Of a stretch of DNA of 64,000 bases, positions 1-64,000 are shown one piece after another. The notes beneath the pieces were generated by a model. It was not told the origin of the DNA and made no database searches. It saw nothing but the letters and a program-made list of their open reading frames with translations. The DNA comes from Antitrichia curtipendula (lineage: Eukaryota; Streptophyta; Bryopsida; Hypnales; Leucodontaceae): contig OX579636.1 in assembly GCA_951230915.1 (NCBI GenBank), positions 42,287,912-42,351,911 of the forward strand. The letters are read 5' to 3'. A program made the position numbers and the translations under genes. Within the stretch, counting starts at the first letter, position 1, and every line of letters starts with the position of its first letter.

Positions 1-894
1 AGCTAACCAGGCTTCGGAGATCCTGTTTCTGTGTTCCTGAGAACGAAGTGTGAGAGGTTTAAAGGGTTCAGACCGATGAATTCTGTGTTCCGTAGAAAAG
101 ATTTTAAGCTGTACCAGGGCGTGGTCTGAGATCTTCGAGATCGGATGGATCTCTAGTTGGCCTCCTTGAAGAGCGAGAGTAGATGAGATATAAAACCTAT
201 CTAATCTTGCCATCCTGTGATCTGCGCCCTTCCTGTTGTTATCCCATGTGTACTTAAGGTCCGATTTAATTAATATGGAATCCATCTGTCTCGAGTCTTC
301 CAGACCGTAATGGTTAAGAAGTCTGGACCATGCTGTCCTTTCTCTTCGATTGGGAGTAGTACAGGTCTGGGAATTGCCTGTCCTGTCTGACTCATTCTCA
401 ACCATGTTGAGATCTCCTGCGAGGCTAAAATAATCTCCGGAAATGTTGGCGTCGACCAACTGATTCCATAAAGTGATCCTGCTCGACGAGGAGGATGGGG
501 CATAGACATTGATTATGGATAACTGAGAGCCTGAGTCTGAACCGATTGTAACTACCTGAGCTCGACCCTCCACTAAGATCCGTTGATCTGAAACTCGATC
601 AGCTATGTTTTTGGATAATAAGATGGCTGTACCTGCTCGCCATCTGACTACCGCGCCTTGGGTGGGAAGTGCTGGGTTCCATGCTCGAATCCCACCTTGA
701 AATGGTAAACTATGACATCTTTTCGAACATCTCTCTACCGACATCCAATGTTCCTGAATTAAAATGATGTCAGGAGGATCATACATGCGTTCGAAAAGGC
801 GTCTAATGTGGACCTGTTTTTGAGAACCTTGAGAGCCGACCCCTGTTCCCCGTATGTTTAGGGTCGCCAGTTTGATGTCCACATTCATCGTCAT
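1..894 (-). CDS. LINE ORF2, N-terminal endonuclease domain (partial)
   Basis: The minus strand is open without a stop from an ATG at 894 to the window edge (298 codons). The protein is an exonuclease-endonuclease-phosphatase type nuclease, the target-nicking domain at the N-terminus of LINE ORF2. Visible motifs in order are LNIRG near the start, LIQEHW with the catalytic Glu, NVYAPS, GDLNMV (GDFN-type) and ISDHALV (SDH with the catalytic His). Reverse transcriptase should follow beyond position 1. The start ATG overlaps the ORF1 stop as ATGA, which suggests coupled translation. No frameshift or stop is seen, so this copy is young or intact as far as visible. Confidence 0.9.
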   Translation of the reverse strand, partial: MTMNVDIKLATLNIRGTGVGSQGSQKQVHIRRLFERMYDPPDIILIQEHWMSVERCSKRCHSLPFQGGIRAWNPALPTQGAVVRWRAGTAILLSKNIADRVSDQRILVEGRAQVVTIGSDSGSQLSIINVYAPSSSSSRITLWNQLVDANISGDYFSLAGDLNMVENESDRTGNSQTCTTPNRRERTAWSRLLNHYGLEDSRQMDSILIKSDLKYTWDNNRKGADHRMARLDRFYISSTLALQGGQLEIHPISKISDHALVQLKIFSTEHRIHRSEPFKPLTLRSQEHRNRISEAWLA

Positions 895-3869
895 AATCTT
901 GGGAATGTTTCATCCGTAACTGACATCTCCATCCCCACTGAGGCGGAATAAGAGGAGCCTGGTCCGGAAGAACGCTGTCTTTTTGAAGCTGGTCTCGGAG
1001 AAACCTGCTGACTTGGGATCCAATCCACCTCTTCAGCTTGTGAGGTATACAGACCTGCCCAGTCCAACAGTAATGCGTTAGCTTTTGCTCGCCCTCCCCA
1101 TGGGTTCAGCTGCTGTATACACGATGTGTCCCACCAGTTTCCAGTCGCTTTCCTTGAAGGTCTGGATTGTGCTGGAACCCTTATAATTGCAAGAATGGTT
1201 AGTTCTTGTTCATCCCCACGGCTGTCCCATCGGCCAAACCATGTCACCTTGTCCCAATTCTCCACTAGGACGGGGTCTCTCAATGTTTCCTGAGCATGCA
1301 CTTGAAGTGCCGAGAGAATGGAACTTTTTATGTTATCAACTGTCAGGTTCTCTTCTTCGAAGTCCACCTGAAGTGATGTCGGGATGATGAGGGATCGGTC
1401 TGCCTTTTGGTTTAGAAGGATCTGAAAGTCCTCCCCTTGAGATTTGAACAAAATAGGCCAAAGGGAAAGGTACTTGGTAGGTTTATCCTCGCCTTTCTGT
1501 GGATAGACCTGAAATGTTGAGTCTAACTGGTCCTCCGTCCAGGTTGCCCACCATTTCTCTGAGATGTGCGAAGAGGATCTTTCAGTCTTGTGCCGATCGT
1601 CCTTTGGTTGGGACGAATCCTGCAGCCTACCTCTACGGTGATACCGATCTGTGGAAGGAGAGGGAAGACTTAACGGTGGGAAATCTGCCTCTTGCCACTT
1701 GGATGTTGGGCAACGGATTGCTGGAGGATTCGCAATCTCCTCTGTGATCTCCTGTATTATCGGGGCGGAAGGAGCTTGCTCTACAGGGACAATACCCTGC
1801 TTTGCCGGAGCTGGAAGAGGAAGAGGTCTTGGGGCTGGATCAACCTCCATAATGCGTCTGAGGCTCCATTTTTCCGACGGTGAGATTTCCGCTTTCTTTC
1901 CAAGAGACTTGGAAGGAACTTGTATCTGACCTTGGGCGCCTTGGATGATGGGGAGAGTCTGTGACTGCACTCCATCAATTCTGTGATGAATTTGCACTTC
2001 CTGAGACTCATCTCTGCATTCCCGGGTGACTTCTACACATCGTTCCCTGACGTTTGTTCCATCACGCTCCCGGGTAACCTCAACTCGACGCTCTCGTATG
2101 AACGTTTGGCGAAGTTCTATGTCGCCTTCTTTTGATTTCACCGGAGAGGCCTGATCTGCAGGATGATCTGCATGAACCTCTGCGTTGACCTCTACGAGCG
2201 TACTAGGAAGGACTTGTCTATTTGATCCACGTGTATGGAGACTACTGCAGCTGATCTCCTTGGAACTTCGCTCCCGTGAGTGCAAGGGTGTTATGTCTCC
2301 AGTAGCTGGTTCCGAGGCTTGTTTATAGACTGCCGATTGTGAGCTTTGTAAGCAGCTGCTGATCTGCAAAGGTATCCCTTCTTTTTGCACCTGTATATTT
2401 GTCTTAGACTTCTCTTTGGGTGTCGCTGTAGAGCGTGTCTGAGGTTTTATCACCAGTGCTTTCAGAGGGGAAGATGCTCTATGAAGAACAACAGGGTCAT
2501 CTCGCTGAACCTCCAACCTCTGTGACTGTTCCGCTTGGGTATTCACCATCTCTGGAACATGAATGGCTGTCTTCTGAATCTGTGAGCTGGGAGGGCATGG
2601 TGATGTGTCTATATCCATGCCTTCCCTTTCTCCTGTATGCCCTTTCTCTGCTGTCGCTCTTCCAGCGTCCATTTGGTGCAAAGAGGGTGAATCTAACATC
2701 ATAGGATCTTCAGAAGACTTGGAGGTGTCATTCCTCGGCTTTTGAGGGGGCTCCTCTGCAGCTTCCTTTTGGGGCTGGGAACCTGTCGGGCTCGCCGCTG
2801 CCTGCTGGATTGGGTGACGCTGCAACTCTTTGGCAGCCGAACCTGTGTTAGGTTTCGCCTGCCAAAGTTCTTTTTTCTCCTTCGGCTGGCGCTGCTTCCG
2901 TTTTTTCTTGGCCTTGACCGTCTTGAATCCTTGGGCGGCATCCGTACCTGCAGCATCCTCAATCTGTGCCGCTTGAACTCCTTCTGGTGCCTTCCCAGAT
3001 TTGGACTTGTTTAACGGACAATTAATTGCCGTGTGACCGAACTTCCGGCACCTGTTGCATTGATCTGGAAGGCCGGAGTAACTGACCTCCTGATCCAATG
3101 TACACAGTTGATTATCCTTCTCAGGTATTTGCATTTGAATGCTCCCTGGGAGTTTGGCAATCTCGTTGACTCTGATTGTGATCAGTTGCCCTCCCGGTCT
3201 TTTTAGGGCCTGTTCTTTGTTTTCGATCAATAAGACTTCTCCCAGAGTTGAAGCAATGGATTTTAACCATCCTTCCGAACGCAGAACTGGATCAAGCCCA
3301 GGAAACTGAACCTTTATGATGAACCCAGCTTCAATCTGCTGTAGGGAATGTTCCGGGGAGAGATTTTGTTTCCAAGGAAACAGCTGCAATGTTTTACCAT
3401 TGCCCTCTACCAATCTGGAGGAGGCTGCATCCATGGCGGATTCTTTTGAATTAAATTCAACTGTGAAGAAACCCCTTGCCATGTTCTGGACGCTGACAAG
3501 GGAGTCCGGGAATCTTGTTTTCAAAATTTTCTGAATGATTATGTACCCTGGAGATTGTCCCACCGCTCTCCCGATTAGGAGCTTGCCATGAAGTTCCTCC
3601 TGTGCATTGCGAATAGTTTGAATCTGATCTTCAGAAAACTCAAAATGGAGCTTCCAAGCCTTATCTATCACCGGGTGACCTTGTTTCTGAGGATCTGTTG
3701 GAACGCTCGAGCTTGGATCTGGGTTAGGGTTTAGACCCGATCCCAAACCTGACTCAATCCGCTCTCTAGAATTCTTGTTTTGTATCCGATCTTCAAGGTG
3801 GTGTGTGGCTGAGGCTTTCCATCCCTCGCCTATCTCCTCTGGTAAGTGAACCGCATATCCATTCTCCAT
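891..3869 (-). CDS. LINE ORF1 protein, DUF4283-like domain plus CCHC zinc knuckle
   Basis: Intact 992-residue ORF1 of a plant L1-type non-LTR retrotransposon; the family role is to bind the element RNA in the ribonucleoprotein. Residues about 90-240 resemble the DUF4283 / RRM-like region of plant LINE ORF1 proteins. A CX2CX4HX4C zinc knuckle lies at residues 271-284 (CNRCRKFGHTAINC). The rest is long, polar and low in complexity (Gln, Ser, Pro, charged), as is usual for the linker, and the C-terminus is again folded-looking and Trp-rich. It lies directly upstream of ORF2 and overlaps it by 4 nt. It is longer than many plant LINE ORF1 proteins. GC content is clearly above the surroundings. Confidence 0.88.
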   Translation of the reverse strand: MENGYAVHLPEEIGEGWKASATHHLEDRIQNKNSRERIESGLGSGLNPNPDPSSSVPTDPQKQGHPVIDKAWKLHFEFSEDQIQTIRNAQEELHGKLLIGRAVGQSPGYIIIQKILKTRFPDSLVSVQNMARGFFTVEFNSKESAMDAASSRLVEGNGKTLQLFPWKQNLSPEHSLQQIEAGFIIKVQFPGLDPVLRSEGWLKSIASTLGEVLLIENKEQALKRPGGQLITIRVNEIAKLPGSIQMQIPEKDNQLCTLDQEVSYSGLPDQCNRCRKFGHTAINCPLNKSKSGKAPEGVQAAQIEDAAGTDAAQGFKTVKAKKKRKQRQPKEKKELWQAKPNTGSAAKELQRHPIQQAAASPTGSQPQKEAAEEPPQKPRNDTSKSSEDPMMLDSPSLHQMDAGRATAEKGHTGEREGMDIDTSPCPPSSQIQKTAIHVPEMVNTQAEQSQRLEVQRDDPVVLHRASSPLKALVIKPQTRSTATPKEKSKTNIQVQKEGIPLQISSCLQSSQSAVYKQASEPATGDITPLHSRERSSKEISCSSLHTRGSNRQVLPSTLVEVNAEVHADHPADQASPVKSKEGDIELRQTFIRERRVEVTRERDGTNVRERCVEVTRECRDESQEVQIHHRIDGVQSQTLPIIQGAQGQIQVPSKSLGKKAEISPSEKWSLRRIMEVDPAPRPLPLPAPAKQGIVPVEQAPSAPIIQEITEEIANPPAIRCPTSKWQEADFPPLSLPSPSTDRYHRRGRLQDSSQPKDDRHKTERSSSHISEKWWATWTEDQLDSTFQVYPQKGEDKPTKYLSLWPILFKSQGEDFQILLNQKADRSLIIPTSLQVDFEEENLTVDNIKSSILSALQVHAQETLRDPVLVENWDKVTWFGRWDSRGDEQELTILAIIRVPAQSRPSRKATGNWWDTSCIQQLNPWGGRAKANALLLDWAGLYTSQAEEVDWIPSQQVSPRPASKRQRSSGPGSSYSASVGMEMSVTDETFPRL

Positions 3870-4450
3870 TACAGACTCTTACGAAGGACAGACAGGGAAC
3901 CCTAACTGTGCAAATAACGACGGCTGCACCCAACGAGTGAACCTGATGTTTGAGTACCTGCAGATCCAAGTACTATAGCACTGAAAGGAATCAACTGACT
4001 GACCTGCCTCTCTCAGATTAAACGAAGCGATCGACCTGAGTAAAGACCTCTGAAAATTGAACTTTGACCTAGACCTGAAACCCTAACTAAGGAACCCTAG
4101 CTATGAAACCTAGCCTGAGAACCCTAGCGAAGGCGTTCTGGGAGCCGCACCGAATGCTATCAGCGCCTGAAAATCTAGCTACAGAGCTACGCTCAGAGGA
4201 AAGAGGGCTGAAAACTGCTGTGAAATGCCCCGATCCAGTCGCCGCGAGAGAGATCCGACAGCGAGCAGTAGATCGACCCTCCTAACTCAATACCTAACCG
4301 AAAACAGCTCTCCGACTCTCTAAACACTCCTCCTGCCTTCCCGCAGACAATGCTGATGAAAGCGCTGAAGAAATCTGTCCGAGAATCTCTCAGAAACTGA
4401 AAACGGCCAAGGAGCGCCTCTCCGGGATTTTCAGAAACCCTAGGTGTAAA
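3870..4450 (-). other. Probable 5' untranslated region of the LINE
   Basis: GC-richer leader upstream of ORF1 with several AACCCTA-type telo-box-like motifs when read on the plus strand (for example near 4080, 4090, 4125 and 4437). The high GC content stops near 4450, where AT-rich flank begins, so the 5' end of the element is probably there. No target duplication can be paired because the 3' end lies outside the window. Confidence 0.5.
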
Positions 4451-4489
4451 GGTGAGAATGATCTGTGAGTGTCTTGCTTTATCGAATTT

Positions 4490-5020
4490 GCAAGTAGCTG
4501 GATGATGACATGGTTATTGAGTTACTGTAGATGAATGCTGTTCAGTAGGTATGCCGAATTCACAATAGTGCGCAGACTTCTGACGCTGGTCACCAAATTG
4601 ACGAGTTCCTAGGTAATTGTTTGAAGGCCATCACCCCGGAATTATTTTATAACTGTAAAGATGTTCCACACTGCAAAACCCGAATTGTTGTTCTGATTAC
4701 CTCCTCCGGTGTAGTTCCTGTTCCGAATCGACTGGAGACGGTTGTACACTACCTTTCAATTCCGACATTTGGATATGACGTCAATAACCGTGTGTAAGTG
4801 TTACATGAAAGTAGGTGATTGATCAGTAGTAAGATTGAGATCTGTGTCTCGCGTCTCAAACGAGCAAGCCACTATTCCACAAATGCAAGAAGGTGATGCT
4901 AACACAACGATGGTATGACAGACTGCCTGGGAAAGTTTCAGCTTACAACGAATTGTAAAAACCGATGTTCCGTACTCATCACATTTTGTAGACGCATCAC
5001 AAGATAGGACACATGCCATG
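4490..5020. repeat. Diverged direct duplication, copy 1 (copy 2 at 6165-6625)
   Basis: This stretch and 6165-6625 share ordered blocks: a 'CACCAAAT' block (about 4590 and 6297), a 'CCTCCGG' block followed by 'AATCGACT' (about 4700-4735 and 6402-6430), and a block with 'GAGCAAGC' (about 4862 and 6532). They are old copies of one repeat of unknown type. No coding function is supported. The gap between them (5021-6164) holds only AT-rich sequence and the TTAA-flanked segment at 5713-5927. Confidence 0.5.
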
Positions 5021-5712
5021 CATTGCTGTTCCTCATCAACAAAAGTTTACAGCCTAAGAGTGATCATAGGTTAAGCCTTACTATCATACAGTTTTGTCAT
5101 TGCATTGTTCACAGGTTGTTTACAAAGTGACAAATTGAGCACATTACACAAGAATACTTGAAATGCAGTATTACGATTGTTAAAAACTGAGGGAAAAAGA
5201 GTATTAGACTTGAAATTAGCAGAAGTTGGAATGAATATGTGATGCACGCATAATATTTGGCTAACATCCATATTGTCAAGTACAATGATTTGGAAACGCC
5301 TGCACATGATTTGAATGGATTTGTTGGAGTACTTAACTGACTCTGTAAACAGATGGACTTGACATGGAAGTCTTCCCTGTGACCTCTCCCAGACGAATCC
5401 AACATAGCAAGACGTCACGAGTAAGTGTTAAGTGCAGTGATTTTGTGAGCTTCTCCATCCCACTACGGCACTTTGAAAGGGAAATTAACGAGAAGGATTT
5501 TTTAAGGCAGCAATGGCATGTCTCCGAGTTATGAAAGGCACAGTGAGGATTGGGGGAGAACATATTTGGCTGGGGACGGTTAGTTTGCTATGATTAATTT
5601 TCTTACTGGGGGGGGGGAGAGATTGGGAAAGTCAAAGGACAGCGCACCCTTTTCAAAGTCCGTTTCTGCAAAGAAAAGGCAGCTCTGGGAGTAGACTGCG
5701 TCAGGGGAGCGA

Positions 5713-5927
5713 TTAATCCTTTAACGACCAAGCCCTTTTTGAAAATTAGCACATTTGTAATTATATCGTAGTACAATTCTGTCTCAATTCATCAAGTTGC
5801 ACATGAACGAAGGTTTTTCTTTTTAAAGGATTCAAGAAACACTTTGGATGAACGACGAATTATTTACACAACTTCATGATTGCAGAGAAACACTCCATAT
5901 TACGACATTGAGGCGCTTCGGGGTTAA
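5713..5927. repeat. Short TTAA-flanked segment related to the window's TTAA MITE family
   Basis: TTAA at 5713-5716 is followed by TCCTTTAACGACCAAGCCC, which resembles the left end of the element at 63514. GCTTCGGGG precedes TTAA at 5924-5927. A further left-end-like TCCCTAAATGCCCGAGG follows at 5928. It looks like a 207-bp deletion derivative or two abutting ends. The boundaries are uncertain. Confidence 0.4.
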
Positions 5928-6490
5928 TCCCTAAATGCCCGAGGCACCAAATTGTGGTGTCGACAACAGTTCGGAGTTATATATACCTTAACCAAACTGC
6001 TATTTTGAGTAGTTTCAATATTTTAAGAAATTCTTTTCGAAGTGTAGTTTTAGCATCCATAATCTGATGTTGAAAATAGTGTATACAGAGGCTACCCGAC
6101 GGGCTTAGTATTTAAAAGTTCAGAATGGAGAGCGCTTGTCAATGTGACTGCCTTGCTATACTGAATTTGTAAGGACATAGATAGGTGACGTCAGTGAGCT
6201 AGACAACTGATTGATGTTAGGGTTTCGGGTTTAGAAGTATGCAGGTATGCCCGTATGCCCAGTGCAAAAAGTGTGCGAACTTCTCCACGTTTATCACCAA
6301 ATCGGCGATTTCTTGGGGTAAATGTACTAAGGCCATCGCAGAAGGGGATGACGATAGAGTGGATGCTGCACATAGCAAATACCGACAAGTTCTGGTTACA
6401 TCCTCCGGAGTGCTTTCTGATGCAAATCGACTAGGAACGGTTTAACACAGCGAAATGTTCTACAAGGAAATTGCACTGAAGTGTCCGCCT

Positions 6491-6787
6491 GAGTTACGTG
6501 ACTCATATCAAGGGGATCAAGAGTCAGAAAAGAGCAAGCGATGATACTGTGCGGGTACAAGAACGCCATGCTTACACATAGAATGTGTAGCAGGCTGCCT
6601 GATATGGTACCCACATTTGATATATACATTCAGTAGTAAAAGATAGGGTTATTTGGGATGTGAGCTTGAGTTACGTGACTCATATCAAGGGGATCAAGAG
6701 TCAGAAAAGAGCAAGCACTTCTTCTACGGGTACAAGAACGCCTTGATTGCACATAGCACATGCATCAGGCTGCCTGATATGGCACCC
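6491..6787. repeat. Tandem duplication of a ~120-bp unit
   Basis: Units at 6491-6612 and 6668-6787 both start GAGTTACGTGACTCATATC and end near GGCTGCCTGATATGG, with only scattered differences. They sit at the end of the 6165-6625 repeat copy. No function is visible. Confidence 0.75.
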
Positions 6788-6799
6788 GCTTCAAGCTAA

Positions 6800-7597
6800 T
6801 AGTGAATACAATGATGTGAAGAGCAGCATCGCAAAAAGACACATATGTTTCACCGTCTGGGCAGTTCTCCTCAGATCAGATCTTTTGGTGTATGTTTGAA
6901 CTCCTTCATAGAGGACCTCAAGTTTTCAATCTTCATCACCAGAGAAACCGTCTGACAACCGATTCAACGAAATCAAGCTAAGAACTTCGGTCAAACCAAA
7001 TCTTCCATTCCATGCAAAGCAATAAGAACATCTTGGTCCTATACACTCAATGAGATCTAATCTACTGTTTCACGATAACAGAACTAGGTCTCCATTATCA
7101 GACCACAAGAGCCTAAATCAAATAGCGGTCAAGAGCGCCTCGAAAGCTGCGACAGAACCTGAAACCCTAAAACACGACGATACCAGCAAAATAAACAAAA
7201 CATACTCGTCCACACCCGCTCGAAATCAACCTCACTACTGTAGCTTCCTCCAGCACTACTGCATCAACTGGAAAAGTGATGGACGATGGTCAGGTCGACG
7301 CGCGACGCTCAAACTCGAACTATGAGCAGACCCTAGAAATGGAAGACGGCCGCTCATGGAGAGATGGAGAGAGAGAGCTGCACGGTAGACATGGTTTCTA
7401 GGGTTCCGACGGGAGAATATATAGCAGTCCGAGTAACGAAACGGAACCGACCCTCCGGTGCGTATCACCGCATCGCACCTAAGACCGCGAATTGAACTCT
7501 ACCGTGGTCCTGCCCACGGTCCCCCATGACCATGTTTCGACAAACACACCCTGGCTCCCCAATCTCCACAGCTTGTTGTACTCTGGCATTTCCGAAG
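6800..7597. other. Gene-free GC-richer island
   Basis: From about 7020 to 7560 the GC content rises and short 'AAACCCTA' and 'CTAGGGTT' motifs occur (about 7160 and 7398), together with a TATA-like GAATATATAGC near 7413. It resembles the leader of a retroelement or a decayed promoter. No ORF with recognisable content is present on either strand. Confidence 0.3.
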
Positions 7598-8011
7598 TAA
7601 GGTAGTAGGCTCTAAAAGCGATCCTTTAAGGGCTGATTCACCTTTTTCATAGGTTTTCATGATTACAAATATTTTTAGCTCACTTTTCAGAGAAAGTCAA
7701 ATAGATACCGAATGTAACACAAGTGGTTTCATATTTTTTGAAGCATTTTTGAATTAGTTATGAATTTTCAAAGATTTCTGTTGTAGGTACCTATTTGTGA
7801 CCCTAGGTCTCCCAAAATCTGTCCCCTTGCAACTTCTAAAGTGATTTGAAGAAATCAAGATCAATGATTGGCTCTCGCAATAGAAAAACAATTTTTCCTT
7901 AATGCATTCAATAGCTAAAGTGGTCCATTCAAGGATCACATGCAATCCATTCTACAACTAATTATAGGGTCGGTTTGAAGGAGAGGGTCGCAATTACAGC
8001 ACACTACTTTA
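7598..8011. mobile_element. Diverged TA-flanked MITE (same family as 16910-17199 and 52412-52696)
   Basis: The left end AAGGTAGTAGGCTCTAAAAGCGATC matches the terminus of the copy at 52412. The right side near 7988-8011 (GGGTCGCAATT..ACACTACTTTAGG) is a degraded inverse of the same terminus. Internal sequence around 7725-7770 matches the other copies in reverse orientation. Boundaries are approximate. Confidence 0.4.
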
Positions 8012-11000
8012 GGTGGACCATGAAGAATGACCAGAGTTAATTGAACGAATTATAAAGGTAAGTTAAATAGACCTTGAAGTACAGAGCCTATGACTTGAAA
8101 GTCCTTCACTTTGTATCCTCCATTCTTTCGCTACTTATGAGTTGAAATTTTAGAGATCATATCACATGTCTAGTATTTGACATCAAATTTTCTCTCTGAA
8201 AGTTAAAAAATCTCAAATTGGCATGAATTCTTGAAGAAAATTGAAGAGAATTCATATCAAATACAAATTATGTTAAAAAAATCTAAAATTTTCAGAATAG
8301 AAATACATTTTAGTGTAAAATATTTGTGATATAAAGAAAATTTCCATGTCAATCTATATTTAAAAACATGGTTATAGATACTCAACTTCAAACTTCACTA
8401 AAATGCTTATTTAAGAATTTCTTCAAATTTTCCAAGTATACAGTACCCGGAGGTCACCTACGGCACAAATGTGCCGAATAATTAATTAAAACCAGAATGA
8501 GTGGTTTGGCACTTCAATTGCAATTTTCAAATCGTTCAGCAATTATTGATTATTTTTTCTAAATTTTAGGCAGGCCTTCTAATTATTTCAGAAATTGCAA
8601 AAAGATTTCTTCACGGCTTGCATATGGGTGCAATAATCTACAACCGCGGCTTACAGGAGGAAGTCACTTACAATAAGTACAAACAATCTGTTTATACAAG
8701 TGGGATAGTAGTAGGTAAGACAACCCATGTGGGATATCTAAATTAGGATTACCGGTAGTAGAAGCTTAACTACTCACACTTAGTTAAGTCAAAAGCAGAA
8801 ATTGTGTTAAATGTAGAACTTCAAACCTTGTTTTGGCATAGTAGAATAATTTTTTTCAAACAAATTTGAACTAAAAAAAGTTGGTATTTTAGTCTAAATT
8901 TCATCTCCGAAAATCCGTTTGAGATTTATATTCTCCAATCAAAAGTCATGGATAAAATTTAGAGAGGGGTTGGGAGGGACATTTTCTTTGACATTTTCAA
9001 ACATCATCTTTGATTTTTGTCCATAATTTTTTTTAGAGGCTCAAAATCACAAACGGATTTTTGTCGATGAAATTTGACTTAATTTACCTACTTTTCTTAA
9101 TTCAAAGTTTTTTGAATAAAATTATTATACTATGACAAAAAGAGGTCTGAAGTTCTACATTGAACACAATTCCTGCGTTTTGACAATGAAAGGTCAAGCT
9201 CTCATTATCAAATTGTCCCATATCCTTTGTGGATTCATGATGGATAATGGACTTCATTATAAAAATAACCTCTCCACCCAAGGTTCTGAGGACCTGTGCT
9301 GGTACCAAGTTGGAATGGGATATTTTCCAACATTTAGGTTTTCTTAACAATTAATTTTCTTTGAATTCGGCATAGTAACTTACTAATTTTCAAAATTATT
9401 CGGCTTAAAATTTTCTAATTATATTTAGTTGAAGGTGACCTCTGGCTACGGTAGTAGAAATTACACTTCAAAAATTTCATTTTCCTCAAAAATAAAAGAA
9501 ATCATCATAAATGTCAAAATTAAGTTTTAAAGGGGATAAACTTGAAGTATTGAAATACATTGAATAGCGTACCATTTTTTTGATAAACTATCCGATATAA
9601 ATTTTAAAAAACATTAATATGTCTTGAACTTAAGTCAATGATGTGGATATAGCATGAAAAAAATGCAATTCCAAACTTGGATGAAAATCATTCACTCTTC
9701 AATATGCACAAAGTCTATTTGACCATCCGAAGGACACATTACATCTTCACTGTCCTTCTATAGTTAAATACATAGACCCCTAGCCATGTAGATACACCCA
9801 AACCTCTTCAATGGCATTATTCTTCTCTAGTATCACCCGCTTTGGTCTCTTACTAAGCTCATCAAATTCAACAAATTGATTAATATTTTCAAAATAATAA
9901 AAATTTGATGCATTCTTTGACATTGAAAGTGAGGAAAATTCTATAACTTTAATTCAATACTTATAGCAATGACATAAAGCAAAGCTTTCATTTTATAGAG
10001 CATAATGATTGAAAACATAACAAATTGCATGCAAAAATCCAACAATATCATGTCACTAGAGCTTTTCGTATTTTTTAAAGTCCAAAGTAGGCTCTAAAAA
10101 TTTAGTGGGCTAATTATTTGCAACTCATCAATGTTTTTAAACTTGGACACATATTTTTAAGGTCATTTCACATTTCATTATCATACTCTCTAATGAACTA
10201 ATTAAAACTTACATTTGAAAATGTTATAACGAAGATTAACCTTGAAAAGTACTAAAAAGCTCTAGATTAACTTTTTGATTCAACCTACTCAAGTGATGTC
10301 AAATACTTCTTATATTTGTATAACATCTAAATTTTTTTGTGATCCTAAAAAATGACTTCAGAATGTGAAGGCTTAGAATTGACTTTTTCTAAATATAAAA
10401 AAATATTATTATAACCAATCATGGGATCTTGTAGGTGATTTTATCAAAGACTATAATAAAAAAAACTTGGATATTATAATAAAAACTTGGATATTATAAT
10501 AAAAACTTGGATATTATAATGCAAAGATAGTAAAGGTTGACCACTCACATATAAAATTGACTTTCATGGCCTTTAACTTCAAAGAGTTTTAATACAATAA
10601 TTTCTCCAAAAGTTTTAAAAAATTGAATTTATTATTTATGAAGATGATATTTATATGATATTAAAATAATAATTAACTAGTACATTTAGTTAAGTAATAA
10701 ATCTCATGGTATGTAGCTTATAATAATGACATCATATTCACTTTGTTCCGAAACAAGTGTCCACATTAGATCCTCATGTTTTTTATATTAGTTTCCTTGA
10801 TCATATTGTAAAATGCATAATTCAAAATTATCCAAATTTTATATTATTACAATCATTGAAGAATATTGTATGAATTCATTGCAATCTAAATATCCCCCCT
10901 CCCCTTCCATACAACCTGCTCAAAACTATTGAAAAAAACAGAAGATTGGCTAATTCAAACACTTATTTTAGGACATAGGGAGTACATGTTAGTGTTGAAG

Positions 11001-12544
11001 TTAGAATTATAACACATTATTGCAAATTATAAATCACAAGTGTATATTTGATTCTATACAGCTTAATTGCACTATTCAAATAACTATAAGCTTGAGGGTT
11101 GTTATTATGTGAGCCTAGGAGCATGAGTACATGAGCCCAGAAGACTATATACCTATGTTACATATGTCTATGTTATAGAAACCTTCCATGATTATAATGT
11201 AACTATGATATATGTACCTATATTATAGGTGTTTACATTATAAGCACCTTCAATGGATGTAGTATATCTACTTATGTATATGGTCAAAGTTCACATGCAT
11301 TATTACTACTAATTATTCAATTATTACATAATTCCACGTTACAGTGAGTGTTTTGGGCATCTTGACATTTGCCTTAAGATGACCAATTGAAAGCCCCCCA
11401 AAACCTTGCCAATTATAATCTAATAGTTCCTATTCAATGTGAAAAATGGATGAATTCTATTAGATTTTTTTGTGTGAAGCTTTGCAAATGGAATATTAAC
11501 ATCATTGCTTTGAACAAATTTATGTCATTTAAGTTTTTATTTTATTTTACATGGATTATTGTTTAAGAAAAACATAAATAATTTATTATTTTGGCATTTT
11601 ATCTTATTAATCTTAAACTTAATTCTGAACTTCAAAATGGTCCTTTCACTTATCAAGTTTAGTTTCTACCCCCCTTTTTTAAAAACTTTGAGTAATTATT
11701 TGAAATAAATACTTTAATGCATCTAAACTTGAGAAACTACAATTTAGTTCCTCATAGTAAAATGATACATAAATTTTTTATTCACAATAATGTTCATCAA
11801 CATAATATCAATGGTGAATGTATCAAAAAAATTCAATGTATTCAGTGTTTGATATTAAAAAATTAGTATTTCATGAAACTAAGGTAATTCAAATATAACG
11901 CAATCATATGAATCTAAAGATTTTATGATTTGTAGAAGACATTAAACTTGTAATTGCATTGACTTAAGTAAAATGAAGATAAAGATCTTCATTCCAATAC
12001 AATTAAAAATGGAACTTAATGTAAGTTGTGCTAAAACAAACCAGGCTACTCTATAGGCATCTTCAAACACATGGCTACATATTGGAAGTTTCAATGTACC
12101 TTCATTGAGCACCTCCTAAATTCCAACTTCATTAATTCAGAACTACTTCAACATGCATCCAAACATATGAATTAAAGCATTAGGAAAAGTTTGAATCCCA
12201 TAAGTGGCTGCTTCGTAATGGAAAAATTTGAGTGGGAAGAGCCTTTTCAACTCACTAATTAGGCCAAGAATTCTATGATGAATTCAGAAATTTGTCATCA
12301 TTACCCAATCCACCTCCAAGATATCATAAATCTCATGATGGTTTCCTCATGGAGGATGGAGCACATGCCAAGTGGTCGTACTAATGAGTGTGTGTCCAAT
12401 CTCATATTCATGCAATTAGTATTAAAATTAGTAAAAAAACTCAAGGCCTCTTTTTTGGCTCATTTTTTTTCCCTAATGTGGATTTCATGTGCCTTTTGTT
12501 GTCTTGCAAGGAAATTTGATTGAAAAATGTTTTGAGATGTGGTG
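8012..12544. other. Long AT-rich intergenic stretch without genes
   Basis: No ORF here has convincing codon content and no transposase domain is recognised. The only defined structure is a 20-bp tandem repeat, TAATAAAAACTTGGATATTA, in about three copies at roughly 10457-10522. Poly(A)/poly(T) runs are frequent. Confidence 0.6.
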
Positions 12545-13115
12545 CTATTTCTAGTAATTTGTATTTTTTAATTTAAAAAAAAAGTCTAGTTGTAGCATCA
12601 AAAATTCAATTTTGAAAATGAATGATTATGATTTTTGTATTCAAGATTTTGTGCAAGGAGGATCATTGCAATTTTTACTTTCTAGACTATTGAGGACTCT
12701 TAGAAATGAGTCTCAAATACACTAGATCTTGGAGAAAAGATCACATTAGAAATTCGTTTAAAAAAATTATAGAGTAGATTTTGAGAAGCCAGAAGTTGAT
12801 TGGGGTTATGCAGGTTAGATCTTTTATCTTTATATTTTTTAGTGACCAACTTTTTAGATTTGACATGTGAAAAGAGGATTGAAAGACTTCAAATTACTTT
12901 TGCAATTGTAACACCCTTATGATCAAACATTATAATCTTTCAATCCATAAGTGATATTGTTGTGTTTTCTTTTCCTATGCAATTTCTAACATGTCTAGTT
13001 TGAATTTATACTGTTACATTAAAAAAAAATTGATACAACTTATGAAAATATTGTCTTTTTGTTCAATTTAGAGCATATTCTTAGAAGCTCAAGAAAGGCC
13101 TTTGGCATTTTGGGG
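12545..13115 (-). repeat. Inverted copy of the 13366-14012 TTAA element (outer end truncated)
   Basis: Reading inward, this arm ends CATTTTGGGG at 13115 beside TTAA (13116-13119). It is the reverse complement of 13366-13925 over most of its length, with matching blocks such as GAGGATTGAAAGACTTC, CAACTTTTTAGATTTGAC and AGATTTTGAGAAG. Its outer terminus cannot be found and appears lost near 12545. Confidence 0.7.
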
Positions 13116-13119
13116 TTAA

Positions 13120-13361
13120 CCCTTGAGCGCCCCATTGACGGGGTCTTGTCTCTCAAAATTTAAAGATTTCTTTATTTGATTATTATAATATTTTCAACAA
13201 TACGGTTAGAGGATGTGTCTTTTTCCCTTTGAGCTCTTGACTTGTCTCTACTATCAATTGGGAGGATCAATTTATGTAAATCTCTTGTTAGGTGAAAGTT
13301 TGATTGGAATGAGTTCACAAGGGTCTGGATTTTTAGTAAACACACACTGGGCGCTCAGGGC
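13120..13361. mobile_element. 242-bp TTAA-flanked MITE between two inverted repeats
   Basis: Terminal repeats CCCTTGAGCGCCC (from 13120) and GGGCGCTCAGGGC (to 13361) are inverse of each other apart from the outermost base and one T/C difference. TTAA lies on both sides (13116-13119 and 13362-13365). TTAA duplication with C-rich ends is typical of piggyBac-type MITEs; the superfamily assignment is inference. No coding capacity. Confidence 0.7.
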
Positions 13362-13365
13362 TTAA

Positions 13366-14012
13366 CCCCAAAATGACCCTAGAAATTCCTGAGCTTCTAG
13401 GAATTTGTTCTAAATTGAATTAAAAGCCAACATTTTGATAAGTTGTATCAATTTTTTTTGAATTGTAACCGTATAAAATCAAACTAGACATGCTAGACAT
13501 CACATTAAAAAAGAAAACACAACAATATCTCTTACGGATTGAAAGATTATAATGTTTTGATCATGAGGGTGTTAAAACTGTGAAAGTGATTTGAAGTCTT
13601 TCAATCCTCTTTTCACATGTCAAATCTAAAAAGTTGGTCACCAAAAAAATATGAGGTTGAAGGGCCTAACATGCATAACCCCAATAAATTTATGACTTCT
13701 CAAAATCTACTCTACAATTTTTTTGGATGAATTTCTAATGTGATTTTTTCTCAAAGATCTAGTGTATTTGAGGCTCATTCCCAAGAGCCCTCAATACTAC
13801 AAAAGTCAAGATTGCAATGGACACCCGTGCACAAAATCTTAAATAAAAAAATCATAATCAATCATTTTCAAAATCAGATTTTTGAAGCTAAAATTAAACT
13901 TCAAAAATAATTTATCAAAAATATAAATTACAAAAAATAGTAGTTTGGTAAGGTTTTATTTAACTTCAAAAATTGGTCAAGGACACATTCTGTCCTCAGG
14001 GTCCTTTTGGGG
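13366..14012. mobile_element. 647-bp TTAA-flanked element, complete copy
   Basis: It starts CCCCAAAATGACCCT and ends GGGTCCTTTTGGGG, giving inverted termini CCCCAAAA(T/G)GACCCT. TTAA flanks both ends (13362-13365 and 14013-14016). There is no ORF. Partial copies occur at 12545-13115, about 18437-18760 and 42116-42490. Its right end lies 313 bp before the start codon of the BAHD gene. Confidence 0.7.
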
Positions 14013-14325
14013 TTAAGAAGGACGCTTTGTAAACATCCCACCTAATATGGTGAAAGACATCATCGTCATTGGTTCAGTCCTTTCAGGGTGAATGAGCCTG
14101 GGTGTCCCTGATCTGACTGCATTTGTAAAGAGAGTACATTAAAGGCATTGAAGCGAACAATGGCAACGAAGATGGCGAGTTGGCGACCGCGCAACCTGCA
14201 GCAAGCCCAAGCTTGGGTTTCTGAGCTGGTGTTCACCATTGGAGTACCTCAGTAAGCTTAGTTTTCTGTCGCAATTGCCTAGCTTGCTCCCGAAAGGTGG
14301 TGCAATTGTAACTGAAGCTCGAATC

Positions 14326-15977
14326 ATGAGGATTGAGAGAGGTGCATCGCGTCTCGTGAAGCCCCCCATTGCTGCGATTGATGGCCTTGCGAATGCTCCA
14401 GCTGCAGTCAAGGGAGGTTGCAGTTGCATCCCTTTGAGCAGCTCGGATTTGGTGGTGCCCATGGTGCATGTGGAGGTGGTCTACGCATTCGAGTCTTGTT
14501 CAGCGATGAGCGCTGCTCCCACCGCGTTGGAAGACGCCCTGCGGCACGTGTTGGTGGAATATCGCGAGTGGGCGGGGCGTCTCGGGAGGGACGCGGCCAC
14601 CGACCGTCCTGCCATTGAGCTCACGGACGACGGAGTTGTGTTTATTGAAGCTGTCGCGGATGGCGCCATGCGAGATCTCTTCCCGTTCGATCCGTCCCCG
14701 CAGCTGCTGGAGCTCGTGCCTCCCAATCGCGGCGCGACGGAGCTTCTGCTCGTCCAGGTCAGTGATGTTTGTTAGGATTGTTCGAGCTGGCGAAATTATT
14801 ACAGAATTGGTTTTGTAGTGAAGGGGAGTGTTTGTAGGAAAGCCTGCATTTTATGGCTGATCGCCCCCGAAAGATGCTTCAATTAAATTGTAGGGGAAGA
14901 ATGTAGAATTGGGGACCTCCCCCTGCAGTAAACCCAAACATCCCCTATGGAGGATTATTTTTTACTAAAGACATTCGGCAGTGGAGGTCCCGATTCTACA
15001 TTTGTCCCGAAATTAACCAGGAATTTTCTTTTCAGACATGTGGCTAAGTTGTGTACGAATTGCTGTAGGTCACGACTTTCGAATGCGGGGGGGTGACGCT
15101 CGGCGTGGCGCGCCATCATCAAGTCGCAGACGGCGAGGCTGCGAGTCAGTTCATGTCAGCATGGGCGGCCGCTTGTTGCAACTCCAACCTCCCCGTCACT
15201 CCCGTCCTCCACGACCGCTCCTTTTTGATGCCTCGTGACAAACCCTCGCCAATCTTCGACCATGATGAATACAAGAAACCGAACAAACAACCCGACAAGC
15301 AACCCCCCTCGGAGGGATGCATTCTTCCGCCTCTGGTAAGAAAAAAACTGCACTTCAATCGTGAAGCCCTAGCGAACATCAAGGCAAGCGCCGTAAGGAA
15401 GGATCAGAGCGTGGAGGAGCGCGGCTATACCACGTTCGAAACCCTAACCGCGCACTTGTGGCGATGCGTGACGAAGGCGCGCGGATTGACCGGTGCCACT
15501 GCGACGCGCAGCTTGATCGCGGCCAACGGAAGACGACGATTGCGTCCCCCCGTGCCGGAGAAGTACTTTGGGAACTGCATCTTCCACGCTTGTCCTACCA
15601 CTACCGTGAGCCGTCTGCTCGATGAGCCTCTTTCCTTTGCTGCGTCTCTTGTGCATACTTCCATTCGCAGAATTGATGACGAGTACATGCGATCGGCGAT
15701 GGATTTCGTGGAGCAGGAACGAAGGAACCCTGTTGCACGAAGCCGGAGCTCAGTGCTGAGCCCTAATTTGAGCGTCACCAGCTGGGTGCAGCTGCCCCTT
15801 TATAAACTGGACTTTGGGTGGGGCACTCCCGTATTTGCAGGCCCTCCGTTTGTGCCATTCGAAGGACTTGTCTTGCTTGTTCCGTCGTACACGAACGATG
15901 GTAGCATTGATGTGCTAATTGCTTTGTTTGAGGACGACATGGCCAAGCTCGAACGAATCTGTTTCGAAGCTCCCTAG
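14326..15977 (+). CDS. BAHD-family acyltransferase (HCT-like), two exons
   Basis: Exons 14326-14757 and 15069-15977 give a 446-residue protein, normal for BAHD enzymes, which move acyl groups from CoA thioesters to alcohols or amines in the cytosol. The intron has GT at 14758 and AG at 15067-15068, in phase 0 after LLLVQ, at the place where the VTTFECGG block follows in the family. The catalytic HXXXD is H161-D165 (HHQVADG) and the structural DFGWG is at 392-396, preceded by SWVQLPLYKL. The start is the first in-frame ATG after an upstream stop; MRIERGASRLVKP fits BAHD N-termini. The C-terminal pattern is like hydroxycinnamoyl-CoA:shikimate/quinate or omega-hydroxyacid feruloyl transferases, but the substrate cannot be read. 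The gene is far richer in GC than its flanks and looks intact. Confidence 0.93.
14893..15008. repeat. Hairpin (small foldback) inside the BAHD intron
   Basis: Arms at about 14893-14927 and 14976-15008 contain ATGTAGAATTGGGGACCTCC and its near-inverse GGAGGTCCCGATTCTACAT. A roughly 33-nt stem with a loop of about 48 nt would form in the unspliced transcript. It may be a tiny MITE relic or a small-RNA precursor. It occupies over a third of the 311-nt intron. Confidence 0.7.
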
Positions 15978-16909
15978 CGTGGGAATACCGGTATGCAGAG
16001 ATTCACCGCTTTGTTCAAAATTTAGCTTGGCATTTCGACAGTGCATTGAATTATTGAGCATTTCCCTCTATTGCGAAAAGCTCTACATAGTAGAGTGCCC
16101 GTGAAGTATCGCAACTAGAAGAGAGCTCATGAAAGCGTCACTCTGGCATAGTAATTAATGTCTGATTTGAGCGTTCAGAGAAGTCTTTCGTCCATGTGAT
16201 ATCTCACTGTTGTATTGCAAGATCCTCGGCCTTCATTGCTTTGAACCCATGATGTCTTGGAGATTTTTCATTGGCAGTTCGGGTTCGAGATGTGAGATTT
16301 CTGTGCCTGTACTCTGTGTCGTATTCCGACACAACCGTTGCTGTTTCAAGCTCAATGTTTTACGTGGTTGCAGCTGAAGCAGGAAGACTTCGTTATCAAT
16401 TGAATACGGTGCTATTAACGAAATGGGAGAGGTGGGAAAACTGGGAACATTGTAGACTTTCAGTAGTGTCCACTGTCCACTACCAAATTACCACTGGACA
16501 TACACATTTCACAATGGAACTGAATTCTACGAAGTCTCACCTGAAACTTACCAATATACGAAGTCAATTCATATATTTTGTGTGCCTTCATCTGGTAACG
16601 ACAACGCAATCCCTCCCGTCAATGTAAAATCTCATCGGGTGAACTGGGCACATGATCAGCAAGGAGAAAGTCGACGGCAATCCCCGATTCATCATTTTCG
16701 GCAGATCATGTGGAAATAGTGAGCGGAAGCGCAATCAAAACAACAGGGCCAACTATCCAAACTACACTTGCAGTTGCAGTCACAGCCATGTACACAACCA
16801 GACTCCTCAACTTAGAAGCCTCAAACACAAGGGTCTAGGTAGTGGTCACCTTGTAATGTAGTCTGCTCTAAAGGCAATCATGACACAGGGTTTAGATGGT
16901 CACCTTATA
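15978..16909. other. 3' flank of the BAHD gene
   Basis: No gene is supported. It presumably includes the BAHD 3' UTR. A fragment like the end of the TA-flanked MITE family (GTAGTCTGCTCTAAAGGC) lies at about 16858-16880, just before a fuller copy. Confidence 0.5.
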
Positions 16910-17199
16910 AGGTAGTTTGCACCTTATAAAGTGATCATGACATAGATGTAAATTTTTCTTTCTTCAATGTACCAACAGTGTACATTTCAGGAGGTGGTCG
17001 CTTTTATTGACCATTGTGTTTCAGCTTCAAAAATTCATAACTAATTTCACGAAGGTCCAAAAAATATGAAACAACTTGGGTTAGATGCCAATTTCATTTT
17101 TCTTCCTATGAAAATTTATTGGAAATTGTTTCAAGGAGTTTAAACTTCCCTCAAAAAGGCAATCAACTCTTACATGGTGGCTTTAAGAGAAGACTACCT
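16910..17199. mobile_element. TA-flanked MITE, ~290 bp
   Basis: The ends are AGGTAGTTTGC and AGACTACCT, flanked by TA at 16908-16909 and 17200-17201. The internal sequence closely follows the copy at 52412-52696 (shared blocks TTTCTTCAATGTACCAAC, TGTACATTTCAGGAGGTGG, ACTTGGGTTAGATGCCAATT). TA duplication suggests the Tc1/mariner class. Non-coding. Confidence 0.7.
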
Positions 17200-17201
17200 T
17201 A

Positions 17202-18436
17202 TTTAAGGTTTCAATTCCTTGCTTTAATTTTAAGGTTTCAAAGAGTCACCTTGGACTTAGGGTTCAATCTAAAATCATAGTTGACCACATGCTAAAACAT
17301 CAACTTTTAGGGTTTTATATTACCTTGTTACCTTGTTAGTTAACTTATTGAAGTAAAACCTCCCAAAATTCTAGAATAAGAAACCTATCCAATTGCAGGA
17401 TCATGATGCTTGGATTTCAAAAAGGAGTGTTTTCAATTCTTCCCAAATGTTCGGGTTTCATCTTTCAAACTTTTTGAACAAAAATGTGTAGATCCTACAA
17501 TTTGCAACTTTCCTAATATATTGAAGAAATAAGTTGGAATATTTTTAAAATTAAAAAAATAAATTATATATATATATAATTTCACCAAAATATATTTCAT
17601 ATTCAATCTTGAAACAAGACATGTGGGCCTCAGAGAATCACTTACAAAATCATATATTGAAGCAAGTTGGAAATGTGTTGTACTCACAAAAAAACTCATT
17701 GCACCCTATAGAACAAAGAAGGTGTATAATTGCATAACTTGAACTATTTTGTTACTTATTTAATACTTACATTTGACGAGTCCCTATCACATCCACATCT
17801 AGTGCAAGCCTTTTCAACAACAAATAGTAATTTTAATATGAGAGTTGTATGCTACTTGCCAAGACTAGTTCTCTCCCATTCCTCCATTTAGACAATCAAC
17901 AATTAGATTCTACAAAAAACCCAACTGACAACGTAACTCAACAAACACTCTCTTTTACAAATAATTGCCGTCACGAGATTGTCATCTTTTAACAACACTG
18001 AGATGGATAATGGTGACCTTACCATCCCCTTCCTTGTGTGAGGAGTAATTATCAAACTAGTGTGATGTGTGAAACAAATTTGGTCTACTCCATACTTCTT
18101 GCTATGAATTGTTTTCAACAATCTGCTTGGGCAATAGGCATACATAGACATAATCTCTAAACTCCATTAGCAATTTCATTTAGAAATCAATAAAAGACTA
18201 GAATGCACAACTACAAGCGATATCAATGAATGAAGAAAAATATGATAGGAAAACAACATGAGAAATTCTTCCAATGGATGAGAAAGAGAAAACTTACGAG
18301 GCAATAGCTGTATCATAAAGACATATAGAATCATCATCAGAGGCAGTAACAAGAAGATCTTTGGTTTGATGGAAATCAAGTGAATTAATGTTTACTATAA
18401 AAAACCCAGCAAATACAACAAACAACCGAATCAAGA
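17202..18436. other. AT-rich intergenic stretch
   Basis: No recognisable gene, RNA or transposon domain. It has a short (TA)n tract near 17566-17579. Confidence 0.5.
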
Positions 18437-18760
18437 CTAGGATGTTAGAGATCACATTGAAAAAAAATACAATAATATCATTTAAGCATTGAAATATTAA
18501 AATTTTTGATCATAAGGAAATTAAATCAATGAGAATCTTTCAGCTCTCTTTTTGCATGTCAAATCTAAAAAATTGGTCGCCAAAAAAATATGAGTTTGAA
18601 TGGCCTAATGTGCATAACCCCAATCAATTTATCTCTTTTCAAAATCTACTTTCCAATTTTTAAAAATGAATTTCTAGTGTGATTTTTTCTCCAAGATCTA
18701 ATGTAATTGAGGCTCATATATAAATCATTAAGATTGTTGTGGAAAGCATTACCTTATATT
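18437..18760. repeat. Truncated copy of the 13366-14012 TTAA element
   Basis: It matches 13480-13800 in the same orientation (AAAACACAACAATATC-like block, GTCAAATCTAAAAA, ATTGGTCGCCAAAAAAATATGAG, CATAACCCCAATCAATTTAT). Both termini are missing. Confidence 0.6.
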
Positions 18761-19072
18761 TTGTATTTTTTTTTTGGTTGTTTTTTGAACAAAACCTTGG
18801 TCAATCAGGATCCACTGCCATTCCTTCATGTTTGAAATGTGCTCATTCTCTAATAAATTGATTGCTATACAGTATGCCTTGAAGAGTAAACTGGATGACA
18901 AGCCATTTTTGCATGCCATTCACATCATACAATCGGAAGGATTACATGGGACAAATGAAGTACACTAATGCTGGTATTTAGTGCTATGTTGTAAATAGCA
19001 TTACCTGGACTTTTATCCCACCCACTCTAAACTTCAATTAGTTGGCATTTGGAGTTATATTTTCAACCTACC

Positions 19073-19440
19073 TACCCCACTTCAATGGTCTCACATGATC
19101 CTTTCCACTTGGCCTTCCCCACCTGCTATCTCCCCGCCCACCTTCCCTTTGCCTTCGCCTCCTCATCCGATGCCTTCCTTCCCTCGTCTGTCCCCTTCTC
19201 TCCCTGGCCTCCCTCCCTCCACCTTCCTCCCTCATCTCTTCGCCTTCCTCCCTTTGCCTTCCTCCCTCGTCCCTCCGCCTTTCTCCCGCTTCCATCTGTG
19301 TCCTTCCACCTTCCTCTTCCCTGTCCCTTCGCCTCCCTTCCGTCTCTCCTTTCTGGGTTGCCTTCTTTTCGTCTCTTCCCTTCCGTCCACCTCTTCTCTG
19401 ACTCTCCACCGCCTTGCCCACCTTCCTTCTATGCTTTTAA
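19073..19440. repeat. Polypyrimidine (CCTTCCTCCCT-type) low-complexity tract
   Basis: About 370 nt of the plus strand are almost wholly C and T, built from irregular CCTTCC/CTCCCT units. Any reading frame through it is an artefact of composition. It ends about 240 bp before the start codon of the pogo-like transposase remnant and may have been part of that element's 5' region. Confidence 0.75.
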
Positions 19441-19678
19441 CCGCCTCACTGCTGCATTTTTTGCTTCTCCTCTTGGTAAGAGATTTTTTCCTCTTCTTAG
19501 ACCCCGCTCTACTCTCTGTACTTCATTCTCCTCTAATTTTCTAAACTAATCACCAGACATGGAGATTTAGAATTTTAGGGTTTATATTGTTTGCACCACT
19601 ACTTCATGTAAATTTTACAATCATTTGTTAAATTTGTTTTTTGTTCAATTTATTTATCGATATTTTTCTTCTACCACC

Positions 19679-21788
19679 ATGGATGTCAATGCAGTTCCCT
19701 GGTCTCCTCCTCTTCACGACCTGGATACAAATGTTGGCATTTCACATGCATTGCAACAAGTTTTTACTGTTGCAACACGTAAATATGTCATTGCTTGGAT
19801 GATTGAGGATGAATCATTGCATGGTCTTAGAGGCCTTTGTGCACGCATAGTTAGAGCTTTTCTACAACACTTTCGAGGACAAAAAGGTGCCAACCTTATG
19901 AGAGAATTATGATGGTGGAAACTACGAGATACATTTCCCAATGATATAGGTGAAGACTCCAATTCACCACTTTCTTGTAGCAGAAGTTATCTTGGGATTC
20001 AAAAGCGATTGCATACAAAGGCTACTTCTAGATGTGGTGCCAAACACTCTGATTAGATACTATAGCTTTATCCTAAAAGTTCTTGATGCATTTAAACGGT
20101 TCAAAAATATCGGAGTCAAATTTTCTTTGAGCTTTCTAATTGAGCTAGCACTAAACATATTATTGGCTGAAGACTCTGTGTATACACACCAGTCTAGGGA
20201 CCCAAAAGATGATGTATTACTTACAAATAAAATATGTCATAGTTGGATGCAACAATTTATGGATGTTCACAATATTGTTCTATTATCTCAACAAGGCAGA
20301 TTGACATATAATGTAGAAAAAGAGCAATCGATTAAAATGCATACAACATATCATTTGGGTGTGTTGCAAAGGAAATTTCAATTTGGCTTGTTCAATGAGA
20401 ACCTTATAGAAAACATTGATGAAACTCATTTTGTTGTCAACATTGACAATGGTCGGACTTTAGGATTTTGAGGAGACTTTTCCGTAAAATATGCTGAAGT
20501 AGTTTCAGGTGGAGATTCCATAACTATGGTTGTTAGAATCTCTAGAGGATGTCGGGCCATGATAGAAGCTCCTATGCTAATATTTACTAATGCGGATAGT
20601 AATTATTCTATTAGAGGCCTTAACCCCTAAAGCCTTGTTTGTCTCCTCGAGGGACAATTTGGGTCTGGGTAGGTTCCTATTGTCTCAATTTGAAGTGAAT
20701 TTTTTGAAAGTTTTTGAGGTTGTGTAGCTTTGCAAGAGCTTTGTGGATATATAATTTTTGTTTCAATCAGATGCCGGATGAAAAAGTTATGGCACAATGA
20801 GCAAAAAATGGAGATTGGCGGGCAGCCAAAAAAAATTACAAAAAGTCAAAATATTTTTTTTTGAGTTTTTTTCCTAAAATATTATGTTTTTAACTATACA
20901 TGAAGCTTTGATTCATTCTATTTGGACAAGGGATGAGAAAGTTATGGACAATCTTAGTTTTTTGGACAATTTAAGCATCTTCTTGAAAAAAACTTTTTGT
21001 TCAACTTTGAATGCTAATATCTTCCAATCCGTACGGTCAAATTTGATGAAATTTTTACTAAATGATCTCAGACAAGTTAAGTACAAGATCCTACAGTTAA
21101 ATTTTTTTTTAAATTTTGGTTTCCTTAAGTGAATACAACAAAAGTGGTAGTTTTGAGTGGTTTTTGGCAGTAAACACCCTTGGGGCTTTAGGGGTTAATG
21201 ATGACATTCCAAGAGTGATGTATAGAACATGACTAAAAGTTTGGATGGGTCAATCACTTTTTCTCCAATACTTTGAAGAACCTCGGGTTTTTTAAGCTGA
21301 TGAGCAACAACAAACTAAGATGGTTTGGGTTGATAATTGTACTAGTCACAATATCATTGCAAGATTGGGGATTGTTTTGGTTGCCAAACAAACAATTTTG
21401 AAGTATTTGCCACCTTGCTCAATACATCTTTGTCAACCTGTGGATACATTTATCATTTAAAAAATAAAAGATGCTTGGACGAAGCGGTAGGAAGCCAAAA
21501 AGACAGAATTAATTGGAACCAACGCTTGGTAGAATACTGCTCATGCAGATGGTCAATGGTAAGAGATTGCAACAATTGGCTGTTGATAGTGTTGAAGATG
21601 TCAATAGGCAAGTAGATTGCAACAATATGTCTTATGCTAGAAAAGCCATGATCCGTTGTGGTACGCCATTAGGTATTGATGGCTCTTGGAGTTTGGGTCA
21701 ATTATTTTCACATCTCCAAGAAATAGTTGGAAAGCATCATTTGTACTTTGATGGGCAAAATGTTGCTCAATATGTTAGGCCAATTTAG
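19679..21788 (+). pseudogene. Pogo/Tc1-mariner-type DDE transposase, inactivated and split by a MITE
   Basis: The start ATGGATG has a good context (ACCACC before it). The readable protein keeps VNAVPWSPPLHDL at its N-terminus, then RDPKDDVLLTNK, WMQQFMDVHNIVLLSQ, ENIDETHFVVNIDNGRTLGF (first catalytic Asp), VVSGGDSITMVVRISRG, VWVDNCTSHN (second Asp) and LPPCSIHLCQPVDTF, and ends YFDGQNVAQYV. This is the DDE endonuclease core of a Tc1/mariner-related family. Lesions include TGA at 19910, a frameshift near 20030-20060, TGA at 20469, stops near 21230 and 21294, further breaks near 21455-21560, and a 570-bp MITE at 20625-21194. Several stops sit where Arg or Gly would be expected, consistent with C-to-T decay. 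No flanking terminal repeats were identified. Confidence 0.85.
20625..21194 (+). mobile_element. Complete 570-bp TTAA MITE inserted in the transposase pseudogene
   Basis: The ends are CCCCTAAAGCCTTG and (inverse) CCCCTAAAGCCCCAAGG, flanked by TTAA at 20621-20624 and 21195-21198. Removing the MITE and one TTAA restores the host reading frame across the site (RGLN then DDIP), so the insertion and its TTAA duplication can be verified directly. It has no ORF. TTAA duplication with CCCC-starting ends matches piggyBac-type MITEs. Relatives lie at 31739, 36862, 40902, 48393, 49104, 49829, 53333, 62960-63509 and 63514. Confidence 0.9.
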
Positions 21789-24700
21789 ATTTTTATTTTT
21801 TTATTTTTTTATTTTTTATAAATATAAAACTTTGCAAGTTTTTCTTTCAATTACAAGTTCTTGTGATACATTTTGTAATACAAAATGAATGTATTGCATA
21901 TTTGATATTTTCAATGAGTATATTCTTATGAATTTTTTGTATATTTAATCAATTTCTTTTCACTTCTCATTCTTATCATGTGAAGACAAAAAAATTCAGG
22001 ATTTTTTGTTTGTTTTTTGGAAATATATAATGTTAATTTGCAAAGGATTTTGAATTTTTATTTAATAAAGTATTCATTTGGATAGGCATTTATATATTTA
22101 GGTTTATATTTTTTCATTGAAATTTGATGAATAATAAGTAACACTAAATGTAAATTTGTAAAAATTGATATCCGATAGTTGACAAATAGTGTCTATGTTG
22201 ACATTTAATGTTGGTAACATTAACATGATTGTTGACATTTAGTGTTGTGCTTCGTAATTAGTGTTGCCAACATTATTTACCATCATTAGCATAGTGAATT
22301 GAGATTCATTGTCATAGTATACAATTCTATTAGAAACAATTAAGGCCTCAAAATCGTGAGTGGATTTGGAAACAAACAATAACATCATATGGTTGAAACT
22401 CTCAAACTCTGACCCAATCCAAAACCCTAAACCCTAAATCCAAATTGCATGATATAGACTCGACGTTCTGACTGAATCAACAATACATGGGATCTTACAA
22501 GGATAGTTCATTATTCGTCGCCACTGAATGAACTGCTATCATCACATTTCTCAACCTAGAGTAAAAGTACACTCAAGCCACATTTCAGATCATAGACAAT
22601 TATAGTCGCAATTGACGAATTACTTTAAGGCTGAGCACTTTGAGAATAGAGTAACTTACAATAGTATCGTAGCTAAGCAGGCATCAACCTGACGCCATGA
22701 AATGAAAAGATTCGGCTAATTCTCTCTAAATCATGGAAACAGATTCAACTACAATAGGGGTTCTATAATTCCTAAGTTTTAAGATATTACGGCAATCCCA
22801 ACTGAGAGCATGCATGTGATGTTCCACTCAAAAGTCTCACCCACATTTGAATACTTGAATCAAAATTGCAATGACTCATGGTACTGAGTTAACATCAAAG
22901 TATGTAGTTTTCATGAGCAAGCAATATAAGCCTTACAAAGCGCTCTCACAGCTTTGACAAGTTTGGATTGCATGCAATAAGTTACACAAGTTGCCTTGCA
23001 ATAAATGCATATCATGGTATTACGGAGCAACAAGCCATAGTGACTGCATGATGCTAAACCCATCCTACAAATTGGATCATGCAGGGTGAATTTATCCTTG
23101 GGAAAAAATACAGTTTTTATTTATTTGCCACACATGAAAAAAATTGAAAATGTGAATACATATTTGCAATTAGAGGCCCCAAATTAGCTAGAATAAGTGA
23201 AGAACACACATTTAGCACGACACAAAATAGAAGGCTTTCTTTTATAATTACTATACTGAATACAAAATTCACATTGCATGGCCCACTTTGTCCAATAAAT
23301 TTAGCATCCATTATAAACTATAGGATATCCATGTAACTATATAATTGTATAACTAGGCAATGGTCCTCTCCATATTGGGAAGGAATTATCTTTCTAGATG
23401 CATAGGAGAAACTTTCAACTAATTCAAAGATTGATATTGCCTGAGGAGTCATATAAGACAATTTTCAATCCAAAGTATCCCGACCACTACACCTAACCGC
23501 CAATACAAATGGAGATGATCTACGAGTACAAAATTTGTATCCAAAATTCCAAATCAACAAAAAATGGACAAAAAAGTGTTAATTTTAGTTGTCCATTTTT
23601 GTTGATTTAGGCATGTTGACTTGGACACTACGAAACAAAAAAGTGTAAATTTTTGGTTGACAATTGGCCGATGTTATAAATTTATTTATTTTTAAATAAG
23701 TTTACAACATCGTCCAATTGGCAAGTGCCACATCAGCACTTAGGATAAAAAGTGCTATGCTGACAAGCCACCTAGGTAGTGGACACTTAGGCCACCTCCA
23801 AGCCAAAGGGTGCCAAAGGGATCCAAACCTTGCACTCCTTGCTTGGTGGAGGAAGGCCCTTGCCCATTGCACCATGCAATGACTTACATGTACATGTGAG
23901 GTTAAAGTTTTTATTTATTTGATTTTTATTAGTTTTTTCCATTTGGTTTGTTAAGTCAGCAAATTTATTGAGGAACAATTTCAATGGTAAATTCCGTAAA
24001 TTCCATTAGCCTAAGGATTTATCACTCTCTCTTAGAAGTTACTAGCCTAGGCCTTAGAAAGTTAGGTGAGTCCAAAGATAAGCTTCTATTACTTAGTAAC
24101 TAAATTAAATATATTTCACTATACAGATTTGGTAGTAGCTTGTCAACTTCATCGACTGTAACTCCATGGTACCCATCTGATCTTTACTAGTGTTGACTTC
24201 ATCGACGCCCATGGGCCATGCACCACCTACAATTTCTTGATGTTGCACATGAGGTGGTTTCCTTTTGGTAAAGGAATGAAGCTTAAAGATTTGTTGCATG
24301 TCCTTAGAAGACATATTAAATAAATATGTCAACATTATGTTGTAGCCCAATGGTAGCTCAATGAATATCTGTGTAGATTCTTTGCAATAGCATATACCAC
24401 GGACATTGCATTTTGCATCATCCCAAAGATGTAAGTTTACATCGTTTCAAAAATGAGGGCACATATGTGGAAGTGCATCGACGACCATTCTTTCCAACCT
24501 CCAATATTTGTGTTAAAATTTAAATTTCCATTGCCGAAGTCTCCAAATCTCGAGATAGAGCCTTGACACTTCCAATTGATTATCACTAGTAGTGTGAAGA
24601 GCAACAAAGCCCTAGTAAAGGTTTAAGACATTGAAGACAAAACAAAGTCAAATATTTAAGACATTTAAGTCTATATAATTTTTTTTATAAATTTTGTATA

Positions 24701-24898
24701 TACAAATATATACAAATTTTTCCAATTTGTTTTTTTTTCAAATAAAAGCAAAAAAATTTGAGATGAATTTTTTGGTAAAACATTCTTACTATTGGAAATA
24801 AAGTTTTTTTTATATATGTCATATTACAATATTGCATGTTTGAGGATTTGAAAATTTTACAAATTTAATAACAAAATTATGTCTCAAATGTCCTACAA
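21789..24898. other. Gene-free AT-rich stretch with small foldbacks
   Basis: No coding region is supported. A telomere-like AACCCTAAACCCTAAAT occurs near 22421-22440. Two hairpins are clear: about 23547-23608 (AAATCAACAAAAAATGGACAA against its inverse) and about 23660-23730 (CAATTGGCCGATGTTATAAA against CAATTGGACGATGTTGTAA on the other strand). Together they suggest a small foldback element of about 200 bp. Confidence 0.55.
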
Positions 24899-25460
24899 TT
24901 AATCTTTAAAGTTCCAAGGCTTCTTCTTGCTCAAAAACCACTCAAAATTGCCATATCTAATGCATTGATCCAAATATAGGATCTCATACTAGATTTTTTA
25001 GAAGATCATGTGCTAAAAATTTCTTCAAGTTTGTCCATATAGATTGAAATATATTAGCTATAGAAGTTGAAAAAGAAATTTTTTTTGGTCCCTATCCAAT
25101 AATTTTAGATAATTTTGACTGCCACTTATGGAATTTTTTGCCACTACTCATTTTGAATTAAGAAAACCTAAAATATTGCAGACCATATTAGACATACCTC
25201 CACCAATTTTTTGAAGTAACTAAGATATGAAACACATCCAATAAAATCTTGCAATATTCTAATGTGCTTTGAATTCACAATACCATATGCTTTTTTGCAA
25301 ATACTTTTTCCAACATATAGTTGATCAAAATAAAAATCCCAATGGTAAATTGAAAGAGTCTATTATAGTTTATAATTCAAAAAAAATTGTTGTAAAAAAG
25401 ATGTACTACTCTAATTTCAACATAAATTAGAATATCAATGCAAGCACTGAAGTGACAATA
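24899..25460. mobile_element. Diverged copy of the TTAA MITE family
   Basis: TTAA at 24899-24902 is followed by TCTTTAAAGTTCCAAGGC, then by family blocks CACTCAAAATTGCCATATC, AGGATCTCATACTAG and ATAGATTGAAATATATTAGC in the usual order. The far end is not clear; TTAA near 25459 is a candidate. Confidence 0.5.
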
Positions 25461-26760
25461 GTTAACCCTTTAACACATGAGATTGGCATACAGTTTAGGG
25501 TACAATACAGTATGTCTTGCAACAAATTATTCAATTGAAAGCCTGACACTGCAACAAATTTCCACCAATTGATTACTATTTGTATGTACAATTTTGAACT
25601 TTTGCCTTGCATTCCAATAGTATAAGCATTTATGAAAAAGATTGAGGGTTTCCACATGCTGCAAATAAGTGAGTGAGTGAGCAAGCCAACCATACATAGT
25701 TGTCCACCTCATATCAAATTGCAAGAACAATAGTAAACTTAACATTCAATTATTGTCAACATTAAATAGTTGAACAATGGATGTCATTAAGGTTAGACAT
25801 ATTGTATAATATAAAACACTGTAGGACTTTTTTGACTTGTTCAAGCATTAAAGGATTAATTTGGGTCATCCTTGAAGAAAGAGGACCTCAATGTTCTATT
25901 TTGGTTCCAATCTATTTCCACTGGCTACTTCACACTATGGCCGACCAAGTCGAGAGGCCATGGAATTGAGTGGCCAAACTTTGTTGAGAGTCCAAATAAA
26001 TGAACAATAAATAGGCAATAAAATATAGGAATTGGAGCCTTCAGCTGGCTATAGTGTGAAGCCTCCAAAGGCCAAACCCTTGGCAATGAACTCCCATGGC
26101 CTCTCAACTTAAACAACCAAAGTGTGAAGCCTCCAAAGGCCAAGCTCAAAGTCCAAACTTTTAGCAATGAACTCCCACCTACCAATCTAACGATTGAGTT
26201 CTTATCATAAGTTGACCGACTCTTGGCCATAGTTTGCGTGTCCATTTTTACTCGACCCAAACTTCCCTTGAGAGTCCGTTGCCATGTAGGCAATTTACTA
26301 CCTCGTAGATAGTTGGAAGGTGGTGGCCTTTGGATTTGTGCCTTCTAATGTGAAGGGTTGAGAGGCTAAACTTTTGGTTTGTTGAAATTTAATTGATGGA
26401 AACCCACGGCCTCTCGACCTTTGGCCATAGTGTGAAGTGGTCCTAAATCCCATCACATGGAGCATTGATTCCCACCTCGTATCTACATCAATTTGAGCAT
26501 GTTCCAAAGCAACCTTCTCTCCATATAAATTTATTGTTATAGGAAAAACAATGTGTTTTCAACCTCATCACAAGGTTTGATTCATCATTCCAAACCATGC
26601 ATGGCTTTTGTAGTTCAATAACAAACTTCCATATTCTACTTGTTTTTTCTTCCCAATTTCCCATAAGGGCTTTGCATAATTGCATTTTAGTTGAAATTAT
26701 AAATGTGGCACTGGAACCAAGTTTGGGCCTGAAAAGGGCCGTTAAGAAAACATTTCCCAA
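25427..26760 (-). pseudogene. Pieces of an unrecognised protein split by a foldback element
   Basis: On the minus strand, 26488-26760 reads as protein-like sequence (KALMGNWEEKTSRIWKFVIEL, then PCMVWNDE). A neighbouring frame at about 26450-26507 continues with EHAQIDVDTRWESML, and beyond the insert 25530-25745 gives FDMRWTTMYGWLAHSLTYLQH. These have amphipathic, Trp-rich content unlike random AT-rich sequence, but I do not recognise the family. It may be a decayed transposase. Frames are broken, and the insert at 25923-26443 separates the pieces. Confidence 0.35.
25923..26443. mobile_element. 521-bp foldback/MITE with TTCACACTATGGCC termini
   Basis: Left end GGCTACTTCACACTATGGCC and right end (inverse) GGACCACTTCACACTATGGCC, each followed within 12 bp by GTCGAGAGGCC. 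The motif TAGTGTGAAGCCTCCAAAGGCCAA is repeated internally near 26050 and 26120. The target duplication is not certain. It sits inside a decayed coding region. Confidence 0.7.
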
Positions 26761-27664
26761 GCTATGAATAAGCTCAATGTTGGCTAGATTATTTAATAAT
26801 TAAAAACATATAAATATATAATATAAAATAATAATAATAATAATCACAATCTAATTTGGCATTAATAGTGCCACATCAGATTGTCAAAGTTTTGTAACTT
26901 TGGATTTAATTTTAAAATTAGATTTTAAGATTTTAAAATATTTGTTAAAACTATCATGCACCATCCAGTTGCTGGTTTTAAAAAAAAATTAAATTAAATT
27001 AATTTTTTGGGGCAACATTTCCCATTGTTAGGGAACTGACGGCCCTCTTTGAGGTTCAAACTTCTTGTAATGGAAGATTGCTTTGTTTGCGTGGAAAAAA
27101 GAAAAAAGAAAAGTACCACTTTGTTACAAAATTCTAAGCCTTGCAAAAGGTTGTTTATTTCTGAACAACAAAAAATAGCAGTGGATTAAAATTAAAATTG
27201 AAAAAGTCCAACAAATTGCAGGGCATGAATTGTGTGGGACAATGTAATGAAATGATACATATTTTTGAAAAAAAAATGAAAAAATGAAAAAAAATTACAT
27301 TAAAATGATTTGGAACCTTGCCACTTTAGCAACCTAATGTGACACTACTAGTAGCAAACATTAAATTTAATTTTTTTAATAATAATTAAAAATAAATAAA
27401 TTAGTAATTTAATTTTAAAAATATTTATTTATTAATATTTAAAATTCAGACCAATAATTAATTGTTTGCAGCTTTGGGAACAACCCTCTTGTGGCCTTCT
27501 TGAGGGCTTAGATTTTTGTAATGGTAGGACCATGTCTAACAGATGTAAAATGCATGCAATCGATCCGCTACATCTACACCCTTATGCTTGTAGTGGACAC
27601 TGGATAATTTCCTCATTCACTAAATTATGAGTCCCTTATATCATTCCTTCACCGTGTGACCACT
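26761..27664. other. AT-rich stretch left of the giant element
   Basis: No gene seen. A short (ATA)n microsatellite lies at about 26826-26845. Composition changes abruptly to GC-rich at the element boundary at 27673. Confidence 0.6.
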
Positions 27665-27682
27665 CTTCACCCCAAGGTTGTC
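27665..27682 (+). repeat. Left target duplication and terminal inverted repeat of the giant hAT
   Basis: CTTCACCC (27665-27672) is the target duplication and CAAGGTTGTC (27673-27682) is the terminus. An 11-bp inverted repeat, TCCGGACGTGA and TCACGTCCGGA (27685-27695 and 27706-27716), follows with a 10-bp spacer, forming a strong terminal hairpin. Confidence 0.88.
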
Positions 27683-27684
27683 TA

Positions 27685-28256
27685 TCCGGACGTGACGTGG
27701 GCTTCTCACGTCCGGATGTCATGACACGTCCGTCCTCACGCGTCCTGACGCGTCACAACCCGTCGCCGATACTGACGGGACCATACGGAGCGCGGATGAA
27801 GTCTGTCCATTCTGCGACGGCGTCGGGCCATCTCCTAGACGGTCACTCCATTGCCGAATGGACATCCATCTCTTGGACGAAGAGCCCGTCTGTGGACGAA
27901 GAGCCCGTCTGTGGACGAAGAGCCCGTCTGTGGACGAAGAGGCCGTCCGCTGGACGGTAAGCCGTCCCCTGGACGCTAAGCCGTTCTTTAGACGGAGAGT
28001 CCGTTGCTGGATGATAAGCCGTCTCCTGGATGGAGAGTCATTCCCTAGACGGAGAGCCCGTCTCTGGACGGAATTCTTGTCTCCAGAACGGTAATCCGTC
28101 CCTTGGACGCGAATCCGTCTTCTGAACGGGAAACCGTCCACTGGATGGAAAACTGTCCCGTCCCCTGGACCGGAATATCGCAGGACGGGACAGTTGCCAC
28201 TTGGACGGTTTCGTTGGCGGGGCTGCGGGTTTACGGTCCACCCCATCAGCCGTCAC
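27685..28256. promoter_or_regulatory. Left subterminal GACGG/CCGTC array
   Basis: About 570 bp with roughly two dozen GACGG or CCGTC pentamers by eye, in both orientations. It includes a unit of about 17 bp (GTGGACGAAGAGCCCGTCT-type) repeated three times at about 27892-27940. Density and position match the subterminal repeats of hAT elements, where Ac transposase binds AAACGG-type sites; here the shared core would be ACGG. It lies directly upstream of the transposase gene and ends just before the telo-box cluster at 28266. Confidence 0.75.
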
Positions 28257-28265
28257 TCCGTCTAG

Positions 28266-28292
28266 CTGGGTTTAGGGTTTAGGGTTTTAGGG
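28266..28292 (+). promoter_or_regulatory. Telomere-like (TTTAGGG) motifs before the transposase gene
   Basis: GGGTTTAGGG, TTTAGGG and TTTTAGGG occur in a row between the GACGG array and the transposase ORF. In plants, telo-boxes of this type are common in promoters of growth-related genes. A chance or recombination origin is also possible. Confidence 0.4.
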
Positions 28293-28529
28293 AGGGCTTC
28301 AAGGTGTATGTTAAGGACTTCTGCCTATTCAAGTTTACTTTCCCTTGCTAATTTTGCCTTTCCTGACTTGGTTGGAATACAACCATTGCGGTAGAACGAA
28401 GTCCAAGAAGAGTGTGTTGTGGTGGCACTTGTTGTGAGAGTAACAAGTGTTGTTTCCACATCACATTTCAAACAGAATACTAATCTTTTTTTTGGTGTAG
28501 GGGTAGGTAAAAGAGGACAAATAAGAGCA

Positions 28530-31500
28530 ATGGGTGGAGGAAGATCACAGTAGGAACCTTGGTATACACTACAGCCAGATGGAAAAGTTGTTTGCAAGTT
28601 CTGCGAAGCTTTGCTAAGCTATCAAAAGGATCGGTTGCTTTTTCATTTGGGATACAGATGAAATGACACCCTCCTTGGAGTGAGAGCGTGCACTAAAGTC
28701 AATGCAGCCGTGAAGGTAATGTTTTTTAATTGTGGAGGACATATACCTACGGACACTTCGCATGGAACTGGACACGACGTGGAAGTGACATCACCATCAA
28801 CGATACTACCAAATGTAGTACGTGGTGAGCAACAACCTGATGCTTCAATCTCGGCAAACGATGGAGGAGAAAACACTGGGGGGCAAAGCTCTCAAGTACG
28901 ATCATCGGAGGCGCCCAACCCTAGTTTGATCCACAGTCGATCGATGAGGCAACTGTCTGTACAAGAAGGAATGAACGCATCAAACAAGCAAATACTAGAC
29001 AAGAAGTGGGCTAAGTTTTTCTACGAAGCCAATATACCATTCAATGTAGTGAGGCATCCTGCTTTTCTGGATGCAGTGAAATCAACATCGGAATCGAGAG
29101 TTGGCTACAAACCTCCAGCGTACCATGCACTTCGTACAAAGCTCATAAAATCTACAAAAGACAAAGTGGCAGCAATTGTAGCAGAGAAGACGAGGGCACC
29201 AATCCACAAGTATAGCGTTACAATATGCTTTGATGGATGGGACAACGTTACACATCGACCATTGATGAATGTCATGTTGGCATGTACAAGTGGAGAGGTA
29301 TTTCTTGGATTGATAGACATAACAAGCGAATGCAAAGATGCTATTTACGTGGCTAACTGCATGGGTGATTACATTGACGAGGGCACAGAACGTGGTACAA
29401 GTTTGTACAGACAACGCAACAAACATGTTGGCCGCTGGCGCTCTGTTACTTCGTAGATTTCCACACATATATTTTCAAAGGTGTTCAGCACATACACTTG
29501 ACTTTCTACTTGAAGATTTGGGAAAACAAGATTGGATTACAAGTATGGTCAAGAAAGCCAAGTCAATTGTGAAATACACTCGAACGCATCACATGCCACT
29601 TGCAATCTTTCGACGACATTCTCCTAATCACATTTTGAAAAATCCCGTTCAAACACGCTTTGCAACCATATTCCTCATGATCGAACGTTTGGTGGAGGTG
29701 AGGGAAGCGGTAGAATCGACAGTCCACGATCTGCAGTGGAATGAGTACACGCGGAGATTGGCATCCAATCAAAAGAACAGAAAAGCTAATGATGTGCGAC
29801 AATATGTGCGAACGGATGAATTTTGGAGGAAATGTTTGAACTTTGTGTACATAGTGGAGCATGTGTTGATTGCTCTTCGAGAGTTTGATGGCAAGCACCC
29901 GTGCTTGGACAAGGCATGGCTTGTGATGAAAAAGGTGGAAAAGCATGTTTTATCTTTGGAGAATCCACCATTTTCATTAGAGCAGAGGTATGCAATTTCC
30001 GCCACCGATGATTTCTACAAGCGTTGGGACATGCTCAGGACAGATTTGCATTACGCTGGGGCTCTATTGAATCCTTTTTTACTTGACGAAGTCTTGCTAA
30101 TGGATGATGATGAAGCAAGAGAAGCCATATTGAGAGTTTTGCGCAAATTGGCTGTTGGAGATCAAGCATTTGCTTCAACTTTGTCTGAGTATCAAGCATT
30201 TAGAGATCAACGAGGCATTTTTGGTGGACTTCCTGATGTAAACACCTTGAATTTGCAGCCTCACAAATGGTGGGACCTTCTTGGAGCCGGTGCTCGTACA
30301 CTTGCACTGATTGCCAGAAAGATCCTCGCGCAAGTGTGTTCTGCATTGTCCTGTGAACGCAATTGGAGCATGTATTTGTTTGTCCACAACAAATCACGCA
30401 ATAGATTGACATCAGAGCGTGCTGAGGAATTGGTTTACATTTATACCAATTCCAAGACTCTTAGAGAAAGGGCTGCAGCAAATCCGACAAGGTGGTACAC
30501 TGAAAACATGATGTCAGAGGATTCCATGACAGATGAATTTGATGGTCTAGACTGTGGTTCGGTTCTCTCTAATCCCAATGATGACAATTCAGATGATAGT
30601 TCCAATGACGACAATGAGCCACTGTTTGATAGATTTCGTGGGGCGGGAGGAGTGCGTCCTCTAATTGATGCATCCGTATTTGACTTTGAAGAGGGGGATA
30701 ATAACAACAATGACTACGAGGGACATCAAGGAAGTCCACCACGAATGCCACAAACGTGGAATGCTGGGCCAAGTGGGGGTAATACAAATGAGGACGTTGT
30801 GGCACCGAGACCACTAAGTCCAGACCCTATGGATGTACAAGTTGATGCCACAATAGAAAGAGATGGTGTTGACGTTCAAAGAGGATGTGAAGAAGACGTA
30901 GTAGTACCACCGTCATTGCTCATGAGGACCACCCGCAGAGAAGGGCCCCCTCAAGGTGGAGAAGCACATATGGCCCCTCCAAATCGAGTCTCGCTTGCAC
31001 AACGACAAATGCCAATATTGGAAAATCTACAAATCCAAAGTTCATCAAGGCCGTCTAGTTCCGAAGTTCGTCCACACGAACCAACTTCGTCGATAGGTAC
31101 ACGATTGGCTGGTATGGTGTCACAACGTGCGACTAGAAATACAAATTCATTGCGGCCACCTGTACATGCCAATAATCGAGGGAAGCGTCCACGACCACAA
31201 GGTACTACTAGTGAACGTGTGAGTAGTAGAACACGTAGAAGGCTGAGGAGGGAAGAAGCGGCTACCCAACCATTTTTAAGAGAAGTTCAAACATGAGGAC
31301 CCAATACAGATGGCATTATACACGCAATGGGCCAACGACCTCTTCGGACATTGTCTTCTATAGCTCGACCACAACGAAACCGCAATTCCGAGGCCTCCAG
31401 CGAAAGTGGTAGTGCACCATCCAATAATGATGGTGAATCCATCGGTGGTACTATAGGTGAAGATGGTGAGGTTCCAGGAGATAGTGATTACAGGGGGCCG

Positions 31501-31605
31501 GTGCCTCGTTAAGGTCCACTCAAAGAAATTGGTGGTAACGAACCAATAGTACAAGAAGCAAATGCAAATACTTCTATGCGCATTCTTAGGCATGGAAGAC
31601 GTTGA
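28530..31605 (+). pseudogene. hAT transposase (BED finger, DUF659, dimerisation domain), inactivated
   Basis: The start ATGGGTGGAGG is followed by a BED-type zinc finger: CKFC near 28595-28606, then FHLGYR near 28640-28658. DUF659 and the hAT core follow: CFDGWDN (first catalytic Asp), VCTDNATNML (second Asp), FQRCSAHTLDFLLED, and the C-terminal dimerisation block ALSCERNWS (catalytic Glu). A long acidic and Arg-rich tail ends the protein. Lesions: TAG at 28551, TGA at 28659, a one-base frameshift near 29375-29390 (from GDYIDE into QNVVQVC), TGA at 31294 and TAA at 31510, after which the frame stays open to about 31605. An acceptor-like TTGGTGTAG precedes the start. The catalytic residues survive, but the protein cannot be made whole. 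It is presumed to be the element's own transposase. Confidence 0.9.
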
Positions 31606-32927
31606 ATGTTTTTGAAAAGACAATAGGGTCTTCATGTTTTCAAATGCAATGGTTTTAGAGGCTCAATACCTTGCATATTGAAATCAGCATTAATATGAAA
31701 TATGACTTTTGTTCCTTTCATTCTCATGGAACTGTTTACCCCTAAAGTCCCAAAGTCATTACACAAAAAACAACGCAAAACTGTCTTTTCTCTTGCATTT
31801 GCCTCAACATACGGAAAAAATGTTTTCTACAACATCTAACCGTAAGATCTTATACTTCACATGTTTTTTATCACGTGGTAAAAGTTTCATGAAGTTTGAC
31901 CGAATAGATTGAAAGATATTAGCATTCAAACTTGGAAAAACTAGTTTTCTGAATGCTAGCTTTGCAATTTCAGATTAACTTTCACTGTGATTTATGGAAA
32001 ATTGGGCCTTCGGGGCACTATTGTTTTTGAATTATTTTTTTGAATATTCAAGAATCGAGGTCAAAATTTGAAAGAATTATTGCAATTGAAAACTATGTTT
32101 GCAATCCAAATAACACAGTCTGGTGTTTTTTTCATGTATGTTTTTTTTTTTTCAAATTTCATTAAAATTAAAATTATAAAACATTATTTTCGGTTCATTC
32201 ATTCATTTATGATAAGAGTTTCAGATTATTCTAATACATATTATAATTGATAAAATTTGATTTCCACGTTTAGCTTTATAAAATCATAATAAAATAATTT
32301 TTCCATTAAATTTTCTGAAAAAAAAAACATATATAGAAAATGAATTCTTACGTATGTTGAAAAATATTAAAATATTATGCTGATTTTCAATAAAAATATA
32401 AATTTGGTTTGATAGTCAAATTTGACTTCAAGCTTTTCTTTGTGGTTGTTTACTAGTTTTGGGCATGAAAAATTAAATAAACAATTGAAATTTTTTTTGA
32501 CTAGAAATCTCTATTGATATTTGTACCTCTTGTAAAAAACTAAAAATTTAGAATCTCTTGAATTGTTTTTTCTATTTTTACTTATTTATGGCATGAAGTG
32601 CAACAAAAATGTTGACAATTACAATTTTCCACAAAACTAATTGAAATTTCTTGTAGTGATATACAATTCAAAGTTTTTAGTACTAAAGATATAAGATTTT
32701 TGTTTAAACTCAATTTAAATGATAAAGTTAGGGAAGACAAAAAGTTTTTTACAACTCAATGTTTAGGTAAAATATGTTTATAACTTTATATAAACCAAAA
32801 TGAGTACAAAATGCATTGAAGCCACAAAGTGTGCTACATTGTTATGGATGTCCTCAAGCCCATACTATAATAACCGCATGTGCTAAGTAAACACTAATTT
32901 TGCAACTACATGGTAATACACTATTAT
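31606..32927. other. AT-rich spacer with a partial TTAA MITE
   Basis: This lies between the 3' ends of the convergent transposase and kinase genes. A family end, CCCCTAAAGTCCCAAAG, starts at 31739 after TTTA, followed by ACATCTAACCGTAAGATC and AGATTGAAAGATATTAGC in the family order; the other end is not identified. The rest, to 32900, is very AT-rich with no gene. Confidence 0.6.
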
Positions 32928-34742
32928 CTAATCTTCATTGCGCGCCTGCTCTTCTTGAAGGTCTTGTTCTTTGCGGGCCTCGCGGTAGCAATCCACGGGT
33001 GGTGTCCAAAACGTTGGAGCACCACTTAGACGTTGCACAACATATGTCACCGAGCGTCGTTGTAGTGGCTCCACCTTGCACAATTCACCCAATATGGTTT
33101 GAAACGTACCAAATGCCGTATGGTCCGGAATCATCTCTACATTTCCACAATTTTTTTTCCATACCTTCATAGCCAATTTTCCTATGGAGTATCCGTCCGT
33201 GTGTATACTAACACACGGTGGCTTAACCCTGCGAGTAGGAGATGATGAAGTTCCTGTCTCTCCAGTCAAGTACATCAACTCAAGAGACACCCACCAACGT
33301 TGCGCTGAAGTTGCCTGAAACTTCCTTGGACAGTTGAATTGGTAAAGAGAAGGGGTTTCTTCGTTGATGCGGCTACCCATTCCCCAATCACATAGACCAA
33401 TCCACACGGTTCTTCCATCATCATTCGGAAAGTGAAGCATAATGTTCTCCGGTGTGATGTCGTTGTGCAATACAGAGCACTGTTGCACTGCATCCACAAT
33501 GCAAATCATTGCCCACGCAAGTTCAGTGTGCTTGCGTCTATATGCCATGAGTTGTTTCATGGCTTGCATTGTTTGGGGAGTTGCATCGTAAGCCAACTCT
33601 CTAATTTCATCTGGATCTCGGTTCTTCTCATCAAGGGTAAACATGGCGCCGAGAGTACCGCCATTCCACCATTGCGAATAACACTCCATGGTCATGTCAT
33701 TTATAGCAAAGAATTTGATGACCCTTGGATGCTCGCATGGACATACCAATGCCTTGATGGACAACTTCTCTCTGGATTTCTTCAATTCATCCACGCGCAA
33801 GGTTGACTTCCCAGCTAATTCCATATTCTCGGGAATATGTTTTGAATTTTGAACACATATTTTGCGCACCCTCCCATGCCCCCCTTGTTTGCTATGGCCA
33901 GACAAAGGAACCACCACCACTCCTCTTTCAAGGAAAACCACTCCTCCTGCAGCTTGTTGACCAAAGGCCAAGTTCTGACTTTGTTGAAACCACGGAGCGG
34001 AACGGATGTTGTTTGAAGACAATCCACGCACTGCTTCATGCCAACAATACACCTTCTTGTGCAACAAATTCAATGCTTGTTGTCTGGGCACTACACTCTT
34101 CTCAAAGCCTTTTATTTTTTCCGCAACTTGGGCAAGGTTGAAGATACACGTTTGCACTTGTGACTCCAACCAATGATCGAAGCATTCTTTTGTGCGGTCT
34201 TCATGCCACTCATCCGCGCTCATTGTTGTCCAGAACACATAGTGGAACTTTTGTTTAATGACATCCACTCCCTGTAATCCGCGTGAGACGTATATTGTGT
34301 TCAACTGCGAAATCGAATACTGATCAAAAAAATCCAACGCCACTTCATGCAATTTTCGCATTGCACCCTTGCTTGACCACTTCTCTGTATTTGTAGCCTT
34401 GTGCCTCCTTCGGGTTTTTTTCCCCTTTGAAGATTCTCCGCCCTCCACAGCAGCTACGGACCCTTCTGCAACTACGGCCTCTGAAACGGGCTCTGGTGAT
34501 TCCGCATCCGGGTCCATAATCGGTGCATCTCCAACACCTGTCCACCAATCATCAACCTTTCTCTTCAAGAAATCGCGACCAGCCATCATGACAGTAACAA
34601 GTAACAAATAATCAAAATGAAAGGAATTAGGAATTCGGCTTCCACAAAGTGAAAAACCGCCCCCCTTATTCCTCAAACCAGCCTCTACCCAGCACCCGCG
34701 CTCGCAAGCAAGGACTGCAACCAATCCAAGACAAGAGAGCAT
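32928..34742 (-). CDS. Divergent protein-kinase-domain protein, cargo of the giant hAT
   Basis: Intact ORF of 604 residues from the ATG at 34742, or 553 from the MMAG start at 34589. Residues about 80-275 have no recognised domain; KGKKTRRRHK near 106-115 is a likely nuclear localisation signal. The kinase domain spans about 280-580: Gly-rich loop GGHGRVRKICV (287-297), probable beta-3 Lys at 312, HPRVIKFF, HNDITPEN (catalytic D428, N433, with Asn in place of Arg in HRD), CDWG (D452, Trp in place of Phe in DFG), and HTDGYSIG (D516) in helix F. The key Asp, Asn and probable Lys residues are present, so activity is possible. It is convergent with the transposase and lies upstream of no other gene. 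Substrate unknown. No stop or frameshift, unlike the transposase. Confidence 0.82.
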   Translation of the reverse strand: MLSCLGLVAVLACERGCWVEAGLRNKGGGFSLCGSRIPNSFHFDYLLLVTVMMAGRDFLKRKVDDWWTGVGDAPIMDPDAESPEPVSEAVVAEGSVAAVEGGESSKGKKTRRRHKATNTEKWSSKGAMRKLHEVALDFFDQYSISQLNTIYVSRGLQGVDVIKQKFHYVFWTTMSADEWHEDRTKECFDHWLESQVQTCIFNLAQVAEKIKGFEKSVVPRQQALNLLHKKVYCWHEAVRGLSSNNIRSAPWFQQSQNLAFGQQAAGGVVFLERGVVVVPLSGHSKQGGHGRVRKICVQNSKHIPENMELAGKSTLRVDELKKSREKLSIKALVCPCEHPRVIKFFAINDMTMECYSQWWNGGTLGAMFTLDEKNRDPDEIRELAYDATPQTMQAMKQLMAYRRKHTELAWAMICIVDAVQQCSVLHNDITPENIMLHFPNDDGRTVWIGLCDWGMGSRINEETPSLYQFNCPRKFQATSAQRWWVSLELMYLTGETGTSSSPTRRVKPPCVSIHTDGYSIGKLAMKVWKKNCGNVEMIPDHTAFGTFQTILGELCKVEPLQRRSVTYVVQRLSGAPTFWTPPVDCYREARKEQDLQEEQARNED

Positions 34743-34786
34743 CGTCAGAGCAGGAGAGATTGTGGCGAAAGTACCCTAAAAACAGT

Positions 34787-34808
34787 CTTATATACCCATT
34801 TCACGTGG
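34787..34808 (-). promoter_or_regulatory. TATA box and G-box upstream of the kinase gene
   Basis: On the minus strand TATATAAG lies at 34794-34787 and CACGTG at 34808-34803. Initiation about 30 nt below the TATA box would fall near 34758, just above the ATG at 34742. This supports the longer protein or a short leader followed by the start at 34589. Confidence 0.6.
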
Positions 34809-34989
34809 CCGGGGTAAACTGACCCCCTTGCGAGGCCCTCCGGGCCGACCCTGTTTTCCACACAATTTTTTTTTGCAAATTATGAATTCATATTTGGGAT
34901 CAGAGACCCCTAATTCGTTCAATCACACCAATAATAATCCCTGGATCAGCCCAAAATAGGGGGCTTTTTTTTACATGCACCCTTGGTGA

Positions 34990-35470
34990 GGCCGAGCGAG
35001 GGGGTCAATCCGCCCCAATCTTTCACGTCGACGGAGAGGCCGTCGAGAGGACGGACAGAGCGTCTAGGGCCGTCCAGAGGACAGGAAAGCCATCTAGGGT
35101 GATAAGCCATCCAGGGGCCAAGCCGTCCAGCCCGCGGACTGGCCGTCAAGAGGACGGGAAGGCCATCCAAGGGGGGAGATCGTCCAGCCTGCGGACTGGA
35201 CGTTCAGAGGACGAGAAGGTCGTCCAGGGGCTAAGCCGTCCAGCCCACGGACTGGCCGTCGAGAGGACGGGAAGGCTGTCCACGGGGAGAGACCGTCCAG
35301 CCTGTGGACTGTTTGGCTTGAGGACGGGAAGGCCATCCAACCCGCGGACTAGCCGTTCAGGGGGCCAAGCCGTCCAGCCCGCGGATTGGCCATCGAGAGG
35401 ACGGGAAGACTTTTGAGAGACGGGAAGGCCGTCGAGAGGACAGGAAGGTTGTCGAGCGGGCCATTCAAAA
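34990..35470. promoter_or_regulatory. Internal GACGG/CCGTC array upstream of the kinase gene
   Basis: About 480 bp of irregular repeats of the form GAGGACGGGAAGGCCGTCCA, with CCGCGGACTGG variants, in both orientations. Composition and unit match the arrays at 37705-38110 and both ends of the element. It lies about 200 bp above the kinase TATA box. Confidence 0.75.
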
Positions 35471-35479
35471 CAGTGCTGG

Positions 35480-37690
35480 CCGAGTGTAATTCATTTCTAA
35501 TCCTTGTTCGGAGAATTTTTCATTTATGTGGTTTGGCACTCTCGGACTTGTCAGGACAGGTGTCCTTGCTTTCAATCGGGCATTAGTCTACGGTGGCAGG
35601 TAGTTTAGGAGTGCTAACTTAATGTTCACATTTGTTTCAATTAGAGGACAAATAAGTACCAGGGATGACATTCAAATGCTCAAAACGAGGTTTATTGCTC
35701 ATTTAGAATGGAATTCTATTTTGTTGCACGTAGATAATGGAAGAAACATAGAAAAAATCATAGAAGGTCAAATTGAAAACTTCTTAATGTCGGTCCTAGA
35801 ATGTTCTATTTGGATGTTCATGTTAACATTTGATTCATTCTAATTGCACCCATTTTCACAAAAGTCGTTGGCATTGGGCAATGTTTTTATTACAAAAATC
35901 CCAGAATCTCGCAATCCCTTAAAATAATTTATATTCTGTAGGGCTCAAATTTGAATTCAAATGAATTTTATCAATTATACATAGAACAATTTCACCTTTG
36001 GGATTATTGTATTTTGATTCCATCCTTCCCTGCATGTAAGTGCACCTGACAATTTAGTATTTTGTTGAATTTTAAACCCTGCCTACACTAGTATACTCAA
36101 CTTAAAGTCTCAAACGTACGAACATTCAATAACTTACTAAGCCCGGATCAAATATACAAAGATCAAGACAAAAACCACCCTCTAAATGCTCCAGTTAAAG
36201 GTAGTAAGATTAAAACTTTGAAATGGTTAATTATGAAATAAGTGAAAGACCTCCTAAACAACATATGTCATATGCATATCATTGATTCATGTAAAACATT
36301 GTTTCGGCTTTCCATTCATACATTACAAAAAAAAAATGTAGCCCTATACATCTAATCTTAAGAATGTTTTACCTTTTAAAGATATTGTTATGCCGTTTTT
36401 TGGTGTCTTCAATATGTTTTATAAAACTTTGATTTTAAATCATTAATCTATTTTTTTCCAATTCAAACTTCAAAGACTACATCTCGATCAAGTTTTGCAC
36501 TTGTAATGCCAACTAAAAAAAGGAAGGACATTTTTCGTAGTTTCCGGTCCATGCTAGGTTTTGAAGTAAACCCTATAGGCCAATACCCTAAATCCCAAAC
36601 CCTAAACCCTAAACCCTCTTCACTGTTGCAATTTTAAGAGTATTTGATGTTCAAATTTATGTAACTATAGCAAATAAGAGTGGATTGGTGTAATAAAATT
36701 GAAATGCAGCATTGAGTACATGAACTTGACATTTTTGTGGTCTCTATATTTTTTTTATGGCTTCTAAATTATAAAGCAACTAGCGGTGAATTACTATATT
36801 TTTTCATATGGATTGTTTATTAATTGCTTATGTAGTATCGTACGTTAACCACTAAACTGACTAAAGTCCCAAGGCCTCTTTTCCATCCTAAATCTAAAAT
36901 AAATTGCCATTTCTATAATAAAGAATTAAAAAAAAAAAAATGAATGTGTTTAGGCCTTTAAGGTGCACATCTACTTGTAGTATGTAAGATCTCATACTAG
37001 AGTACTAGACTAGTGTTCAATTGACTGGAAGAAATTTCACAAACTTTGCCTATGTAGAATTGTAGATTGCAAGATATTTACAATAAACTTCAACCTCTGA
37101 ACACCCAACGGCATCAATTAGTGCCAATTTGATGGCAATTCAATCACTTCAATGAGATGGAATGATTGTGGAAGTGTTCATTTCATTTTTTGGGGACCTT
37201 CCATGTTGAGTTACAAAGTGTATCCAAATGATTTTGTAGTCTTTCCGATATTTGCTTCCACGTAATTTAGAGTTTAGGAAATTAAAAAAAAAAAAAATAT
37301 GCTACTTTAGTGTATTTTGGGAAGTTGTTGCTCCTTACTCTAAATCTGAAATTTCTCCCCCAAATTGATATTTTCTGAGTTTGAGTCTAACTATCAAACA
37401 AAAGTTCATTTTCTCTAGTTCCTATTTTATGTAAAATCCCCCAACACGAACCTAAATTGAAATTTCATTATTGCGATTTGCACTTCGAATGTGATTTTAA
37501 TGTCTACTACATTCAGTACATTTTAAATAAATCATGAAATAGAAATTAAGTTTACGCTATGATGGATTCTAATGTCATTATCCTTGTGATATATACACAT
37601 GGTGAAAATTTGAAAATTTGAAAATGAATTTTCTATTTGATGTGATTTTGTCGAAACTTCAAATAAAAATCAATTTTCAAAAAAATAAAA
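35480..37690. other. AT-rich spacer between two arrays
   Basis: No gene is supported; a 73-codon plus-strand ORF at 35622-35843 has no recognisable content. A telomere-like ACCCTAAACCCTAAACCC lies near 36599-36616. A partial TTAA MITE starts near 36862 (AAAGTCCCAAGGCCTC and following family blocks) without a clear end. Confidence 0.5.
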
Positions 37691-37704
37691 ATAAAAATTT
37701 TGAA

Positions 37705-38110
37705 GGGCCATCCAGGACGTTTGGCAAGCCGTCAAGAGGACGGGCAGGCCGTCCCAGACCACGAACAGGCCGTTGAGAGGATGGGCGGGCCATTCCCGAC
37801 CAGGGACAGGCCGTCAAGGAGACGGGCACCCCGTCCTTTTGGACGGCCTTTCCGTCCAAGAGACGGGTAGGCCGTCGAAGGGACGGGTATACCCGTCGAG
37901 GAGATGGGTTTTCCGTCCAGGAGACGGGCAGGCCGTCGAGGGGACGGGCAGCCCGTTGAGATGACGGAAAATCCGTCCGTCCAACTTTCGGGCGGTGGTG
38001 TAATTATTTCCCGAACCTGTCGACGGCACCCCAAAGCCGTTGACGGCTTTCCAACCCTATGTCGGACCTCTGTGGACTTATCGGCCGTCCATTCCAGGGC
38101 CGTCCCACAC
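37705..38110. promoter_or_regulatory. Internal GACGG/CCGTC array upstream of the RING gene
   Basis: About 400 bp of GAGACGGGCAGGCCGTCGA-type units in both orientations, of the same kind as the other three arrays. It ends about 290 bp before the RING start codon. Confidence 0.75.
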
Positions 38111-38401
38111 CCTGGACGGTCTGGATTTGGGGGGATACGGGTTGATGTTATGTTAATTACCCTGCCTAATCGAGTCGGTAATTGGGGGGTATAAGTGAAT
38201 TTTTTTTGATAGTTCACCTGCTTCCTCTTTTGAGTTGCATTGTACGAGCTTGAGAAAGCTTCGCACTGCAATTTGAGGGGAAGTGTTATACATTTGACAT
38301 TGTTTTGCCACATTTCAGTTGCCTTCAGGCAACAGAAGGCAAAGCAAATTGTCATTGTATTCGCATACAGTATCGTGTGTGTCATTTTCCAGGTATCAAG
38401 A

Positions 38402-40519
38402 ATGGACGCAAAGGATGTAGCAGGAGGTTTGGGACCTGGAGGTGAACCCCCAGGTAGAAGGAAGAAAGGAAACAGAGCAACCTTGGATTGGGGCACACTT
38501 AATGCCCAAGCGATTATGGCAAACCATGGGTGGGTGGAGGCAGATGGCCCATGGACAAGAGTGACATGTCGGCAGTATATAGATTGGGTCCACATCAACC
38601 GTCATTGGCCACACGACCGGTACGAGGTGCACGTGAAATTTGGCGTGGTAAATATTGACCAGTGCCAACATCCGCACTTCAAGAAGAGGATGATTGAAGT
38701 GTCATTGGCACTTTGGGGTTCAAGATCCAAGAAAGACGGGACACTTTCATTGTGCCAAATGGCATATGCAAAGGTTTTTCTTGGCAAGGATGTGGACTGG
38801 AGCAGCTTTTTGGGCAGAGCGCGGAATAATGCATTTCCAAATCGAACTTGCCACATTGCACAAAATCCTGCTGTGCCATTGGACAATGTACCAAATCCTG
38901 CCGTGCCATTGGCTGATGTCCAAAATGTGCAAATGAACGCGGTTCCACAAGCGGAGCGTCCAAGGACGGAGTTGATGGAGGTAGAAGTTGGTCAGGGCAG
39001 CGGTCCAGATGTCAACCAACAAGATGTGATTGGTGGAGTGCAAGCTGACGATGAAGAAGTAATTCGTTTGCGCCAATTAGTACAAACATTGCAAGCAGAA
39101 AAAGAAGAAGCACTACGACAACATGCTGCAGCGTTGGAAGTTCAGAGTGCAAGGATGCGGGCTGTTGTAGATGAAAATGTGCGCCTCGTCGCATGTGAAG
39201 CCGAGCTCGTAGAGCGTGAAAGGCGGGTCAGCACAAACTCAGTTCCACCACTCGATGTTGTAGTGGAACGTGCTACATACGGTGCAGACAAAGACACACC
39301 AGGCCCGAGCAATAGATGTGAGTTTGTGCTGCGATCACGATCCACTTTTCCAAGTGCAGAAAGTGCCACATTGGATATTATGCGTGCACGTGCTGAGCGA
39401 GTTGAAGCAGAGCTTGGAAGTACTTGCACAAACATGGAAGAATTAACAAACACCATGCGTGCTTTGGAACTTTGTGCCAACAACGCTGAGGCAGAGGTGG
39501 CGGTGCTAACTACAGCTCGAACAGCCTTGGAGCAAACCATGACCGCAATGAGTGCTCAAAATATGCGGTTGGTCCAAAATCCTGAGAAGGAGCAGATGCT
39601 GCTTCAAGTGTACAACATGAAGTTGACATGCAGCTTAGCGCTAAACGAGGCTGAGCAAATGCAGCGTGAAGTGAGGAGAGTGGCTGCGGAATTCAATGAT
39701 GGCGGTCAACGTTATTTTGGCTTGACCTCGTGGCCTCGGGTGGCAGAAATGTTCACCAATGATTTGCTAGTGTTTAGGGAGAATTCAAGCATCGATTGGA
39801 ATGCCCGTCGAGACTTGGAATTCCAATATAATATCGATCACCAACGGTACGGGCCACCCAACCACGATGGCATTACGCCACTAGTGTGGCCTTCCGTTCC
39901 AGATTTTGTACAAGATGGAACAACATGTATAATGTGCCAAGAACCGTTTGGCCCCAAGGGTGGATGGATTCTTGGTACATGTGGCCATCTATACCACCCC
40001 GTGTGTCTCATTCCACACATGGTCACCAGAAAGAGATGTGCGCAATGCAGGGCTCCATTTCATGCACAACTATACAAAACGTTTGGCCTTCAAGACCACA
40101 TGCCTGAACATTACGAGCACAATGAAGAAAATTTACCGGGCATCGGTAATAGAGTACATTGGGGGTCCGACATGACATGGCTTTGGAAGTGGGGCCACAA
40201 CAACCGACACCTCCCGGCAGGAACGATGGCTGGCATACCATGGACGAGTGACGCCCAAGTGACAGAGGTGATCAAGAGGGTGTTTGGAGACAGTGATCCA
40301 GGGCGTCGACTATATTTTGGTCAGATTGCCGGTGGACATTGGGACCCAGACAACTTAATTTTTGTGCGTGCACCACATCCACAACGCATCATGTTTAACT
40401 CTCAAGGCCAGCCAATCAGATTTGAGGGGGAATTGGGCTTTGAGGAAAAAATGGCGTACATTGCAAACAATACCTTCCATGAGCCAGTCCTTGTGAATGA
40501 CATTTTCCCACTTACATAA
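38402..40519 (+). CDS. Coiled-coil RING-H2 protein, putative E3 ligase, cargo of the giant hAT
   Basis: Intact 705-residue ORF from ATG at 38402. TTTTCCAG lies just upstream, suggesting a 5' UTR intron. Residues 1-150 form an unrecognised Trp/His-rich domain (for example HINRHWPHDRYEVHVKFG). Long heptad-like helices follow at about 220-290 and 320-440. A RING-H2 finger lies at about 509-549: CIMC, then CGHLYHPVC, then CAQC, matching CX2C..CXHX2HX2C..CX2C. An unrecognised C-terminal domain of about 150 residues follows and ends NDIFPLT. RING-H2 proteins usually recruit ubiquitin-conjugating enzymes; the target here is unknown. The gene follows a GACGG array as the other two element genes do, and has no lesions. 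RING-finger identity is firm; ligase activity is inference. Confidence 0.85.
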   Translation: MDAKDVAGGLGPGGEPPGRRKKGNRATLDWGTLNAQAIMANHGWVEADGPWTRVTCRQYIDWVHINRHWPHDRYEVHVKFGVVNIDQCQHPHFKKRMIEVSLALWGSRSKKDGTLSLCQMAYAKVFLGKDVDWSSFLGRARNNAFPNRTCHIAQNPAVPLDNVPNPAVPLADVQNVQMNAVPQAERPRTELMEVEVGQGSGPDVNQQDVIGGVQADDEEVIRLRQLVQTLQAEKEEALRQHAAALEVQSARMRAVVDENVRLVACEAELVERERRVSTNSVPPLDVVVERATYGADKDTPGPSNRCEFVLRSRSTFPSAESATLDIMRARAERVEAELGSTCTNMEELTNTMRALELCANNAEAEVAVLTTARTALEQTMTAMSAQNMRLVQNPEKEQMLLQVYNMKLTCSLALNEAEQMQREVRRVAAEFNDGGQRYFGLTSWPRVAEMFTNDLLVFRENSSIDWNARRDLEFQYNIDHQRYGPPNHDGITPLVWPSVPDFVQDGTTCIMCQEPFGPKGGWILGTCGHLYHPVCLIPHMVTRKRCAQCRAPFHAQLYKTFGLQDHMPEHYEHNEENLPGIGNRVHWGSDMTWLWKWGHNNRHLPAGTMAGIPWTSDAQVTEVIKRVFGDSDPGRRLYFGQIAGGHWDPDNLIFVRAPHPQRIMFNSQGQPIRFEGELGFEEKMAYIANNTFHEPVLVNDIFPLT

Positions 40520-40634
40520 TAGATATGATATAGACACACTTCAACTTCTGAGGACTTTGGAATCGCAACAAGAACTGCAGCAATTTTTGAGAAATAGCAT
40601 AGCACGCGGTGTTGTAATCGAAGAAGTAGACTAG
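40520..40634 (+). other. Coding-like extension in the +1 frame after the RING gene
   Basis: Overlapping the RING stop, the +1 frame is open to TAG at 40632-40634 and reads amphipathic, protein-like sequence (DIDTLQLLRTLES, then RNSIARGVVIEEVD). It may be the original C-terminus lost by a one-base change or an alternative splice product. Chance is possible at this length. Confidence 0.35.
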
Positions 40635-40901
40635 ATTGTGTATAACTAGATAGATGTATAGAATTAAATACCGGAAGTTGTACAAAGTGAACGTATGTAA
40701 TTATGTAAAGTCTTTATTAGTTTATCATGTACTTCAACGGATTTATAAAATATATACATTTATCGTTTTCTTTCCACCTCGTGTATTGTTGCTTCGCCTT
40801 TGTCTATTTTTGTAATCTATTGGACCTTTTTGTAATAGTATAGAAGAAGCTTGTATGCTTAGATGGTAGGTAAAAGAGTGTTCTATTTTGTTTTTGGTGA
40901 A

Positions 40902-41530
40902 GCCCTAAAGTCCGAAGTCCATTTTTTGGCCCAAACCACCCTAAACCACCACTTTTGCTATGTTCACCTATGAATTAAATTTTCCATTTTTGGGGGGAAT
41001 CGAACCAAAGGATCTTGTTCTACACTTGTCTTAGATGATGTGATAAAAAATTTGTGATGTTTGACCGTATGGATTGAAAGTTATTAGCATTCAAAGTGAA
41101 AGAAGCAAATTTATTTTAAGAAGTTGCTAGGATTGCCCGCTCCACAAAAAAACCCATAACTTTTCCATTCCTAATCCAAATGGGATGAATGAAAGCCTCC
41201 CATTTAAAAGAAAATATAATCCAACTGGAAAAAAATATACAAATTTGTATTTCATTTTTTTGTGGATTTTTTTGTCTACCCGGAGTCTTGGACCGCCCAG
41301 TGTCCCGATCTCCCATGTTTGAGGTTATTTTGGCATACCCTTTGCTCCTAGGCACCGATTGGAATAAAAATTGTATTATGAATAAACTCATAAGTTTATC
41401 TATCATTCCATTTTATCATTCTTATGAAAAAGTTTTCAAAAGTTTCAGTAAAAAATGAGATCATGGGAGCCTATCGAAAATCCATTTTGTCCCTTGCAAC
41501 AAGGACAATGAGAGTGTGTTACTTTAGGGG
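40902..41530. mobile_element. TTAA-family MITE inside the giant hAT
   Basis: The left end GCCCTAAAGTCCGAAG follows TGAA, and the right end ACTTTAGGGG precedes CTAA; both flanks are eroded TTAA. Internal blocks TGACCGTATGGATTGAAAG and ATTAGCATTCAAAGTG fit the family. About 630 bp, no ORF. Confidence 0.65.
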
Positions 41531-42115
41531 CTAAGAAATAAAAACAATGGAAATTCTTTACCAAAGCAAGAAATAAATAACAAATTATTTTATTGCTTCA
41601 TATTTGATGAAATCTCCTTTAAGTCTTTAGAATTAAACCGAAAAATAATTCACGTTTTGTAACTTTTGTTCTATTAGTTTTAATCTTTTTTTAGTTGGAC
41701 TATTGATTGACTACTGCCTCATGTTTATTTTTAAATCCAAAGTTTACAAATTAAAGTATTGAACATTTTCCATTTTTTCTCAAATGGCATTATGGAAATC
41801 AAATGATCAAAGTCTAATATCTTGCAATTGCTAACTTGATAAGGTCACGCTACATGAAATTTATTTGAAAATCAATTGAAATAAATGACTTTATGAATGG
41901 CGATCCTATACTTGAAAGTCTTAAATTGAATAGATTCTAATTTTTCTTTTCATTTCATTTCAAGATGAACATGGTGAAATGACAACTTGGAGGTTTTTTT
42001 GGCAATAATTAGCATAGGGCCTACATGGATTAATATTTTTGAATTTCTTGCCATATAGTCAATGTAAAATCAATTTAGCAACTTCTCTAATTAGAAATTC
42101 AATAACAAACTTTAA

Positions 42116-42490
42116 TCCCTAGAATCCTAGATGCCCAAGTCATGTTTTGAGCTCCTACGAATTTGCTCTAAATTGAACAAAATGTCAACATTTTGATTAG
42201 GTGACTAGGTGTATCAATTAAAAAAAAATTGTAACCGTATAAATTCAAACAAGACATGTTACAAATCTCATAGGTTGCTAAAACACAAAATATCACTTAT
42301 AGAGTAAAAGATAATAATGTTTGAACATGAGGGTGTTAAAACTACAAAAATGATGTGAAGTCTTCCAATCCTCTTTTCAGTTTTCACAAGTCAAATTTAA
42401 AAAGTTTTTGACCAAAAAAATATGAGTTTAAATTGCCTAACATATATATCAATTTATGGCTTTTAAAAATATACTCTATATATTTTTTAA
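42116..42490. repeat. Truncated copy of the 13366-14012 element near the right end of the giant hAT
   Basis: TTAA at 42112-42115 precedes TCCCTAGAATCC. Blocks GAATTTGCTCTAAATTGAA, CATGAGGGTGTTAAAACT, AATCCTCTTTTCA and ACCAAAAAAATATGAG match the complete copy in order. Confidence 0.65.
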
Positions 42491-42519
42491 TATATTTCTT
42501 TTAATTTTATTTAATTTTA

Positions 42520-42736
42520 AAGGTCGCCCGTCCATCGCCCGTCCAGTGCGGCCGTCCAGCGCGGCCGTCGATGGAAGGTCACCCGTCTAGCGCGGCCGTC
42601 CAGGATGAACGTCCATCCATTTCCATAGTTTTCATCTTCTATCAACGATTCTCGTCCAGATTTCATCCTAACAGACGTCGGGGTTGAATCCTGATGTCCG
42701 TCTGGACATCCTGACGGACGGACAGGATGTGACGGG
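42520..42736. promoter_or_regulatory. Right subterminal GACGG/CCGTC array of the giant hAT
   Basis: About 215 bp with repeated GCGGCCGTCCA and GCCCGTCCA near 42520-42600 and GACGGACGGAC near 42713-42722. It is shorter than the left array. It ends directly at the terminal inverted repeat. Confidence 0.72.
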
Positions 42737-42754
42737 GACAACCCTGCTTCACCC
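42737..42754 (-). repeat. Right terminal inverted repeat and target duplication of the giant hAT
   Basis: GACAACCCTG (42737-42746) is the inverse of CAGGGTTGTC and matches the left end in 9 of 10 positions. CTTCACCC (42747-42754) repeats the left flank exactly. Confidence 0.88.
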
Positions 42755-44383
42755 TCTCTTTTCATATCAACTTCTAAAGTCCAACCTTGGCAACCCCATC
42801 CAACCCCATGCCAATCTCATATTATTGTCAAATGTATTGGACTCTGTCTGCTAGGTTGAAGGGGAGAAAATGACTCACCTTACCTAAGTTGTTGACAAAG
42901 TTCCTAATGAATGGCTATGCCGTTCTTAATTGCACATCTTTTCCCAAATTCCCAACTAATTTGTTTTGAAGACTCGTACAACATTGGATTGGCGGTTCAA
43001 CAATCTCTCCCTTTTGTCACCTCTTAGTACCAATAAGTCTAATTTTTCTACCCACCTTATTGCAACTCTAATGTGCTTCCAAACTCTTGGAATTATTTTT
43101 TTTTCTTGTATGAAACCACTTGCAAAATATTGTAAGACTTCAAATAATTTTTTAAATAATAAAATAATTTTTTAAATGATAGAATAATTTTTTAAATAAT
43201 AAATAATTCTTATAATAATAAATAATTCTTATAATAATAAATAATTCTTATAATAATAAATAATTCTTATAATAATAAATAATTCTTATAATAATAAATA
43301 ATTCTTATAATAATAAAATAAATTTTTAAATGATAAAATAAATTTTTAAATGATAAAATAACTTTTTAAATGATAAAATAACTTTTTAAATGATAAAATA
43401 ATTTTTTAAATAATAATATAATTTTTTAAATAAAATATAATAAAATAAATTTTCACACTAACATTGTTTTCATACAAAGTAAGTAGTGTAAAATTCAAGA
43501 AGTAGTGCCAAACTACATTTCACTTGACACTACTTCTAACTGCCTAGCTCAAATTGTGCCTTTGCCTCAAAAATATTAAAAATAAACTTTGCAATAGCCT
43601 TATAAACAACTTCCCAAGATCTTTATGTCTATTACTTCTTTCCTGTATTTGTTGGACATGTTTACTTATAGTGGTATTAAGATCAACCAATAATTGATAT
43701 TTGTCTTTAAATTTTGCAATGTGTAATTCTTTCATTGATTGGAAGCTAATTGAATTGCATATTTATAGAAATTATATTCTACTAAAAAAAGATGAAATAG
43801 AGAGCTTATACAACACCATCATCAATACACATGGTAAAATGTTTACTTCAAATATATTGTACAATTTGGATTTAAGAGTCTTAGACAAACAAATTCCTAA
43901 TTTATGTTGGCACCAAACAAGACTAAATGGTTATTGCACACCTTTTTCTAAAACTAAGGGAAACATTATTAATTGTATAAAGATGACAATTGCATACCAA
44001 AGTGCATCCAAATTTCCAAATCTTATTATGTCATTTATTAAGAGTCCAAATAGAATTCATTATTAGGAATTCAATAACATTGTGATAGTCTAGTGTTGCT
44101 TGTAAAACTAATATGAGATATATGGAGTATATAAAGTGGAACAATTCAATGCCATCAATCACCCAATTCTAACATCTATTGGACCTTCCCATTTGCATCA
44201 CTCATCCACCCATTACTACAATCATATCAACCCTTTAGCATCATGACGTCCAATGCACTTGGGGAAGGGATACATTAGTATGTGGTATAGCTTTACCAAT
44301 TTAGTCCCTAACAAACTTTGAAAAATCACATAAAGTTCATTTCTTGTTAGAATGTATTGATTCTACTTGCAAATGGATTCTCT
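42755..44383. other. AT-rich stretch with tandem repeats
   Basis: 43141-43440 is a compound tandem repeat: units near AATAATTTTTTAAATGATA, then about six copies of an 18-bp AATAATTCTTATAATAAT-like unit (about 43195-43315), then AAATAAATTTTTAAATGAT-like units. No gene is supported on either strand elsewhere; ORFs near 43544-44066 are long only because the sequence lacks GC. Confidence 0.6.
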
Positions 44384-44734
44384 CTAACTTCTCAATCTCA
44401 AGAAAAAAAATACGTGAACAAATAGCTTCTCCGAAAGATACCTAGATAGCACATATGCTTGTTCACCTATCTTGGGGTCATAATGAGAATCAAGCAGATG
44501 CTCCAAGAACTTGTCGAACTTCTTACTATCTCGTCTATTTTGAGTCATGTTCATAATGAGTTTTCGGTTTAAACATATTTGAATCAGGAGTTCAGGAATC
44601 AGGGCTGAAGAAAAAAAGTATTCTACTCCATTGACAATGATTATACAATGATGACGGTGACGAAGGCAGTCAACACAAATAGTGGCTTCTGTCAATGATA
44701 GAGGGGTATCTCCCCAGTAAGTTAAAATCCTCAA
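44384..44734 (-). CDS. Unrecognised 116-codon ORF
   Basis: Minus-strand ORF from ATG at 44734, reading protein-like sequence (TYWGDTPLSLTEATICVDCLRHRHH, then FDKFLEHLLDSHYDPKIGEQAY). It lies about 480 bp beyond the CLT stop codon on the same strand. It could be a small exon, a gene fragment or chance. I do not recognise a family and see no intron signals that clearly extend it. Confidence 0.25.
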   Translation of the reverse strand: MRILTYWGDTPLSLTEATICVDCLRHRHHCIIIVNGVEYFFSSALIPELLIQICLNRKLIMNMTQNRRDSKKFDKFLEHLLDSHYDPKIGEQAYVLSRYLSEKLFVHVFFFLRLRS

Positions 44735-45212
44735 GCACAGATATTCTCACGAGTCAAACCGCAAAAAAATTCGAAATGGTGTCCCTTTCGGTAAAAAAAC
44801 GCTATGAGGCGGCTGGGAGCTGGTGCTGTCACCTTAGCAGACCCCAATTGCCTTTGACATCACTGAATGTCTATCTATCTGTTTGAAAGCCACGCACTAG
44901 CTACTATTTTATCTCTTATGACAGTCTTAGCCTCTTGCAAGCATAAAATCGCTGCAGGTATCACGCAGTAGAAGTTATTGTCGACAGCGTGGCGCAATGT
45001 GTTGCAGAATGCCACTCGTAGTTTGAGCCGCCTGCAGACAAAGTGAGCTGATGAAGATGGATCCACAACCAACAGAACTTCATAACCACCGAACTGTCTT
45101 GAACCAGGGCACCTCCAACCAGTTAGCCCCTTTCGTGAAAAAGCAATTTGAAAGTCCTGATCGGTTACCAACCTATTACTTCGTACCTTGCCGTTTTATC
45201 AGACACTAAATA

Positions 45213-46847
45213 TTATTTCCTGCGGATCTTTTCCTTGACAGGTTTCGATACGCTGTAAATAGCTAGACCTCCGATGAGAATGGCTGCACCTAGGAAAAAT
45301 CCAGACGGCAGTGATGGAGGCACTCCTAAGTAGGGCCATGGAAGAGTGAAGGCCCAAATTGAGAGAGGAATTGATAGTGTTACACAAAGAGATGAGACTA
45401 TGGCTGAATAATGTTTCAACAAACTAAGGGAAAAGACGTTGAAAGCCATATTTACTACGATATAGAGTAGTGGCACTAAAGGAGCACCTTCACAGCCGCT
45501 GACTTGAGACCCAATGTTCACGAAACATACGTAGCCCTCTTTAAGGCTATGTGGAATCTGATGGAAAGGCACTCCTCGAGCGTTGAAGACCACGGGTAGA
45601 ATCATTGACACGAAAAGTGTCTGAAAAAGTGATCCAAACGTATTCACCACAAAGAGGTCTAGATTGCCTCCTTTCAACTTTTGGGCTCCATCCTGGAACA
45701 GAAGTTCCTTCAATATCGTTGCAGCTGCGAAGAAGAAAGTGGAGCCGATCATTACTAGAGGCCAGAAGTAGCCAGATTGCTGCACTGTACCCGCAACAAC
45801 ACCTCCCGATCCACTTGCAACCACCACTACAACACCAGCAATCACCAACAAGCAGCCTCCAATTTGCCCCAACGAGTAGCGCTTCCTCAGAATTGTCGAT
45901 GAAAGAAGAAGCTGCCAAACTAAAAACACCTGCCAGAAGATTGAATTTTCTGTTAATTTTATAAAATCTAAAATTGATAAGGTCGCCATTGCGTCTTGCT
46001 AACAAGCTCACCTCTAGGCATTTGAAGACATATGCAACAGCTTCAACAGACTGTTTCGTATTTATGTGCACAATTTTCAAAAAACAAAACCATAATTCCA
46101 CAAATAATCAGATGATTTTGGAAATACCTGAGCCAAGACAGGGATGGTGGCGCCGGGAAGAATTGCTGCAGAGACCGTGCCCATGGCGATTCCTAACGCT
46201 TCGAGCGCACCAATCAAGACAAATTTGCCCTTCGGTACTGCAAGCATCTCCTTGGTAACTATCCCTGCTCGGTAACGCATGAGGAGTATCGACGAATATG
46301 CAACAACGTATGTCACAGTGCTGAATTGTGCCAAGAATAGAGGATATCTACTTAATGGAACAAGAGCCATCTTATATAGTATCTTATTGGCGCCTGCTAA
46401 GAGAACGGTAGCCACAGCGGTGCAAACGAATTGCACATCCTTCTGCAGGAAAGCCCTGCCTAAGAAAGTAACAGAGTGAAAATCTGCATGTGCTCCAGAT
46501 GAAGAAGATGCGCTGGCAGCTGCCGCATTACACACTAACGTTGGTTTCGCTGGCGATCTTCTTGCCTTGAGGCTCAACAAATGACGACCTGGGAAAACAT
46601 AGTCCTTGCCAATTTGGCGCGATGAGAGATTCGAAAGATGCGTGGCTGAGTCGATGTTGAGTTTGAAGCGATCGGAGGGAATTTGTGGGAGAATACAGTG
46701 TGCTCGCTCCGATGACTGGAAATTAAAATTGATACGGCAAAGCGATCCTTGAGAAGGTGAACACGTCGAAACAGAGGGAAAGTCCAGAGATACTCTTCTA
46801 CGGGAAATATATTGAAGAGAGTTCGCCGAATGCAGTGACACGGCCAT
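45213..46847 (-). CDS. CLT: CLT-type (CRT-like) plastid transporter, two exons
   Basis: Exons 46847-46128 and 45929-45213 (minus) join at GCTCAG|GTGTTT with a 198-nt GT-AG intron and give 478 residues. The first ~110 residues are Ser/Arg-rich without many acids, like a plastid transit peptide. About ten hydrophobic helices follow, with family blocks KILYKMALVPLSRYPLFLAQ, YRAGIVTKEML, VFLVWQLLLSS, GCLLVIAGVVVVVASGSG, LKGGNLDLFVVN, GCEGAPLVPLLYIVVN and PWPYLGVPPSLPSGF. In Arabidopsis, CLT1-3 are plastid-envelope transporters for glutathione and gamma-glutamylcysteine, related to the Plasmodium CRT family. The gene appears intact. I recall more introns in angiosperm orthologues, so the single intron stands out. 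Confidence 0.92.
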
Positions 46848-48388
46848 GGCTGAGTAAGTAAGGACTCAAGGAAAGGGCAGGAGATTCTACAAGAGAAAGA
46901 GGTCTCTCTGATAACTATAACAGCCTTCCTTGTCTCTGCAGCTGTACAAAATCCCCTGCCCCCACGAGAGACCTCAGTCACGTAGCCCCGTGTTCAACGA
47001 ACACCTCTGTCTGCTCTCAGCATACCCTCTCGCCCTGCTCAATGGCGCAATTCAGTATGCACGAACAACTATCGCATCCCTTGCCACCTGCCTAAAATTA
47101 TTGCTCCAGATCAGTGACCGGCTTCCGATCACCTTCCGATCGTCCAACTGAGGAATAAAATTATAAAACTACAACCCTGGGGACGAAACGAGCCTCGCTC
47201 TCTTGCTCGCTGACTCGCTCGCTTCTTTGTGCCCGAATTTCGATTCCTCCCTTCAGCACCAAATATCAGCAAGAATCCGCAGCCAAATGAAGTCAGACTA
47301 CTAAAAATCAACCCCGCATGTGCGATCCGTCCCTTCCCACGCACCTCACTTATCCCTCCGTGCACTTTCCGCAATACAACTCTTACATTCCCTCCTTGAA
47401 AGAATCAAGACTCCTGCGACGATTCCCCACACACAATCGTCGCAAAGGAAGGCTGATCGGCAACTTCGCCTGCTAATCGCCGTACGACATCATGCACGCG
47501 CAGCAACTAATATAGAAACCTGCCACAGGGAAATTTCTACTAATTAAGCTTCTCCAAAAGAAAAAGAAAAAGTAACAAAACACGGAAGGCGACGGACGGA
47601 TCATGCGAAAACAGACTGCAAAGACGGGGGGAGCTTCGGTGGGACCTGCCGAGCACTGTCAACTGCACTGGTGTGAAGGCTTAGGTTCATGATAACCGCC
47701 AGATACATTGTCCGCTAGTCGGTCGCGCACTCGCGCAACGCGCATCCTTGATTCACTCTCCAGACTCCCGGTCAGAGCTCCACTTAAGTTTTCTTTACCT
47801 TCCCCGAATCTTTACCTTTTTCCAATGGGGTCGCGCGTCGACATCGTCCCGCTCGTAGCGCCGGCCATGGCATCAATTCGATTCTCCACCCTCCTCTCAA
47901 GCTGGTCACGCAGAACAGCAGAAAGCAGTGCTCCATGGCAACCTTTTCTCTGTTTTGTTTTGAAGCAAATGAAATTCATGGCGTGTGTCACCATGAAACA
48001 CGCGAGGGTCTCTGCCGTCGTCGAGCCCTACCCCGATCGCCGTTGAGCTCTGAACACCGTGCAATTGGAAGATTCGTTTGCGTCGCCCTGGTCCCCGTGG
48101 ACCTCTGAAGACCGTGCTTTGGAAGATTTGCGACGGCTCTTTTTCGGATTCTTTCGTTGTCGCCCTTGTCACCGTATTGGATTTGTGGCCATTTTTCACT
48201 GACGGAGTTGCAATTTCATGATAAAACTTAGAATACAGTACTTTGTGAAATATTCTCCATCTTTTTAATAAATAAAAAAATAGCAAACTTATTTGAACTT
48301 ATTCGCCCGAACAAGATTATTTCACCTCATTTGAATGAAGGTACATACATTTGGATGAATAATTGAAATTTCATCCACAATCAAACTA
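46848..48388. other. CLT upstream region, GC-richer, no supported gene
   Basis: It contains the presumed CLT promoter and leader. ORFs up to about 126 codons exist on both strands at 47700-48290, but none has recognisable content. A motif GACCGTGC..TTGGAAGATT..GATTCTTTCGT at about 48108-48155 recurs at 52326-52376, so part of this region is repeated. Confidence 0.5.
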
Positions 48389-48392
48389 TTAA

Positions 48393-49099
48393 CCCCTAAA
48401 GTCCCATTGTTCCTTCAAAGACAAATGGATTTTGGGTGGGCTCCTATGGTCTCAATATTTGTTGTGATTTTTTAAATTTTTGTGAAGGTAGAAAAACACA
48501 TTAGCTTTCCGAAAATACAACTTTTATTTCAATCGGAGTCCAAGAGCAAAAGTTTTGGCACAAAAAGCCCTTTTCTTAGTTTGGCAAGTAGAAAAAAAAC
48601 TTCAAAAAAATTTAAAATTTAGTTTTATATAGATTATGTTTTTATGTAAATGGGAAGCTTTGATTTATTCCAATTGGATTTGTTATGTGAGTTATGGACA
48701 ATCTTGTTTTGAGGGCAATCAAAGATCTTTTTGAAAAAATAACTTGTAGGATTCATTTCTGACCTCATTTTTCACAATTTTTCAAAAAATAAAGTTTCAC
48801 AAGGTTAAGATCTCTTGCTAGAACAATCTCATGATTGAGATTAGTGTTTCAATTCCATCTTAGAGCTATTAACAATTTAGATTTTTCTTCAATCTTGAAC
48901 CTACTTGTACTTAACAATTTTTTAATGAGTGAAAACTAAGTATATGTTTTTTGAATTTTTTTTTCCTAGACTCTAAACTCATTTCTTTATCATATAAAAT
49001 TAGAAATTCAAAATCAATAGAGCAAAAATTATAAGTTATGAAGGTTCAAAGCCAAAAAATGTAGTTGAGCAAGGTGCTCAAAAACTTGTTTCTTTCACT
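48393..49099. mobile_element. TTAA MITE, left part, interrupted by a second copy
   Basis: TTAA at 48389-48392, then CCCCTAAAGTCCCATTG. The sequence to 49099 matches the interior of the element ending at 63509 (blocks ACTTGTAGGATTCATTT, TAGAGCTATTAACAATTTAG, CTTGAACCTACTTGTACTTAAC). The match stops at CACTT where another TTAA element begins at 49100. Confidence 0.7.
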
Positions 49100-49103
49100 T
49101 TAA

Positions 49104-49824
49104 CCCCTGAAGTCCCAAGGTCATTTGTCTGTCATAAAACACTCAAAAATGCCATTTGTGTTGAGCTTGCCTAAGAAAACATAGAAAATATTTTTCTGAA
49201 ATAAATGTGTTTCTAGTAAAATTTTACTGAAAATCTCGTAAAAAGTCATTATTTATAATCTTATGTTTAAGACTATACTTAAAAACTCACTTAAAACCAT
49301 CCCTTTCTTTTATAGTGAAATACACAACACAAAATTGATTGTGCGTAGAAGAAGAAGCCTGTACTATGAAGGCATGTTATAAAATAAGGAGTGACCGTAT
49401 CAAAAGTGTAAATTTTATTTTCTCATATTATCAAATCTATGAAGAATGATTGTCCTGTACATAAAATCCTACAGGTATGAATTTTCTTTGATAATCTACA
49501 AAAAAATAAATAATAATAAATCTCTATAAAATGTCATGAAAAATTCATAACCTTAATTCTTTTTAGAAAGTTTTCAAATTTTTAATAAGATATCCATTAA
49601 CAATTTATTCATATGATACAAATAATGTGTAAGCTTTCATTATTTTTTGGCAATAATGTACAATATTGACTTGAAAACCTAACATTTCTATCAACATTAA
49701 TCAACATTACTTACATTCTATACTCATGATTTTTTGTGGCATATGATTCTCAAGATGATTTCCATTAGTCTTTAATGCATCACTAGTAGGTAAAAAATGT
49801 GCCAATTGTTTTTTGAGAAATGGT
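49104..49824. mobile_element. Second TTAA-family end nested in the first
   Basis: TTAA at 49100-49103 followed by CCCCTGAAGTCCCAAGG and the family block AAAACACTCAAAAATGCCATTTG. Its other end is not clear before the next element at 49829. Confidence 0.5.
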
Positions 49825-49828
49825 TTAA

Positions 49829-50745
49829 TCCCTAAAGGATCAAGGCCTTTTTTTTTGTCAAAAAACACTCAAAATTGTCATTTCTATTGCAAAGAGTAAA
49901 AAGAATTGAAAAGTATGTTTTGCACATCTAACCATAGGATCTTACACCTAACTAGCATGAGATATGTGGAATATATTTCAAATTTTTGACCAGATAGACT
50001 GCAAGATATTTGCATTTAAAGTAAAGAAAACATTTTTTTTGTACACTGTAGGGCTAGATTATTTTACTTTGAACCTTCTTAACTTAAATTATTTGCACTA
50101 AAAAACTTTGAGGCTTAAATTTATTCTTCATAGTGTAGAATTGATTTGAGAGTCTATGTAAAAAACAAATTTCAAACAAATTTAATTTTCATTCTTAAAA
50201 ATATTATTAAATAGAAGTAGGTATGTGATACAAAGAAAATCTAAATTACTAATATCTCTAAGATGGAATTGAAACACACTAATCCTAATGGTGAAATTTT
50301 TATAGCAAGAAAATCAAACTATGTGCAACTTTTTTTTTTGAAAATTGTGAAAATTGCATTTAGAAATGAATCCTATGAGCTATTTTTTCAAGAAGATGCT
50401 CAGACTACCCAAAAAACAAGATTGTCTATAACTTTCACAATACTTATACAAATGAAATGAATCCAAGATTTCCATGTAGAAAAAAACGTAATTAATGAAA
50501 TAAAATAATAAATTTTAAGAGAATTCAAATTTTTGAATTTTTTTCTTGCTACTTGGTCTCCTCTATTTTGAGCTTATCGAGGCATAACTTTTGTTCTCAT
50601 GCACTGATTGAAAAAAAAAATTCCATGAAGATAATCACATTTTTTATATTCAATTTTTTTTTTTAAATCATGACAAAAAAATAAAACCATAGGTACTTGT
50701 CCAAAATTCAATTTGTTCCCTGAAAGGACAATGGTCCTTTAAGGG
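49829..50745. mobile_element. TTAA MITE, ~917 bp, both ends present
   Basis: Left end TCCCTAAAGGATCAAGGCC after TTAA (49825-49828); right end GGTCCTTTAAGGG before TTAA (50746-50749). Internal blocks match both the 63514 copy and the 48393 copy, so this is close to full length. No meaningful ORF. Confidence 0.75.
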
Positions 50746-50749
50746 TTAA

Positions 50750-52411
50750 AAACAAGGATATTAAAATTTTATGAATCAAATTGTGTTTGAAGTCAATACT
50801 ATATAGTGTGTTTAGTACTCCCTTTGTTCCAAAATGATCTTCCTGCTGGCCAAAATGTTCTGGATTATGGTTTAAAATAACAATTTTTAAAAACCATTTT
50901 GCCTTATAAATAGAATTTGGTGCACTCTTAGCATCCTAGAAACTTTGAGTTTGGGAACTTTCAAAGTGTCAATAAGTTTTTGAATTATTGAATAGTGGAA
51001 TTTGTTGGACATTTTCAAGGAGCACCAATGGGCACTTAATTGTTGAATGCGAGGTGTCATTTTGTGGGTAGTTAATATGAACCTTTGTACCACCTTCCAA
51101 AGCTTCATCTCTTTAAATCGGGGAACAATCAAAGAGATGCAAAAAATAGGATGAACGGTGTTGATCTACCCTTTCACTTGTTTCATTTGTTTTTCGATTG
51201 ATGATTGCATGGATGGAGGGGGAACTATTGCTCAAAGTTGTTTTGTTAGTCCCATATAGCAATCTAAAGCCGAATTTGACCAATTCTCATTGTCACTATG
51301 TACAATAGGAAGATAATTTTGGAACAAAAAGATGAGACCAACTAGAAGATCATTTTGGGACAAAGAGAATATGTCTTATGTATCATAGGTGATTTATAGG
51401 TTGATCACCTCTACAATGAATACTTTTTTTTTATAAAGTTGAGATCAACTACTTGAATATTCCTTGAAATTATTATTATTATTTTTAATTAAAAATAATA
51501 ATAATAATTTATTAATGACATTGGCTTAGATGTTTGAAAATTTTATTTTGAAAAACACCCTATTCACCTATAATATTAAAATATATTCCAATTTTGCAGA
51601 ATAATTTTAATTTTCCATATTATAATAAATATTCAAAGTTTACAGAAGGATTGCATGACTTTTTTTCTAGTACTATAATATTTAAGTATATTTAGAGCAT
51701 CTGCAGTAGTCCATCAATAGTTCATCTAAGAAAAACACCATGTCCAAGATTTGGACAATGCTCACTTGTGTGCCAAATCCATGCAATTCGCTTCTATAAC
51801 TTCCAACCAATGGCAAGTCTCTTAATGTGTAAAAATAAAATAAAAATCATATCTTTGATGATGTCAATGTACCAAAGTAGATCAACCTCTTACCATTCAG
51901 ATTTACTATCAAGGTACCGTAGAGAAGCTATTTGTCAAAACTCACATATTTTTCACAGATTGAAAAGTTTGAGAGAAGCCATTTACAAGTAGAATCAAGA
52001 CATTCCGAGAGGAAATGAATTTTTTTGTGATTTTTCAAAGTTGATTGGGATGCAATTGGTAAAGTGTGGGTAGCCCCATGCTAAACTACACACTGAAAGT
52101 GTCCCTTCCCCAAGTACATTGTCATGTTTCTAGTAGTGAACATTTGGTGGAGTTGCAAAAACAATGACCAAAATGCAATTTTTGCCGTGTCCCAAAAATT
52201 GGATAGACTTGTGCACGTATAGCTCATTTTCCATCCAAAAAGTAAAGGAGCGGACTTAATCACCGGGCCACTGGAGATGATGCACTTGTCCCTGTTTGAT
52301 CGTGACCTTGCCGTACACCTCACTAGACCGTGCGTGCATTGGAAGATTCCAGACGATTCTTTCAGATTCTTTCGTGACTCGTGAGTGGGTGAGAGAGCAC
52401 AGAGCACATTA
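50750..52411. other. AT-rich stretch with a perfect palindrome
   Basis: 51467-51510 is a perfect 44-bp palindrome built of ATTATTATT and its inverse AATAATAAT. A Tourist-like GAGCATCTGCAGTAGTCC lies at 51695 after TTTA, but no matching right end was found. No gene is supported. Confidence 0.55.
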
Positions 52412-52696
52412 AGGTAGTATGTTCTAAAAGCGATCATGACAGAGAGGTACATTTTGCTTTCTTCAATGTACGAACTGTGTACATTTCAGAAGGTGGTCGC
52501 TTTTAGAAACCACTGTGTTTGAACTTCAAAAATTCATAACTAATGCTACAAAGGTCTGAAAAATATGAAACGACTTGGGTTAGATGCCAATTCCATTTTT
52601 CTTCCTATATAAATTTACTGAAAACTGTTTCAATAAATTTAACTTCCCTGAAAAGGCGATCTGCTCTTAAATGGTCGCTTTAAGAGCATACTACCT
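52412..52696. mobile_element. Complete 285-bp TA-flanked MITE
   Basis: Left end AGGTAGTATGTTCTAAAAGC and right end (inverse) AGGTAGTATGCTCTTAAAGC, flanked by TA at 52410-52411 and 52697-52698. TA duplication fits the Tc1/mariner class. No ORF. Confidence 0.82.
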
Positions 52697-52698
52697 TA

Positions 52699-53010
52699 GT
52701 GAGCCGTGAGCTGGTCCAGCCTCTGATTTGACGAAGTCCTGGATGTACTGGAACACGACATATGGCAGAACTTGATTAGGGTTGTGTGTGAGAGTAGCTT
52801 TCAGATTCCAGGAGTCAGTTCCCTTCGTAGTTTCGTACAGTTCGGGAAATGTGCCATAGACGGGCAGCCGGCTCCTCACACGAGTAAATGACTCTGCTGG
52901 TTTTCCAGTTGGGGTACAGTGGAAATCCATCATGAAATTTGGTGAGGACCACTGAAGTAACTCCACCTACAATGCTTTACCTTGTGCGGCTGTCAGATTC
53001 CGAAGAACTG
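52699..53010 (-). pseudogene. Unrecognised coding fragment truncated by the TA MITE
   Basis: On the minus strand about 100 codons read protein-like, GC-richer sequence (AAQGKAL, stop, VELLQWSSPNFMMDF, then RVRSRLPVYGTFPELYETTKG, then VLPYVVFQYIQDFVKSEAGPAHG). A TAG interrupts it near 52967, and the frame runs into the MITE at 52698. It may be a broken exon of a host gene; I cannot name the family. Confidence 0.4.
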
Positions 53011-53332
53011 AAATTAATTTTTTTCTTTTGGGAGTGTCGGAATTACGGATGGCACGTGTCATTTCTTTAAGGGTTGCAACAATCAAAGAGTGTTAGGGCC
53101 TCCATACCTACCTGCAAACTAATATTCCTCGTAATTCAAACTGGAATGATTCAAAGTTATCCACATTTAAATTTTTTTAAGCAATCAATTTCAATTTCAG
53201 TTTTTTAAAGCGATTTAAAAATAAGTAATAAAAATTGAGTTGTCCAACTTGTCCCTTGAGCAATGAAAGTTACATATTATGTAGAAACTTTTAACCATGT
53301 AGTGAATAGTTTTGAAAATTATAGAGCCTTAA

Positions 53333-53471
53333 CCCCTAAAGTCACATTGTCTCCTTGAAGGACAAAATGGATTTTGGGTAGACTTCTATAGCCTATAGTA
53401 TCAATATTTGTCTTGATTTTTTGAATATTTTTAGTGATAATAAAAAAACACATTAGCTTTCCGAAAATACC
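53333..53471. mobile_element. TTAA MITE running into an assembly gap
   Basis: TTAA at 53329-53332, then CCCCTAAAGTCACATTG and the family interior (AAAACACATTAGCTTTCCGAAAATAC), identical in order to 48393-48510. The rest is lost in the run of N. Confidence 0.75.
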
Positions 53472-53671
53472 NNNNNNNNNNNNNNNNNNNNNNNNNNNNN
53501 NNNNNNNNNNNNNNNNNNNNNNNNNNNNNNNNNNNNNNNNNNNNNNNNNNNNNNNNNNNNNNNNNNNNNNNNNNNNNNNNNNNNNNNNNNNNNNNNNNNN
53601 NNNNNNNNNNNNNNNNNNNNNNNNNNNNNNNNNNNNNNNNNNNNNNNNNNNNNNNNNNNNNNNNNNNNNNN
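53472..53671. other. Assembly gap of exactly 200 N
   Basis: The round length suggests a fixed-size scaffold gap, so the true distance is unknown. Reading frames drawn across it are meaningless. Confidence 0.97.
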
Positions 53672-53744
53672 CCACCCTTGAGGACCTTCGTGCGGCTTCA
53701 ATAAAAATCCAAGTCCCTTCGGTTGTGCACGGATCAAACTACCC

Positions 53745-55141
53745 CTATCGGCTTGAGGCCTTGAGCAGAGTTTGCATGTATAGGTTGGTGGACAAATCTG
53801 GAAATGAAGAGAAATCCATTGCCCGGTCCGAATCGACTCGGGCCACCAACGACTGCATCTCCTTTAACATCCTCTCCATACGTGCTTGAAAATCCATAAG
53901 GATCATTACGACCTTCGATTTGGTTAGGTGCCCATCCACTACCAACTGTACATCGTAGAAGCTCACCTTGTTCACCAACTCGGTCGGTTGGGTGACGAGC
54001 GCCCGCAAGCTCCGGACCACGTGGAGGGCATCCTTCTCGTTCCGTCTTGCTAAAGAAGACTCTCCTTCCACGCAACTGGTCCGAGCTTGAAATTTGTCCC
54101 AGGTTTTCTTGAGTTCCAGATTCACCCATCTTTCTACTGGATGACTTCCAGATTTGGCCTCCGTCGGATTTCCTCCATAATTTCTTCTGGTGACACCTTC
54201 AATTCCTCCGCAATCTCCTTGATGAATCCGATCGACCTCTGGTATAAGAGCTGCACCTGCCTCATCTATTGGAATCCGACGTCAAAGAACTCTTGGTCGG
54301 ATGGCTTCTCTTCATCCGGAACTTGATTTGTCTCCACCAGATCCACCTCTAGCTGTTTTCCCCTTGAAGCCGGATCCGTCGGCTTCCTCTTTGTGCCTCT
54401 GCGCCTGAGTCGTTCTTCTTCCGGTTCCTCCTCCTCGGATTCCGGATCTTCCTCCTGCACCTCGTTCATCAATCCATACTTGAGGAGTTTACATCCAGTG
54501 TTGTATACGAGTGTCTCATCCGGCGTTAGCACATCCCCATGGTGGTATAGGTGAAAAAGGTATGGGCTGATTGGGCTATACTTGGTCTTGGCTACGTGAT
54601 CCGCCAATTTCGTTACCACTACTCCAATAATCCTCCCCCAATGTACAACTCTCTCCTCCATTGCTCCGAAAATGGTGTTCGCCACCGTGACCGTGACCCG
54701 GCTAGGTTTTTCCGGATAAAGAATCAGAATCATAAACTCCAGCACCCACCTATGCCGCGCATCTATACAATCGCTGATGGCATACCCCTCCTTCAAGTTG
54801 GGCGGATTTCGGAACTTTCCGGTGGCGTATTTGTCTGCTTGCGACGCTAATCCGTCTCCGAACTTCTGAAACAAGTATACCTCTACCCATACATCTTCTG
54901 TCCACCCCTTTTTTAGTCTTCTCACATTCAACTCATACTAGTTTGACGTTCTGTCAATCAGTTCCTGAATGAGGTCATCATTCCTCAGGTTCCACGGCCT
55001 CTCCAACAATCCTACACACTCTATCCGTCTGAAATCTTCTTCCAACTCTTAACGGATGGCCGGGTCGTTTGGTATGGTTGGACAGACCATCCGGGCTGTG
55101 ACCGACGCCCTAGCGGATCTCGGATTGCTACTTTCCGCCAT
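53745..55141 (-). pseudogene. GC-rich gag-like or plant-transposon ORF with a few stops
   Basis: The minus strand from ATG at 55141 reads MAESSNPRSARASVTARM, a TAA near 55050, ELEEDFRRIECVGLLERPWNLR, a TAG near 54940, then an open stretch of about 220 codons (WTEDVWVEVYLFQKFGDG, HVAKTKYSPISPYLFHLYHHGD, an acidic run EEEEPEEERLRRRGTKRKP). After a further stop and frameshift it continues as RRNEKDALHVVRSLRALVTQPTEL and a helical DFQARMERMLKEMQSLVARVD. Domain order (folded part, acidic linker, coiled coil) resembles gag-like or plant mobile-domain proteins, but I cannot assign a family. The few lesions and GC content suggest it is fairly young. Confidence 0.45.
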
Positions 55142-56524
55142 CAAATACCGACAAGCTGAACTACACCCTAATCCGGCCTCACCTCTCTCTATCCATACAT
55201 GAACTCTCACCACACTTTCTCTCAACTATCTTCACACGAAGGAGTTCAGAAAACTCAAAGTGAAGAGAAATAGGGTGGTGGTGGCCCTTAAGTATCCAAT
55301 GCGCCGCCGCCAGTTCCCGGATGAGAACTGGGGTAGGGTTCCATTCTCGAGACCCGTACTCTAGCCTCGTAGGTCAGATCCCTAGACCGTAGATGGCGGT
55401 GTTCCGGTTTGCTTTCGGATTCCGGATCCGTAATCGAATCGGAATCCTTTTTCCAGATGAGTCCGTATTCCAAACTTAAGCCTATCCGAATAAAAACCAT
55501 AATACGTTACACACAAAATCGAAAAATTTCTAGCCTATTACATCTATTCTACTCTATCTACGTGGAATTCAAGTTTTTGTGTTGTGACATAGACGTCCAA
55601 AATAATGCGTCAAAAAACCCATAGGTTTCTTCTAGTGATTGGAGCAAATGGATAACAATAGTCTAAATACATATCATAATGGTTGCAATTGTAATTGCTA
55701 TTTAAATTAAAATCTTTTTGTACTATTCTCAAGCAACTCTTTAGAACAAAGTGTTTATGACAAGTTATAATTAAAAATGCACTTGTAATGAACTTCAAAA
55801 TACTTCTTTAAAACATTCTCAAAATTTTGGAATCAAAATATTGTTGTCATATCATATGAAATCACCCATAATCCAAACAAATGTATTCACGGTGTAAATG
55901 CCTTCACAAACAAACATCTTGGATCCAAAAAGAGTGTTGTAAAAATAATTAAAATGGTTGCTAAATACAAATAAAATGATTTGTATTAATTGTGTAATAG
56001 GATGAATATCTACAAATCTTTTTGAAAGAAATGCAACAATGGGTCAAACTACAACCTAGAAATCATGTATGATAGTAAATAAGACCTCAAGTTCTTGACT
56101 AATTAAAGATTTTCTAACTCCATTCAAATTTGTATTATCTACATTTTTTTCACTCTATTCTTTTTAAACACATGTTTGTCAACTTTTTACAATACCAACA
56201 AAGGTGATTTTTACATTGATGTACAACAACATGCAATAAAATATTGAAGTGATTGTGGTTGCAAAGAAAAGCATAGGCAGTTTTTGGAGTGATTATAACA
56301 ATGCCTCAACAATTGAGTGGTTGGGGTGGTTAGTTTTGGAATTCACTTACTTCCAAACCGTAATTACTTTATGCATCAAGTTCTTTTAGGATTCTAGTAT
56401 ACATAAGATACAAAAACATTCATATTTACTCATTTGAATTTGTCTACTCATTTTCAATGCACAATGTACAAAGTAAAATTAAACAAAGCATAGACTCAGT
56501 TTTGCAATCAAAGAAGATGTGAAT
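55142..56524. other. 5' flank of the gag-like ORF, then AT-rich sequence
   Basis: 55142-55510 stays GC-rich and may be the leader or terminal repeat of the element carrying the ORF below it; no TATA box or terminal repeat was confirmed. 55510-56520 is AT-rich with no gene. Confidence 0.4.
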
Positions 56525-57811
56525 TTAAGCCATTTTGGCTCCTTTCAGTGCCCAGAAATGCTCCATGAGGTCTCTTCGCAATCCAAAATGAGTGTCTGCA
56601 TCCTTATCTCCTTGATACTTGTAACTAACTCGTCAATGTCAACCCTCTACAATATGACAATGGAGCATCTCTTTGCAACTCTCCTACAATGTCTTCAAGG
56701 CCATGCACATCTTGTTAATCCTCCACTATCATGTTGTGGAGGATGTAACAAGCAAACATAATATCGACTACTATTTCCATACTCCATTGCTGACACACAT
56801 TTCTAATGATAGCAAACCGGGCTTGAAGGACACCAAAGCAACGCTCCGCGTCTTTACGAACGGCTTCCTGTCATTGTGAAAAATATTTCTTATTCTCACC
56901 GGTTGGCTGGTGGATACTTTGAACAAAGCAAGCCTATGGTGGAGAGATACCATCGGTCAAAAGGTAGTACCAATCATATTGACAAGCATTGACTGTGAAA
57001 TGCATGTTGCAGTGCTCACTAGTCAACATACTATGTAGCAATGGGGAGCAGTCTAAAACATTGAGGTCATTGTTAGACCCTGGGAGTCCAAAGAATGCAT
57101 GCCATATTTGCAAATCCTCAATGGCTATGGCCTCAATGATAGATTTCTTGCCACATCTATCTTCAAAGTCTCCTTGCCAAGCCATTAAACATTTCTTTCA
57201 TTCATAGTGCATACAATCCAATGAAGCAAATATACCCAAAAATCCTCAAGCTTCATTGAGGGCCAAGTGTTTGTCAAAGTCCGCCCGAGTTTGTCCTCTC
57301 AAATGATGCTCCTCAAAATTGCCCAAATTGCAATACATAACCTCTTCATAGATTCCATCGCAGTTGTCTCACTCGTGCAGCAGTATTCATCAGTGGCATG
57401 TGCACAAACACCATATGAAAGTATACATAGATCGGTAGTAATCTTCTGATGTGAAGATAATCCCATGAATCCAAATGCATCTCTCTTTTGCATAAAGTAA
57501 GAGTCATAAGTACAAACTTTGTCCATGATGGATACAAACAAGGAATGATGCATTCTATAGAGTTGTCTATAGAGAAAAGCCCCGCTTCACTAAAATAATC
57601 CTTGAGCATCCTCTCATGCATCTCATGGCGATCCCTATTCACATTTTGGGCTTTCTTCGGACGAGATTCACCCACAACGGAAGGCCTCACAAAGCCATTG
57701 TTAACCCTACATCCTAAACCCAAACTCATGTTTATAGTGAACTCCTCTTCTTCATTATTGTCATTGAAAATATCTCAAATAGCAAATAAGCGAGCCCTCC
57801 AAGCATCCATC
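56525..57811 (-). pseudogene. PIF/Harbinger-type transposase, inactivated
   Basis: Minus strand from MDAWRARLFAI (57811) to HFWALKGAKMA (stop at 56527). Family blocks in order: HERMLKDYFSEAGLF, FGFMGLSSHQKITTDL, LGIFASLDCMHYE (catalytic Asp), KKCLMAWQGDFED, WHAFFGLPGSNNDLNVLD (second Asp region), YYLLTDGISPP, RKDAERCFGVLQARFAIIRN (Glu region), CYILHNMIVED. Lesions include TGA after FAI (57779), stops at the places of Trp after CMHYE and near 57235, TAG/TGA after SPP, and several frameshifts. The nuclease partner with a Myb-like domain found in active PIF elements is not seen. Terminal repeats and TWA duplications were not identified. Confidence 0.85.
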
Positions 57812-60640
57812 TCAAAATACTCTCTCCAAATATCAAATTTAGAACAAGAGAACTCTATACAAATGTAAGAATGAAGCTCACTTGAAAACCACCAAAACAA
57901 GCCACAACCAAAACACTTGATGTACTAAAAGCTTTGAATGTGGTGGGATGCATGAGCTGGCGAAATTGGGAGAGGGGATTAATGGCTGATTGGGGGAGGG
58001 GGGTGAATTAGAGGGGTAATTAATGGGGAGGGCGCAACAAGTCAGGGGGGTGGCCCAACTCCCCAGCCAACAATGGGGGATCACCACCTAATCAGGCCCA
58101 CTCCGAGCATAGAGCATCCAACCTGCCATAGGGATTTCGCTGCCCCATAGTGGCAATGCCTCACGGGGTGCACTTAGTTTTACTACAACAAACCACGTGC
58201 AAACAAGTGATTTCTAATAAACTATAAATTCAACCTAAATTTTGAGCATTGTTTAATAATGACTATAGGTTTCTATTGCCAAAATTTCCAACTCAAATAA
58301 AATATGAAATGATTTCTAGAAGAGGTTGAAAATGAACTAAAATGGCATGGTTTTCAACTCAAATAATTATAGAGAACACATTTAGATGACCATTGAATCA
58401 ATATTCAACTCAAAATGAGCTTTCAATAGAGAGTTATTTTTAGAAATTTTTTGTTCATTTTTTAGACAATTTTTTCTTATATAATATAGGGGTGTGAAAG
58501 TTATTTTTTAGTTTTACAATGTTTTTTTTTACTTCAATAATTTGTAACTAATTATCATTAATAAATAAAAATATCAATAATTCAAAACGTAAACTTTCAA
58601 AGTAGGAAAATCTATTCATATTTTTTTAACTTTGTTTTATTTAAAATTCAAAAAGTAAATAGGGGGTCCTAAGTTTTGTTCACATGTGGATTCTAATGGA
58701 CACTCTAAGTGAACTCTCCGTGGGCAATGCTTTTACAGAAGTTGCAGCTACATTTTGAAGTGGAGGCATCAAATTTATACTGGAGAAGGCATCTATTGAT
58801 CCCAATCTAGAGCTGCAATATGGAGCCTCAAGGTAGGAATCGGGTTGCAAATGAAATAAGTAGCAAAAGCTATAAGTGTAAGATAATAAGAACCTGAATT
58901 TCATAGGAAGCTCAAAAATTGAATCTCAATGCAACCTACACATTGTAGAAGAGTGATGCAAGTTGAGAGTGTACCCTTTTTCTTTTTACCGAGGCACATG
59001 GTTCTTTCATTTTGCTTGGAGTAGAAATTGTAAGAGTGAGATGAGTCTAGCCCAAAGAAAACTATTTAGATAAGAAATAAACTTTTCCTAACTTCCCTTT
59101 CTAAATTCTCAAAGTCACTCTATTATTGTAGACATTGCAAGTAGTAGTTGTAGGATGCAAGAGAAATAGGTGGAAATGGGAGAGATAGAAGAAAAGGACA
59201 AGTGGAGATTGATTTATATTTTGGTGGGCACCAATTTGTAGAGGAATAGTGGAGCTTGTGATGGCTGAATTTAGAAGATTAGCATTAAAATTATGATTGT
59301 TAGTGCATGTGGGAGTTGTTGAATTGTAATGTTAGGCTAGACTTTGAGCAATGAAAACTTCATAGCTTCTAATTGTAGACTTCCATTTGCATACACCAAT
59401 TTCTTTGAGGTTGAAATAAAGGCTTCCAAAGTTGAATTTAGATGTATGGCATTGAATGATTGAGCGTAGGTGTTTGTAGACATTGCTATTATTAATGTCC
59501 AACTTTATTTCATGACTTTAATTCTTCATTTCTTCTAATTGTGGCCTTCATCATGCATTGACAAGTGTTCTTAAGGTTGTAGTGAAGCTTGTTAATTTTA
59601 TAAAATAAATTTTATGGCATTGAATGAATGAATATAGGTACGCCTAGTAAATGCTAAATACAATGAAGGATTTCAATTTAGGCATGAAAACATTATTGCT
59701 TCTTATTATAGCTTTCAATGTGCAATGAAGAACTCTTTTGAGGTCAATTTTTTCCCAAAGTGACAATGGAATTAGTAGAAAACAAGGGGAGGGACACAAC
59801 TAGTCTAGCTCACATGGGTGGACTAGCTTGGGTGGTAGGCTGAGAGTGAGGTGCCATCTAGGACTATAAGAACTATCAAAGCAAAAATGTCATTTTTGTA
59901 CCAAGTGTCTAAAAACTCCTAATAAATGGCTTATTGTCTATCTGCGTTATAATGGTTGAAGAAGGTGAAGGTGTGATTTCTCTAGGCCATGATCACAAGG
60001 ATGGTATTCCTCCAAGCAAGGGAGCATGTCTGGATGGTGTTATTGGCCTCATTCTAAAAATTTAATCTGTTACGTAAACACCAAATTTATTACAACGCAA
60101 CTGATCTCAAGGTATCCAGAAGAATGTTGAAGGGCCAATCGGAAGGTATGTAGTGTCCATTAGTATCATTTACTAATACTATTGCCCATTTACTAGGTAA
60201 TCAGAGGGGCGTGTTCACTTCTTTTCATTCACGGTGTCATGAAGCATGGACAAGTTCTGGCCTCAACAACTTTAAACATTTCCGTACAGCTTGTGCTTTA
60301 CTAAAGCTAACAACAGGTGTGGAAGCGCATGAAACATTGGTAACACTATCTCTATTACGATTTTCTCAAAATGAGTCCGTACAGCATGTGTCCACCATAT
60401 GACAATCCTCAAGAATGAACGCAATTATTTCATTCTTCAACTAATCTTCAATCTTTGAAATAGGAGTAATAAGGCTCGCAAACCTTGCTCTTTTAAAATT
60501 AATTCATTTACGGTACACTAGTATTACGCCTTAGGTGACTTGCATTCATTCAGACATTCCTAAACCCCAGTATTCCAATTTCCCGACTTGCATGAACTAC
60601 CTCTCTTCTTATTTAGTACTAAAATATTGCGCCAGCCATA
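57812..60640. other. Gene-free stretch
   Basis: 57950-58160 is G-rich on the plus strand and may belong to the Harbinger element's 5' side. The remainder is AT-rich with no supported ORF, RNA gene or terminal repeat pair. Confidence 0.5.
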
Positions 60641-60641
60641 A

Positions 60642-61087
60642 TGCAGTCATATTGTAGTGACATACCGGAAACTATGCTCATCATATCTTTCTAGTACTAC
60701 GAGGCCCCATCTTTTTCTTTATCCATATGTAAAAGAAAATGCCGGCTTTGTGACTCTTCTTGGCACTGCAGTCATTTTGAAGTCACTTCTTAGTCACGTT
60801 GCAGTCGCAAAATCCGGAACCGCACAACTGAACAATGACTTTGCACGCTACAGTCGTGTTCCAATTTGTCACGTCACTGCATCGTCGCCCCTTTGAACGG
60901 AACGCTGTGGATGAAGTACACAGTGCGTTTTCTGTTCATCCCGCAGTCACTGCAACAACTGTAGAATGACTGCAGCACTTTGGATTCCAAACCGCTGGTG
61001 CAATTAGGGAGGTGAAGTGGCGTTGTAGTCACAAAATTAGTGCAGTCATGTTTTGCAGTCACAATTTTGGCCGTTTTTTTGTAGTGT
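60642..61087. repeat. GCAGTCA/GTAGTCAC-rich segment with a CACTA-like end
   Basis: The heptamers TGCAGTC, TGTAGTC and relatives recur about a dozen times in both orientations. The right end reads, on the minus strand, CACTACAAAAAAACGGCC (61087 leftward), like the ends of plant CACTA elements, whose subterminal regions carry short repeated motifs. A matching left end is not certain; a degraded one may be near 60693. Confidence 0.45.
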
Positions 61088-61129
61088 TTGGAATGGAGCA
61101 ATCTCATCCGTTATTATATTAGTGTTCTC

Positions 61130-62650
61130 TAAGCGGCACTGTCGACATTAGTTCTTTGATCATGAGTTTGCCTAGTAATGCTTGTCTTTGTAGTGCAGGG
61201 CCTATGAGTTTGACTCTTCCTTGATTATAAAATTCAATGAGGAAGTACCATTCAACCTTGGCTTTACAATATCTTTCTCTATTTTCTCTGGACCAAATAT
61301 AGTTCCTAATGAGGCTTTTAATCTTCGAGATAGTGTCAATGTGGGGAGCCTAGCAAGATGTACCATATAGATGCCAATAGTATTTGATTAATTATAAAGA
61401 CCCTAGAGGTAATTTGGTTGTGCTCCATATTGCATAGAATTTGGGGCCTCCACATGCTGATTTGATTTTTTGTAGATGTGCAAATGCATGGGCAAAAAAA
61501 TGTTTTTCTTTAAGAAAATATTTTTTAGTCTCCATTCATGTGTGGCACACGAGGTGATCACATAGGCAAAAAAAATTATTAATTTTTTTTTTTTGGATTC
61601 TTTTCTTTTTACTGCACATTTCATACATGAATGATGAATTCAACCCTGTACATGGTTTTGATCTCCTATAATGAATATGCAAGGTTTTTTTTCAAGATTT
61701 TGGATGGTCACTTTAAATCTTTGTTCAAGCAAAATTTGGAAACCTATATAGAAGCCCAAGTATCTAGTGGACTTACTTGGTGCTAGCTAGTGGAGTTGGA
61801 ACTTCTAGCCCCATTCAAATGATTTGGAGGTATTGCTAATCTAGATGGCTTTAGACTTATGCCAATTAATTTTAGAACCTAAAGCTAGTCTATGGTAGTC
61901 TTAGTTTCGTTGAGATTTTTCTCTGACCCTGCTAAGTAGAGATTGGTGTCATTGGCAAATTTCTAGTCTATGATACAAAAATCTGATTGTGAAAGTTTAA
62001 GGCCTTCCAGTCCTTGCTCTTTTAGCAAATAGCCAAGGCTATCTACTATGAAAAGATAGAAGATTGGTGGAAGTGGGCATCCTTGGAATATGGATCTAGT
62101 AAGTTTAAGAAGAATGCTAAGTGTGTTATTTATTTCTGATGTGCACTATGAATCAATATACAGAGCTCTAACCCATTTGATCCATTTATAATTGAATTCC
62201 ATTTTTGACATGATGTTTGTAATATGTGGTTGCAAATTCAGAATTTGAGTTGTATTTTTGTCCTTCATCATCTATTAACTATTGAATAGGAAGGTTAGAC
62301 TTTACTTGTTGCACTCCTATGAAGAAATATTTCTTCATGTGTCCTTCTAATTGGAACCATCTTGCTATAGATCTGATGACCTCCCACTCAACTTTCTTTA
62401 CTTTTTTTTCTATAAGTTCATGTTGCGCCTTACTTTGGACTTTGAGGAGGAATGGGTTGTTTGGATTCTATTGTAGCAACTTTTCTATTGACACCAACGT
62501 TGCCTGGAGTTGTTGAGGGCATTCATGGTTGACCTTCATCCTAGTAATTCCTTCATAATGACACCAATTTCAGACCCTCTCAATGGTTTCTGCCATCTTG
62601 AGCGACCATCTGGCCTCATTTTGTGTTGGACAATAGACCGTGTTCCATCG
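61130..62650 (-). pseudogene. LINE reverse-transcriptase remnant
   Basis: The minus strand shows LINE ORF2 blocks in the right order though in shifting frames: RSIARWFQLEGHMKKYFF near 62320-62380, IFQGCPLPPIFYLFIVDSLGYLL near 62020-62090 (QGCPLSP type), KFANDTNLYLAGS near 61925-61965 (active site, with Asn in place of the first Asp of FADD), SKINWHKSKAIW near 61850-61890, STRYLGFYIGF near 61745-61780 and SKIKSLIRNYIWS near 61290-61330. Many stops and frameshifts; inactive. It is far older than the LINE at 1-4450. Confidence 0.8.
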
Positions 62651-62838
62651 GTATATGATTTTTTTTGTTGTTGATGAGGTCAATTTGTGTTATCTTTGAA
62701 AGATTGAGATCAATTTGTAATTAGAGTGATGAATTGAACTATTTAGAATTGAGGTCGATTTCATTAGCAATGTATATGTTCTATATTGTTGTAACATGAG
62801 CAATTTTCAAAACAAAATTTTGCATCTACCTCCCTAAC

Positions 62839-62950
62839 TAGGGTTGTCCATTCCAATGTGATGTTGGTTTTTCACGTCATGATGTCCATCAATGATGGTC
62901 TAGATGCATCCAGATTCACGTCAACATAATTTTTTATTTATTTTTAAACG
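62839..62950 (+). mobile_element. Decayed left terminus of a second giant-hAT family member
   Basis: TAGGGTTGTCCATTCC at 62839 aligns with CAAGGTTGTCTATCCG at 27673, and similarity runs through CACGTC and GATGTC for about 48 bp (about 35 identities by eye). Most differences are C-to-T or G-to-A at CpG sites of the 27673 copy. The following GATGG/CATCC words look like decayed GACGG/CCGTC. It is cut off by a TTAA MITE near 62950; the other end is not in the window. Confidence 0.65.
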
Positions 62951-62959
62951 GCCCAGGCA

Positions 62960-63509
62960 TTTTCTTGAAAAAATAACTTATAGGATTCATTTTTGAATGC
63001 AATTTTTATAATTTTCCAAAAACAATTGTTAGACATCGTTGCATTTGTTTTCTAGAACAATCTCACCATTGGATCTATTGTATTTCAATTTCATCTTAGA
63101 GCTATTAATGATTTAGTTTTTCCTTCAATCTTGAACCTACTTCTACTTAACAATTTTTTAATGAATAAAAATTAAGTGTTTTTTTCTTGAATTTTTTTTC
63201 TAGATTCTCAACTCAATTATTCAACATAAAAACTTAAAAAATAAATTTAATAGTTCAAAATATTCAAAGCCAAAACATCTAATCAAGCAAGGTGCAAAAA
63301 AAAACTTGTTTTCTTCACTTTGGATGCAAATATCTTACGATCTGTGCAGTCAAAGTTTCTAAATTTTATTGCATACATCCGTAAACTAGTCTAATATATG
63401 ATCCTATGTTTAGATATGGAAATTTTTTCTTAAAGTTTTTTGCTTTGTGCAATAGAAGTGCCATTTTTTAGTGTGTTTTGATGGAGAAAAGACCTTAGTC
63501 CTTTAGGGG
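62960..63509. mobile_element. TTAA MITE, left end truncated
   Basis: The interior matches 48720-49099 and then continues where that copy was interrupted (CTTTGGATGCAAATATC onward). The right end is GTCCTTTAGGGG before TTAA (63510-63513). Confidence 0.75.
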
Positions 63510-63513
63510 TTAA

Positions 63514-64000
63514 CCCCTACATGACCAAGGCCTTTCTTCACAAGAAAACACTCAAAACTGTCATTTCTATTGCAAAGAGTAAAAAGAATTGAAAATTGTT
63601 TTATCCTTTTCACATCTAATTGTAGGATCTCATGTCTAACTAGTATGAAAATGTGTGAAATAAATTTCAAAAATTTGGACAACATAGATTGCAAAATGTC
63701 TACGTTTAAAGTGAAGAAAATAAGTTTTTTTGGCACATTGCGGGACTAGATTAATTGACTTTGAATCTTCTTAATTAAAATTTTTACACTATAGAGTTTT
63801 GAATTTTGAACCTTTATGGTTGGGAATTGATTGAGAACATAGAAAAAAAAATTCAAAAAAAATTCATTTTTATTATTAATTTTTTTGTTAAGTAGAAGTA
63901 GGTAAGAGACAGACAAAAAATCTAAATTATTAATATCTCTAAGATGGAATTAAAATGAACTAATGGTGAGATTAATCTAGCAAGCAATCTAAACCATTTG
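63514..64000. mobile_element. TTAA MITE running off the right edge
   Basis: Left end CCCCTACATGACCAAGGCC after the same TTAA (63510-63513). Sequence follows 49829-50300 closely (CACTCAAAACTGTCATTTC, GCAAAGAGTAAAAAGAATTG, TCTCTAAGATGGAATTAAA). Confidence 0.78.

What the first reader, a model, noticed from the sequence alone, without database searches (positions are those of the whole stretch)
27673..42746. A 15-kb hAT transposon that carries a protein kinase and a RING-H2 protein
Seen: 10-bp inverted termini CAAGGTTGTC/CAGGGTTGTC and an identical 8-bp flank CTTCACCC on both sides define one unit of 15,074 bp. It holds a hAT transposase, a kinase-domain ORF and a coiled-coil RING-H2 ORF. Known: hAT elements make 8-bp duplications, have CAGGG-like ends and normally encode only a transposase in a few kilobases. 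Inference: this is a cargo-bearing giant hAT in which signalling or ubiquitin genes travel with the transposon. I know of no described hAT family with this gene set.
Basis: partly seen in the sequence, partly recalled or inferred. Interest (0 to 1): 0.94.

Follow-up and report, generated by a model that had tools for sequence, protein, structure and literature searches.

The report
Three-gene 15-kb hAT transposon family
A very common 15-16 kb plant jumping gene carries, besides its transposase, a protein kinase and a RING-type protein that travel with it, each gene sitting behind the same DNA repeat that marks the transposon's ends, which suggests that the extra genes serve the transposon rather than being passengers.

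Summary
The unit at 27673-42746 is real. In the same 400-Mb (inferred plant) genome its left and right ends were each scored at 40 places, itself included. Copies carry transposase > kinase < RING > between those ends and have their own 8-bp duplications: 11 of 12 elements examined are perfect; the twelfth differs at 2 of 8 bases but has an uninterrupted paralogous site. Two further copies (15.9, 16.3 kb) are largely co-linear. All neighbours found by separate searches have the expected order and strand. (1) GGACGG arrays lie at both ends and upstream of all three genes in 3 of 3 copies read, so kinase and RING look like accessory genes, not cargo. (2) A distant high-copy kinase lineage (30% identity) keeps a relative of the RING protein beside it, with arrays of another motif; no RING finger, ends or transposase were seen there. 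(3) The window copy is damaged. Selection within the genome is uninformative and function untested. Eight searches of an open-access library listed no such element.

The parts
27665..27672 (.). left target-site duplication CTTCACCC
27673..27682 (+). left terminal inverted repeat CAAGGTTGTC; by eye, homology between 8 loci starts here
27688..28262 (.). array 1 of GGACGG/CCGTCC-type repeats (19-20-bp units), left end and upstream of the transposase
28530..31512 (+). hAT transposase gene (DUF659 + Dimer_Tnp_hAT); this copy has a frameshift and 3 in-frame stops against the C9 copy
32928..34589 (-). protein kinase gene, single exon, Met at 34589 (open frame to 34775); this copy has Lys for the alpha-C Glu and SLE for APE
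35030..35433 (.). array 2 of the same motif, about 440 bp upstream of the kinase start
36568..36617 (.). telomere-like (AAACCCT)n stretch, present in all 3 copies read
37715..38119 (.). array 3 of the same motif, about 280 bp upstream of the RING gene start
38402..40519 (+). coiled-coil RING-H2 gene; this copy ends some 40 residues earlier than its three relatives P0010-P0012
42528..42735 (.). array 4 of the same motif, right subterminal region
42737..42746 (-). right terminal inverted repeat (CAGGGTTGTC read inward)
42747..42754 (.). right target-site duplication CTTCACCC

Best explanation
The window holds one decayed copy of a high-copy, three-gene hAT transposon family of a plant. Shown: the 15-16 kb unit moves as a whole, bounded by CAGGGTTGTC-like termini, with 8-bp duplications, and carries transposase, kinase and RING-H2 protein in fixed order. 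Shown: arrays of GGACGG mark both ends and lie upstream of each of the three genes. Inferred: the transposase binds GGACGG arrays at the ends, as Ac transposase binds AAACGG, and the same arrays upstream of each gene put all three genes under one element-specific control. Inferred: kinase and RING/coiled-coil protein are accessory factors of the element that modify the transposase or the host's silencing machinery by phosphorylation and ubiquitination, rather than host genes carried along by accident.
For: Ends recur: 40 left and 40 right ends scored, out of 536 and 482 candidates. Whole-genome hits scored: transposase 67 of 1733, kinase 71 of 1433, RING 63 of 2449 candidates. Linkage within 20 kb: transposase-kinase 32 of 67, kinase-RING 27 of 71, left end-transposase 19 of 40, RING-right end 13 of 63. 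Every such neighbour was in the expected order and strand; random kinase positions give 0.125 kinase-RING neighbours on average. Duplications: 11 of 12 perfect; the twelfth is explained by an uninterrupted paralogous site. Two more full copies are largely co-linear. Kinase P0004 and transposase P0017, from other data sets, each have a longest contig of 6480 bases, so probably share it (from the length alone). GGACGG: 46, 39, 36 and 51 in the four arrays of 3 copies together, against 9 in the remaining 41,480 hexamers. The kinase's catalytic residues are conserved in the family except in the window copy, P0003 (HRD Asp) and the truncated P0008. Two kinase lineages 30% identical each keep a related partner gene nearby.
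Against: Within-genome substitution ratios are close to neutral for all three genes (pairwise dN/dS medians 0.68 kinase, 0.68 transposase, 0.81 RING), and counts by allele frequency show no consistent purifying trend. So no recent selection on kinase or RING was demonstrated. No binding, kinase, ligase or transposition activity was measured. In lineage 2 no RING finger was found before the partner's stop, and no transposase was seen in the 8.8 kb read. Only 24 of 71 kinase and 21 of 63 RING matches are free of stops. Many hits stand alone in the capped lists: 25 RING, 16 transposase, 15 kinase, 14 right-end and 10 left-end clusters of one feature.
Confidence: 0.7

Rival explanations
1. Passive cargo: an ancestral hAT captured a host kinase and a host RING gene between its ends, and they have been copied along without a role.
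For: Near-neutral variation within the genome; most copies scored carry stops; plant DNA transposons are known to carry captured gene pieces (general knowledge).
Against: The genes are full length with one long open frame each; the kinase keeps its catalytic residues in most relatives 56-81% identical; both genes share the terminal motif in their upstream arrays; a distant lineage keeps kinase and partner together. On the contig inferred to be shared by P0004 and P0017 the kinase is more like the window's than the transposase is (69% against 56%), one case only.
Confidence: 0.17
2. The kinase-partner pair is an older independent mobile or virus-like module, and family 1 is a fusion of it with a hAT.
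For: Lineage 2 has kinase and partner in tandem on one strand with its own motif arrays, and no transposase in the 8.8 kb seen. Kinases of two further ORF-size classes (560 and 548 aa) have no such partner among the hits scored.
Against: No relative of kinase or RING protein was confirmed in viral contigs.
Confidence: 0.2
3. Chance: the ends belong to two unrelated insertions that happen to share a flank, with host genes between them.
For: Internal arrays resemble the terminal ones, as separate elements lying side by side might.
Against: The same ends, genes and duplications recur across the genome. By eye, homology breaks at the terminus in 8 of 8 left-end loci printed.
Confidence: 0.01

Closest known systems
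hAT superfamily, Ac/Ds of maize (PMC3260210, passages seen)
   Same: 8-bp target-site duplications, short terminal inverted repeats (11 bp in Ac), and a hexamer repeated in the subterminal regions (AAACGG in Ac, which binds the transposase). The Dimer_Tnp_hAT domain marks the protein here as a hAT transposase.
   Different: Ac is 4.6 kb and makes one transcript for one 807-residue transposase. This family is 15-16 kb, has three genes, uses GGACGG, and has two further arrays inside, upstream of the kinase and the RING gene.
VANDAL elements with VANC anti-silencing proteins, Arabidopsis (PMC5735166, passages seen; PMC13317346, passages)
   Same: Multi-gene DNA transposons; short motifs accumulated as tandem arrays in non-coding regions; the motif differs between families and evolves with the protein.
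   Different: VANDALs are Mutator-like (MULE) elements. The Pfam scans of the three gene products gave hAT, kinase and RING families and some weak matches, no Mutator transposase or Ulp1 domain. Homology to VANC itself was not tested directly.
Teratorn and other giant DNA transposons (PMC10175614, title and start of abstract in a search listing only)
   Same: Large transposase-bounded units with many genes.
   Different: Teratorn is 180 kb and a fusion of a piggyBac-like transposon with (as I recall) a herpesvirus; no virus genes were seen here.

Membership tests
hAT superfamily | transposase with hAT dimerisation region | tested here: met
   PF05699 E 1.6e-9 in the window and 3.8e-9 in the C9 copy; PF04937 (DUF659) E 5.2e-40 in the C9 copy
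hAT superfamily | 8-bp target-site duplication | tested here: met
   11 of 12 elements perfect; the twelfth 6 of 8, with its uninterrupted paralogous site
hAT superfamily | short terminal inverted repeats | tested here: met
   CAGGGTTGTC or one-base variants of it at both ends of the 12 elements
hAT superfamily | subterminal short repeats at both ends | tested here: met
   GGACGG arrays at both ends in 3 of 3 copies read
hAT superfamily | DDE catalytic triad, RW and CxxH motifs | not tested
   only looked at by eye against recalled motifs; no alignment to Hermes or Ac
hAT superfamily | transposition or excision activity | not testable with these tools
   sequence only
Ac-type hAT | single-gene element of a few kilobases with AAACGG hexamers | tested here: not met
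   three genes, 15-16 kb, hexamer GGACGG
VANDAL/VANC anti-silencing system | Mutator-like transposase | tested here: not met
   the transposase matches DUF659 and Dimer_Tnp_hAT only
VANDAL/VANC anti-silencing system | VANC protein | tested here: inconclusive
   no such family named in the Pfam matches of the RING protein; no direct comparison made
VANDAL/VANC anti-silencing system | lineage-specific motif arrays in non-coding parts of the element | tested here: met
   GGACGG in family 1; GGCGACC arrays and no GGACGG in the one lineage-2 stretch read
Eukaryotic protein kinase | kinase domain with catalytic residues | tested here: met
   PF00069 in 9 of 10 members; catalytic residues conserved in the family, alpha-C Glu and APE lost in the window copy
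RING-H2 ubiquitin ligase | C3H2C3 zinc ligands | tested here: met
   all eight ligands in 4 of 4 sequences; ligase activity not tested

The most novel reading that the evidence does not exclude
A kinase plus coiled-coil/RING pair is a transposon-borne control module, spread over several high-copy lineages of this genome, that acts against host silencing or on the transposase. Each lineage has its own short DNA motif, arrayed upstream of every gene of the element, that has co-evolved with an element-encoded DNA-binding protein.
Probability: 0.3. Interest if true: 0.9.

Novelty: new variant of a known kind. Interest (0 to 1): 0.8.

Why it matters
hAT elements are usually described as single-gene transposons. 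A three-gene hAT that has multiplied through a 400-Mb plant genome, with a kinase and a RING-type protein wired to the motif that marks its ends, makes a testable case that DNA transposons can carry signalling enzymes for their own use. It would add phosphorylation and ubiquitination to the known ways in which transposons handle their hosts.

Tried and rejected
Viral contigs with kinase and RING protein, and prokaryote contigs with kinase: patterns matched but no relative was confirmed. Kinase structure predictions were poor (mean pLDDT 41.7 and 46.0) and were not used. PDB sequence searches gave only weak matches to ordinary kinases (best E 0.031), and RING fingers for the RING protein (best E 1.5e-5). 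The idea that internal arrays are remnants of the ends of two fused elements was looked at: a TIR-like CAGGGTTGTC occurs inside array 2 of the C9 copy but not in the window or C3 copies, and there are single TIR-like matches in L011, L036 and L038 of the 30 RING loci; not pursued. A search with the distant transposase P0020 (44 scored of 1783) returned mostly places at 42-43% that look like family 1, and did not tell whether lineage 2 is a hAT. Paper searches aimed at this element: listings only (15 of 97 papers, 1, 3, 0, 0, 0, 4 and 0 listed); none of the listed titles describes this gene set. Two further searches were for Ac hexamers and VANC, with passages seen; the 2026 review of gene capture by plant transposons (PMC13317346) has no occurrence of the words hAT, kinase, ubiquitin or RING in its main text. 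The library holds open-access papers only; Repbase could not be searched.

Full report
What was checked. The window is G000:C4:42287912-42351911 of a 400-Mb genome in 303 contigs. That the host is a plant is inferred: around the finding lie a gene of the BAHD-type acyltransferase family (PF02458) and a CRT-like transporter gene, and the named relatives of the transposase include the moss Ceratodon purpureus (45%) and Euphorbia lathyris (29%). The species is not known to me.

The unit. A 100-base piece of the left end matches 40 scored places at 91-100% out of 536 candidates, and the last 107 bases of the right end 40 places at 92-100% out of 482 candidates, the window's own place included in each. 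In the 8 left-end loci printed, the homology starts at the terminus and the flanks differ, judged by eye. For ten elements both ends were fetched: nine have identical 8-bp duplications. The window copy and a further copy on C3 (GTATGTGA) make 11 of 12. The twelfth, on C8, spans 32 kb and differs at 2 of 8 bases. Its flanks are 97% identical over 192 bases, straight across the junction, to an uninterrupted paralogous sequence in L073, a kinase gene of another lineage; each of the two duplicates differs from that site by one base. This is one empty site. The other 11 junctions had none among the sequences held: two further junction-crossing matches, both from C9b, are to that element's own right flank.

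Gene order. Separate whole-genome searches with the left end, transposase, kinase, RING protein and right end gave 40, 67, 71, 63 and 40 scored places. These lists are cut to the best matches, so counts are lower bounds and a hit without a neighbour says little; 25 RING, 16 transposase, 15 kinase, 14 right-end and 10 left-end clusters held one feature only. Within 20 kb: left end-transposase 19 of 40, left end-kinase 17 of 40, left end-RING 10 of 40, left end-right end 4 of 40, transposase-kinase 32 of 67, transposase-RING 16 of 67, transposase-right end 17 of 67, kinase-RING 27 of 71, kinase-right end 15 of 71, RING-right end 13 of 63. In every pairing, all neighbours found have the expected order and strand. 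Placing kinases at random on contigs C1-C10 gives 0.125 kinase-RING neighbours on average (200 rounds; all). Two complete copies (C9, 15.9 kb; C3, 16.3 kb) are largely co-linear with the window copy. Aligned blocks of 150 bases or more outside the arrays are about 88-94% identical to it and about 96-97% to each other; array stretches are less alike (73-92%), and parts of the arrays, the window's right array among them, and some short stretches do not align in such blocks.

The proteins. Transposase: DUF659 and Dimer_Tnp_hAT; about 1,000 residues in copies with an open frame. Kinase: about 553 residues from its likely Met, one open frame, conserved Lys, alpha-C Glu, HRD-type HND with Asp and Asn, DFG-type DWG and APE. 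The window copy has Lys in place of the alpha-C Glu and SLE in place of APE; P0003 has lost the HRD Asp, and P0008 is truncated. RING protein: about 640-800 residues, coiled coil, C3H2C3 finger with all ligands in 4 of 4 sequences. Related proteins exist in other data sets: 9 kinases at 31-81% identity, 3 RING proteins at 49-66%, 70 transposases. Kinase P0004 (2 contigs) and transposase P0017 (1 contig) both have a longest contig of 6480 bases, from which I infer, from the length alone, that they share a contig. There the kinase is 69% and the transposase 56% identical to the window's.

The window copy is a damaged one: frameshift and three in-frame stops in the transposase, two catalytic sites lost in the kinase, and a RING protein that ends some 40 residues before P0010-P0012 do. 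Matches without stops exist for the kinase (24 of 71) and the RING gene (21 of 63).

The arrays. In all three copies read end to end, GGACG/GACGG cores cluster in four arrays at matching places: left end, about 440 bp upstream of the kinase start (window), about 280 bp upstream of the RING start (window), and right end. The left array also ends about 270 bp upstream of the transposase start in the C9 copy. Together the arrays (two further small clusters of 5 sites each in C9 and in C3 included) hold 129 of 145, 172 of 187 and 234 of 249 cores in 1.6-2.5 kb. GGACGG is the commonest hexamer in three arrays and second in the right one (46, 39, 36, 51 occurrences in the 3 copies together), against 9 in the remaining 41,480 hexamers. 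All 30 RING loci inspected, the window's included, have clusters of the GACGG core upstream of the gene. Maize Ac has AAACGG hexamers in its terminal 200 bp that bind its transposase (PMC3260210, passages). The step from this likeness to transposase binding here is inference.

A second lineage. The distant kinase P0009 (31% to the window's) finds 83 scored places out of 1419 candidates, 34-40% identical to it. One stretch of the 533-residue class (L073) holds a full kinase, PF00069 E 1.9e-13, 30% identical to P0001 over 503 residues. Downstream on the same strand lies an ORF whose N-terminus matches the RING protein of family 1 (38% over 104 residues with P0010, E 1e-20; the match to P0012, which lacks most of that N-terminus, is weak, E 0.012). 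That ORF ends in a stop before any RING finger, so a RING was not shown there. Both genes lie behind arrays of another motif, GGCGACC, about 210-240 bp upstream of their likely starts (my count); a third array at 5995-6347 has a different unit with GGTCGCC in it; GGACGG is absent. Of the 83 kinases, 48 have this partner downstream on the same strand within 8 kb, and none has it within 8 kb in another arrangement. By class it is 38 of 40 for 533 residues, 5 of 5 for 522, 0 of 10 for 560 and 0 of 8 for 548.

Selection. Among copies in this genome the median pairwise ratio of replacement to silent change is 0.68 (kinase, 13 copies), 0.68 (transposase, 13 copies) and 0.81 (RING, 32 copies: the 30 RING loci plus C9 and C3). 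Counting alleles by frequency gives no consistent trend (ratios 0.36-1.34). This fits a recent burst of copies that decay near-neutrally, and cannot decide between cargo and function.

Reading. That this is a three-gene hAT that moves as a unit is close to certain. That kinase and RING protein serve the element rests on the shared arrays, the conservation of catalytic residues and the second lineage; I put it at about 0.7. How they act is inference: the nearest functional parallel is VANC of Arabidopsis VANDAL elements, which binds short motifs arrayed in non-coding parts of its own family and removes silencing (PMC5735166, passages). Nothing in the family scans made here relates the two kinds of element.

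Novelty. Eight searches of an open-access library aimed at it listed no title that describes a hAT with this gene set; only listings were seen, and subscription papers and Repbase were not searched. I file it as a new variant of a known kind: by the features tested a member of the hAT superfamily, with a gene set and internal arrays that the single-gene Ac type lacks.

Noticed in passing
L073 (G000:C4:46876301-46884700): Another high-copy kinase lineage with a RING-protein relative next to it and arrays of a different motif; termini and transposase unknown.
   Followed up: partly
G000:C8:403349-435840 (ends in L045, L046): A family-1 element whose ends lie 32 kb apart has inserted into a lineage-2 kinase gene; the extra length suggests nested insertions.
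   Followed up: partly
window 36568-36617: Telomere-like (AAACCCT)n stretch inside the element, also in the C9 and C3 copies, with a shorter TTTAGGG stretch near 28273.
   Followed up: partly
window 891-3878 (-): Long ORF with DUF4283 and a weak zinc-knuckle match, probably the first ORF of a LINE.
   Followed up: no
window 14152-15977 (+) and 45213-46865 (-): Host-type genes: acyltransferase (PF02458) and CRT-like transporter (PF08627).
   Followed up: no
window 43142-43441: AT-rich 20-bp tandem repeat, 15 copies, a few hundred bases outside the right end.
   Followed up: no
own genome, kinase ORF classes of 560 and 548 residues: Further distant kinases with no lineage-2 partner among the scored hits (0 of 10 and 0 of 8); their elements are unknown.
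   Followed up: no
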